From a virus, in the IMG/VR virus record IMGVR_UViG_3300010397_000063, positions 1 to 41,327 of that record: a stretch of 41,327 bases of DNA; one strand, written 5' to 3'. The notes under the pieces were generated by a model, which did not search any database, was not told where the DNA came from, and saw nothing but the letters and a program-made list of their open reading frames with translations. Made by a program: the position numbers and the translations under genes. This document shows positions 1 through 41,327 of the stretch, one piece after another. Position 1 is the first letter of the stretch. Each line of letters begins with the position of its first letter.

Positions 1-123
1 ATCAAAGACGGCAATGCAACGGTGGACGAAACGTTCCCCGCAGCGCAGCCGCCGGATAAAGGCAAAGTCAACCTCGCTGACATCAAGCCCGGCACGGAAG
101 AAAACCGCGGCCATGGCAACGAA
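1..123. repeat. Terminal direct repeat (left copy), circular overlap
   Basis: These 123 bases are repeated exactly at 41205-41327. The annealing-protein reading frame continues through the join without interruption. The likeliest explanation is an assembly overlap of a circular or circularly permuted molecule rather than a packaged direct terminal repeat. Merging the copies gives a genome of about 41,204 bp. Confidence 0.95.
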
Positions 124-354
124 AACATCAAAGCCGGCGACCAGCTCACCGAGCAGCTCGAGAAGTCCGTCGCTGCCTTGATCTGTACCGCTGAAGACTG
201 GCAGGACATCGAAACCGCTGCAGCTGATGGGAAGGTGAAGATGTCGAAAGTTTACGAACACATCATGTCGACGATGGGTTGCAAGCCGGCCGAGTCGTTG
301 CCGAAGTCGCGCAAGGGCGAAGTCACCGCCTGGATTGCGGCGCAGAAGAGATAG
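1..354 (+). CDS. Putative ssDNA-annealing recombinase, C-terminal part (gene wraps the join)
   Basis: This is the end of the gene that starts at 40491. The frame enters at base 1 and stops with TAG at 352-354. Joined across the repeat the gene is 1068 nt and 355 aa. This C-terminal third has an acidic/Lys-rich linker (first ~45 residues) and then a short alpha-helical segment ending in WIAAQKR. The linker-plus-small-domain shape resembles other phage annealing proteins, whose tails bind partner proteins or SSB, but no named motif is visible here. The GTG at 22 is internal and should not be called as a separate start. The next gene starts 2 nt after the stop. Confidence 0.85.
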   Translation: MKDGNATVDETFPAAQPPDKGKVNLADIKPGTEENRGHGNENIKAGDQLTEQLEKSVAALICTAEDWQDIETAAADGKVKMSKVYEHIMSTMGCKPAESLPKSRKGEVTAWIAAQKR

Positions 355-356
355 CG

Positions 357-572
357 ATGCCCGTCGCGACTGAATCGAAAACCTGCGAGAAGTGCGGCGG
401 CGAGAAACTGTGGCGCGATTGCTACAGCTGCGACGAAGACGGAATGGTCGATCACGACTGCGGCGAGGACTCGTGCTGCTGTCTTGATCCCGTTCCGAAT
501 GTTAGGTGCGATGTTTGTCGCGGCAAAACCGGATGGCTGCAGTGTCCGAGCTGCCATCCCTGGGAGGACTGA
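357..572 (+). CDS. Small zinc-ribbon-like protein (71 aa)
   Basis: The ATG at 357 follows the annealing-protein stop by 2 nt, consistent with coupled translation. The 71-residue product is Cys-rich: a CEKCGG pair near the N-terminus, a C-x-x-C-D segment, a CCC cluster, CDVC, and a terminal CPSCH. The spacing suggests two zinc knuckles, similar to the Cys-rich central region of DnaJ. No enzymatic domain is recognised. It is the first of several small Cys-pair proteins in this early operon. A nucleic-acid or protein adaptor role is plausible but unproven. Confidence 0.75.
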   Translation: MPVATESKTCEKCGGEKLWRDCYSCDEDGMVDHDCGEDSCCCLDPVPNVRCDVCRGKTGWLQCPSCHPWED

Positions 573-573
573 G

Positions 574-762
574 ATGGCCGGCTATCTCCCCGACGGCGTA
601 ACCCAAGCCGACATCGATCGCCATGCGAACGGCGACGAGTCGGACTACTGCTCGCGCTGCAAAGAGCATCCATGCGCTTGCTGCCAGCGTTGCGGAGCTG
701 CTCCCGATCAGGCCTGCACGATGGAGCGCGGGTATTCGGACACTGAAGATCTTCCAATATGA
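574..762 (+). CDS. Small Cys-rich protein (62 aa)
   Basis: ATG at 574 is preceded by a good ribosome site (GGGAGG, about 6 nt upstream) that overlaps the end of the previous gene. The N-terminus is acidic (PDGVTQADIDRHANGDES). It is followed by a dense Cys block (YCSRCKEHPCACCQRC) and another Cys about 10 residues later, suitable for one or two zinc ions. Function is unknown. Its stop overlaps the next ATG (ATGA at 759-762). Confidence 0.7.
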   Translation: MAGYLPDGVTQADIDRHANGDESDYCSRCKEHPCACCQRCGAAPDQACTMERGYSDTEDLPI

Positions 763-881
763 CCGAGCGTCAAATGATCGCTTATGGCAAGCCGTGCGCA
801 CGAGCCTATGACACGCTCGCGCCGGAGTTCCGCCGGATTATCGGAAGCAAGCTCAGCACGATTCTCACGGTGAATAAGTGA
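759..881 (+). CDS. Very small basic protein (40 aa), hypothetical
   Basis: The ATG overlaps the preceding stop as ATGA, and its own TGA overlaps the next GTG as GTGA, so it sits in a chain of coupled genes. The product begins MTERQMIAYGKPCARAYDTL and ends in a short Ile/Leu/Lys helix. No family is recognised. The main support is the tight chaining; it could be a spacer frame. Confidence 0.45.
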   Translation: MTERQMIAYGKPCARAYDTLAPEFRRIIGSKLSTILTVNK

Positions 882-1150
882 CTGAACCTTTGTGCTGGGC
901 GGCCCGTGTGGCACGCGCCTCGATCGCAGTACTGAATTCCAGTGGCCGGCCACGGTTCGCACGACATGTCCTCAATAAGGGCCTCGTATATGGACTGGGA
1001 GTCAAGCTGCTAGACGGCGTTGGAGCGGGCGAAACATTTATGAAGTACGGAGAAGTTGCATTTCATGTTCGACGCTCGTTGAGCGATCAAGAAATCGCTG
1101 GATTAGATCCCGCATGGCTGGCAATTCCGCCGGTCGACATGGCGGGCTGA
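878..1150 (+). CDS. Hypothetical protein (90 aa)
   Basis: The GTG start overlaps the previous stop (GTGA at 878-881). The product has a basic N-terminal half with hydrophobic stretches and a second half containing MKYGEVAFHVRRSLSDQE and a Pro-rich end. No domain is recognised. A shorter form from the ATG at 1040 is possible. The next gene begins one base after the stop. Confidence 0.5.
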   Translation: MTEPLCWAARVARASIAVLNSSGRPRFARHVLNKGLVYGLGVKLLDGVGAGETFMKYGEVAFHVRRSLSDQEIAGLDPAWLAIPPVDMAG

Positions 1151-1151
1151 A

Positions 1152-1451
1152 GTGATCTCCAAATTCAACGGCACCTGTTTTTACTGCAAACAACCGACGA
1201 AAGCCGGAACGGACACTTATGAGCTCGACACGAAGCGCAGCTATCACGAGGCCTGCAAAGAAGCGGCATGGTCTACGCCAGACGCCGAACAGCGCGCCCT
1301 CGCGGAACGTCTCGGCTTCTGCGCTATCGCCGACATTCCTCGAATGGCAGAGCGTTGGGTTCTGTGGGATTTGCATAAAACCGATCGAGGCGCTGCAGCC
1401 AGGCGGGAAGAATCCGCGGCATATCGAGGATCAAACACCACTTTGTTCTGA
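1152..1451 (+). CDS. Small Cys/His zinc-finger-like protein (99 aa)
   Basis: GTG start at 1152, two bases after the preceding stop. The first 40 residues carry CFYCKQP and then a YHEAC segment, giving a CxxC...HxxxC set that could hold one zinc, like PARP-type or LIM-like single fingers in phage proteins of unknown role. The remainder is helical and charged with no recognised domain. It lies directly upstream of ParB-like 1 in the same operon. Confidence 0.65.
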   Translation: MISKFNGTCFYCKQPTKAGTDTYELDTKRSYHEACKEAAWSTPDAEQRALAERLGFCAIADIPRMAERWVLWDLHKTDRGAAARREESAAYRGSNTTLF

Positions 1452-1465
1452 AAGGAAGGATTCAC

Positions 1466-3190
1466 ATGGCAAATAGGGGGGGGGCGGTGACTACAGCCGT
1501 CACGACAGAACTTAACGGAATTTTCCATCCGGCGATCGCGCTGGATGCCATCGAACCATCGAAGACGAATCCGCGAAAACATTTCGATGAAGCCGAACTG
1601 CAGGAACTGGCAGCCAGCATCAAAGATAAGGGCGTGATTCAGCCGATCGTGGTGCGTCCGCATCCGAAGAACGGATCGAAAGCTGGATATGAAATCGTTG
1701 CCGGCGAACGGCGATGGCGCAGCTCGAAGCTTGCCGGCGTGTTGACGATCCCCGCGATCGAGCGCCGACTGGATGACAAAGCCGTTCTCGAGATCCAGGT
1801 GATCGAGAACCTGCAGCGGTCCGACGTGCATCCGCTGGATGAAGCGAACGGATATCGCGAGCTGCTCGACAAGCACAAGTACACAGTCGATGTGATCGCG
1901 GAAAAGGTCGGCAAATCGAAGGAATACGTTTACGGTCGGATGAAGCTGTCGGATCTGATTCCCCAGATTCAGGCGCGTTTCATCGAAAACGAAATCACGG
2001 CCGGCCACGCCATCTTAATTGCTCGTCTGCCTGAAGAAAGTCAGGTCGTTGCAGCAAAGGAACTCTTCGACACGGAAAACTTCGAAGATCCAGCGACGGG
2101 AAATCGCCAACGGGTGAAGGTCGCGATCTCCGTCCGCGATCTCCAGAACTTCATTTCGCAGAACATCCAAATGGACCTTGCGAAAGCGCCGTTCAGCACG
2201 AGTGATCCGGATCTCTTCCGCCAAGCCGGCGCCTGTATTGCCTGTCCAAAGCGCAGCGGTGCCGAACCTCAACTTTGGCCTGAAATCGGAAAGAGAGATC
2301 TTTGCGGCGATCGCACCTGCTATCACAAAAAACTGAACGCCTATATCGCTGATGAAGTGCGAGCCGGCCAGCTGGTCCGCCTCACCGACAACTGGAGCGA
2401 TCGACAGAAGAAAGATCATTACTATGTCCACGACTTCGCGAAGGTCTCGGGCAAAAAGTGTGACGACACAGTCACCGGTATCTTTGTTGAGGGCTGGGAA
2501 CGTGGGAAGACCCAGCAGATCTGCACGAACAAAGCCTGCAAAGTCCATTACCGCGGTGGCCATGCTTCCGGCGGATATGAGCGGCCACAGCGCACGCCGG
2601 CGGAACAGCTCGAGAGCGCGAAGCAATCCATCAACACGAATATGGATGCGCTGTATCGATCGAAGGTGTACGAAGCGGCTCTCGAGAAGATCACACTTGC
2701 ATCTGTGGACCTGGTCAAGCTTTGCAAGAAACCGGCCATGGTGCATCTGCTGAAGGTTGTCTACGAACGCGCGGACAGTTCCACAACGCGCAAGCTCACC
2801 GAAGAACTCAAGCTCCCCAAGGCGCAATACAGCCAATCGGCGCAGGCCTCCGCCGTCGCGAAGTACGCCGACAAGTTCGATACCGGGAAACTGATCGCCT
2901 TCATGCTTCAGATTGCGCTGAAGAATCTCTCGCTAGGATTCGAGCTCGGCTGGGCTCGCGACAGTAAAGGCGCCGCCGGCGAACTGACGGAAATCGCCGA
3001 GGCCTTCGGCGTCAAAGCGGATGCGATCAAAAAGGAAGTCGACGAAGAGCGGAAGCAGAAGATCGCGAAGGCCAAGGCGCGCATTGACTCCGCGAAGAAA
3101 AACTCCAAAAACAAAAAGCTGCAGACGTCTGCAAAGGCCAAGCCAGCGGATGACGAAGACGACATCGACGATATCGAGGAAGGCGAATAG
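1466..3190 (+). CDS. ParB-like nuclease/partition-type protein 1 (574 aa)
   Basis: ParB/Sulfiredoxin-fold N-terminus with canonical motifs: GERRW at about residues 80-84, ENLQRSDVHPLDEA at about 114-127, then a KorB/Noc-type HTH (about 140-165). In the ParB family these form the CTP-binding and DNA-loading region. A Cys/His cluster follows at about 250-290 (CIACPKRSG, then CGDRTCYHKK) that looks zinc-binding. The C-terminus is Lys/Asp-rich and ends acidic. No ParA is adjacent. The gene lies two bases upstream of a HerA-like ATPase. Start choice: ATG 1466 has AAGGAAGG upstream, but a run of nine G follows immediately and GTG 1487, in frame, is an alternative start using that run as a ribosome site. 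A role in segregation, transcription control or host takeover is inference. Confidence 0.88.
   Translation: MANRGGAVTTAVTTELNGIFHPAIALDAIEPSKTNPRKHFDEAELQELAASIKDKGVIQPIVVRPHPKNGSKAGYEIVAGERRWRSSKLAGVLTIPAIERRLDDKAVLEIQVIENLQRSDVHPLDEANGYRELLDKHKYTVDVIAEKVGKSKEYVYGRMKLSDLIPQIQARFIENEITAGHAILIARLPEESQVVAAKELFDTENFEDPATGNRQRVKVAISVRDLQNFISQNIQMDLAKAPFSTSDPDLFRQAGACIACPKRSGAEPQLWPEIGKRDLCGDRTCYHKKLNAYIADEVRAGQLVRLTDNWSDRQKKDHYYVHDFAKVSGKKCDDTVTGIFVEGWERGKTQQICTNKACKVHYRGGHASGGYERPQRTPAEQLESAKQSINTNMDALYRSKVYEAALEKITLASVDLVKLCKKPAMVHLLKVVYERADSSTTRKLTEELKLPKAQYSQSAQASAVAKYADKFDTGKLIAFMLQIALKNLSLGFELGWARDSKGAAGELTEIAEAFGVKADAIKKEVDEERKQKIAKAKARIDSAKKNSKNKKLQTSAKAKPADDEDDIDDIEEGE
1476..1484 (+). 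repeat. Homopolymeric G run (9 G) at the start of ParB-like 1
   Basis: Nine consecutive G lie 7 bases after the ATG 1466 codon and two bases before the in-frame GTG at 1487. A change of one base would put ATG 1466 out of frame while leaving GTG 1487 intact. The run could also act as a G-rich Shine-Dalgarno sequence for GTG 1487. Two similar runs occur downstream at 4924-4930 and 6063-6070. Confidence 0.9.
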
Positions 3191-3192
3191 CC

Positions 3193-4890
3193 ATGATCCT
3201 CGGTCACACTCTCGATAATCACCCGGTTCACATCAATCTCGAGCGCCTGGTCGAAGGCCGACTCATGGCGCAGGCGAATTCCGGTGCCGGCAAGAGCTGG
3301 CTGCTGCGCCGGCTGCTAGAACAGACGCATGGCAAGATCCAGCACATCGTCATTGATGTCGAAGACGAGTTTCACACGCTGCGTGAAAAGCACGATTACA
3401 TCCTAGCGGGCCGCGACGGTGGCGACTGTCCGGCCGATCGCCGCAGTGCCGAGCTGCTCGCCCGTCGATTGCTCGAACTGGGCATGTCGGCCGTCATTTC
3501 GATCTATGAAATGAGACCGGACGAGCGCGCGGAATTCGTGAAGCTGTTTCTCGAGGCGTTGATTTCCGCGCCGCGATCGCTGTGGCATCCGGCGCTGATT
3601 GTCATCGATGAGGCGCACATCTTTGCGCCCGAAGGTGCGAAGAGTGAAGCAACCGGCGCAGTCGTCGACCTGATGGCCCGCGGCCGGAAACGTGGTTTCG
3701 CCGGCATCCTGGCGACTCAGAGAATTTCGAAGCTGAATAAAGATGCGATCGCCGAAGTGAATAACAAGCTGATCGGCCGCGCAGCGCTCGATATCGACAT
3801 GAAGCGTGCAGCGGATGAGCTGGGTTTCTCGAGCAAAGAGAAGCAACTTTATTTGCGTTCGCTGTCCGCTGGCAGATTCTTTGCGTTTGGGCCCGCGTTA
3901 TCTCTCGAAGTCGTCGAAATGAATGTAGGGGCGGTCTCGACGACTCACCCGAAAGCCGGCCAACGATCCGCACCTGCGACGCCGGCACCGGATAAGGTCA
4001 AAGCCGTACTCGAGCAGCTCGCGAACCTGCCGCATGAAGCTGAAGAGGAAGCCAAGTCGATCGAGGATCTGCAGAAGAGAGTCCGGCAGCTCGAGGGGGA
4101 ACTACGGAAGGCCTCGAGGCCTGGGATTGATCCGGAAGAATTGAAGAAGCATGTCGACGAAGCGGAACGCCGCGGCCGCGAACTCGGCGCGAAGGCGGCG
4201 ATCGGCCGGCTCGAAGCAATTAGCAACGAAAAGCTCGAGATAGAACGCGACCTCGTTAACGCGAGTGCGAGGTTGAACAAAATCGGCGAGCTGGCAAATG
4301 CGATGACGGATGTTGCCTTCCCGGTGCCGGCGCCGCTACCTGAGCAGAATTTCGCGCGACCTGTACAGAATCCAATTCGACCTGTACAGAATCGGCCGCA
4401 GCCTGCACTACATAAAAATGTAGTCGAGTCATCCGGCGAGAAGCTTCCGCCGGGCGAGAAAGCCATCCTCACCGCCGTTGCGCAATTCGGATCTGTCGTT
4501 CGAACTCAGCTCACGACCTTGACTGGATACACACGATCGAGTCGAAACACCTATGTTCAGCGCCTATCCCAGCGCGAATACATCCGCATCGACGGCGACA
4601 AGATTGAAATCACGAATCTCGGCATCGGCGCGCTGGGAAGCGATTATCAGCCGCTGCCCACTGGTGATGAGCTGCAGAAGTTCTGGTTGCAGAGATTGCC
4701 GCCCGGCGAAAGGGCCATTCTCGAAGTTCTGTTGAAGCATTTCCCGAAGACAGTCGGACCGGAGTATCTCACCGAAGTCACGACATATACCCGCTCGAGT
4801 CGGAATACATATTTGCAGCGCCTGGCTGCAAAAGAGCTTGTCATCCGCGATCGCAGTGGAATCCGAGCGAGTCGCAATCTGTTCGATTAA
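3193..4890 (+). CDS. HerA/FtsK-superfamily (DUF87-like) ATPase with tandem winged helices (565 aa)
   Basis: Walker A is ANSGAGKSW (residues 28-36) and Walker B with catalytic acid is LIVIDEAH (about 135-142). An ATQR motif near 174-177 matches the sensor region of HerA/VirB4-type ATPases, which form hexameric motors on DNA. A charged coiled-coil follows (about 270-375). The C-terminus contains two copies of one domain, each starting LPPGE(K/R)AIL and carrying YTRSSRNTY(V/L)QRL, probably tandem winged helices made by internal duplication. The gene is sandwiched between two ParB-like genes and starts 2 nt after the first one's stop. I infer a DNA-translocating or DNA-organising motor loaded or directed by the ParB-like proteins. 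No NurA-type nuclease is beside it, unlike cellular HerA. Confidence 0.88.
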   Translation: MILGHTLDNHPVHINLERLVEGRLMAQANSGAGKSWLLRRLLEQTHGKIQHIVIDVEDEFHTLREKHDYILAGRDGGDCPADRRSAELLARRLLELGMSAVISIYEMRPDERAEFVKLFLEALISAPRSLWHPALIVIDEAHIFAPEGAKSEATGAVVDLMARGRKRGFAGILATQRISKLNKDAIAEVNNKLIGRAALDIDMKRAADELGFSSKEKQLYLRSLSAGRFFAFGPALSLEVVEMNVGAVSTTHPKAGQRSAPATPAPDKVKAVLEQLANLPHEAEEEAKSIEDLQKRVRQLEGELRKASRPGIDPEELKKHVDEAERRGRELGAKAAIGRLEAISNEKLEIERDLVNASARLNKIGELANAMTDVAFPVPAPLPEQNFARPVQNPIRPVQNRPQPALHKNVVESSGEKLPPGEKAILTAVAQFGSVVRTQLTTLTGYTRSSRNTYVQRLSQREYIRIDGDKIEITNLGIGALGSDYQPLPTGDELQKFWLQRLPPGERAILEVLLKHFPKTVGPEYLTEVTTYTRSSRNTYLQRLAAKELVIRDRSGIRASRNLFD

Positions 4891-4923
4891 AGGAAGGAAT
4901 CTATGAAAACCAGTCCACGTTTA

Positions 4924-4930
4924 GGGGGGG
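4924..4930 (+). repeat. G run (7 G) at the start of ParB-like 2
   Basis: Seven G lie 10 bases before the ParB-like 2 ATG (4941). Upstream is another ATG (4903) with a strong AAGGAAGGA ribosome site, but it is out of frame with 4941. Adding one G (8 in total) would fuse ATG 4903 to the ParB-like 2 frame. The arrangement mirrors the ParB-like 1 start. Confidence 0.85.
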
Positions 4931-4940
4931 TAGCGACACG

Positions 4941-6062
4941 ATGGGTAACACAGTCGTCACCGTCGATATCGGAAGAGTCCGCCCATTCGCCGATCAGCCC
5001 CGCGAGTACTTCGACGCCGGCGAGTTGATCGCCTTGGAACTCTCAATCAAACAGCGCGGCCAGCTGCAGCCGGCGATGATCCGCAAAGTAACCGACGACA
5101 GAGATCACGATTATGAGCTCGTCGACGGTCAGCGCCGCTGGCACGCGTGCACGAAGCTCGGAATCCCACTGCGTGCAGTGATCATCGATCCCGAAAACGA
5201 AGAGGATCAGTTCGAGATCTCCGTTGCAGCGAACTTCCAGCGCGCCGGGCATACGCCGATGGAGATCGCGAAGGCGATACAACGGATGTGCACGCACGGG
5301 GAGCGTACCGTCGAGTACGTGGCCACGCTCTTTGGTAAGTCGGTGCCATGGGTGTATCAGCAGCGCCGCCTGGTTGAACTCGTTCCCGAAATTCAGCAAC
5401 GCCTTGAGCCGAATAGTTCCAAAACGCAATTGCCGACCGCGATCGCCAGTGAGCTCGCACGCTTGCCCAAAGAACAGCAGCTCGCAACGCTCGAGGATAT
5501 CGAAGCGCGCGGTCTCACGACGCCTCGAGCTGTCGACAAAATTCGGCGCATGGTGAACAACGACGGATCCCCGGAACGTCGCAAGAAACCCAGCGATCAC
5601 ACTGCGAATATCGAACGCTTCATCAGACAAACCATTCAGCGCGCGGATTTCACCATGGACCGAATGGGCCCGGACGATATGCGGCTGCTCGTCACGATGC
5701 TTGTACAGCGCAAGAAATTCGATCACGTTCGGGAGTCAGTAATGACTGCAATCGGCCGCCTCGAGGTTCTGCATCGTCGCATCACCGAGACACGGCAAAC
5801 GATCCAGATAGAGGCACCGACGAAGCAGAAGCCACAGACATCCAACTCGGCGGCGCCGGCTGGGCCGTACATGATCTATAGCCAGCCATTCACCTGCCCC
5901 AAGTGCAAAACGACGGGAACGCGTTTCCGCCGATGGTCCAACGCCGATCTCCAAAAAGAGCATTGGGAATGCATCAAGAACGGCTGCCTGATCAAGATCT
6001 CCCATTACGACATCAAGATCGACAAAACATATCAACCAGCCGCTTCGGCGGCAGCCTCCTAA
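4941..6062 (+). CDS. ParB-like protein 2 with C-terminal zinc ribbon (373 aa)
   Basis: A second, diverged ParB-like protein. The N-terminus has GQRRW (residues 63-67, in place of GERRW) and ANFQRAGHTPMEIA (about 97-110), corresponding to the ENLQR...P..EA motif. An HTH-like stretch around 115-145 carries VATLFGKSVPWVYQQRRL. The last 60 residues contain a zinc ribbon (CPKC, then C-x5-C), absent from standard ParB. It is clearly not a recent copy of ParB-like 1. It follows the HerA-like gene by 50 nt that contain an out-of-frame ATG and seven G. Likely partner of the ATPase; plasmid-like prophage maintenance or gene regulation are both possible. Confidence 0.85.
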   Translation: MGNTVVTVDIGRVRPFADQPREYFDAGELIALELSIKQRGQLQPAMIRKVTDDRDHDYELVDGQRRWHACTKLGIPLRAVIIDPENEEDQFEISVAANFQRAGHTPMEIAKAIQRMCTHGERTVEYVATLFGKSVPWVYQQRRLVELVPEIQQRLEPNSSKTQLPTAIASELARLPKEQQLATLEDIEARGLTTPRAVDKIRRMVNNDGSPERRKKPSDHTANIERFIRQTIQRADFTMDRMGPDDMRLLVTMLVQRKKFDHVRESVMTAIGRLEVLHRRITETRQTIQIEAPTKQKPQTSNSAAPAGPYMIYSQPFTCPKCKTTGTRFRRWSNADLQKEHWECIKNGCLIKISHYDIKIDKTYQPAASAAAS

Positions 6063-6070
6063 GGGGGGGG
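6063..6070 (+). repeat. G run (8 G) before the zinc-protein gene
   Basis: Eight G follow directly on the TAA stop of ParB-like 2 and end 6 bases before the next ATG (6077), the normal distance for a ribosome site. They could pair with the CCUCC anti-Shine-Dalgarno by G-C and G-U pairs. Run length could tune translation. Confidence 0.85.
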
Positions 6071-6076
6071 CGAACC

Positions 6077-6802
6077 ATGTTCAGCTCTGACAACGTGAAG
6101 ATGTATCTGATGGATTCTTACCCAACCGTGGATGGTGAAAAGCGCCTGATTCAGTTGCGCTGCTATGTCAATCCGATTGATTACGAGCTCACGTCCGAAG
6201 TCGATCAGGAGCTCGCGCGCACGCTGTTCCACCTGGTTGGCCAGGAATGGATGCCGCGGCCGCTGTTGCAGAAAGCCACGTTCAACACGAATCTCCCGCC
6301 GTATGCGCTGAACTTCTGCCGGGATCCGGAGCACGGCAACCATCATGTTCACATTCCAGTAGTGAAGATCTCGAAGCTGGAGGCCGGGAAGGTGACGCCC
6401 GAGTCGAACGCATGGGCGCTGATGTTCACACTGAGTTTCGAGAAGAACGATCCGAAGTGGTTGAATGAATTCGCGGATCTACTGCATGAGCACTTCTACG
6501 GCAGCTTTGTGGAGTTACAGCCGAGCCTATTCGACGAACAGGACCCGGTAATGGATCTGCTGTGCCGGTTGTGTGATGCGCCGAATCCGGAGTTCGCGAC
6601 GACGGATGGCAAGTTTGCCTATTGCGCGAAGTGCTCAGTGAATAAGGAACGTGGGGAGGAATTGCGGCGGATCCGCGACACGGCTACTGCTGAAGCGATC
6701 GCGCGAGATGAAAACAATGAAGAAGCGCCGCGCAGAGATCCGCTGCTGGGCGGCGCAGATATCAATGCAAGGAATCGAAGAAAAGGAAGGAACTCACAAT
6801 GA
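6077..6802 (+). CDS. Hypothetical zinc-binding protein (241 aa)
   Basis: ATG at 6077 is chosen because the eight-G run is at ribosome-site distance; an upstream in-frame extension would overlap ParB-like 2 coding. The product begins MFSSDNVKMYLMDSYPTVDG and has a mixed alpha/beta core. A CRLC...YCAKC pair near residues 155-185 is probably a zinc knuckle, and the charged tail ends KGRNSQ. No family is recognised. It belongs to the ParB-HerA-ParB operon; its stop overlaps the next start (ATGA at 6799-6802). Confidence 0.75.
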   Translation: MFSSDNVKMYLMDSYPTVDGEKRLIQLRCYVNPIDYELTSEVDQELARTLFHLVGQEWMPRPLLQKATFNTNLPPYALNFCRDPEHGNHHVHIPVVKISKLEAGKVTPESNAWALMFTLSFEKNDPKWLNEFADLLHEHFYGSFVELQPSLFDEQDPVMDLLCRLCDAPNPEFATTDGKFAYCAKCSVNKERGEELRRIRDTATAEAIARDENNEEAPRRDPLLGGADINARNRRKGRNSQ

Positions 6803-7566
6803 AAGTTTCAATTGTTCTTGCGCTCACACTGTTGTTTAGTCCCGCGGTCGTCGGTTTCAGTCAAACGACCATCGCCGCACCCGAGCCCGAGCTACGGCTC
6901 AAAGAGACCGATCAAAACCCCGCAGCATGGCGGATTCGTTTAGTCGATGACAAGCTCTCGATCGAGCACGCCACCGATCGCGCCGGAAACTTCGATACCT
7001 ATTCGATCGCGATGACGTTGGATCCGGTCACGGGCTTTATTTCCGTTCCCCGCGTGAATATCGACGGCCCGCTTCAACTCCACGGCGCACCAGGTGCGTC
7101 GCAATTGCGATTTGGCTCGAATATCGACCTGCAGAGCAATACATCGAACACGGGCCCAACCTTTGCGACAAACACCGGGCCAACACTAACGACATTGTTC
7201 CGACGCGAGGCTTTCAGCGCACCAGGTGCCCTCGCTTACCTCAAAGGCGAAGGCCTGAATTCGGAGGGAGGATCTTATTCGCCCCAGTGGATTGGTTTCA
7301 GCACCAGGAACAACAAGGCTGGAGAGGAAAGCGGCTATTTCGAATTCATGTACCAGGCTAACGGCGGCCCCCTTCAACATGCGCTCTATATCGGCGATCT
7401 GGGCGAAGGCTTTCCATATCGCGTTTGGGTCACGGGAGACATGCTCGTCAGTGCAGATTCTCGATTTGACGGAAAAGTGTCGATGCAGTCGTTAACGGTT
7501 GGACAAACGGCGCTGTCCGAAGACGACGTAAAACGACTGCTGGATTTGCTTAAACCGAAGAAGTAG
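6799..7566 (+). CDS. Secreted/exported protein, paralogue A (255 aa)
   Basis: The start is set by the ribosome site AAGGAAGGA and by overlap with the previous stop. Residues 1-22 form a Sec signal peptide (MKVSIVLALTLLFSPAVVGF then SQ). The mature protein is beta-rich with Asn/Thr/Gly and shares long near-identical stretches with the product at 8731-9384, for example LTTLFRRE, APGALAYLK and GDLGEGFPY. Both end in a short helix (EDDVKRLLDLL here, EDDIKKLLSLA there), resembling a C-terminal trimerisation or attachment helix. Function is unknown. An exported protein in the early arm could be a lysogenic-conversion or surface factor, or a virion decoration protein. Confidence 0.85.
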   Translation: MKVSIVLALTLLFSPAVVGFSQTTIAAPEPELRLKETDQNPAAWRIRLVDDKLSIEHATDRAGNFDTYSIAMTLDPVTGFISVPRVNIDGPLQLHGAPGASQLRFGSNIDLQSNTSNTGPTFATNTGPTLTTLFRREAFSAPGALAYLKGEGLNSEGGSYSPQWIGFSTRNNKAGEESGYFEFMYQANGGPLQHALYIGDLGEGFPYRVWVTGDMLVSADSRFDGKVSMQSLTVGQTALSEDDVKRLLDLLKPKK

Positions 7567-7576
7567 GCGGACTGCA

Positions 7577-8641
7577 ATGGGCGAGACGTCAATCGAATGG
7601 ACCGATGCAACATGGAATCCTGTAACCGGATGCACGAAGGTTTCCGCCGGCTGCAAGAACTGTTACGCGGAACGGATCTTTCCGCGGCCGTATGGCGGAA
7701 CGTGTAGGTGTGGACACAAAGAAGAATCGCACGATCACAACGATCTCAGCATCGGCCAAGGCGTTCCAGCGACGTGCTTTCATCAGGGCTGTAACTGCGC
7801 AAGGTTCAAGCAGCGCAAATTCACTGACGTTCTCACACATCCCGACCGCCTCGAACAGCCGCTGCACTGGAAGAAACCGCGCCGCGTGTTCGTCAATTCG
7901 ATGTCGGATTTGTTCCATGAGGATGTGCCGTTCGAATTCATCGACAAGGTTTTCGCGGTAATGGCGCTCACGCCGCAGCACACCTATCAGATCCTTACGA
8001 AGCGGCCGGAGCGGATGCGGGAGTATTGGCAGAGCGTCAGGGTTCGAATGGACGCCATCTTGATCGAAGCGGTCCATGTGTCGGGCCAGAAGTATTCCAT
8101 TGAGGAGTTCATTCACAAGGCATCGAATCCGCTCCCGAACGTGTGGCTCGGCGTTTCCGTCGAGGATCAGAAGACCGCCGACGCGCGGATCCCGCTATTG
8201 CTGCAAACGCCGGCGGCGATCCGATTCGTCAGTTATGAGCCGGCGCTCGGCCCAATTGATTTCGAGCGCGGCGGATTCGCGTTGCATCGTCCCGTTACGA
8301 GTCCGAGTGGAAAGCATTATCCAGGCCTCGACTGGATCATCGTCGGAGGCGAGAGCGGACCAGGCGCACGTTCGTTCAATCTGCAATGGGCTCGCGATGT
8401 TGTGCAGCAGTGCAAGGCGGCCGGCGTGGCGTGCTTCGTCAAGCAATTCGGTAGCGTTCCCGTGATACCGCTGAAGGAATGGGAGACACAGGGGAAGAGC
8501 ACCGGAAAGTGGCGGATCCTTAACGCGCGAAACGATAGAAAAGTGTCAGTGGATATGGTGCCGATTCTCTGCAGCGATCGCAAAGGCGGCGATATGACTG
8601 AATGGCCGGCCGATCTTCGTGTGCGAGAGTTTCCAAAATGA
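7577..8641 (+). CDS. DUF5131 (phage Gp37/Gp68) family radical-SAM-like protein (354 aa)
   Basis: The N-terminus IEWTDATWNPVTGCTKVSAG followed by CKNCYAE is diagnostic for the DUF5131/Gp37-Gp68 phage family: C19, C26 and C29 make a radical-SAM-like Cys triplet. Later family landmarks are VFVNSMSDLFHEDVP, ILTKRPERM, VWLGVSVEDQ, RFVSYEPALGP, WIIVGGESGPGAR and CFVKQFG. An extra Cys/His insertion at about residues 46-75 (CRCGHKEESHDH and CFHQGCNC) may bind zinc. The biochemical role of the family is not known to me. It lies between two paralogous secreted-protein genes, so it and one copy may have arrived or duplicated together. Confidence 0.9.
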   Translation: MGETSIEWTDATWNPVTGCTKVSAGCKNCYAERIFPRPYGGTCRCGHKEESHDHNDLSIGQGVPATCFHQGCNCARFKQRKFTDVLTHPDRLEQPLHWKKPRRVFVNSMSDLFHEDVPFEFIDKVFAVMALTPQHTYQILTKRPERMREYWQSVRVRMDAILIEAVHVSGQKYSIEEFIHKASNPLPNVWLGVSVEDQKTADARIPLLLQTPAAIRFVSYEPALGPIDFERGGFALHRPVTSPSGKHYPGLDWIIVGGESGPGARSFNLQWARDVVQQCKAAGVACFVKQFGSVPVIPLKEWETQGKSTGKWRILNARNDRKVSVDMVPILCSDRKGGDMTEWPADLRVREFPK

Positions 8642-8730
8642 CCGGTCCACGCACTTTCAGTGAATAATTCCCACAACAGTGCTTTAATGTCCGTCGCGGT
8701 GTGGTCTCAAATTCTGCCTGGGAGAGCCAA

Positions 8731-9384
8731 ATGACAAGATTCCTGCTGTTGATATTACTTCTCATGAGTGTCACTTCCTTATATGCACAAGCCGACCTCA
8801 GCCTAGTGAGTCATCCTTGGCACGTGTGTGTTGACGTCGACAACGGCTCCGCCTTTTTGCCGAACGTCAACGTGTCGGGCCATCTCCAATTGGCCGGTGC
8901 TCCGAATGCCTCCCAGATTCGTTTTGGTCCGAATGTGGATCTGCAGGCGAACACATCGAACAGCGGCCCGACATTGGCGACCAACAAGGGACCGATGCTA
9001 ACGACACTCTTTCGACGTGAAACATTCGCGGCGCCTGGAGCGCTCGCCTATCTCAAGGCGGAAGGATTGAATACAGACGGCGGCTCATATTCGCCGGTAT
9101 GGATCGCATTCAGTACTCGCAACAACACCGCGGGTCAAGAAAGCGGATACTTCGATTTCATGTATCAAACGAACGGTGGGCTCCTTCAGCATCCTTTATA
9201 TGTCGGTGATCTCGGTGAGGGCTTTCCCTATCACGTCGTTATTACCGATTACATGCTGGTTCAAGCGCCGGCGCAGTTCAATCAGGTCGTAACGGTGAAG
9301 GAATTGAAGATCGGGAATACGACGCTTACGGAAGACGACATAAAGAAGCTGCTCAGTCTCGCTGGGCAGCTGACAAGTAATTGA
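8731..9384 (+). CDS. Secreted/exported protein, paralogue B (217 aa)
   Basis: ATG 8731 is chosen because GGGAGAG lies upstream and the product then starts with a clean signal peptide (MTRFLLLILLLMSVTSLYAQ; cleavage predicted near YAQ-AD). From about residue 45 it aligns along its whole length with paralogue A (6799-7566), including NTSN-GPT-ATN-GP, LTTLFRRE, SGYF-FMYQ and GDLGEGFPY. It lacks about 40 residues of paralogue A's N-terminal mature region. The pair suggests gene duplication around the DUF5131 gene. Function is unknown. Confidence 0.85.
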   Translation: MTRFLLLILLLMSVTSLYAQADLSLVSHPWHVCVDVDNGSAFLPNVNVSGHLQLAGAPNASQIRFGPNVDLQANTSNSGPTLATNKGPMLTTLFRRETFAAPGALAYLKAEGLNTDGGSYSPVWIAFSTRNNTAGQESGYFDFMYQTNGGLLQHPLYVGDLGEGFPYHVVITDYMLVQAPAQFNQVVTVKELKIGNTTLTEDDIKKLLSLAGQLTSN

Positions 9385-9416
9385 CCTTAACGCTGGCCCG
9401 GAAGTAGGCTTGCGGA

Positions 9417-9551
9417 ATGGAAATACTCGCTGGCCTGATCGGTGCGGCCATCGCAATTGGGCTAGTTTTCTTGTGGGATATAAAGAAAGCCACCGAGAAA
9501 ATGGCTGAGAATTCACGCCGGGGGCATGATAGCTCCAATTTCGAACCTTAA
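9417..9551 (+). CDS. Single-pass membrane micro-protein (44 aa)
   Basis: A small frame that begins MEILAGLIGAAIAIGLVFLW, giving one N-terminal membrane helix, and continues with a charged cytoplasmic tail (DIKKATEKMAENSRRG). A weak GGAAGTAGG ribosome site lies about 10 nt upstream. Its TAA overlaps the convergent stop of the leftward injection-protein gene at 9548-9551. It is the last gene of the rightward arm. It could be a holin-like or superinfection-related peptide; evidence is limited to composition and position. Confidence 0.5.
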   Translation: MEILAGLIGAAIAIGLVFLWDIKKATEKMAENSRRGHDSSNFEP

Positions 9552-10861
9552 TTACCTTTCAATCGCTGGTAAATGTCGATACCGACTCCAGCGCCCGCCG
9601 CAGACGGCAGCCCGAACTTAAGCGCCGTTTTTGCCGCTGCCTTGTATCGATTCGGCGGAGCGGCGCCGCTTCCCTTGCCGACTGTATCTTCGCTCAGCGA
9701 TTCTGCCAGGTTCTTGCTCGCGATATAGAGATCTCCCCATCGCGCTTGGGCCTCCGCGATCCCTTTAACCTGCGATTTGATGACCGCGTTGAGGTCTCGA
9801 TACAACTTGACTTTGATCTGATTCACCGGATCATCATAGGCCGCGCCCTTCCATTTGATAGAGTCACCGAGATCAACTTTTAGCGCATGCGCCTGGCTGG
9901 GTGTGAGTTCGTCGAGATTCGGATAGCGCTTCAGAATGTCATCCTCGATCGACTGCAAATTTGCCTGGAATGTCGCATCCCGCGGAGCGCCAATTTTCTT
10001 GGTCTCGCTGCGCAAGGCATCCTCAACGAGATTATCCGCATTGATTTTGACACCTTGGCCGTCGGCGGCCGTCAGCTTCGACTGCATTTCTTTTCCGGCA
10101 CCATCCAGCGCTGTATCCACATTCGTTTTTGTTACCGCCTTCGTATTCCCAATGAGTCCTTCATCAACGAGCCGCTGGCCAGGATTCGCACCATGCGAGA
10201 CTTCTTTGGCCGGAACGTCCATCCACTTATTCAGTGTCGGAGCATCTGCCGGCGGTGGCATTTTGGCCTTGATCGAATTCCAGGCACCTTTTGCCGCTGC
10301 GGTGACGTGGGGCCGTGCACCTTCCAGAATGGCAGCACCGAGTGCGGTGCCGGCTCCTTGAGCCGCCTCTGCGGTTTCTGGCGAGTCCGGAGTCGGTGCA
10401 TCAACCAATCCCGGCTTCGCGAGCTCGATCGCTTGCTTTGCTGGTGTCACCACTGGAGCCACGGTTCCTTTGATTGCATCGGCACCAGACGAAGGCGTGC
10501 CGGAAATCAAGTCCCCAGCCAATGCCAATGGTCCACGGTTTCCGATATCGCCGATCGCTGCCGCTGTTCCTTTGATCGCAGCGGGAATACCCGTTACTGC
10601 CTTTGGGATTCCACGTAGAACATTTGCGGCCTGGTCCTGCATGACTTCGGCGGCGGTCCTGTCGGGGCTGTTCGACTGACTGAAATACTTCGAATACCAA
10701 GGCTGTTCCTGTGGCGCTGGCTCTTCCTTCAAAAACTGCTTGAGATCCGGCGCCGCGGCCAGGGTCTTTCCCACAAGCGTCATATCCGGAACGTTAGCAA
10801 GATCAGGTCGGCGCTCTCGAATCTTTGCTGCGAATTCTTGAATGGAATATTGATCCGGCAT
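9548..10861 (-). CDS. Putative injection/internal virion protein 3 (437 aa)
   Basis: The last gene of the leftward late operon. The N-terminus is SIQEFAAKIRERRPDLANVP. A long Ala/Gly/Pro-rich region (about residues 75-190) contains hydrophobic helices, then a charged helical domain with WGDLYIASKNLAESLSED, and a Gly-rich hydrophobic C-terminus (FGLPSAAGAGVGIDIY). Size, Ala-rich low-complexity composition and position after two similar genes match the ejection proteins (P22 gp7, gp16, gp20) that cross the cell envelope with the DNA. Family assignment rests on context and composition, not sequence motifs. Confidence 0.75.
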   Translation of the reverse strand: MPDQYSIQEFAAKIRERRPDLANVPDMTLVGKTLAAAPDLKQFLKEEPAPQEQPWYSKYFSQSNSPDRTAAEVMQDQAANVLRGIPKAVTGIPAAIKGTAAAIGDIGNRGPLALAGDLISGTPSSGADAIKGTVAPVVTPAKQAIELAKPGLVDAPTPDSPETAEAAQGAGTALGAAILEGARPHVTAAAKGAWNSIKAKMPPPADAPTLNKWMDVPAKEVSHGANPGQRLVDEGLIGNTKAVTKTNVDTALDGAGKEMQSKLTAADGQGVKINADNLVEDALRSETKKIGAPRDATFQANLQSIEDDILKRYPNLDELTPSQAHALKVDLGDSIKWKGAAYDDPVNQIKVKLYRDLNAVIKSQVKGIAEAQARWGDLYIASKNLAESLSEDTVGKGSGAAPPNRYKAAAKTALKFGLPSAAGAGVGIDIYQRLKGN

Positions 10862-10863
10862 GC

Positions 10864-12120
10864 TTATTTCCTCGGCCCGAAAGCTTTATCGAGTGCTTCA
10901 TCGAGGCCGCCTGCGGGCGAAGAGGAAGCTCCGCTGCGGTCCCGCTGCAGATGTGCCTTCTCCGTGTTATCCAAAAGCGTCAGGATGTTTTGAAGCTTCT
11001 TTCGCGCAACTTCCACAGTATCGGTCGGCTTCGGAATATCGTTTTCCTGAGCCATATTGATCTCGGCCTGGTTGATGCGCAATCCACGAGACCCAGCAAG
11101 AGCCCGCATGCTCTGAATGGCTGCGTTCCGGAACGTCCCAGTTGCGGCGAGATCTGGATCGAGCTGCCCAATCTGCTTCAGCTTGTTTGCAGGACCGACG
11201 ATCGCGCGCCCAGCGGCATCCTTCGGCAATTTGTTTTCGATCGCCTTGAGCATGAAAGCTTGGTTTGCCCGCGCGGTATCGAGATCACGAAGCATTTCCG
11301 CCGTGTCTTTGTCGACGACAGGAATACCCGCCTTCGATGCCGCGACATTCACGGCTTCTTTCTGTTTCTGGGTCAGATTGTTCGTGGGGATGTACTGCCG
11401 GCCGTTCTTGGTCGTTTCCACGATATCGCCGAGTTCTGGAGCTTCTGGAAGAGCCTTGCTGGCTTGGGCAATTGCAACCTTCTGGGCCTGAACCGCGGGC
11501 GACAGCGGAACATCTCGCCCAGGGATCGGAGTCTGCGGGGGCGGCGCCATCTCTCCAAACATGCGCGTTTCTTCGGTGTAGCTCCCATCTGGCATTCGGA
11601 CTCGATATCGAGCTGCACGCTGCGTCTTGCCCTGGGAATCCTTGATATCAAATTCGGTGCTCGGAATGATGATACCCGCAGCCTCTTCGGCATTCTTGCG
11701 GGTCTCATCCGCCTTACGTTTGTTCATGTCTTCCTGAAGCCGCGCTGCGGTGGTGTCGGCATTTTTCGTTCCGGCTGCGGCCGTCTCCGCCGAACTCTTC
11801 CGCGCTGAAATATCATTCAACGATTTCTGAATCTGTTCCGCGTGGGCGGGTAATCCAGCACTGAAAAGGGCTTCCACGAGCGAATCGTCAAACTTCCCGC
11901 CGTTCGCCATATGATCGTGAACAATCTGCGCGGCCTGCTGTGCTTGCTGATTCGCGAGTTGGGTTTTCTGTGCCGTCGCATGCCGTTCATTAATTTGTTC
12001 GGCGATGTCGGCTTGCTGCAGCTGCGCACCGCGAAGCCCCAGAACCGTCTTATATTGATCGAGCGCGTCTGGAACATCGATTGGTTTCAGTGCTGAGAAG
12101 TTGAGTTGTCGTAGAGCCAT
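10864..12120 (-). CDS. Putative injection/internal virion protein 2 (418 aa)
   Basis: Begins MALRQLNFSALKPIDVPDAL and is mostly Gln/Ala/Lys-rich helix (about residues 30-160), followed by a central small beta segment (RYRVRMPDGSYTEETRMFGE) and more helix. It ends DEALDKAFGPRK. The position between two other ejection-type genes and the Gln-rich helical composition resemble P22 gp20/gp16-type pilot proteins. Its ATG is directly followed upstream by the previous gene's stop (TAAATG). Confidence 0.7.
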   Translation of the reverse strand: MALRQLNFSALKPIDVPDALDQYKTVLGLRGAQLQQADIAEQINERHATAQKTQLANQQAQQAAQIVHDHMANGGKFDDSLVEALFSAGLPAHAEQIQKSLNDISARKSSAETAAAGTKNADTTAARLQEDMNKRKADETRKNAEEAAGIIIPSTEFDIKDSQGKTQRAARYRVRMPDGSYTEETRMFGEMAPPPQTPIPGRDVPLSPAVQAQKVAIAQASKALPEAPELGDIVETTKNGRQYIPTNNLTQKQKEAVNVAASKAGIPVVDKDTAEMLRDLDTARANQAFMLKAIENKLPKDAAGRAIVGPANKLKQIGQLDPDLAATGTFRNAAIQSMRALAGSRGLRINQAEINMAQENDIPKPTDTVEVARKKLQNILTLLDNTEKAHLQRDRSGASSSPAGGLDEALDKAFGPRK

Positions 12121-13455
12121 TTATGCCGGTGCTCCTTCTGGCAGACCTGCAATCTCCTGATCCATTTTCCCGAGGATGTTCGTCCAGTTCGGTCCGAAAT
12201 ATTTCGTCATCGCCTGATGAAATTGATCAATGATCTTTTTCTCTTTGCTGCCCTTCGAGGCAAATTGAGTCGCTTGGTTCTCAACCTCACCAATCATCTT
12301 TCCGGTTTCATCTCGGATCTGCTGCGCTGTCTGCTTGTCGAGCACTCCCGCAGCATAGAGATTGTCGAAGTTATCGACCACTTGCCCAAGATGCTGCCCG
12401 AACTCGGTCTGAACGCTCTGTGTCCATTTGTCGGCGGTCTGATGACTCTGGAAGTGCTTCAGGAGGGCATAGCCGCCAATCAGGGCCGCGCCAACACCGA
12501 TGGTGATTGGATTCGTCATGAAGCCAGCTATGGCCGGTCCGAGCCCTGCGCCGCCAGCACCGACACCGGTTCCCACCACCGTTCCATCCGCAGCAATACC
12601 CGCGCCGGATAGCGTCCCTGCGCCGATTGCACCGCTGAGTCCGGTACCGAGCGCTCCAGCGCCTGCCGCACCCGCACCTCCGATTCCCAGTACTGCTCCT
12701 GCGGTCTTCGCCGCAGTCGGCGCGAGCATGGCCATCGTTTTTGCGTTCGAAACCGTCTTCAGGATTCCGTTGATAGTGTCGTTGATCGAGTTCGCTTTGG
12801 CGATGTCGCCGTTGGCTTGCGCGGATGCCATCTCGGTCTGAAGATCCGCAATCTGCTTCGCGGTGTTTACATCTAGATTCGCGAGATTCGTTCCGTAAGT
12901 TCCGCCGGCGTCGACCGCCTTATTTGCGGCATTCTGGCCGATGCCGGCGAGCCCCATCTGTCGATTGAACCGGTTTGTCGTGTCGGTCTGATAACGGCCA
13001 AAGGCGTTCTGCCATTCCTGAGAAGCGGCGTTCTGGTTGTAGTCGCTGAGGCTTTTCATCGTCGCCCCGGTGAATCGCTTCCCGGAGGCGTTTGCGCCGG
13101 CTTCCAGCGCTTTTTGACCTTGCTCCAAACGAAACTGGAAACTCGGATCTTTGTAGAGATCGAAGGTATCGTTATTGAAAGGCGTGTTGTATTCGCCGCC
13201 GTCACCGGATCCTGCGACCAAATTCTTCAGCCCGACGGATCCTGCATCGATGAATGGATTCAGGGTCTGCTGTTGCCGTTTGTAGATCGCGGCAAGGCTA
13301 TTCCGTGCCGTATTCGCACCGCCGTTGATGGTGTCGATGGCCTGCATTCCGCCGGCATTCAGTCGGCGCGTGGCATTGTTGACGGCGCGTCGATTGAGAA
13401 TCCCGCCGAAGATTTGTCCTCCGATCGGCACTGCTAAATCTGCAAAACTCGGCAT
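12121..13455 (-). CDS. P22 gp7-like DNA transfer/injection protein (444 aa)
   Basis: The N-terminal half carries features I associate with phage DNA-transfer proteins: NRRAVNNATR, then NPFIDAGSVGLKNL, then DPSFQFRLEQGQKALE and NRFNRQMGLAGIGQNAA. A long Gly/Ala-rich hydrophobic stretch (about residues 235-335) could insert into membranes. The C-terminal third is helical. ATG 13455 has AGGAG about 6 nt upstream. It is the first of the three-gene ejection cassette. Confidence 0.8.
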   Translation of the reverse strand: MPSFADLAVPIGGQIFGGILNRRAVNNATRRLNAGGMQAIDTINGGANTARNSLAAIYKRQQQTLNPFIDAGSVGLKNLVAGSGDGGEYNTPFNNDTFDLYKDPSFQFRLEQGQKALEAGANASGKRFTGATMKSLSDYNQNAASQEWQNAFGRYQTDTTNRFNRQMGLAGIGQNAANKAVDAGGTYGTNLANLDVNTAKQIADLQTEMASAQANGDIAKANSINDTINGILKTVSNAKTMAMLAPTAAKTAGAVLGIGGAGAAGAGALGTGLSGAIGAGTLSGAGIAADGTVVGTGVGAGGAGLGPAIAGFMTNPITIGVGAALIGGYALLKHFQSHQTADKWTQSVQTEFGQHLGQVVDNFDNLYAAGVLDKQTAQQIRDETGKMIGEVENQATQFASKGSKEKKIIDQFHQAMTKYFGPNWTNILGKMDQEIAGLPEGAPA

Positions 13456-13464
13456 TCGGTCTCC

Positions 13465-13905
13465 TTACTGACTCGCTGGAATCGTGACCAAACAATCAAA
13501 ATTAAGTACACCCGGATTCACGCCGGCGGCTGAATAGTTGTTAAAGCGAATCGCGATTACGTTGTCTGCGAAGACATCTGCAGTAATGCACGTATTCGCT
13601 GGCGGCGATGGTTCGCAGTGGACCTGCACGAAGCTGGCCTTCGGTACAAACACTCCGCCTATCGTGAATATGATTGCTAGAGATGCGCTACTCTGGGCGG
13701 CCACGAGCCCGAACGTCAGCGGACCGGTCACAACAACCTGCTGACCGACTTTCATCAGAGAATTGAACCAATCCAGCCACGGCTTGTTCTGTTTCATATC
13801 CAGATAGCCGACGATCTGATTGTGAGTGTTCTTCACCGCCAGCTTCGATTCAGCCGGTGGTTTCAATTTCAATAAAGTCAGAACTCCCGTAATTCCCAAA
13901 CTCAT
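13465..13905 (-). CDS. Hypothetical structural-operon protein (146 aa)
   Basis: Begins MSLGITGVLTLLKLKPPAES and is then a beta-rich protein with two hydrophobic strands (VVVTGPLTFGLVAAQSS, ASLAIIFTIGGVFVP) and a Cys-containing C-terminal half. No signal peptide is evident. It overlaps the gp10-like gene end by four bases (ATGA). It could be a small virion accessory protein; no family is recognised. Confidence 0.65.
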   Translation of the reverse strand: MSLGITGVLTLLKLKPPAESKLAVKNTHNQIVGYLDMKQNKPWLDWFNSLMKVGQQVVVTGPLTFGLVAAQSSASLAIIFTIGGVFVPKASFVQVHCEPSPPANTCITADVFADNVIAIRFNNYSAAGVNPGVLNFDCLVTIPASQ

Positions 13906-15551
13906 GATGCGAGCGCCTCCGCTTCAAGCCAGCCGATCGTTAAAGCCAACTTGCAAGGCTCATCGCCGTTGATGTTATAGACGCGATCGCGCGCGGCGCC
14001 GAGCCGGTCCCAGAAGACTTCCACGTCTTCACCCGAGCGTCCCAGGCTTCGCGAAAGCTCCTGGTTGAAACTCTTCGCCCCATCGTCGGAGTATTTCATT
14101 CGAATCTGAGGATCGGTGCCCCATTCGAAAAAGCCGAGCGATTGCATAACTGCTGGTGTTGGGTATGGAATCAAAGGCGTATATGGCGTCACGTCGTAGA
14201 TAGCTTGCAGGACGAGTGCCTGATCGGCCGTTACGTCCCCACCGGCTACCGCCGCGGCGAGAGCCGCAACGAAGGTTGCATAGTCCATGCTGTAATTGTT
14301 CAACCACAGCGGAGAACTGAGCCCGACGCCGGTCTCCGCGCCGATTTCCAGCCGGTCATAGACCACGCGCTTGTTTTCCTGAAGGATGTGCGGGCACTGC
14401 CGCTCCCATCGTTGCGGGAATCCATAGTCGGTGTAGTTATTCAGGTCCAGCTCATACAGCCAGCCGTTTGCGTAATCGCCGGTGAGGATCTTTCCAAATG
14501 CCGAAACGATCGTGTTCGAACGGTGCCGGTGATATTGGCCCATCTTGAAGTCCCAGTGCAGCACTTCATACCACTCGGCTTTTCCGGTTGCGTCCATTAC
14601 CGTCGAATTTAATTCCCACGACGCATCGGCGGCCGGAAACACAATTCGGTACTTCTCGTGGCCGTTCTGCTGATAAGCCATGCCGATGGCGTCTGCAGTG
14701 CCGAAAGTCTTTTCATATTCGCGGATGTGATTTTCTAGAGCGTGATCGCTGACGCGTCGAACCGAGTAACCGTCGCCCCGGTAGACGACGCCTTCGCCGT
14801 TGAGGTTACGCCCAAGCCAGAAGCGATAATTGCCGACCTGGGCAAGACTGCGAGGGGCCTTAATCCCGTAAGGAATCACGGCGTTCTGCTGTGGATCAAA
14901 AGGCGCATTGGGATTCGTTCCCACCAGGAACGGCTGGGTGATGCGATTCCCGTACAGGTACAGCACCTGATTCTGAACATTCAGCGCGAGAAGTGCATTT
15001 GCGGAGGCCTCCGCATCCTGAACGTCGGCAGGATCCCAGGTGACACCATCGTCTCGGTTGAAGAAGAACTGCGACCCGACTCCCACGATGAATTCGGCCA
15101 GCGCGACGAAATAGTTATCGATGAAAGCAATGTCGATCGGCGTGAATGTGACTGCCGGCGTCGTCAGCACTCCGCTGAGCCGGTACAACGTCTTTGCCGA
15201 AACGATCATCAGCGTCGTTTCGCTGGCTGCCATAACCACCGGAAGGCCGTCATTCGCGAGCGGGCCGTAGGTCGCATTGAGCGTATAGACCCCAGCCGCA
15301 AATGTGATGTCATACAGCGTGTTATCGATCACCACAAAAACATGATCGTTTAATTCATAAGAACCACGGCAGACGGAAAGAGCGGCATTGGGTTGGATTG
15401 CTGGAGTCAATCCAGGCGTTTTATACATCACAAACGAATTGATGCCGTCACCCGATTCCACGACTTCCCGGTAGACGTTAATCGACCGCTGACAATCCGC
15501 CTTACGCGAAAACGGGATGTAGCCGCAGCCGAGTAGTTCTTTAAAGTCCAT
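13902..15551 (-). CDS. P22 gp10-like tail hub/packaged-DNA stabilisation protein (549 aa)
   Basis: ATG 15551 is chosen because it overlaps the tailspike stop as TAATG and gives MDFKELLGCGYIPFSRKADC, a typical N-terminus for this family; an in-frame start 18 nt upstream is less likely. Landmarks are NVYREVVESG near the N-terminus, repeated beta-blade-like stretches (FWLGRNLNGEGVVYRGDGYS), MAYQQNGHEKYRI, GDYANGWLYELDLNNYTD, and the tail FNQELSRSLGRSGEDVEVFW. P22 gp10 forms the hexameric hub below the portal/gp4 rings. Position next to the tailspike supports this. Confidence 0.82.
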   Translation of the reverse strand: MDFKELLGCGYIPFSRKADCQRSINVYREVVESGDGINSFVMYKTPGLTPAIQPNAALSVCRGSYELNDHVFVVIDNTLYDITFAAGVYTLNATYGPLANDGLPVVMAASETTLMIVSAKTLYRLSGVLTTPAVTFTPIDIAFIDNYFVALAEFIVGVGSQFFFNRDDGVTWDPADVQDAEASANALLALNVQNQVLYLYGNRITQPFLVGTNPNAPFDPQQNAVIPYGIKAPRSLAQVGNYRFWLGRNLNGEGVVYRGDGYSVRRVSDHALENHIREYEKTFGTADAIGMAYQQNGHEKYRIVFPAADASWELNSTVMDATGKAEWYEVLHWDFKMGQYHRHRSNTIVSAFGKILTGDYANGWLYELDLNNYTDYGFPQRWERQCPHILQENKRVVYDRLEIGAETGVGLSSPLWLNNYSMDYATFVAALAAAVAGGDVTADQALVLQAIYDVTPYTPLIPYPTPAVMQSLGFFEWGTDPQIRMKYSDDGAKSFNQELSRSLGRSGEDVEVFWDRLGAARDRVYNINGDEPCKLALTIGWLEAEALAS

Positions 15552-17794
15552 TAGTGAACAATTTCCCAATCGACGTCTGCGTCATCAGCGGCACTGCTCG
15601 AGTCGATAGTAAAACTAGTGCCAGCGACGACAGTGCGCGCGACTAGCTCGCCCGCGGCGCCAACAAAAGAACGATGCGTAAGAAAGATCTGGTCCCGATT
15701 ATCGTTAAACAGGATTTCCGCCGTATTGACAACGACGGTGCCGGCAACCATCGTCGCCCGCCCTTGAATAGGCCCAGTCGTGAAGCTGTTACCACGCCCA
15801 AAGTTTGTCGTGTAGCTTGAGAACAGATTTCCGTTACTGGTATTGCCGATGAAGTTGTTATCCAAGACTCTGCAGCCATTGCCCGTGACGTTCACGGCTC
15901 GCGTTGTTCCGCTGACGCGCATCCCGGTGATCTTGCAGTTGCTGCCAGTGATATCGACGCCGAATCCGGTAGCCGTTTTGACCTCGCCTCCGGTTACCGA
16001 CACGTCGTCTCCTCGCCAGTCGATCGCTGTTCCCGTGATCCCAAGTAGCGTGTTGCCAGTGACCGCTCCTCCGGATGGCAATGTCGCCACAATTCCTCGG
16101 TTGCCGACAGTGTCGCAGGTGTTCTCTGAAATGGACGGGCTTGTGTTCGCTGCGTTCAGGTAAATGCACTCCGAGGAAACGTTCGTGAATGTGTTCCCTG
16201 TAACTTTGATCGTCGTGCCCGTGGAGACTGCGTCCATGTAGAATCCGCGCTGGATCAAGGTGCCTACATTGGCTGCCACTACTGATTTTGTGGACGGGTT
16301 TCTAAACCGAACTGCCGCCTGCGTGATATTCCTGCAGCTGTTTGCCGTGAAGGTCGAGCTGCGTGGGCCTACGGCAACAATGCAATCGCGGCCGGATGTG
16401 TCGATCTCGTTTGCGGAAACGACATTGCCGTCGCTGATATTGGAGTTGTCTCCGTTGATCGAAATACCGCCGACGGGAAGCGTCCCGTCCGATTGTTGTT
16501 TCGCGACATCATAAAGAACGTTATTAGCGGCGACCGACCGATAGGCGCCTTGCAGATAGATCCCCGTCCCCGCCGTGTTTGTAATTCGATTCCGAGTCAC
16601 GACCGCATTCGTAAATGAGCCAGGACTCGAAAAGGCATAGACGTTGATCGCATATCCGGAGCAGTTCGTACATGCGCCGGTGGTGTGCATCTGATTGTTT
16701 TGATCGATGTCGTTTCCGCTGACTTCGCAATAGTTGCAGTTGTAGAGGCTGACGCTGATTGGCGTGGTCGATCCGCTGCCGCCGATTGTGTTGTTTAAGA
16801 CTCGGATATTCGTCGTAACGTTCAGCGTGGTTTCGCCGCTAACGATGTCATAGGCACCCTGAGTCGGAGTACCAACGATACCGTTGCCGTGGATGTAGTT
16901 CCTTTCAATAACAACATCGCTGCAGCTTTCCAATTCGATCGATGCCAGGTGCCCCCCGGAAAGAGTAGCCGCACCGCTCATGTCGTTGTCATGAATCTGA
17001 ATGCGGTTCGACGTGTCGCAGCTCGTCTGAGTCCGGCCCCCGGTGAACTTCAGATGATCAATTTCAATATCGGAGGAATTAGTGAATGTAATTCCCGTCG
17101 CACTTCCCGTGAAGGTGAGCGTCGCCGTCTTGTCTCCGCAGTCATGAATGCGAATCTTGGAGGCCGCGCTAATCGATTGAGTGACGCTGACGGTGTAGGT
17201 GGCCCCACAGAGGATCAGGTCGACGGGCTTTGTGACGCCGCTGAAGACGTTCTGCGCAATCGTCTGCGTTCCTTGGATGCCGGTGGCGTCTGCGACTCCA
17301 CCGGTGGAAGGAAGAGCGGCAATGCAGGCCGCGATCTTCGCGCCGGCGTTCGCGCCGACATACCGCGAACAAAGAGCAGTGCCGTTCCAGGTCGGCAAGA
17401 AAGCCAGATCATACACACCATCGCGCTGCCAAATCTGGCTTCCAACCGTCGTTCCATTGCAGGTATTCCCAGTGCCAGGCCCATACAGAGTGACCCGATA
17501 GGGGCCGCCGCCCTGAATGTAAATCGCAGTGCTCGCCCCGCCACCTGTTTGAGGAATCCCGAGCGCGCTCAGCGTGACCGGATTCGGAAGAACGGAACTC
17601 AGTGCCGCATCGGAATATACGTCATAACGGATGCTTGTGCCCGATTGCTGAAAGCACAGTTTTCCATTTGCCGCCGCTCCACCGCTCGCATTCTGAAACT
17701 GGGGAGGAAGTGCCGGCAAAAGGGCACCGTTAGTCTGAGCGAATGCCGGGATACTGAAGAGAATCGAGACCGCCAGTAAAAGACAACGCTTCAT
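15551..17794 (-). CDS. Beta-helix tailspike with N-terminal signal peptide (747 aa)
   Basis: ATG 17794 starts MKRCLLLAVSILFSIPAFAQ, a textbook Sec signal peptide with cleavage after AFA; a GTG seven codons upstream would only extend it. The next segment (GKLCFQQSGTSIRYDVYSDA, then IYIQGGGPYRVTLYG) matches the virion-binding N-terminal domain of many phage tail fibres. Residues about 150-680 are parallel beta-helix rungs rich in Asn, Ser and Gly (NSSDIEIDHLKFTGG, VIERNYIHGNGI, VTRNRITNTAGTGIYLQG). The C-terminal cap contains SFTIDSSSAADDADVDWEI, also common in fibre tips. Likely role: binding or degrading surface polysaccharide. A secretion signal on a tailspike is odd (see findings). Confidence 0.88.
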   Translation of the reverse strand: MKRCLLLAVSILFSIPAFAQTNGALLPALPPQFQNASGGAAANGKLCFQQSGTSIRYDVYSDAALSSVLPNPVTLSALGIPQTGGGASTAIYIQGGGPYRVTLYGPGTGNTCNGTTVGSQIWQRDGVYDLAFLPTWNGTALCSRYVGANAGAKIAACIAALPSTGGVADATGIQGTQTIAQNVFSGVTKPVDLILCGATYTVSVTQSISAASKIRIHDCGDKTATLTFTGSATGITFTNSSDIEIDHLKFTGGRTQTSCDTSNRIQIHDNDMSGAATLSGGHLASIELESCSDVVIERNYIHGNGIVGTPTQGAYDIVSGETTLNVTTNIRVLNNTIGGSGSTTPISVSLYNCNYCEVSGNDIDQNNQMHTTGACTNCSGYAINVYAFSSPGSFTNAVVTRNRITNTAGTGIYLQGAYRSVAANNVLYDVAKQQSDGTLPVGGISINGDNSNISDGNVVSANEIDTSGRDCIVAVGPRSSTFTANSCRNITQAAVRFRNPSTKSVVAANVGTLIQRGFYMDAVSTGTTIKVTGNTFTNVSSECIYLNAANTSPSISENTCDTVGNRGIVATLPSGGAVTGNTLLGITGTAIDWRGDDVSVTGGEVKTATGFGVDITGSNCKITGMRVSGTTRAVNVTGNGCRVLDNNFIGNTSNGNLFSSYTTNFGRGNSFTTGPIQGRATMVAGTVVVNTAEILFNDNRDQIFLTHRSFVGAAGELVARTVVAGTSFTIDSSSAADDADVDWEIVH

Positions 17795-17842
17795 GTCGTG
17801 ATCCGTTGTCCCCACCGGCCAGAATGGGGAAGAGTTTAAAAG

Positions 17843-18097
17843 TTAGTTCTGAGGAAAGAGATGTACCGGCTGATCCGAGATCAACCTCAAAACGATATTT
17901 GCGCCGATCATTACCGGAGCTGCGAATTTCTGTGGCAGCACGCCCGAAAGCGTAAGGGCGAGTCCGGCGACATTGCCCCAAAAGGTTTTACTGAGAAACA
18001 AATGTTTCGAGTCCATCGAATCCACTTCCTTTCTGATCTCCTCGTACTGTCCGAGGGCTTTATTGAGAGTCAAAATGTCTTTAATCTTGCGGAACAT
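17843..18097 (-). CDS. Small membrane-associated protein, possible lysis accessory (84 aa)
   Basis: A charged N-terminal helix (IKDILTLNKALGQYEEIRKE) is followed by a hydrophobic segment from WGNVAGLALTLSGVLP to APVMIGANIVLRLI, possibly one or two membrane passes. It overlaps the upstream gene by 17 nt and lies downstream of the lytic transglycosylase. This composition fits holin-like or release proteins, but no family signature is visible. Confidence 0.65.
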   Translation of the reverse strand: MFRKIKDILTLNKALGQYEEIRKEVDSMDSKHLFLSKTFWGNVAGLALTLSGVLPQKFAAPVMIGANIVLRLISDQPVHLFPQN

Positions 18098-18305
18098 CTT
18101 CCGTTTTCCCTGCTTCCGGAACCTTGACGTTCAAGGTGGCCATCGCCTGTCGTAAATTCATCGCGAGAGCGTGAGTAGCACCGTAGGCCCAGCGCGCCCA
18201 GTAATTCGCGTTCTCTGGAAGCGGCGGCATGCTGCCTGCAACCGCCGCGAAAACCATGTAGGCGATAATCACTTCGATTCCGTGCGAATTGACCCAGTGA
18301 ATCAT
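18081..18305 (-). CDS. Putative holin-like membrane protein (74 aa)
   Basis: It starts with ATG overlapping the transglycosylase stop (ATGA at 18302-18305). A hydrophobic segment, IEVIIAYMVFAAVAGSMPPL, is followed by NYWARWAYGATHALAMNLRQ, an amphipathic helix, and an acidic tail. The size, the membrane helix and the position directly after the endolysin suggest a holin or its partner. Confidence 0.65.
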   Translation of the reverse strand: MIHWVNSHGIEVIIAYMVFAAVAGSMPPLPENANYWARWAYGATHALAMNLRQAMATLNVKVPEAGKTEDVPQD

Positions 18306-18766
18306 GGTCTCGGCATCACTCCTGAATTGAGATAGGCGTAGTCTTTGTAGTGCGCCATTACGAGATCCGGATAGTTCGCATTCCCGCCGCCGTTGTACTG
18401 AAGCAGGGCGGCGGGAACGTCGCCGTTGTTTTTATCCAGGCATCGCTTGAGTTTTCGGCATCCATAGATGACAGCATTCAGCGGCTCGAGCAGCTCGGTC
18501 AGAAACTTTCCGTCAAAACCGAACTCGCGCGCCGTCTGTCCCATAATCTGCATGAGTCCGAACGATGTGGCTCGCATGGTTTTCTCGGTCTGTGACAGCC
18601 CCGTCATGCTTTCGATGTAGCGCGAATAGAAACCGGGCTCGTATCGCACCGCGAATTGCTGCCAACCATCAGATTCGTGAGCGCAGACTGCGCATACTAG
18701 TGCCGGATCGAGTCCTTGATTCAGGGCGGTCGCTATCGCCGCCTTCTCGAGCTCATCTCGCGTCAC
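18302..18766 (-). CDS. Lytic transglycosylase-type endolysin (154 aa)
   Basis: SLT-like lysozyme fold: catalytic Glu31 in AHESDGW, then SFGLMQIMGQTAREFGF (the S-x-G-xx-Q motif) and the LQYNGGG motif near residue 122. Lytic transglycosylases cleave the MurNAc-GlcNAc bond of peptidoglycan. There is no signal peptide or signal-anchor helix, so it would need a holin to reach the wall; two membrane proteins follow immediately. The GTG start overlaps the previous stop (GTGA at 18763-18766). Confidence 0.9.
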   Translation of the reverse strand: MTRDELEKAAIATALNQGLDPALVCAVCAHESDGWQQFAVRYEPGFYSRYIESMTGLSQTEKTMRATSFGLMQIMGQTAREFGFDGKFLTELLEPLNAVIYGCRKLKRCLDKNNGDVPAALLQYNGGGNANYPDLVMAHYKDYAYLNSGVMPRP

Positions 18767-18924
18767 GATTCTTTTAAGTCCTCATAGCGCTTCTTTGCGA
18801 ACTTCTCGGCACTATCCATGTACCCCTTCAGGATTGGTTCCGCGTTGATGATGTTCTGATGATCCTGCCGCAGTCGGTCGAAATCCTCAGAGAATGCTTT
18901 CAGTTCTTCCGGATTAGCTTTCAT
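18763..18924 (-). CDS. Small helical protein (53 aa)
   Basis: A short frame coupled by GTGA overlap to the transglycosylase gene. The product is a charged, probably coiled helix (KANPEELKAFSEDFDRLRQD ... YMDSAEKFAKKRYEDLKES). No membrane segment. The function is unknown; a lysis regulator or spanin-like cytoplasmic partner is possible. Strict chaining with neighbours is the main evidence. Confidence 0.6.
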   Translation of the reverse strand: MKANPEELKAFSEDFDRLRQDHQNIINAEPILKGYMDSAEKFAKKRYEDLKES

Positions 18925-19006
18925 GACTCGTTTTCCTCAATCGATCGCGCTTGCAGATTGGACAGTTGCCTAAAATAGCCAGCCTGCCGTTCGGATACTG
19001 AAACAT
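18914..19006 (-). CDS. Possible micro-protein with CPIC motif (30 aa)
   Basis: ATG 19006 has AGGTGG 9 nt upstream and the frame overlaps the next gene by 11 nt. The product is MFQYPNGRLAILGNCPICKR plus a basic tail, with a single Cys pair. The open frame extends upstream to about 19114 but would overlap the membrane-protein gene. Weakly supported; it fills the only gap in the lysis cassette. Confidence 0.35.
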   Translation of the reverse strand: MFQYPNGRLAILGNCPICKRDRLRKTSHES

Positions 19007-19052
19007 CAGCCAAAGCCACCTGTAGAAATGAAACAGACGGCAGGCGACACTC

Positions 19053-19292
19053 TTAACCTTCTCGCTTATTGAGCCTGTATTCGATGTTCCTAACCCGGTC
19101 TTCATATCCCTCAACCAACGTTGTTACTCGCGTTGTTGCTAACGTGACACCGTTGAGAGCTTCCGTGACTTTTACGTCACGTTCCGCGTCATGCTTCGAA
19201 TGCTGGTACATCACATATCCAATTAGAAACAGAGCCAATGCAATCAGCGGATCGAAGTGCATCAGTTTGGCAAGTTCGATGATGTCTCCCAT
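19053..19292 (-). CDS. Single-pass membrane protein with coiled-coil tail (79 aa)
   Basis: The N-terminal segment ELAKLMHFDPLIALALFLIG forms a membrane helix followed by a charged coiled coil (KHDAERDVKVTEALNGVT ... VEGYEDRVRNIEYRLNK). This layout is common for small phage proteins at the start of lysis cassettes (holin- or Rz/spanin-like). A GGGAGGAGG ribosome site lies upstream. No lipobox is present. Confidence 0.7.
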   Translation of the reverse strand: MGDIIELAKLMHFDPLIALALFLIGYVMYQHSKHDAERDVKVTEALNGVTLATTRVTTLVEGYEDRVRNIEYRLNKREG

Positions 19293-19313
19293 TTCTGTCT
19301 GAGCCTCCTCCCT

Positions 19314-20768
19314 CTATCGAACCGTATCTGTGATGGAAAACGTCAAACCGGTGCCGCCGATCGTGCCAGCGATCACCACGTCATATCGAATACGGTCGCC
19401 GCAGACACCATGCCGAACCGTACCAGCGGCCAGCGTCCTAGTTCCTTCATTCGATCCACCTGTATCTGTCTTCATCGTGGCTGTATTGACCGACACCACG
19501 CCCGGACCTGCTGTCGTGATGGTTTGAGGCTGTAGCTCACAGTTGATGGCGGCAATAAACTGTTTTGCGCCTGTCGTGGCGATTTGGGTGAAATGGACAA
19601 CATCCCAACAGGCGGGTAGAGAGTCGCACATCTGGACATACATATCGTACGTTTCATTGGCCGAGTCCCTCTCAGCCGCAGTCACGTTAAAGTCAAGGAT
19701 GTGCTGCTTAAATCCGGCCACACCGGTTTTCGCTGTACCGGTCGTAGTCGATGTGGCATTGCCGGACGCCTGAAGGGTAAACGATCCGCCTGCTACATAA
19801 ACATTCGCCGCGGCAAAGTGAGGATCGGTGGACGTTGCTGATCCTGATTTCTGCGCGTCGAATGTGGTTCCGTTGTAGACGTAAGTACCGCTGGTCGCGA
19901 TTCCAGCCGATTGTCCAGTTGCACCGGTTGTTACATCTCTTTGTCGGTTGAAAACGGTCGAGCTTGTGCCCTGCAACATCGGGCCGTCAGCCGGAATGAG
20001 GTCGCCGTTCCGACCATCGGTGTTATAGGTCAGATTTCCAGTAGGAGCCCATGTGTTGGTTGTCTGCCAAAGGCTGGGAACGACCGTCAGTACTCCGCCC
20101 GAAACTGCCGACCCGTTTCCATTACCAACCGTGAGATTGACGGCGTTAGTACCATCTGATGCCCCGATACGAACCGGATTTCCGGATAGCGCTGCTCCAG
20201 AAGCCGCCGCGCCGCCCACTGCCAAAAGGCCGTTGACACCGCCAGTCACAACAGTATTGCCGCCGACCTGAGCGAGGTTTTGGCTTGCCGTCACCGCGCC
20301 AGAACTGGACAAGGTTGTTGGGGGATTGAGGCCGGATTGAATTGTGATATTCGCCGCACCGCTCGTGAATGCGGAGGTGCGCACGCGAATTCCAATCAGC
20401 CCGGACGTTGAGAATTGCCAACTGCCAGTACCGGTTGTTGAGGTCACGCCAGTTCCAACTGTGAGCGGCACGCCGGTAATCGCAGCCCAATTACTCCCGT
20501 CAACAGTTCCTTCAAACTGGTTTGTCGCGCTATAGGTTCCGCTGATCGCAACCGCGGCGCCGCCGTTATTGGGCGAAACAGTCGCAATGACGCAGGAACC
20601 GCTGGTAGAACAATCGGTAGACGCTGCCGTGTTGAATCCTCGCACGGCCGGATTTACCTGAGCCATGAGTCGCGTTGCAGCAATCGCCATCAGGAAGCAC
20701 GCAATGGCAATCCGTAAACAATTCCGTCGAAAGCTGGCCATTTGTTTGGACCTCATAGAGAAGTTCAT
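19314..20768 (-). CDS. Signal-peptide-bearing structural-operon protein (484 aa)
   Basis: The start overlaps the gp4-like stop (ATGA). A basic n-region is followed by a hydrophobic core and Ala-Gln cleavage site (IAIACFLMAIAATRLMAQ, around residues 20-37). The mature part is Ser/Thr/Gly/Asn-rich beta sequence with FEGTVDGSNWAAITGVP (carbohydrate-binding-like or Ig-like), then a second domain with TYDMYVQMCDSLPACWDVVH and paired cysteines. The position between the head-tail adaptor and lysis genes suggests a head fibre, decoration or tail accessory protein. Function unknown. Confidence 0.8.
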   Translation of the reverse strand: MNFSMRSKQMASFRRNCLRIAIACFLMAIAATRLMAQVNPAVRGFNTAASTDCSTSGSCVIATVSPNNGGAAVAISGTYSATNQFEGTVDGSNWAAITGVPLTVGTGVTSTTGTGSWQFSTSGLIGIRVRTSAFTSGAANITIQSGLNPPTTLSSSGAVTASQNLAQVGGNTVVTGGVNGLLAVGGAAASGAALSGNPVRIGASDGTNAVNLTVGNGNGSAVSGGVLTVVPSLWQTTNTWAPTGNLTYNTDGRNGDLIPADGPMLQGTSSTVFNRQRDVTTGATGQSAGIATSGTYVYNGTTFDAQKSGSATSTDPHFAAANVYVAGGSFTLQASGNATSTTTGTAKTGVAGFKQHILDFNVTAAERDSANETYDMYVQMCDSLPACWDVVHFTQIATTGAKQFIAAINCELQPQTITTAGPGVVSVNTATMKTDTGGSNEGTRTLAAGTVRHGVCGDRIRYDVVIAGTIGGTGLTFSITDTVR

Positions 20769-21547
20769 CCTGGGAGCCTCGTGAGCCAGTTGAAGCCGCT
20801 GGCTTTGCTGCGATCGGCGCCGCCCACTGTGTTTATCTTCGGAGGCGGCACGTTCACGCTTTGGAGGTCGGCGCGGGCCAGTCGCGCCTGCCGTTGAAGT
20901 TCAGTGAGATCGGTACGTTTCGGAAATGAAAGCCAGAGGCGCTCCGCCAGGCTCAAGATCACTGCTTCTTCATAACCATCTGGCAGCGCGATCGGCGTCG
21001 TGATGTCGCTGATGCTGATTTGCGCCATCTGGTTCCACCACGACAAATCCAGTTGATAATTCGTCGCGGTCGGGAATGCGGGCCATGGGCGAATGGTTCC
21101 GTTCAGCGTTCCACCGCCAGGCCGAATGTAATAGATCGTGTTCGGGAATGTCGCGGACAGCTGCGGAATCGAAATCTGCTGCCACTGATCCTGATTGATC
21201 ACGGCGAGCTGCAGCTGAACATTGGGCCCGCTGAGCCCGGTCATCACCAGCTGCACGCCTTCGCGGAGATTCGCGGGCGCATTACCGGATGAAACAACAA
21301 AATCCGGAGTCGGCACGTTCGTCGCTGCGCCGATCGTATAGGAGTCTTTCGAAGTGGTGAAGGTGAATGCTTCTTCCTGAATGAAACTCGCGAAACGTTT
21401 CCGTGTGTTCCACCGACTGACCAAAGAGTTGTATCGACGGACACACAAATCGGTATCTTCGGCTTTGGGAGAGGTCTGAGCCGCTCCCAAAACACCGAGA
21501 GTTTCTAAAGCACCTCGAAAGATATCGACCGGCGCAACGAGAGGCAT
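20765..21547 (-). CDS. P22 gp4-like head-tail adaptor / tail accessory factor (260 aa)
   Basis: Family-like landmarks: helical N-terminus DIFRGALETLGVLGAAQTSP, then LCVRRYNSLVSRWNTRKRF, FTFTTSKDSYTIG, IYYIRPGGGTLNG, and LPDGYEEAVILSLAERLWLS near the C-terminus. In P22, gp4 binds under the portal and starts tail assembly. It follows the coat gene region and precedes the tail genes, as expected. TAATG overlap with the upstream gene. Confidence 0.8.
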   Translation of the reverse strand: MPLVAPVDIFRGALETLGVLGAAQTSPKAEDTDLCVRRYNSLVSRWNTRKRFASFIQEEAFTFTTSKDSYTIGAATNVPTPDFVVSSGNAPANLREGVQLVMTGLSGPNVQLQLAVINQDQWQQISIPQLSATFPNTIYYIRPGGGTLNGTIRPWPAFPTATNYQLDLSWWNQMAQISISDITTPIALPDGYEEAVILSLAERLWLSFPKRTDLTELQRQARLARADLQSVNVPPPKINTVGGADRSKASGFNWLTRLPG

Positions 21548-22008
21548 TACGCTGCGGGGACCTCATCGGCTTTTTTCTTCTTCTTGCCGCCGCCCTTCGA
21601 CTTCGACGCGGCCTGTTGCAGTAAGAGGTTCTCAAGTCGCGCGAGTCGTTCCTTCGTCTCCGCGAGCTCGGCCTGGGTGTCGGCTTGAGCCTTCGGACCA
21701 AATGAAGCTGCTGCGACCTGCTCCGCCGGCGCCTTGGCTTTGTGATTGTCGAGATGTTCGAAGGAGTAGCCCAGCGCCTCATATTCGGCCTGTTCCTTCT
21801 TGTTGTTCACCTTGACATTCGGGTGTTCCGGATGGGACATGAGTTTCGGCCATTCCTGATGCGTGTACTCGGTCACATACCCCGGACCGCCGTCCTCGAC
21901 AGGCTTTGTCCACTTGTCGAGTTCTTTCTGGTTGTGGCAATAAATCACGTGGCCGTTCTTGTAGACGGGAACCACGGGATTCATGCCGGTGAATCGCTCT
22001 GCTGCCAT
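21547..22008 (-). CDS. Head-region protein with Lys-rich coiled tail (153 aa)
   Basis: ATG 22008 has AGGAG 7 nt upstream, which fixes the start; the open frame continues about 170 nt further into the neighbour's end but without support. The N-terminal domain (MNPVVPVYKNGHVIYCHNQK, then WPKLMSHPEHPNVKVNNK) is followed by a coiled coil (AELAETKERLARLENLLLQQ) and a Lys cluster (GGGKKKKKAD). No family is recognised; possibly a head completion or head-to-scaffold protein. Confidence 0.7.
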   Translation of the reverse strand: MAAERFTGMNPVVPVYKNGHVIYCHNQKELDKWTKPVEDGGPGYVTEYTHQEWPKLMSHPEHPNVKVNNKKEQAEYEALGYSFEHLDNHKAKAPAEQVAAASFGPKAQADTQAELAETKERLARLENLLLQQAASKSKGGGKKKKKADEVPAA

Positions 22009-22027
22009 TTCAAATCTCCTTAAAGAT

Positions 22028-22047
22028 GGGCGAGCCGAAGCCCGCCC
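22028..22047 (-). other. Intergenic hairpin after the signal-peptide protein gene
   Basis: GGGCG and CGCCC arms enclose a GC-rich loop in the 46-bp gap between the genes ending at 22055 and starting at 22008. It has no U-tract, so it is more likely an RNA-processing, stability or pausing element than a terminator. Confidence 0.35.
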
Positions 22048-22054
22048 CTCGAAA

Positions 22055-23119
22055 TTAGTACAGACAGCCGATAGGGCCGATGTCTGCCGTGAAGGTTGTC
22101 GGTGCCGTAATGCTGGCCGCAACGGTTCCGAAGGTACTGGATGGATTCGCCGTGAACAGGTTATTGAACGTGCTAGCAGCAACCGTTCGGATACCGTTCA
22201 CGTCGGCCGTGTCGTCCTGCAGCGAGAAGTAATACAGCGCTGGGCCAACGACGATGCGCGTGGCTGTGAATGCAATTTGCTGGAATGCGTCATTGCCCGT
22301 CGCAGCAGTGCCGGCCGTGGCCGTATTCGCGATCAACTTGCCGGCAGAATCGTACAGGATGAAGATCTTCTTCGATGCACCATCGACAGCCGATCCGTTG
22401 AGGTTGGAAAGGCCTGTTGCGAATACCGTGTTCGGCACAAAGAGGCTTGCCGTATATAAGACGTTATTCGCAGTCGTTGTGCTTGTTCCGAAGGAGCCAT
22501 AAGCTACCGAACCAATCGGAACATTACATGCCTGAATCAGAGGAAGAGACCCCGGGTAATCCGGCAGAGTTCCCGGCACCCAGCTACCGCCCAGACAGTC
22601 CACCGTATTGCCGTAAGAACTGCCAGCACCGGTTGGGCTGGCAGTGACGAAGAACACCGGCAGAATTGCATTCTGCGTGCGCGTACAGGCACCCACTGGC
22701 AGGGTTCCAACGAAGGTTGCTCCATTCACACTGGCGCCGACGGCAGGTGAACCGACGACCGTGCTGATGGTTCCGGTATTCGGATTGAAGGTCCCGCTGT
22801 ATCCGCAGAACACCTGCTTACCGGATGCGTGCGCTGTGGCGAGTCCTTGCTTTGCACGTAGCACGGTTAAGGTCGTACTGGAGATCGAGCGGATCTGAAC
22901 CAATTCCTGATCGATCAAGCAATAGGACTGCAGCGAAGTTGTCGACGCAGTGATACCCGTCGCGCTCGCAACAACCATGGTGCCTGCACCGGCGGTACCG
23001 GGGGCGGTCATGGCGGTTGAAAGCGTGGTGCGCGTCGGAGAGGACTGAGCCTGGAGTGCTGGAGTGAAGACAACCGCCAGCACCACCATCAAGAGAAGCA
23101 TTTTTACCAATCGAGTCAT
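22055..23119 (-). CDS. Signal-peptide-bearing putative decoration protein (354 aa)
   Basis: ATG 23119 is preceded by AAGGAG at 8 nt. Residues 1-24 are a signal peptide (TRLVKMLLLMVVLAVVF, then TPALQAQ). The mature protein begins SSPTRTTLSTAMTA, with an early segment resembling phage fibre head-binding sequences (YCLIDQELVQIRSISSTTLT). The rest is beta-rich Ser/Thr/Ala/Gly with several Cys and ends FTADIGPIGCLY. It lies directly downstream of the coat protein, the usual place for decoration proteins. I infer a capsid-surface or fibre protein. Confidence 0.8.
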   Translation of the reverse strand: MTRLVKMLLLMVVLAVVFTPALQAQSSPTRTTLSTAMTAPGTAGAGTMVVASATGITASTTSLQSYCLIDQELVQIRSISSTTLTVLRAKQGLATAHASGKQVFCGYSGTFNPNTGTISTVVGSPAVGASVNGATFVGTLPVGACTRTQNAILPVFFVTASPTGAGSSYGNTVDCLGGSWVPGTLPDYPGSLPLIQACNVPIGSVAYGSFGTSTTTANNVLYTASLFVPNTVFATGLSNLNGSAVDGASKKIFILYDSAGKLIANTATAGTAATGNDAFQQIAFTATRIVVGPALYYFSLQDDTADVNGIRTVAASTFNNLFTANPSSTFGTVAASITAPTTFTADIGPIGCLY

Positions 23120-23149
23120 GTTCAAATCTCCTTAAAAGGTTTTGGTGTA

Positions 23150-23170
23150 GGGGCGGTCTGACCCCGCCCC
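23150..23170 (-). other. Perfect 7-bp hairpin downstream of the coat gene
   Basis: GGGGCGG and CCGCCCC arms with a 7-nt loop lie in the gap between the coat stop (23184) and the next gene. On the minus strand it is followed by ACACCAAAACCTTTT, a poor terminator tail. It may protect the abundant coat mRNA or attenuate downstream transcription. Confidence 0.5.
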
Positions 23171-23183
23171 TGCTGGTTTCGTC

Positions 23184-24446
23184 TTACTGCTGTGATCCGA
23201 TCAGAACCGCGCAGCGGTCGCCGTAGGCGTTGCCGAAGCCGATCAGCGAATCAAAGCGGTTGATCCAACGACGTTCAACCGGATCGAATGCGCGAACGAA
23301 CGCGATCGCAATTCCGGTGTCGTCGTCCTGATGCTGAGCTGCGATTTCCACCGAAGATTCCTTCGGGTTGGCAATCTTTGCGCCCGCCATGAAGAACGCC
23401 TGGTCATTCAGGGCCGCACCGAGAACGCCCGTCTTCGCGGAACCGTCAACGATCGTGGTTCCTGGCCAGAACGTGATCAGCGCCTGATCTGCCGCGAGCG
23501 CATCGACGTTCTGATAAGGGGAGCCAGGTCCGATGATCGATGGGTAAATCTGCAGCGTTGCCGCTGAAGCCACACCCGTCGTCGCCGCGGTGATGATGAA
23601 GTGCTTCACGCGGTTGGTCGACAGGAGCGTCATCGGGTTGACGTTGTTCACATTCGCAATGGAGATGTGATCGCCAGCCTTGAACGTGTCGCCAGTGCCG
23701 CAGGCCACCAGCAGTGAAGAGCCGGACTGGCCCGCGCCGGAAACCTTAAAATTGGCCTGAGTCGCGATGATTCCCGTCGTGTGGCTGCGGAGCGACATGG
23801 ATGTAAACCAATCGGCGTTCGCGTACTGGCCGATGTATCCACGCTTCCATGCACGAGACAGCTCAGAGCCCGGATTGAAGTAGGCAATCGAGGCCGCGAT
23901 CGCGCTTTCCTGCATCTGCGGCGTAAGGAACATGCCGTACTTCTCCGACGCATCCAACCCGGCGTTTTCCCACATGCGGGTCGTGGCGGCCGAGTAGGTC
24001 TGATAGCTCGTCGGCGTCGTTCCGAGCGCACCCACGACGTTGTTCGTGTTGAGGTACACAAACAGCGAGAAGCGGGATTCCGCTTCCTGGGCCATCTTGC
24101 GCATGGCCGGCGTGAGGTACTGTTTCGAAATCTCCGCTTCCGAGCGCTCGAGCTTCAGCGCGCGTTCCAGAGAATCCCACTCGAAACCAATCTGCATCCA
24201 CTGGTCGAGAGTGACCGTGGTGTTGATGCGCTGAATCGCTTGTGGGTTATAGGTCTGACCGTCGGTCACGGTGAAGAGTTGTGGATACTTCACACGAACG
24301 GACTCGCCGACAGCGAATTCGCGATCGAATTCTTTTTCGTAATCCCAATTGGCGTAACCGCACATCGCAAGCATGTTCGTCAACAGACGAAGACACTCGG
24401 GCGCTACCCAATCGCTAAATACATAAGATCCAGGTACACCAGGCAT
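23184..24446 (-). CDS. Major capsid protein, P22 coat-like (420 aa)
   Basis: Begins with VFSDWVAPECLRLLTNMLAM and DYEKEFDREFAVGESVRVKY, typical of the P22-type HK97-fold coat. A middle segment (residues about 230-300) contains TFKAGDHISIANVNN and later KHFIITAATTGVAS, matching the inserted I-domain region of P22 coat protein. The C-terminus includes VEIAAQHQDDDTGIAIAF and RCAVLIGS, as in this family. AGGAG lies 8 nt before the ATG. It follows the scaffold gene, as in P22-like phages. Confidence 0.9.
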   Translation of the reverse strand: MPGVPGSYVFSDWVAPECLRLLTNMLAMCGYANWDYEKEFDREFAVGESVRVKYPQLFTVTDGQTYNPQAIQRINTTVTLDQWMQIGFEWDSLERALKLERSEAEISKQYLTPAMRKMAQEAESRFSLFVYLNTNNVVGALGTTPTSYQTYSAATTRMWENAGLDASEKYGMFLTPQMQESAIAASIAYFNPGSELSRAWKRGYIGQYANADWFTSMSLRSHTTGIIATQANFKVSGAGQSGSSLLVACGTGDTFKAGDHISIANVNNVNPMTLLSTNRVKHFIITAATTGVASAATLQIYPSIIGPGSPYQNVDALAADQALITFWPGTTIVDGSAKTGVLGAALNDQAFFMAGAKIANPKESSVEIAAQHQDDDTGIAIAFVRAFDPVERRWINRFDSLIGFGNAYGDRCAVLIGSQQ

Positions 24447-24458
24447 TGGCCTTGCTCC

Positions 24459-24476
24459 TCGCGCTCAAGGGCGCGA
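24459..24476 (-). other. 6-bp hairpin in the coat-gene leader
   Basis: TCGCGC and GCGCGA arms with a 6-nt loop sit between the scaffold stop and the coat start, just upstream of the coat ribosome site. It may favour ribosome access or mRNA stability for the coat gene. Confidence 0.4.
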
Positions 24477-24492
24477 TAGGAAGGAAGTCCAA

Positions 24493-25650
24493 TCAGTTCG
24501 CTTTGCGCTCCCGCAGCTCTTTCTCGTTCATCAAGCGCTTGTAGGTTTTGAAATCTTTGTTCTTCAAAGCCTGGGCGATCGGATCGAGAACAGGGGCGGC
24601 TTCCACTTCGGTATTCACTTCGGCGGAAGGTTTAGGCGTTGAGCGAATGACTTCCTTCAACGGTTTCGGTTGAGGAGCAGCCTTGGTGGACACGGACAGT
24701 TTGGCGAGTTCGGCTTTGGCTAAAGCCAGCTTTTCCCCGTAGAGCATGGCGCGGTCAGGATCGGATTTGACCCACTTCAAAAACTCCGCCGGTGATTCGT
24801 ATTTCTCTTCACCTTCGATGAAAGTGAGTTCCGCAATGCGCGTGGCCAATTCCAGATTCTTCGCGACGGCGTAGGAACGTAACGCACCGTCCGGCATGCT
24901 CTGAATCGCTGTCATCGTGGCGTAAGACAGCGGAACATTGCCGTTGAAGACAACCTGGTCATAGTCCTTGTGCACCTTGCGGGCATCGTCAATCTGAGAC
25001 GTCCATTTCTGGTTGAACTGCTGAGCTTCAGACTTTTGCTTTTCTCCGTTGAATCGATTGTCGAGACGACGATCCACCCACTCAGAGTCAGCCTTCTGCC
25101 AATCTTTGACCGCTTTGTTGAAGTCTTTCGGATCATCAAAGTTATTGATATCCGGGAATTCGGGACGCGGATCATCGCTGGCTACGGGCTTGGCTTCTGT
25201 TTTCGTCGTGACCGGGGCCGATGGCCGGTTAGCGGCTCTCTCACGTTCATAAACGTCCAGCCTTGCCTTCAACGCGATATTTTCGCGTTCAGCGGCATCC
25301 GCTCTCTTCGTGACTTCTCTGAAATTGCGGTCCTGTTTGGTTCGTGTCGTTGGTTGCTGCTCGGGTTTCGCGGTGCCTGGGGCCGCCTCAGTTTCCGCCG
25401 CTTCCGCGGCAGCAGGTTGAGTTTCTTCAGAGGATGCTTCCTCAGAACTCGCCTTGGGAGTCATCAGCTTTTCGGCGGCGTCCACGTCGCCCGTCATCCG
25501 GTAATGGTCTTTCGCTTTACCGTGCAAAGCATTGATGCGCTCACTTCTGGATTTGGTTGGAGCCTGGACTTCGGAGACTTCTGCGGTCTCGGGCGATACG
25601 TTGTCAATGTGTGTTTCGACAGCTTCAACGACTGCGGCTTCCGGTCCCAC
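24493..25650 (-). CDS. Scaffolding protein (385 aa)
   Basis: An acidic, disordered N-terminal third (SSEEASSEETQPAAAEAAET) leads to long charged helices (NFREVTKRADAAERENIALK, then QKWTSQIDDARKVHKDYDQV) and a basic C-terminal helix (KNKDFKTYKRLMNEKELRER) suited to coat binding. Position between portal and coat, composition and size match P22 gp8-type scaffolds. The GTG start overlaps the portal TAG by one base. Confidence 0.85.
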   Translation of the reverse strand: MGPEAAVVEAVETHIDNVSPETAEVSEVQAPTKSRSERINALHGKAKDHYRMTGDVDAAEKLMTPKASSEEASSEETQPAAAEAAETEAAPGTAKPEQQPTTRTKQDRNFREVTKRADAAERENIALKARLDVYERERAANRPSAPVTTKTEAKPVASDDPRPEFPDINNFDDPKDFNKAVKDWQKADSEWVDRRLDNRFNGEKQKSEAQQFNQKWTSQIDDARKVHKDYDQVVFNGNVPLSYATMTAIQSMPDGALRSYAVAKNLELATRIAELTFIEGEEKYESPAEFLKWVKSDPDRAMLYGEKLALAKAELAKLSVSTKAAPQPKPLKEVIRSTPKPSAEVNTEVEAAPVLDPIAQALKNKDFKTYKRLMNEKELRERKAN

Positions 25651-27905
25651 TATTCGGCTCCTTGATTTTGTGCAACGAGCGCGGGTTGCTGCTGTTGATC
25701 GGCCTGTTTCTGGGCGAGATCCGCTTCATGCGCTCGGTCTAATGCGTTTTCGGTGGATTGATGATCGAGCTGGAATTTGGCGCTGAGCACATCTGCGATG
25801 TGTTTGATTCGCGCGACTTCCGCATCGATCGATTCGATACTTTCTTTGACGCTTGCGTTGATGGTCGCCACTTCAACCTTCGCGGCATTGTCCATCTCAT
25901 GAATTTCTTTTTGCAGGGTGAGTTCGGTTGTCTTCGCCTGCTTTTCCATCAACAACTGATCGCGCTCTTGCTCGAGCTGCTTCGCGTGAGCATTGAGCGC
26001 TTGCATGGCCTGCTGGGCCTGCGCAACCATCTGCTGCACCATCGCCGGCGACATTTCCTGCTTATCACCATTGCGAGCCTGCTGCATTTGCGGAGGCTGC
26101 ATCGCTTCGATCATCTTCGCCAGGTCATCACCGTACACACCGAGACCCTTCATGCGGATGAGATCCGGCAGCACGGCCATCAGGATCATCGGATCCTTCA
26201 CAGCACCCATGAGCGATTCGGCAAAGTCGGACTGTTCTTCCTGAAGCGACTGGTAGTACTTCGCGTTCGAAATCACGACTTCATGCCGGCCCATTTGCTG
26301 GTAATGGTTGTTGCCGATCTCCTGCGTCGAATAATTGCCCTTCACATCGCGCAGGCCAATTTCGCGCTGCGTGTTTTCGATCTTGGGCAAGAGCCGATTA
26401 ATAATCCGGTACTGTCGGAGCTGAGCCATTCGCAGGGAGTTGTGATAATGGTAGGTCGCAACGTTCATGTCTTCCTGAAGTTGCTGGAGGGCTTTGCCAG
26501 ATTTGGAAGCACGGTCCTTGCGCTCGGTCGAAGACATCCCGAGTGCATTCTGGATGGAAAGCAGGATGGAGACTTTCAACTCCAACAGCGCGGAAATCTG
26601 AGGTTCGCTGCGAACCAACTGCGGCAGTGGCAGCGGCTTTTCGGAGCCGTTCTCTTCGGTCGTCGCCTTCGCTTCGGCATAAGCTGCCGGCTCCCGATGC
26701 GCTTTGCGCCAATCGGTTGAGGTGTCGAACTGGCCTTCATATCCAAGCCACAGGAACTTCGGGGTGCGCGCCGCCTCTTCCTGGATCGATGAGATACAGA
26801 GATCATAGAGCAACTGCCCGGTTCGGGCTTTGCGCGTCTGAGAATCAATCACGCGCTTTCCGTTCTCAAACTTCACGCGACCGGTGACAACCAAGATCGG
26901 GATTTCTTCGTCTTCCCAGTCAGTCTCCTCGAGAATCTCGATTCCGTTCGTCAGGCATTTCTTCACTTGCGGAACGAATCGTTTGGAATCTCGCAGAATC
27001 GGGAAGGCGCGGCCCTTTTCGTAGCCGATTTCGGCATAGCCATCACCGCTGATAACGACGGCGTTCTTGTTGCGCTTCAGTCCGGGGATCTCTCGGCTGA
27101 GGTCGGGATCTTCATCGCGGGCGTCATACAGTTTCCCGCCGAGCTCAAACATCGACCAGCCTTCAGGCGTGCCATCATCGACAAGTAGCAGGCTTCCACG
27201 CTTCTTGACGACTTCCCAAAATGCTGCAATCTGGACCGTCTTCGAATCAATCCACTTTTGATAACCGGCTTTGCCGATGAAGCCTTCGAAGTCTTGGATC
27301 TTCGCGTTCGGATACTTCTGCTTGAATTCATCGTGCGTAATGCGCGACAGCTTGAACGCGCCACCCATATCGGCCCAGTCGGGCTTCTTGCAGTTCGGAT
27401 CCACAAGCACGGACTTGTTGTCTTGGATCGGCCGGATGCAGACATACCGTTCCCATGAGAACGGACTGCGCCAATCTGTCTCGAGTTCCCAGAAACCGAT
27501 CGAGGAGTTCACGGCGCTTGCGCCGGCGGTCAGATAGGCGTGTTGGCCGTTCTGCTCGTACTCAATCTGCCGGATCCGGTTCTCGACAAACTCGGCCGTC
27601 TTTTCGTCAGCGCCTTCACCTTCGGGCTGGACGTCAATCCCCATCGGATTCATTTCGAGCTGGTTGATCGTGATGTTGTTGAACTGGGTGATCACGTCTT
27701 CATGGAGACAGGGGCGTTCGTTACCAGGTGTCTCGCGGGCCTTGCGTTCTTTCTCTGGCCAGGGGCCGTCCATCGACAGGCACTTCATATCGGCATCGAG
27801 CTCTTCATGCACCCCAGACCAGGCGTCGAAATATCGGTCAAACGTCGACCGGATAGCATCGACTCTGGATTGATCGGCGTTCGGCTTTGGATCCTGCCGG
27901 CTCAT
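25650..27905 (-). CDS. P22-like portal protein (751 aa)
   Basis: ATG 27905 is chosen: AAGGAAG lies about 9 nt upstream and it overlaps the preceding stop (ATGA); the longer open frame has no support. Landmarks include FDRYFDAWSGVHEELDADMK, RPCLHEDVITQFNNITINQL, FWELETDWRSPFSWERYVCI and LGMSSTERKDRASKSGKAL, the last very typical of P22-type portals, where it precedes the barrel. The long Gln/Ala/Lys helical C-terminus (about 600-740) could be a P22-like barrel. It forms the dodecameric DNA gate of the head. Confidence 0.9.
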   Translation of the reverse strand: MSRQDPKPNADQSRVDAIRSTFDRYFDAWSGVHEELDADMKCLSMDGPWPEKERKARETPGNERPCLHEDVITQFNNITINQLEMNPMGIDVQPEGEGADEKTAEFVENRIRQIEYEQNGQHAYLTAGASAVNSSIGFWELETDWRSPFSWERYVCIRPIQDNKSVLVDPNCKKPDWADMGGAFKLSRITHDEFKQKYPNAKIQDFEGFIGKAGYQKWIDSKTVQIAAFWEVVKKRGSLLLVDDGTPEGWSMFELGGKLYDARDEDPDLSREIPGLKRNKNAVVISGDGYAEIGYEKGRAFPILRDSKRFVPQVKKCLTNGIEILEETDWEDEEIPILVVTGRVKFENGKRVIDSQTRKARTGQLLYDLCISSIQEEAARTPKFLWLGYEGQFDTSTDWRKAHREPAAYAEAKATTEENGSEKPLPLPQLVRSEPQISALLELKVSILLSIQNALGMSSTERKDRASKSGKALQQLQEDMNVATYHYHNSLRMAQLRQYRIINRLLPKIENTQREIGLRDVKGNYSTQEIGNNHYQQMGRHEVVISNAKYYQSLQEEQSDFAESLMGAVKDPMILMAVLPDLIRMKGLGVYGDDLAKMIEAMQPPQMQQARNGDKQEMSPAMVQQMVAQAQQAMQALNAHAKQLEQERDQLLMEKQAKTTELTLQKEIHEMDNAAKVEVATINASVKESIESIDAEVARIKHIADVLSAKFQLDHQSTENALDRAHEADLAQKQADQQQQPALVAQNQGAE

Positions 27906-28153
27906 GCGTAACGCTTCCTTACAATGCGACCGAGGACGGGATGTTGCTCTGTGCTGCGCGCGTCGGTGAAATTGTCTTTGCCCCGATGCCAAGAATTGCA
28001 ATGCCGACACCGATAAGCTTCCAAGGGTGAACCGTTGCGATGCCGACCAAGCTTCTTCGCTTCGCGCTCGGTCCGACACTCTTTCCCAGTGATCGCACAG
28101 CGTTTGCCACGCGATCGATTGCCTGGAATGTGAAGGACACGCTTTCGTTTCAT
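27902..28153 (-). CDS. Small zinc-ribbon protein upstream of portal (83 aa)
   Basis: A basic protein with CAITGKEC, then YRCRHCNSWHRGK, giving a C-x6-C...C-x2-C-x3-H pattern. Similar short zinc ribbons ending in C-xx-C-xxxWHxG are common in phage head regions; their role is unknown to me. Both ends are coupled: ATGA overlaps at 28150-28153 and at 27902-27905. Confidence 0.7.
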   Translation of the reverse strand: MKRKRVLHIPGNRSRGKRCAITGKECRTEREAKKLGRHRNGSPLEAYRCRHCNSWHRGKDNFTDARSTEQHPVLGRIVRKRYA

Positions 28154-28284
28154 TTGCAGCTGTTCATTAAATGGTTCTTGCGCTTGCCGGCGCGTTTCTT
28201 CTGGGAATCCTTCGTCGGGCCGGTGTAAACCTCAGGCTTCGAATCCGTCTGCGCGCTGTAAATCTTGGTGTTCGGTTTCGGCAT
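28150..28284 (-). CDS. Basic micro-protein (44 aa)
   Basis: A small frame with AAAGGAAAG before the ATG and an ATGA overlap into the next gene. The product (MPKPNTKIYSAQTDSKPEVY ... KKRAGKRKNHLMNSCK) is Lys/Arg-rich and probably disordered. No family is recognised. Confidence 0.55.
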   Translation of the reverse strand: MPKPNTKIYSAQTDSKPEVYTGPTKDSQKKRAGKRKNHLMNSCK

Positions 28285-28460
28285 TACTTTCCTTTCAGGG
28301 ACGACATCGATTTGCCGGTTTTCTTCGTCACGCTGGATGCGAACTCGTGAAGCTGCTGTTTCGACATCTTCAGTACCCCGCGATTCTTTTTGGAGACTGT
28401 CGACGGATTGTGTTCGGCCATCGCCATCAGCTTTCGTTGCTTCTCACTCTTCGCGGGCAT
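28284..28460 (-). CDS. Small basic head-region protein, DUF3008-like (58 aa)
   Basis: ATG 28460 has GGAAAG 7 nt upstream. The product begins PAKSEKQRKLMAMAEHNP, the hallmark of a small phage-associated family (DUF3008-like: PAKS..Q...M), and ends TGKSMSSLKGK. Highly basic, likely DNA- or head-associated. TAATG overlap with the next gene. First gene after a strong terminator. Confidence 0.7.
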   Translation of the reverse strand: MPAKSEKQRKLMAMAEHNPSTVSKKNRGVLKMSKQQLHEFASSVTKKTGKSMSSLKGK

Positions 28461-28485
28461 CTGAAATCTTTCCGGCAAAAGAAAA

Positions 28486-28523
28486 CGCCCCTCAAATCCC
28501 TCTCACGTGAGATTTGAAGGGCG
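28486..28523 (-). terminator. Rho-independent terminator, leftward
   Basis: A 13-bp stem with one mismatch (arms 28486-28498 and 28511-28523) is followed on the minus strand by TTTTCTTTTG. It separates the gene ending at 28576 from the portal-proximal genes. The loop includes a perfect palindrome, TCTCACGTGAGA (28501-28512). Confidence 0.75.
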
Positions 28524-28575
28524 CTATTGCTTCTTCTGCCTGTTACCGTCGCTGGCCGGCGCGGTACAAATGGAT

Positions 28576-28779
28576 TTAGTTCGTTACATAGTCCTCGTGA
28601 ATGATTCGTCTCGGATCGAAATTCAACGGCTCACAATTCGTCACAGGCTGCAAGCACGGACCATAGCCGGTCTGCAGCAAGGCATTGTCCCCGCGCACTT
28701 CCAATACGGAATAGCGCGAGGATGACGGCTGTTCGTGTTTCAACTTCACCAGGTCGCCGATGTGGAATTGATACTTCAC
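28576..28779 (-). CDS. Hypothetical small beta-barrel-like protein (67 aa)
   Basis: The GTG start overlaps the upstream stop (GTGA). The sequence FHIGDLVKLKHEQPSSSRYS followed by VLEVRGDNALLQTGYG resembles a small SH3-like fold seen in many phage accessory proteins. No function can be assigned. Last gene before the terminator. Confidence 0.6.
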   Translation of the reverse strand: MKYQFHIGDLVKLKHEQPSSSRYSVLEVRGDNALLQTGYGPCLQPVTNCEPLNFDPRRIIHEDYVTN

Positions 28780-29024
28780 GGTCGAACAATCCCCGGGGTT
28801 TGAATCGTCGTCGGAAGCTGCGGGTTCGGGAATTTCAAAAACGGTTTCATAAATTCGAACATCATCTTACGGCGATCGATGTTCTCCACCGGAAGCAGCA
28901 TCGTATCCAGCGCCGCCTGGTTTGGCAGTCGCTCGGCCAGCAATCGAACCTCAGTTGCCTGAGCGAAGGCGTCTTTCTGCTTCAGTCGGCGAAGTTCTTT
29001 CTTGTTGAGGTGATTCTTAGCCAT
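28776..29024 (-). CDS. Hypothetical basic helical protein (82 aa)
   Basis: Begins MAKNHLNKKELRRLKQKDAF and continues as a mostly helical protein ending in a Pro-rich segment (PNPQLPTTIQTPGIVRP). The start and stop are coupled to neighbours (1-base overlap at 29024 and GTGA at 28776-28779). No recognised family. Confidence 0.6.
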   Translation of the reverse strand: MAKNHLNKKELRRLKQKDAFAQATEVRLLAERLPNQAALDTMLLPVENIDRRKMMFEFMKPFLKFPNPQLPTTIQTPGIVRP

Positions 29025-29317
29025 CAGTTGTTCCCGTGCTCGAGTATCAGCCGATTGCAGCGCATCTGCAGCTCATTGAATCGCATTTCATTCAACTGCA
29101 TGGCGCGGGCCCATTCCTGGGAATCTTTAAGATCAGGCTGCTCGGCAGCTCCGCCGCCGGCAATCTTTTCAGCCATGAGCTCCACATTTTCGGCGCGCTT
29201 GATTTCCAGCTCCGCCTTGTCGCGAAACACCTGCGCATAATCACGAAGTGCATCCACCAATTCAGCGCGGACCAGATCAGCTTCTCGTTTCATGTGGAGG
29301 ATGCTAGCAGCTTCCAC
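29024..29317 (-). CDS. Hypothetical coiled-coil protein (97 aa)
   Basis: A charged helical protein (KREADLVRAELVDALRDYAQ, AELEIKRAENVELMAEKI). GTG 29317 has AAGGAG four bases upstream and lies within the end of the GroES-like gene; ATG 29293 is an alternative but lacks a ribosome site. No family recognised. Confidence 0.6.
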   Translation of the reverse strand: MEAASILHMKREADLVRAELVDALRDYAQVFRDKAELEIKRAENVELMAEKIAGGGAAEQPDLKDSQEWARAMQLNEMRFNELQMRCNRLILEHGNN

Positions 29318-29732
29318 GGATCTCCTTGTACTGAATCGCGCTTTCGTGAATGATCCGGTGATCGTCGTCAGGCCACTTCGTCACGTTCATCCTGCCGGCT
29401 GCCCAGTAGAAGCCGACGATGTCTCCGGGCTGTACATCCATCGCCTGCAAGGTCTCGCCGTAGATGGGCGTCGGATTCGCGACTTCGTTTGGTTGCTGTT
29501 TTCGCTGGGTGCGAGCGCCGGGCCCAACCGCGATGCGAGCGCCGGGCCCAACCGCGATCACTTCAGCGCGCCAGAGCTCATATGGCTGGCGCTTGGCGGA
29601 ATCGGGAATCCAGAGGCCGTGCGACATCCGCTCTGGATGGATCAGGCGAATTAGGACGTGATCGGAGAGAAGGCGAATTGCAGGTGTGGGAGTTGAATCC
29701 ACTGCATCTACCTGCTGCAATGCTCTACTCAC
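29304..29732 (-). CDS. GroES-like co-chaperonin (142 aa)
   Basis: Matches the GroES/Cpn10 fold: IRLLSDHVLIRLI at the N-terminal strand, a mobile-loop-like SHGLWIPDSA, the strand VIAVGPGAR (GroES: EVLAVGNG), then AMDVQPGDIVGF (GroES: xLDVKxGDxVxF) and a C-terminal ESAIQYKEI. Phage co-chaperonins such as T4 gp31 replace host GroES on GroEL so that coat protein folds. Here it lies in the head operon between terminase and portal. The 24-bp tandem duplication duplicates IAVGPGAR. The start is set at GTG 29732 (GTGA overlap with the preceding stop); GTG further in is possible. Confidence 0.75.
   Translation of the reverse strand: MSRALQQVDAVDSTPTPAIRLLSDHVLIRLIHPERMSHGLWIPDSAKRQPYELWRAEVIAVGPGARIAVGPGARTQRKQQPNEVANPTPIYGETLQAMDVQPGDIVGFYWAAGRMNVTKWPDDDHRIIHESAIQYKEIRGSC
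29511..29558 (-). repeat. Perfect 24-bp tandem duplication inside the GroES-like gene
   Basis: Two identical 24-base units (29511-29534 and 29535-29558) encode two consecutive copies of an eight-residue segment, IAVGPGAR. The frame is kept. Perfect identity suggests a very recent slip duplication or a variable-number locus. Confidence 0.9.
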
Positions 29733-29947
29733 GCGGGCACCGCCTGATATTCGTTGCGACACGTGAGGCAAATGGAATCGACAACGATCGGCTTAAACCC
29801 AGCCAGCGTTTCTTTCGGCGTGCTCTCTTCAACAAGTCGCTCCTGGTCGGGTGTGTACTGACCGAGCCAATATTTCTCGCACACACGACGAAACGAGCCT
29901 TCCTGCTGGAGAAGGTCTCGCATGCACGTGATGTCGTTTTGACTCAT
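29729..29947 (-). CDS. Hypothetical Cys-pair protein (72 aa)
   Basis: Begins MSQNDITCMRDLLQQEGSFR and ends SICLTCRNEYQAVPA; a CxxC pair is near the C-terminus. The middle is helical (CEKYWLGQYTPDQERLVE). It overlaps the GroES-like start (GTGA). No family recognised. It is the first gene after the 177-bp gap that follows the large terminase. Confidence 0.6.
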   Translation of the reverse strand: MSQNDITCMRDLLQQEGSFRRVCEKYWLGQYTPDQERLVEESTPKETLAGFKPIVVDSICLTCRNEYQAVPA

Positions 29948-30124
29948 CGGCTATGTATAAGTGCTGCCCCGATGGAGTTCGTACACCGGAGCAGATCGGG
30001 AAACTGTCAGGAGAAATCGAGTTTAAAGTTTCAACAATCTGGATCTACCTCCAAGTTCTCGGTTGTGTCAATGGCTTTTTGAGGCAAAGTGGTTTTCTTG
30101 GCCTCGCTCAGCGACTCTTCATGC
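29948..30124 (-). promoter_or_regulatory. Gap after large terminase with a possible leftward promoter
   Basis: This 177-bp gap has no convincing gene. On the minus strand a perfect TTGACA (plus 30066-30071) is followed 17 nt later by GTAGAT (plus 30043-30048), a weak -10, about 95 bp upstream of the gene starting at 29947. It could be an internal promoter for the head genes. Confidence 0.35.
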
Positions 30125-31579
30125 TCAACTCCACGCGCTCACCACCGACGAGCCCTGCTGTTTCTTCTTTCGCTCGCGCTCGAGGTCCTCTTGCTTCTTA
30201 TCTCGTGGGAGTCGGTAGCGAACCGCGAGCCCCCTGAAGGCATCCGCACCATGCGATGCCCAATCATGAACGGGCTTGCTGGAGAACTGCCCCAGGGATT
30301 GCTGCCAGGTTTTCTTGTACTGGCGCAGGCAATCGATTCCGCGCTCCGTATTTTTCTCGTCGAAGTAACAGCGTGGAAGCAACACGCGCACCGCGGTGAT
30401 TCCATCTGCCACTTCGATCCGTGGTGTGATCTTGAATGTGATCCCGTGCTCTTTCGCAATCGTGCGACGCGTCTTGCCCGATCCAATTTCTGTGGTTTCG
30501 ATGTCATGCGGCGCCCAGTGCTCGCCGTAGGTGTAGCGTGATCGGCGTGCATTCTCGGTTTCAATGCGCGGATCGTTCCCGGGATTCGACTGCTGGCCTT
30601 TCAACGCTTTAATGGCTTCCGGTAATCCGCCGCCTATGTCTTCGTGATAGTCAATCACACGCACTTCGCCGGCGCGCGTTCGTTGCGTGAACCAAATCGC
30701 CATTGCATCGATGCCTAAGTCCCAATCGGTGTCGACCGGCAATGCAGGATCGTACGGCACACGGCAGATTTGACTGCAGCGTCGAAGCTCACTCATTTCC
30801 TTCAGGTAGAACGCGCCCTTGATGGCCGCCTCGACGGAGAGATACCACTCCTGATCGAACTCCTCCTGCGTCATCAGGCCCTTCAACACATCCTTGCGAT
30901 CATCCGCCATCGCCTGCTGCAGCATCTGAATCGTGACGCCTTCTTCGGTCTGAAGTGATCGATCGATGTCCTGCCAAAGCGTGAAGCAATCTGGATCGTG
31001 TTTATCGGCTTCGTGGCGCTTGTATAAGTGATCTTTGCCTTTGATGGTGCCAAGGAAGATGGCATACCCGAGATGGTCCGCGAGCGCTTTACTCAGCACT
31101 TCAGAGAAAATATTTGCCGGCTGTTGGCTGAATTCATCAAAGCTCAAACCAGAGAACGCAATTCCCCGGAAGGAATCCGGCTCATCGGCTCCGAAAAGCT
31201 GAATCTTGTTTCCATTCGCTAAGCGATACAGCAGCTCCGCCTCGTTCGGCTTGCCACCGGTCACGGCTGCATAGTGTTTCAGTTTGTCCCATGCGACAGC
31301 TTTTGCCTGAACTCGAGTCGGCATCACATGGCCGTAATGTCGCCCTCCTGGCGGATGAATCAGTTCTTCGATCTGCGGAATCGTCAACGTCGGTCGAAGA
31401 TACAGAAGCCGGCGCTTCTCCCATTCGTCATCGATGCCAGCGCGTAAATGGTGATTGCAAACAGCTGTGGTTTTACCAGCTCGTCGGTGCAGGAGCAGCG
31501 TGAGGAATCGTTTAAACGAAGCATGGAATGGCTTCGCCCAATTTCTCGGTCGATACGGGATTTCGACTACTCTTGCCAC
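30125..31579 (-). CDS. Terminase large subunit (484 aa)
   Basis: ATPase domain with Walker A HRRAGKT (residues 31-37) and Walker B GLSFDEF (about 144-150), and an FLGTIKGKDHLY segment typical of the coupling motif region. The C-terminal RNase-H-like nuclease domain contains DTDWDLGIDAMAIWF with candidate catalytic Asp residues and a late DWASHGADAFRGLA acid. It cuts and drives DNA into the head at the portal. The GTG start overlaps the small terminase stop by 13 nt. Confidence 0.93.
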   Translation of the reverse strand: MARVVEIPYRPRNWAKPFHASFKRFLTLLLHRRAGKTTAVCNHHLRAGIDDEWEKRRLLYLRPTLTIPQIEELIHPPGGRHYGHVMPTRVQAKAVAWDKLKHYAAVTGGKPNEAELLYRLANGNKIQLFGADEPDSFRGIAFSGLSFDEFSQQPANIFSEVLSKALADHLGYAIFLGTIKGKDHLYKRHEADKHDPDCFTLWQDIDRSLQTEEGVTIQMLQQAMADDRKDVLKGLMTQEEFDQEWYLSVEAAIKGAFYLKEMSELRRCSQICRVPYDPALPVDTDWDLGIDAMAIWFTQRTRAGEVRVIDYHEDIGGGLPEAIKALKGQQSNPGNDPRIETENARRSRYTYGEHWAPHDIETTEIGSGKTRRTIAKEHGITFKITPRIEVADGITAVRVLLPRCYFDEKNTERGIDCLRQYKKTWQQSLGQFSSKPVHDWASHGADAFRGLAVRYRLPRDKKQEDLERERKKKQQGSSVVSAWS

Positions 31580-31971
31580 TTGAAGACCACCGGGCCGCCA
31601 TCGTTGCCGGTCACTTTGACCTGCTCGGCCGGCTTATCGAGCGCGCGGTTTAGTAGATCCGTGAAGGCCTGCACATTGGGGTCTTTCGTAAAAATCCAGT
31701 ATGTGGAGCCTTCCTTCGCACCCTTCGCGTTCAGTGCCTTCGCAATCTCATCCGGATCCGTGATGCGTTCGAATTGGCCAGTCTTGGGATTTCTGAGAAA
31801 GAAGTGCTGGATACCGGATGCGTTCGCGATCTGCGCGCCAATCATTTCCTCGAGTCGCTCAGTAATCATCTGGCGTGCGATTTCGCGGGCCTGCTCTTTC
31901 GCGAGCGTGGATGGAAATTTATAGCCCTTCGGCCGTCCTGCGCCTGTGCGTTTGCCGCCGTGGTTAGCCAT
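31567..31971 (-). CDS. Terminase small subunit-like DNA-binding protein (134 aa)
   Basis: The N-terminus GGKRTGAGRPKGYKFPSTLA is a common basic, GRP-containing start of small terminases and phage DNA-binding proteins. A helical middle (EQAREIARQMITERLEEMIG) and a C-terminal helix follow. Position directly upstream of the large terminase supports the call. No ribosome site is obvious before the ATG; a candidate promoter and palindrome lie just upstream. Confidence 0.75.
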   Translation of the reverse strand: MANHGGKRTGAGRPKGYKFPSTLAKEQAREIARQMITERLEEMIGAQIANASGIQHFFLRNPKTGQFERITDPDEIAKALNAKGAKEGSTYWIFTKDPNVQAFTDLLNRALDKPAEQVKVTGNDGGPVVFKWQE

Positions 31972-31992
31972 GGTGTGAAATCAAGTTATTCA

Positions 31993-32028
31993 AACCGCTT
32001 TATCGCTCAAAGCGGTTCGCATAGTCAA
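31993..32028 (-). promoter_or_regulatory. Candidate late promoter overlapped by a perfect palindrome
   Basis: On the minus strand TTGACT (plus 32023-32028) and GATAAA (plus 31999-32004) are spaced by 18 nt upstream of the terminase/structural genes. A perfect inverted repeat, AACCGCTTT and AAAGCGGTT with a 7-nt loop (31993-32017), covers the -10 and expected start site. It looks like an operator or 5'-end hairpin. Inference from sequence only. Confidence 0.5.
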
Positions 32029-32039
32029 GCACCGCATAT

Positions 32040-32471
32040 TTAGTAACACTCCCAGCTTTCCTTCCAACCGAAGCCGCGCTTTATGAATTCCGCGCGCAAC
32101 TGCTCCACGCACGAGCGCAGGGAATCGCACCAAAACGAAATGCCGCCGGCACTGCGAATCATTTCCATGTAATTTTCCTGCTCGAGATCCGGAACTTTCC
32201 CTGGCCGCTTGAATTCGATATCGATCCGAATCCCGCCAGGTCCGGATCCTGTCGAATCCGTCGCGCCTTTGTGGCCAAATGTGACGAGTCGAGTTCCGCC
32301 GCCGGGATTTGGAAGAACCATTCCGCCGCGATTTTGTCGCCACATCTTCACGCCCGGCACCGAGTTCAGCCACTGAATGCAGGCGGCCTGGATCTCCTTC
32401 TCGCGCGTATCGTCGAGCTTCGATCGACGCGGGGCTATGAATAGCCTGCGCTGATTGCGATTGACTCTCAT
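32040..32471 (-). CDS. VRR-NUC-type nuclease (143 aa)
   Basis: A short PD-(D/E)XK-like protein of the VRR-NUC group: EIQAACIQWLNSVPG with an early acidic residue, then GATDSTG (catalytic Asp), IRIDIEFKRPGK (E-x-K motif, about residues 87-89) and a QENYMEMIRSAGG helix. Phage single-domain VRR-NUC proteins are thought to resolve branched DNA before packaging. Position directly upstream of terminase fits that role. Confidence 0.82.
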   Translation of the reverse strand: MRVNRNQRRLFIAPRRSKLDDTREKEIQAACIQWLNSVPGVKMWRQNRGGMVLPNPGGGTRLVTFGHKGATDSTGSGPGGIRIDIEFKRPGKVPDLEQENYMEMIRSAGGISFWCDSLRSCVEQLRAEFIKRGFGWKESWECY

Positions 32472-32608
32472 GGCCGCTTCGATTTGCTCGCCAGTCTCTG
32501 CTTCAGACGTTCAGCCAGGCGTGCCAGCTTGCGCTTTGGGTTCGCGCGCTGGTTCCTCGGTTTCGTGAAGATGAAATTTCTCGGCTTCTCAAGATCTCCA
32601 GCACTCAT
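32468..32608 (-). CDS. Basic micro-protein (46 aa)
   Basis: The frame overlaps both neighbours by ATGA (32605-32608 and 32468-32471), strong evidence for a real coupled gene. The product MSAGDLEKPRNFIFTKPRNQ continues with a Lys/Arg-rich helix (KRKLARLAERLKQRLASKSK). Likely nucleic-acid-binding; no family. Confidence 0.65.
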   Translation of the reverse strand: MSAGDLEKPRNFIFTKPRNQRANPKRKLARLAERLKQRLASKSKRP

Positions 32609-33033
32609 CGCATTCCCTTTCCCGCGGTAACCGTCTCGAACTGCTTTTGAAATTCCGTGGCACGAGCACGGCTCTCGCGTTTCATTGCATCAAACTCGCC
32701 AGCCTTCAGCGGCTCCCAGTCTGGCGGTTTGTCTCCGCGATCGAGGATGTAGCGTGCATCGGTGATGCGTGGGCCCACCTCTGCGACTTCGCGCACAAAC
32801 TCCAGTACCGTTGCAATCGGCGGCATCACGTGCGGAATAGTCCACGATTCGATGAGTCGCTCCACGGCTCCCTGAAGATATTCAAGCTTTAAAGTCTTCA
32901 GCTTTTGGTAGTACTCGAGCTGGGTTCGATCGCTGATCTCCACGTTCATCGCTGTCGCCAGCCTGACGATCAAGCGCAAGACTGAGTCTCTGTGCACCTT
33001 CGACGGTTCGTTCGGTTTTAGATTTGCTGCCAT
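32605..33033 (-). CDS. Putative replicative-helicase loader-like protein (142 aa)
   Basis: ATG 33033 has GGAG eight bases upstream; two ATGs further out lack ribosome sites. The pattern LRLIVRLATAMNVEISDRTQ, then LEYYQKLKTLKLEYLQGAVE, then IPHVMPPIATVLEFVREVAE is the helical signature of phage G39P-like helicase loader/inhibitor proteins (L..L...y...L..l....l..A...li......PP). Its partner would be the host DnaB, since no phage helicase is seen. The first 152 nt overlap in a different frame with the DUF1376-type gene. Confidence 0.65.
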   Translation of the reverse strand: MAANLKPNEPSKVHRDSVLRLIVRLATAMNVEISDRTQLEYYQKLKTLKLEYLQGAVERLIESWTIPHVMPPIATVLEFVREVAEVGPRITDARYILDRGDKPPDWEPLKAGEFDAMKRESRARATEFQKQFETVTAGKGMR

Positions 33034-33856
33034 GTCCATTGCTCCGATTTGCATGGTTGATGGGTCGGTTGTATTGATCGATCGGTGAGTTCTTGAATAC
33101 GGCGTAGCGCTTGGGATTGGCGAGGTCAGCGAGGCTGTACTGTCCAAGTGGGGACGCGAGGTAGTTTTGCGTCGCTTCTTCCCATCCTGGCGGCAGTTCG
33201 CGCGCGGGCGTTTTGAAAACTTTTCGCAGTCTCGACAGCATGACGAAATCTGCGGATTCGGTCGCATAGGGAACTCCAGTGAGTTCCTCGCATTTCGAGG
33301 CGAAATAATCCGAGGCTTGGTCCCGAGGTCTGGCGGCCGGCGGCTTGTCCGCCGGTGGGCCAGTTATAAGGGAATTACTATTTTCAAGATTGGGAGAATC
33401 TTGAAGAGGGGAATACTCTTCTTTCTGAGTATGAGTCTGGCATTGCTTAAATGCATGCTTGGGCGATGCTTGAGCAATGCTACTAGCATGTAATTCCTTC
33501 TCAGCATTGTGTTTGGCCCATCGGACAGAAGCAGCTTTTTTCGCTCTTTTTTCGGTGAATTTGGCGGTGTGCATCAAACGCCGTCGGTCCTGTTCAAGGC
33601 GCGGAGAGATGAGTCTTTCGCCGCCCTGGATCGAATGGAATTTCGGTCGAAGTTTGACCCATAAGCCGGCGAAGTAATCCACCGGTTCGTGAACGGATCT
33701 GGCCAGGACGGTGGGGTCCGAGGAAATGGATCCTGCAACCCAGCATTGGTCGATCAGTTCGCGATAAATACCCTTCTCCCGATTATCGAGTTCGATGTAC
33801 ATCTCATCGCCTCGCCAATCGGGAACCGACCACATGTAGCTGCTGTAATCGCTCAA
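32882..33856 (-). CDS. DUF1376/YdaU-like replication initiator (324 aa)
   Basis: The N-terminal domain WRGDEMYIELDNREKGIYRE, LIDQCWVAGSISSDPTVLAR and LISPRLEQDRRRLMHTAKFT matches DUF1376 (YdaU), a winged-helix domain at the start of many phage replication initiators. The middle is a variable linker. A C-terminal domain (YFASKCEELTGVPYATESAD, then PPGWEEATQNYLAS) follows. Start TTG 33856 has GAAGGA about 12 nt upstream; ATG 33835 is an alternative. The last about 50 codons overlap the next gene. Confidence 0.75.
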   Translation of the reverse strand: MSDYSSYMWSVPDWRGDEMYIELDNREKGIYRELIDQCWVAGSISSDPTVLARSVHEPVDYFAGLWVKLRPKFHSIQGGERLISPRLEQDRRRLMHTAKFTEKRAKKAASVRWAKHNAEKELHASSIAQASPKHAFKQCQTHTQKEEYSPLQDSPNLENSNSLITGPPADKPPAARPRDQASDYFASKCEELTGVPYATESADFVMLSRLRKVFKTPARELPPGWEEATQNYLASPLGQYSLADLANPKRYAVFKNSPIDQYNRPINHANRSNGHGSKSKTERTVEGAQRLSLALDRQAGDSDERGDQRSNPARVLPKAEDFKA

Positions 33857-33885
33857 TTAGCCGTTCGATCCTTCAGGGCAAATAA

Positions 33886-33943
33886 CCGGCTTCCCTCTTT
33901 GAAGCCGGGCTGGTTCACTGTCTCGCTCTACGTTGGAGCGAGA
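33886..33943. terminator. Two perfect 8-bp hairpins in tandem
   Basis: CCGGCTTC/GAAGCCGG (33886-33908) and TCTCGCTC/GAGCGAGA (33921-33943), each with a 7-nt loop. On the minus strand the first is followed by TTATTTG, consistent with a leftward terminator that separates the integrase block from the replication/late block. No gene is seen in 33857-34014. Confidence 0.6.
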
Positions 33944-34014
33944 TCGTTAAAAGTCCGGCGACGGTGACTCATCGCAAGCAACCGCCGGTTCTAACAACCA
34001 TTAAAAACGTCAAT

Positions 34015-34856
34015 TCATTGTTCGCCGGATCCGCCGGCACGGTTCGCCGCTGGTGCGGGAAACTTTTTAAGGAGGCCCGAACGCGAAAAGCATTCCGAGT
34101 GATAGATGTGCGGCTCTGATCGGAACCAGCGCGGGCCTTCGCCATTCCATGAACCGCTGAAAGGTGTAGCCGTATGCGAATCCCTTGCGACAGCCGGCGC
34201 AACGACTAAAGAGCCAGCGTTTGATTTGGAGCAGCGGTTCCACTTTGATCTGCCAGTGCCACACGTGCCAGCGCGGATGCTGGAACCACCATCGACGATC
34301 GCGCATGATGAGGCCGGCGATTGCTCCGAAGAATGTTTTGGCTTGAGCCTCGCGCCAGAACATATCTTCTTCGACGGTGTTCGGTTCGCCGGCGCGATAC
34401 CAGTTCGAGTGATTAGCCGGATAGGAAACACAGACTGCCGCGAAAGCTGTCGATGTTGTTATGAGTCATATTCGCGGCCCATCGCGTGATTTTGTTCAGC
34501 GAGACATCGCGGCGAATCAGCCTTCGATTCTTCATGCACTGCGACATGAGAACGAGAGCGCCGAATACAAATCGCTCCACTTCAAGCGGATCGTCGTTCG
34601 ACTTCGCGGCCTTACGCATGAACCACGGCTCGCGTGCTTCGTCACTCGCGAGGCTCTGAACAATCGATTTCAGTTCTTTGGAGAATGGCGGCGTAAACCA
34701 ACCGCACGAATCATCAGAGCCGCCGATTTCAGGATCGCGGTGCCAGATTGTGATGAAGGTTTCGCGATAGCTTCGGTCGAAATCGTTTGTGCCTTTCTTG
34801 CCGTACTTCCGCCAGGGATATTTGATTTCATGGGCTACCGATGACGGATCATGCAT
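34015..34856 (-). pseudogene. Conserved phage protein broken by two frameshifts
   Basis: Frame 1 (34856 to 34413) begins SSVAHEIKYPWRKYGKKGTN and contains TIWHRDPEIGGSDDSCGWF. It stops at GGC-TAA. A second frame then continues HSNWYRAGEPNTVEED, FWREAQAKTFFGAIAGLIMR, HPRWHVWHWQIKVEPL and FSRCAGCRKGFAYG. A third frame continues TPFSGSWNGEGPRWFRSEPH and IYHSEC to a stop at 34015. Together they make one protein of about 280 residues with the order and motifs I recall from an unnamed conserved phage family. Both breaks lie at GGC-TA and need a skip of one base (or restoration of two). Either a pseudogene, sequence error, or recoding; the ATG overlaps the Ala-repeat gene end. Confidence 0.7.
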
Positions 34857-35670
34857 GGATTTCCTCTCCTTCCGCGACGACGGGCGCAGCCCGGAGGAGC
34901 TCGAGTAATTTTTCCGATTGCATGACGGCGCGCTTCTCTCGTTCCGCTGCCTCCGCTGCCCGCGCTGCCCGCGCTGCCCGCGCTGCCCACGCTGCCCGCG
35001 CTGCCCACGCTGCCCGCGCTGCCCGCGCTGCCCGCGCTGCCTCCGCTGCCTCCGCTGCCTCCGCTGCCCGCGCTGCCCACGCTGCCCGCGCTGCCCGCGC
35101 TGCCCGCGCGGGCAGCGCTGCCCACGCTGCCTCCGCTGCCCGCGCTGCCTCCGCTGCCTCCGCTGCCCGTTCGTCCGCCGAGATAATCTCGCCTTTCATC
35201 AGGCGCTCCTGGAGAGCGGTCGCGGATGCGACCGCCTTGTGCACGTCGGGAAATTTCGCATGATCAAACGTCGCGATCACGCCGTCCGTCGGATCGCCGA
35301 GAATCCAATACAGAAAATGCGTGACGACCATCGAGCAGTCCGCGCCAGGCGCGATCGCTTCGTAGAACTTTTCCGGCCATGCCATCGCTTGCTCTTGCGG
35401 CATCGCTTCAAACAGCGCGTCCTGCAGATGGAACAGTTCAACCGGTACCCCTAGTTCATCGGCCAGCAGCTGGTGATTGCCGTACGAACCAAGATTGCGT
35501 TTTTGAATTTTGGCGAGCGAATGAATCGAGCAGCCGACGGCGCAGCCCTTAAAGTTGCCGTTGGTCCCTTCGCCGTACGTGCCCTTGACGAGCATGTCCT
35601 GTTCGCGATGCCACTTCACTTGCTCGAGCAGCGCCGATTTCAATGCGGGATCGGAATGATAGGCCTTCAT
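34849..35670 (-). CDS. Ala-repeat protein with conserved N-terminal domain (273 aa)
   Basis: Residues 1-165 form a conserved-looking domain: MKAYHSDPALKSALLEQVKW, GNFKGCAVGCSIHSLA, LGVPVELFHLQDALFEAMPQ and ADCSMVVTHFLYWILGD. Many phages carry this domain followed by Ala-rich triplet repeats; its function is unknown to me. Residues about 168-250 are more than 20 units of x-Ala-Ala where x is Arg, Trp or Glu, with one LPAR interruption. The C-terminus is MQSEKLLELLRAAPVV. ATGA overlap with the integrase stop. Confidence 0.85.
   Translation of the reverse strand: MKAYHSDPALKSALLEQVKWHREQDMLVKGTYGEGTNGNFKGCAVGCSIHSLAKIQKRNLGSYGNHQLLADELGVPVELFHLQDALFEAMPQEQAMAWPEKFYEAIAPGADCSMVVTHFLYWILGDPTDGVIATFDHAKFPDVHKAVASATALQERLMKGEIISADERAAEAAEAARAAEAAWAALPARAARAARAAWAARAAEAAEAAEAARAARAARAAWAARAAWAARAARAARAAEAAEREKRAVMQSEKLLELLRAAPVVAEGEEIHA
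34946..35168 (-). repeat. 9-bp minisatellite encoding xAA repeats
   Basis: On the minus strand each unit is GCAGCG plus a variable codon (CGG, TGG or GAG). The GCAGCG part is almost invariant while the third codon switches between three values. One unit is inverted, creating an 18-bp perfect palindrome, GCTGCCCGCGCGGGCAGC, at 35099-35116. Likely prone to copy-number change and hard to assemble correctly. Confidence 0.9.
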
Positions 35671-37295
35671 AAGACGAGATTCTCCTGAGGTTTGGATTCG
35701 GTGAATGGAACGTAAAACGTTTCAGTGAAGGGAGTTGAAGCTGAAGTTATAGCAGCGCCAACCGTCCGAAGAGGGTTGGCTTTGTTATAACCGACTCTAA
35801 GACTCACACCCTTCACGAGATAGCGGTCGACAAAGATTTCAGGGACGGTCCGGATAAGGATTTCGCGCTTGGCTTCCATGCCCAAGTGGGCCCATTTCCG
35901 GAAAACTTTAACAACAGCGATGATCTGTTCCTCGCTGAATGCCGGCTTCCGTTCGATGGCTTCGACCTGGCACAACGCATCGAGTTCAGTTTCGAGGTCC
36001 CGCAGCTTTTCGTTCTTCTGCAGACGCGAGATATTGCCATCGATGAAGGCATCCGTGACGCGTCGCTTCTTCTCGAGTAGGGCATCAAAACGAGAGCGCA
36101 AAAGGTCATCGGCTGATGGCAGCCGGCTTTCCTCGAGGTTTGCCAGGTGGGATTCGATAATGCCGGACAGGAACGTTCGATCCGTCAGACGGCCGACGAG
36201 CTCGCGATCGAGGACCGGCTCGAGTAGGTGGCGCGACATGTTTCGATTGACGCAGCGGACAGCGCCGGGCTTGCTGTAATAGCGCGGCAGATTCGCTTTG
36301 CAGTGATAAAAGTCTTTGCGTCCGGTCGGCTCCGCAGCCCATGTATACATCGGCTGGCTACAGGCGCCGCAGTAGAGAAATCCACGGTAGCTGAAACGCG
36401 GGACAGATTGCGCATGGGCGGTGGAGTAGTGACGCCGTTTGGCGTCGACGATCGCGAGAATGCGCTGATGCTCCTCCTCACTTAGAAGGGGAGTCAATGG
36501 AATCCGCACCTTAATGACATCGTTCGGGTCGCGATCGATCTTGCGCCGATATCCTTTGCGTCGATGCGTCGGGGGAATGAAGCCGGCGGCTGACTGATCT
36601 TTCTTTTGTGAGTAAACCATCCAGCCGGCATAGATCGGATTTCGAAGAATTACCGGCACGCTTGAGCGTGAAAAGCCGGTGAGTTCCGCGAGCTTCTCAT
36701 AAACATGCAAGCCGCCCAGGAACAGCTTGAACAGCAATTTCACCGGCTCGAGTTCCGCTTGGTCGTAGTACCACCCCGTCTGTTTTGTGTGCCCAATACC
36801 TCGAGCGAGTGTGTGTTCACCGCACGGATGATGACCTTCACGACGGCGAACTTCTTTTGCGGATGCAATGCGCTCGGCAATATCGCCACGTTCCAGGCCT
36901 GAAACTCCCGCGCGGATCCCAGCCATGAATCGCGCCTGGCGGCTTGAGAGATCCAGGACGTCGGTGGGGAAGTAGAGCGTGATTCCGTTATCGACGAAAT
37001 GTTGCAGGATGGCGAAATCATCGAATCGTTCCGGCCGCATCAGGCGCGAGAATTCACGCGTGATGACTGCGGAGACCTTCGGATCCTCCAGGCATTTTAG
37101 AAACTCCTGATACTGGCTGGAGAAGAGAACGGCGGCGCCGGAAATATCCGCGAGCTCGAAGGTGCGCATCACATCGATGTCGTGCCTGGCTGCGATCTGC
37201 CGGATGATTTCCCGCTGCGCCGGAATGCTCGCGCGATCACCGTCCGCCTGGGCGCCGGTACTGACTCGTATTAATCCAATGCCAATTCGTTTCAT
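35667..37295 (-). CDS. Large serine recombinase (integrase) (542 aa)
   Basis: Resolvase-type N-terminus with nucleophile Ser12 in LIRVSTGAQADGDRAS, the conserved REFSRLMR segment, and recombinase domain motifs (VPVILRNPIYAGWMVYSQKK). A zinc ribbon follows (YCGACSQPMYTW, YHCKA, RCVNRNM), then a coiled coil around residues 395-450. Large serine integrases join attP and attB directionally and need a separate directionality factor to excise. It makes this phage temperate. The product starts 6 nt after the stop of a small upstream gene. Confidence 0.93.
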   Translation of the reverse strand: MKRIGIGLIRVSTGAQADGDRASIPAQREIIRQIAARHDIDVMRTFELADISGAAVLFSSQYQEFLKCLEDPKVSAVITREFSRLMRPERFDDFAILQHFVDNGITLYFPTDVLDLSSRQARFMAGIRAGVSGLERGDIAERIASAKEVRRREGHHPCGEHTLARGIGHTKQTGWYYDQAELEPVKLLFKLFLGGLHVYEKLAELTGFSRSSVPVILRNPIYAGWMVYSQKKDQSAAGFIPPTHRRKGYRRKIDRDPNDVIKVRIPLTPLLSEEEHQRILAIVDAKRRHYSTAHAQSVPRFSYRGFLYCGACSQPMYTWAAEPTGRKDFYHCKANLPRYYSKPGAVRCVNRNMSRHLLEPVLDRELVGRLTDRTFLSGIIESHLANLEESRLPSADDLLRSRFDALLEKKRRVTDAFIDGNISRLQKNEKLRDLETELDALCQVEAIERKPAFSEEQIIAVVKVFRKWAHLGMEAKREILIRTVPEIFVDRYLVKGVSLRVGYNKANPLRTVGAAITSASTPFTETFYVPFTESKPQENLVL

Positions 37296-37301
37296 GGGCG
37301 G

Positions 37302-37487
37302 CTACTGTAATCCGACCAGTTGTTTCGCGAGAACTTTTAAACGCGCGTCATCATTCGCGAGAATGGCTTCTTTGATTTGTTCTTCGAGATGGAATTGATC
37401 GTCGGCGATCTTCAGCGCCACATCGACGAGATCGCCGATCGGTTGAGGTTGGACTGGCTTGGATGTGGAAGCTTTGTTCTTTGACAT
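37302..37487 (-). CDS. Small helical protein upstream of integrase (61 aa)
   Basis: ATG 37487 has GGAAAG 9 nt upstream, which fixes the start; a TTG seven codons earlier is less likely. The product begins MSKNKASTSKPVQPQPIGDL and continues as an acidic/basic helix (DDQFHLEEQIKEAILANDDA). It sits in an operon with the integrase. It could be a directionality factor or regulator, by position only. Confidence 0.65.
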   Translation of the reverse strand: MSKNKASTSKPVQPQPIGDLVDVALKIADDQFHLEEQIKEAILANDDARLKVLAKQLVGLQ

Positions 37488-37509
37488 TCCCGCTGACTTT
37501 CCATTCAAC

Positions 37510-37529
37510 GGGATCTGTGGTTGGCAGCC
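37510..37529 (+). repeat. 20-bp direct repeat, copy 1
   Basis: GGGATCTGTGGTTGGCAGCC matches 38829-38848 at 19 of 20 positions, and weaker similarity continues for about 25 bp on the right (ATCCT, CCA, TTTC, CAG in the same order). It lies just upstream of the integrase operon. Confidence 0.75.
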
Positions 37530-37534
37530 GGAAC

Positions 37535-37564
37535 CTATCCTGCCAGAAATATTTCAGTTGTCAA
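37535..37564 (-). promoter_or_regulatory. Candidate integrase-operon promoter
   Basis: On the minus strand a perfect TTGACA (plus 37559-37564) is followed 17-18 nt later by a poor -10 (GGATAG). It would read toward the 61-aa gene and the integrase. The gap 37488-37682 has no clear gene and is also a likely place for attP, which cannot be recognised without the host site. Confidence 0.4.
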
Positions 37565-37682
37565 CGGCTGATTTTGAGACTGGACTGAAGGTCCTAGTTT
37601 GTCCCGCCCTTGGATATTCTGGTCCGCTCCGAACAATTAAGTCCGGGCTTCAATCGGCCGTAAGAGCCGGAGGGATAAGACT

Positions 37683-37853
37683 GTGCCAAAAACTCGGAAA
37701 CTTCCTGCCTACTACAAAGAAATCCGCTTCAAACTGAAGATCATTGTCACCTATGGACCGCCCGGCTTTTCCAGATCCATCCGTGGCGCGATAAGACAGA
37801 TGTATGCCGATACTATTCGGCATCGCCGACCCACTCCTTTTCGAGTCCGCTAA
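37683..37853 (+). CDS. Possible basic micro-protein (56 aa)
   Basis: GTG 37683 is preceded by GGAGGG at 8 nt, an excellent ribosome site. The product MPKTRKLPAYYKEIRFKLKI and the rest (VTYGPPGFSRSIRGAIRQMY) is strongly basic. It converges on the leftward HTH gene and overlaps its end by 41 nt. A directionality factor, antirepressor or DNA-binding regulator would fit, but no family is recognised. Confidence 0.45.
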   Translation: MPKTRKLPAYYKEIRFKLKIIVTYGPPGFSRSIRGAIRQMYADTIRHRRPTPFRVR

Positions 37854-38205
37854 TCATCGATTCAACAGAGCGCTTTGCTCCAGGTACGTCAAGAACGGCC
37901 TGGAGCCGCTCATGTATTCCTGCGTCGGCATGTTTGCGAAACTTATTTGGCGACTTTTGGAAAAATTGCTCCGGCTCGACCTTCAACACTTCGAGTACGC
38001 CGAGCAACGGAAGCAACTGAAGATCTCCTTTCTCCGGATCGATCATTCCTCGCAGTGTCTGCTTGTGAATTTCCGCGGCCTTGGCAATTTCGTCTTGAGT
38101 CATCGTGGATTCATCGACCAGTCGGCGCAGCCTCCCGCGAATCCACCGAATTCGAGCCGCATGCCGGCTGAGTCGCGTTTTGGCTTGATGTCCCTTAAGT
38201 TCCAC
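37813..38205 (-). CDS. HTH (XRE-like) regulator, leftward (130 aa)
   Basis: The first 30 residues are Arg-rich. A helix-turn-helix follows (STMTQDEIAKAAEIHKQTLR, about residues 33-52) with the second part of an XRE-type bundle (LQLLPLLGVLEVLKVEPEQF). The C-terminal half is helical and could dimerise. GTG start with no clear ribosome site. It is divergent from the HTH gene at 38314 across an AT-rich operator region, so the two likely form the lysis-lysogeny switch; which is repressor is not clear. Confidence 0.75.
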   Translation of the reverse strand: MELKGHQAKTRLSRHAARIRWIRGRLRRLVDESTMTQDEIAKAAEIHKQTLRGMIDPEKGDLQLLPLLGVLEVLKVEPEQFFQKSPNKFRKHADAGIHERLQAVLDVPGAKRSVESMISGLEKEWVGDAE

Positions 38206-38251
38206 AACGGACTGAGATTAACGGCAGCCCGCCCAATCCAACAATAAAAAC

Positions 38252-38304
38252 GTTTAACTATGTTTAAAATCGTGGTTGACATTTAAATATCATTTAACTA
38301 TCTT
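38252..38304 (+). promoter_or_regulatory. Switch operator region and rightward promoter
   Basis: TTGACA (38276-38281), a 17-nt spacer and TATCTT (38299-38304) make a near-consensus promoter. Four TTTAA boxes start at 38253, 38263, 38282 and 38293, and the 9-mer TTTAACTAT occurs twice exactly 40 bp apart. These look like paired operators that bracket the -35 element. Predicted transcription start is about 38311, only a few bases before the ATG at 38314. Confidence 0.7.
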
Positions 38305-38313
38305 GATATCACA

Positions 38314-38586
38314 ATGAAGCTCGATGGAAACAAAGTAAGGCGGCTCCGAGTGAAAGCTGACCTAACGCAAGAACAGTTGGGAGAAAAGGCTGGCGTATCT
38401 GGGCAGACAGTTCTGAATGCTGAGGCCGGCAAGGGTATCCAAGATCTGAGCGCGCAACGCATCGCAACGGCGCTCGGTATCGAGGTTGATGAACTGGAAG
38501 CGCCAGACCTACCGGTTCCCCTCACTCCAGAAGCCGAGACGGAGCTTGTCCGTGAAGTCAAGGAATCCGCGAAAGAGAGCGCGTAG
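38314..38586 (+). CDS. HTH (XRE/Cro-CI type) regulator, rightward (90 aa)
   Basis: The sequence NKVRRLRVKADLTQEQLGEK followed by AGVSGQTVLNAEAG is a classic XRE HTH, then SAQRIATALGIEVDELEAPD completes the five-helix domain. The acidic tail is short, so there is no CI-type protease-like domain. The predicted transcription start lies only a few bases before the ATG and no ribosome site is seen, so the mRNA may be nearly leaderless, as with lambda cI from PRM. First gene of the rightward arm. Confidence 0.85.
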   Translation: MKLDGNKVRRLRVKADLTQEQLGEKAGVSGQTVLNAEAGKGIQDLSAQRIATALGIEVDELEAPDLPVPLTPEAETELVREVKESAKESA

Positions 38587-38590
38587 GTGA

Positions 38591-38821
38591 ATGGAGCCGT
38601 TTCGCGAAACCACATTTGCCGCCGACGATCTGGGGCCGTGCCGAATGCCCAAATGCAAGCGCTCGGCAGTGAAGGGCTGTCGAGGTCAATGCCGGTCGCA
38701 CTACAACGGCTGTTCGAAGTTGGTCCGAGAACGCATCACGACGTGGGCGCTCTTAATTGAGCAAGGCTGGGCCTTACCAACGCCGCCCACATTGAAACAG
38801 TTGGTTCCGAAAGCAAGTTGA
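38591..38821 (+). CDS. Small zinc-finger-like protein (76 aa)
   Basis: The core CRMPKCKRSAVKGCRGQCRS followed by HY has the Cys/His spacing of a small finger found in many phage and bacterial accessory proteins (C..C....GC...C..HY). The C-terminal half is helical (TTWALLIEQGWALPTPPTLK). It begins 4 nt after the HTH gene stop, so co-transcription is likely. Possibly a DNA-binding regulator. Confidence 0.7.
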   Translation: MEPFRETTFAADDLGPCRMPKCKRSAVKGCRGQCRSHYNGCSKLVRERITTWALLIEQGWALPTPPTLKQLVPKAS

Positions 38822-38828
38822 TTAACCG

Positions 38829-38848
38829 GGGATCTGCGGTTGGCAGCC
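38829..38848 (+). repeat. 20-bp direct repeat, copy 2
   Basis: GGGATCTGCGGTTGGCAGCC, one mismatch from copy 1 at 37510-37529 and in the same orientation. It lies 7 bp after the zinc-finger gene stop, upstream of the operon starting at 38984. The 162-bp gap 38822-38983 holds no other clear feature except the ribosome site AAGGAG before 38984. Confidence 0.75.
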
Positions 38849-38983
38849 ACAAATCCTCCAAACAATTTCTCAGCCCCGAACGCTTCGAGCGGAGGTAATG
38901 CCGCAGCGATTCGAAGTTAGTACCGGGAAGACCGTTGAAGAAACCACGGCGTAAGGCGAGAGCAAACACGGAAGGAGTCTCTT

Positions 38984-39202
38984 ATGAACTGCGAACACGT
39001 AAACGATCCAGAAACGTGTCCCTACTGCAAAGCCGAACATGGGCGATGCACGATGCCGAATCTTCATCGAGCGCTCACTGATCCTCGCGGAATTGGACTC
39101 ACTGATGTCCTCATTGGCGCCGAGAAAGACAGGCCGGGAAGTGTGCGGCGGCAATCCGGTCATGACATCTGGCTCGAACGAACGACGGTGGGTGTTGCGT
39201 GA
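38984..39202 (+). CDS. Small Cys-rich protein (72 aa)
   Basis: AAGGAG lies 7 nt before the ATG. The N-terminus CEHVNDPETCPYCKAEHGRC has four Cys and two His suited to zinc. The rest includes LTDPRGIGLTDVLIGAEKD. No family recognised. Its stop overlaps the next GTG. Confidence 0.7.
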   Translation: MNCEHVNDPETCPYCKAEHGRCTMPNLHRALTDPRGIGLTDVLIGAEKDRPGSVRRQSGHDIWLERTTVGVA

Positions 39203-39453
39203 ATAAAAATATCTCCATCTTCGCAATCGGTTTCATCGTCGCCGCTGCGCTCTCCGCTTTTAGTCACGAGATTGATGTGTTCCAGGCTATCGGTCTCGCG
39301 GTGGTGATTGCTGGAACCCTGCTGTTCATCTTTGTCGTGCTGACGCTGGCCCTGTTTGGAGCGTGGGTCCTATGGACTGTCGCGCTGGATAACCTCGGCG
39401 GAGCCGTCAGCGCTCTGAAAGACATGGGATTCATGAAGTCGGAGGGCAGGTAA
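39199..39453 (+). CDS. Two-pass membrane protein (84 aa)
   Basis: The GTG start overlaps the upstream stop (GTGA). Two hydrophobic helices are evident: ISIFAIGFIVAAALSAF and the longer IGLAVVIAGTLLFIFVVLTL-ALFGAWVLW. The C-terminal tail is short and cytoplasmic-like (SALKDMGFMKSEGR). An early membrane protein next to the switch could act in superinfection exclusion; no family recognised. Confidence 0.7.
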   Translation: MNKNISIFAIGFIVAAALSAFSHEIDVFQAIGLAVVIAGTLLFIFVVLTLALFGAWVLWTVALDNLGGAVSALKDMGFMKSEGR

Positions 39454-39665
39454 TGAGTCCCGAAGATCGCACGACAGCCCGTTCGCGAATTCTGCTCGCC
39501 ATGGTTGGCTGCGATGAATTCGAACAGGATTCGACGCTGCCGGGCCGTGTGCGCCTGCGAGCTGCAGAGATAAAGAAACATCTGAGGCTGGCCGCGGCTG
39601 TGATTCCCCCGGCTGAAGAAATCGAGCGAACGCCCAATGCGCATCTCGGGGCGGTGGAACCATGA
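39453..39665 (+). CDS. Hypothetical protein (70 aa)
   Basis: ATG overlaps the previous stop (TAATG). The product MSPEDRTTARSRILLAMVGC, then a helical Arg/Leu segment (VRLRAAEIKKHLRLAAAVI), is small and basic. It overlaps the nuclease start by 4 nt. No family recognised. Confidence 0.6.
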   Translation: MSPEDRTTARSRILLAMVGCDEFEQDSTLPGRVRLRAAEIKKHLRLAAAVIPPAEEIERTPNAHLGAVEP

Positions 39666-40489
39666 CCACTAACAGCGCTCGCCCCCAGCTCCACTACTCC
39701 GCGCTCGAAATGCTCTGGAAGTGCGGCGAGATGTTCTACCAGCGATACGTTATGAACCGGAAGGTTGCGCCAACGATCGCGCTGCACGTTGGTCGCGGCG
39801 TCGATGAAGCGGCGAATCTGAACCTAAACCACAAGATCGAAAAACAGGAACTGCTGCCGGTGGAGCAGGTCCTCGATGTAGCACGCGATACGGTCATGCA
39901 AGAAATCGAGCAGCAAGGCATCACGCTCACGGCTGAAGAGACGGACGAAAAAACAGCGAAGGCCAATGCGGTCGACAAGGCCGTGCGGCTCACGAAGGCG
40001 CATGCGACGCTCCTGGCGCCAATCCTTCAGCCCAAACGCGTGCAGGCGAAGTGGTCTCTCGAGATTCCGGGATTCCCTTTTGATGTGGTCGGCACGCGTG
40101 ACCTGGATGAAGTGAACGACACGATTCGCGATCTAAAAACATCGAAGCGGTCCGCGAATAAAGACACGGCCGATCGCTCCGACCAGCTCACGACGTATGC
40201 GCTCTCGAAATATGTGATCGAAGCCGTTTCGCTGCCGGTCACCGTCTGCATCGACACGATTGCCGATCTGAAGAAAGAAACCAAAGTTCAAACCCTGAAG
40301 TCCGAGCGCGACAAGAGCGACTTTCAGGTGATCGTCAATCGCATCGAAAACGCTGCCACCGTTCTCGAGAAGGGCGCATTCACGCCAGCACGTGAATCCG
40401 ACTGGTGGTGCTCTCTGACTTACTGCGGCTATGCCGCCAACTGCAAATACTTCCGAAAACCGAAATCCGTTTTCATAGAAGGAGACTGA
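39662..40489 (+). CDS. PD-(D/E)XK exonuclease, Cas4/RecB-like (275 aa)
   Basis: Motifs in order: Cys21 within WKCGEMFYQRY; LHVGRGVDEAANL (motif I-like Glu); FDVVGTRDLDE (catalytic Asp region near 141-147); DLKTSKRS (D-x-K, residues 157-160); QLTTYALSKY (Q-xxx-Y); and a C-terminal WWCSLTYCGYAANCKYF with three Cys. One N-terminal plus three C-terminal Cys is the arrangement of an Fe-S cluster in Cas4/AddB-type nucleases. It is paired with the putative annealing protein one base downstream, like lambda Exo-Bet: resection then annealing. Confidence 0.85.
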   Translation: MTTNSARPQLHYSALEMLWKCGEMFYQRYVMNRKVAPTIALHVGRGVDEAANLNLNHKIEKQELLPVEQVLDVARDTVMQEIEQQGITLTAEETDEKTAKANAVDKAVRLTKAHATLLAPILQPKRVQAKWSLEIPGFPFDVVGTRDLDEVNDTIRDLKTSKRSANKDTADRSDQLTTYALSKYVIEAVSLPVTVCIDTIADLKKETKVQTLKSERDKSDFQVIVNRIENAATVLEKGAFTPARESDWWCSLTYCGYAANCKYFRKPKSVFIEGD

Positions 40490-40490
40490 A

Positions 40491-41327
40491 ATGTCCACGA
40501 TTCAAGACGACGAACAAGTTGCCCTGCTCGAGGAAACCGCCGTTGCGGTCATGCTGCCGAGCGCTGCCGGCGCGCTGAACAAAAGCGAAGTTGAGGCGCA
40601 GCTCGACGCCGCACACAAATATCGGCGCAGCGTCCGGCAGTTTATGAACGACGCGATCACGCTCGCCACGCTCGACGTGGAGATCGCCGAGAGTTGCCTA
40701 TACAGCTTGCCTCGAGGCGGAAAAACAATCGACGGCCCATCGGTGCGCCTGGCGGAGATCTGTGCCAGCGCTTACGGGAACCTTCACATCGGGGCGCGCG
40801 TGGTTGGTGTCGAAGAAAAGGAAGTCGTTGCGCAGGGCGTCTGCTGGGACCTCGAGAAGAACATCCGCGTGACGATCGAGTCCCGGCGCCGGATCACGAA
40901 CCGCCAAGGCCGTCGCTATGACGACGACATGATCACCGTCACCGGGAATGCTGCCGCATCCATCGGGTTGCGCAATGCGATCTTCCGCGTGATTCCGCGG
41001 GCATACGTCAATCAGGTTTATCGAAAGGCGCGCGAGGTTGCTGTTGGTACAGCTTCCACCCTGGCCGCGCGCCGGCAGACGGTAATGGAGCGCTTGGTGA
41101 AGATGGGCGCGATGCCGGACCGGATTCTCGCGAAGATCGGAAAGCCCAGCGTCGACGACATCACCCTCGATGACATTGCCGTTCTTATTGGTCTCGGCAC
41201 TGCGATCAAAGACGGCAATGCAACGGTGGACGAAACGTTCCCCGCAGCGCAGCCGCCGGATAAAGGCAAAGTCAACCTCGCTGACATCAAGCCCGGCACG
41301 GAAGAAAACCGCGGCCATGGCAACGAA
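40491..41327 (+). CDS. Putative ssDNA-annealing recombinase, N-terminal part (continues at 1-354)
   Basis: ATG 40491 follows the nuclease stop by one base, with AGGAG upstream. Landmarks are KYRRSVRQFMNDAITLATLD, SLPRGGKTIDGPSVRLAEIC, ASAYGNLHIGARVVGVEEKE, DDDMITVTGNAAASIGLRNA and IFRVIPRAYVNQVYRKAREV. I recall this set from a widespread phage protein family that sits beside RecB-like nucleases and is often left unnamed; pairing suggests a RecT/Erf-like annealing role, but I cannot place it in a defined annealing superfamily. The frame has no stop before the window end; the full product is 355 aa when circularised. Confidence 0.7.
   Translation, partial: MSTIQDDEQVALLEETAVAVMLPSAAGALNKSEVEAQLDAAHKYRRSVRQFMNDAITLATLDVEIAESCLYSLPRGGKTIDGPSVRLAEICASAYGNLHIGARVVGVEEKEVVAQGVCWDLEKNIRVTIESRRRITNRQGRRYDDDMITVTGNAAASIGLRNAIFRVIPRAYVNQVYRKAREVAVGTASTLAARRQTVMERLVKMGAMPDRILAKIGKPSVDDITLDDIAVLIGLGTAIKDGNATVDETFPAAQPPDKGKVNLADIKPGTEENRGHGNE
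41205..41327. repeat. Terminal direct repeat (right copy)
   Basis: Identical to 1-123. See the left copy. Coordinates 41205-41327 should be merged with 1-123 when the circle is closed. Confidence 0.95.

Follow-up and report, generated by a model that had tools for sequence, protein, structure and literature searches.

Why should proteins encoded among the head and tail genes of a P22-like phage begin with signal peptides, when the particles of tailed phages are taught to be wholly cytoplasmic assemblies? The question arises from the window, the whole stretch of 41,327 bases analysed here (an IMG/VR virus record), whose minus strand carries a late operon in the order portal, scaffold, coat, sp1, a small gene, adaptor, sp2, lysis genes, sp3, head closure/hub and ejection-type genes (Table 1). 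The matches of the coat (E = 2.5e-20) and the portal (E = 6e-86) satisfy the criterion for a P22-like podovirus late operon. An initial annotation had described signal peptides ending in Ala-Gln on sp1, sp2 and sp3, interleaved with P22-like head and tail genes. Both observations were borne out: the three leaders are present with such ends, and their genes have P22-type coat, portal, adaptor and head closure genes (PF11651, PF16510, PF24175 and phrog_578) as neighbors.

Table 1. Late-operon features of the window, with the leader-bearing proteins sp1, sp2 and sp3 and their parts.
Feature	Position	Strand	Description
Tail hub / head closure protein	13902..15551	-	Leaderless; phrog_578; its ATG overlaps the sp3 stop
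sp3	15551..17794	-	Exported tailspike, 747 aa: leader, P22-type head-binding domain, right-handed beta-helix, K1-lyase_C-type C-terminal domain
sp3 C-terminal domain	15557..15769	-	K1-lyase_C PF24146
sp3 beta-helix region	16118..17104	-	Beta_helix PF13229, NosD PF05048
sp3 head-binding domain	17435..17737	-	Directly behind the leader; Cys47 and Cys112, absent from leaderless relatives
sp3 signal peptide	17738..17794	-	19 aa, AFA^Q
Small membrane protein	17843..18097	-	Holin candidate (inferred assignment)
Small membrane protein	18080..18305	-	Holin candidate (inferred assignment)
SLT transglycosylase	18302..18766	-	Leaderless; endolysin candidate; between sp2 and sp3
Small single-TM protein	19052..19292	-	Between sp2 and the lysis genes
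sp2	19314..20768	-	Exported beta-rich protein, 484 aa; conserved Cys53/Cys59
sp2 signal peptide	20661..20768	-	36 aa counted from the first ATG, LMA^Q
Head-tail adaptor	20765..21547	-	Leaderless; SU10_adaptor PF24175 / phrog_12985
sp1	22055..23119	-	Exported protein, 354 aa, directly after the coat gene
sp1 signal peptide	23048..23119	-	Sec/SPI-like, 24 aa, LQA^Q; AAGGAG ribosome site 8 nt upstream
Major coat protein	23184..24446	-	Leaderless; P22_CoatProtein PF11651
Scaffolding protein	24493..25650	-	Leaderless; phrog_8865
P22-type portal	25650..28079	-	Leaderless; PF16510; real start probably downstream of the listed GTG

Outside the late operon, a large serine recombinase/integrase (35667-37295, minus strand, phrog_95) suggests that the phage is temperate. 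On the plus strand, two ParB-like genes flank a gene for a HerA/Zot-like ATPase (1466-3190, 3193-4890 and 4941-6062), a combination unusual for a podovirus of 41 kb. Also on the plus strand, a DUF5131 gene (7577-8641) is flanked by genes for two paralogous proteins (6799-7566 and 8731-9384), which bear leaders, have no known function and contain zero and one Cys, respectively. Two scans of genome contigs found no relatives, and the host was not identified.

The leaders of sp1, sp2 and sp3 are MTRLVKMLLLMVVLAVVFTPALQA^Q, MNFSMRSKQMASFRRNCLRIAIACFLMAIAATRLMA^Q and MKRCLLLAVSILFSIPAFA^Q, respectively, and each contains a positive n-region, a hydrophobic h-region and a small-x-small cleavage motif as judged by a rule-based predictor. 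This predictor is a home-made rule set that was tried on seven known E. coli leaders and on shuffled sequences. A score of at least 8.5 was reached by chance in 0.07% of shuffled N-termini of leaderless genes and in 2% of the sequences obtained by shuffling the residues of the leaders themselves. None of 95 leaderless N-termini scored at least 8.5, which is only a consistency check since the same filter had been used to select them. In control P22-like isolates, leaders were called in 3 of about 172 genes, one of the three being a fibre-like gene. A lipoprotein (SPII) reading was ruled out, as no lipobox Cys is present at the cleavage site and the residue following the leader is Gln in all three proteins. 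The twin-arginine motif is absent from sp1 and sp3, and sp2 contains FRRNCLRIA, a poor match.

Such leaders could be gene-call artefacts or chance hydrophobic N-termini, in which case the real proteins would begin downstream and remain cytoplasmic. That an overextended start can mimic a leader is seen in the L013 terminase (TerL, L013:2425-3963), which has a hydrophobic N-terminus resembling a leader, probably due to such a start; it is a likely false positive of the predictor, which gave at least one. The initial annotation had nevertheless held that overextended calls do not explain the leaders, two of the starts being fixed by a ribosome site or a stop overlap, and had named true starts downstream and leaderless homologues as observations that would refute it. 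The positions of start codons and ribosome sites speak against downstream starts. The long start of sp1 is preceded by its ribosome site, and that of sp2 by GAGG at 8 nt, with an overlap with the adaptor gene stop (ATGA); the internal ATGs of sp2 at codons 5 and 10 would each still give a leader. sp3 has no strong ribosome site; no further in-frame ATG occurs until codon 272, and before codon 127 the sole alternative start is a TTG at codon 26, which itself lacks a ribosome site. There is thus no plausible shorter protein that retains the N-terminal domain.

Leaderless homologues were not found within the three leader-bearing groups either. From IMG/VR, relatives of both the coat protein and sp1 were retrieved, and sp1 homologues lie directly after the coat gene in seven contigs (L002, L003, L004, L005, L013, L014 and L016). 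Together with the window, all eight members of the sp1 family bear a leader, as do all three of sp2 (the homologues being L002:3924-4772 and L013:12272-13054). When the full contigs of the relatives were searched with a profile, five proteins with a P22-type head-binding domain were found in addition to sp3 in leader-bearing contigs (two in L004; one each in L005, L013 and L016). All six of these spikes, from the five contigs that have such a protein alongside the sp1 gene (the window included), carry a leader. Leaders are retained in homologues with as little as 28-39% identity, and this conservation is stronger evidence than any predictor or shuffle score. Overextended starts were rejected on the basis of start-codon positions and conservation, and cysteine parity (below) does not depend on the choice of start codon; we find the artefact reading scarcely credible. 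Sec export of sp1, sp2 and sp3, inferred from sequence, is well supported as real, and the cleavage of the leaders is likewise an inference.

In a tree of coat proteins, L016 groups with the coats of isolates despite having an exported sp1 and an exported fibre. This position rules out that the leader trait is bound to one coat lineage, and implies that the trait moves, or that it follows the host or the fibres. Neither sp1 nor sp2 had a match in the phage collection searched. Exported genes lie near lysis genes in the window, L005 and L002, as well as in the isolates BcepC6B and PBR31; those of L005 and L002 are located between the adaptor and the lysozyme gene, where L002 has two more leader-bearing proteins. 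Several other genes in these blocks were recorded. Upstream of its portal gene, L005 encodes a leader-bearing protein of 1131 aa with 26 Cys and no Pfam match (L005:1818-5213), and a multi-pass membrane protein with a TPR-like C-terminus (L005:12377-13597) is inserted between its sp1 and adaptor genes in the structural block. The nearest relative, L004, has methyltransferase-like and glycosyltransferase-like genes, as read from sequence, within its structural block (14907-16312).

The body of sp3 is a beta-helix (PF13229, E = 2e-16; PF05048). The 100 residues directly behind its leader constitute a P22-type head-binding domain, detected by phmmer (3e-4) and by a two-sequence profile (1.5e-7); a six-sequence profile matched the Pan3 tailspike (9vyg, E = 4e-13) and the Pam1 head-binding domain (7eeq, E = 6e-12) in the PDB. 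An AlphaFold model of the head-binding part (pLDDT 76, pTM 0.73) was matched by Foldseek, with a probability of 1.00, to the P22 structures 1lkt, 2vky and 8tvr (the hub-spike complex) and to the equivalents of Sf6, Pam1 and Pan3. Eight leaderless relatives, comprising seven isolate or environmental phages (PBR31, P26218, H6/1, ctfPj964, ctn9Y15, DSL-LC05 and PAE2), which have the domain at the protein N-terminus, and the more distant L011, in which the domain lacks Cys, begin where the mature sp3-type protein begins. In the L016 fibre, a head-binding domain is fused to the C-terminal domain seen in the sp1 family, a fusion that connects sp1 with the fibres of the particle. At its N-terminus, sp1 has a domain similar to one of phage minor-tail/tip proteins (E = 5.5e-8 to 8vjh). 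The predicted structure of sp1 was poor (pLDDT 59) and its fold search weak, and these were left out of the argument. Neither sp1 nor sp2 has a proven particle-binding domain.

Leaders and cysteine pairs by themselves show only export, so the proteins could have roles away from the particle: at the host surface they might be depolymerases, block receptors or exclude superinfecting phages, or they might be set free as enzyme at burst. The lack of a recognised particle-binding domain in sp2 is in keeping with such a role, and a bacterial tailspike-fold enzyme exported by its owner does exist (WceF, PMC7949094). However, in each exported spike compared the P22-type head-binding domain is complete. 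Such a domain would have no use away from the particle, and the searches revealed no unexported spike that could serve the particle instead. Specifically, no leaderless head-binding-domain protein was detected in the window or in the leader-bearing contigs, which may be incomplete; a decoy reading, with an exported copy and a second, cytoplasmic spike, was rejected on this basis. We regard a purely off-particle function as rather unlikely. The coating of the host surface, one of the options raised by the initial annotation, is not the best fit and is not excluded as an additional role.

The same annotation had proposed that the signals serve as uncleaved anchors. The leaders would then be membrane anchors or delay signals that keep the spikes at the inner membrane until lysis in a SAR-like manner, with the remaining chain in the periplasm. 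Holin-linked release is a phage strategy known from SAR endolysins, and the geometry of a few leaders also fits a signal anchor (e.g., the long hydrophobic leader of L005:15332). Nearly all leaders, however, have A-x-A^Q-type cleavage sites, and the head-binding domain starts right behind them without a linker, such that an uncleaved helix would press on the docking surface. Both features disfavor the anchor option, which we consider improbable.

The cysteine content of the proteins is independent evidence that export is real. Oxidatively folded proteins tend toward even Cys numbers, as reportedly observed by Dutton et al. (2008). The count after the leader is even in 26 of 26 complete leader-bearing late-operon proteins vs. 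7 of 18 leaderless structural proteins (p = 4e-6). The 26 comprise the eight members of the sp1 family (6, 8, 4, 4, 6, 4, 6 and 2 Cys), sp2 (6), sp3 (18), BcepC6B gp19 (4), PBR31 orf035 (2) and other exported late proteins (6, 26, 8, 2, 8, 6, 4, 2, 2, 2, 20, 8, 12 and 6). Three proteins were not counted: the spike of L013, which is truncated where its contig ends; the TerL of L013, as a false positive; and the membrane protein of L005 at 12377, which has no Cys. The p value is nominal, and a nominal 1e-8 is likewise not strict, since the 26 were chosen for having a leader and belonging to the late operon, and some of them are homologous to one another. Among the leaderless genes of the same contigs, 68 encode Cys, with 29 even and 39 odd counts; a single Cys (odd) is encoded by the gene at 8731-9384, which looks exported but is not part of the late operon.

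Cysteines are also gained and lost in pairs. In the sp1 family, Cys145 and Cys175 are found in all eight homologues, Cys67 and Cys105 are both present in the window, L004 and L005 and both missing elsewhere, and Cys198 and Cys352 are gained or lost jointly. Without disulfides it is difficult to account for Cys numbers that change by two at a time among the members of one family; the actual bonds are inferred from these patterns. The head-binding domain contains two to four Cys in the six exported spikes and none in the leaderless relatives (6/6 vs. 0/7, p = 6e-4). The cysteine pairs, including one inside the head-binding domain of the exported spikes, suggest selection for the oxidised form. 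Together with the strong leader scores they argue against two spike populations, in which a cytoplasmic part, arising through slow export or fast folding, would build the particle while the exported part serves otherwise. That P22 tailspikes fold in the cytoplasm and that Sec export competes with folding lend this possibility some support; we judge it very improbable. A remaining caveat is that disulfides could also arise without any export, once lysis has released the proteins into the medium.

We consider it probable that the spikes and fibres leave the cytoplasm by export, become oxidised in the periplasm and join particles at lysis; there are no virion protein data, and cleavage has not been shown. 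The support counted comprises the conserved leaders, the intact docking domain right behind the tailspike leader, the paired cysteines, the failure to find a leaderless spike copy and the clustering with lysis genes in several contigs. According to this model, the tailspike and other fibre-like proteins would be made as Sec-exported precursors, and the head, portal, adaptor and hub, which have no leader, would be assembled in the cytoplasm. Signal peptidase I would remove the leader and the spike would fold in the periplasm with disulfide bonds, where cleavage, disulfides and trimerisation are all inferred. After the holin/endolysin set has breached the inner membrane and the wall, full particles would encounter the periplasmic spikes, and docking of the P22-type head-binding domain on the hub (also inferred) would complete the particle at or just after lysis. 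The protein encoded next to sp3 (phrog_578) is the likely docking partner. Export with addition at or after lysis was one of the options of the initial annotation. It fits best because the domain by which the exported tailspike would dock on particles is intact and the searches gave no copy that stays unexported; the choice among the options, like incorporation at lysis, is inferred and not shown. P22 spikes are able to join preformed heads in vitro, which makes late spike addition feasible; P22 particles were reportedly completed in vitro from separate parts by Israel, Anderson and Levine in 1967 (cited in PMC2989905).

Taken further, we lean toward a phage lineage that builds its particle in two compartments, with heads and hub made in the cytoplasm and disulfide-bonded tailspikes in the periplasm, the two being joined when the envelope ruptures; similar exported fibres in unrelated isolates such as BcepC6B indicate that the route may be widespread and unrecognised. 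If this is true, infectivity would hinge on the host Sec and disulfide machinery, and receptor-binding proteins would be located in the envelope ahead of the burst, which might influence superinfection and the capsule. Disulfide bonding would also offer a way of making receptor-binding proteins tough. A simple sequence test, a leader and even cysteines ahead of a fibre docking domain, is applicable to all phage genomes. The literature searched, which was mainly open-access, yielded no description of tailed-phage spikes or fibres that are exported by Sec.

The closest known proteins are the tailspikes of P22 (gp9), Sf6, Pam1 and Pan3, which share with sp3 the head-binding fold, the beta-helix body, the P22-type coat/portal operon and the adjacent hub gene. 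P22 tailspikes fold in the cytoplasm. The kin of P22 gp9 start at the head-binding domain without a leader, and the aligned relatives have no Cys there, whereas the sp3 group adds a Sec leader and cysteines. The group therefore does not meet the criterion that a P22-type tailspike is made without an export signal, the leader being found in six of six and absent in the eight leaderless relatives. Two proteins of isolated phages resemble sp1-sp3 in other ways. Burkholderia phage BcepC6B gp19 (L031:4001-5074) and Xanthomonas phage PBR31 orf035 (L020:24674-25483), annotated as a tail fibre and a putative structural protein, each have a Sec-like leader, an even Cys number and a gene directly before the holin. 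They differ in showing no homology to sp1-sp3 in the searches run, and PBR31's own tailspike is leaderless. Their leaders appear to have gone unremarked, no paper noting them having been found in the mainly open-access literature, and the availability of both phages opens the question to bench testing.

Two further systems use export. WceF of Pantoea stewartii is a trimeric glycan enzyme of tailspike (beta-helix) fold that is exported via Tat (PMC7949094). It is like sp3 an exported beta-helix, but it is a host biofilm enzyme rather than the product of a phage late gene, and the leaders of sp1 and sp3 have no twin arginines. SAR endolysins and signal-bearing lysins, such as KS10 gp10 (PMC2628397), are likewise phage late proteins that use host export before lysis; they differ in being lysis enzymes and not particle parts, and the endolysin candidate of the window is itself leaderless.
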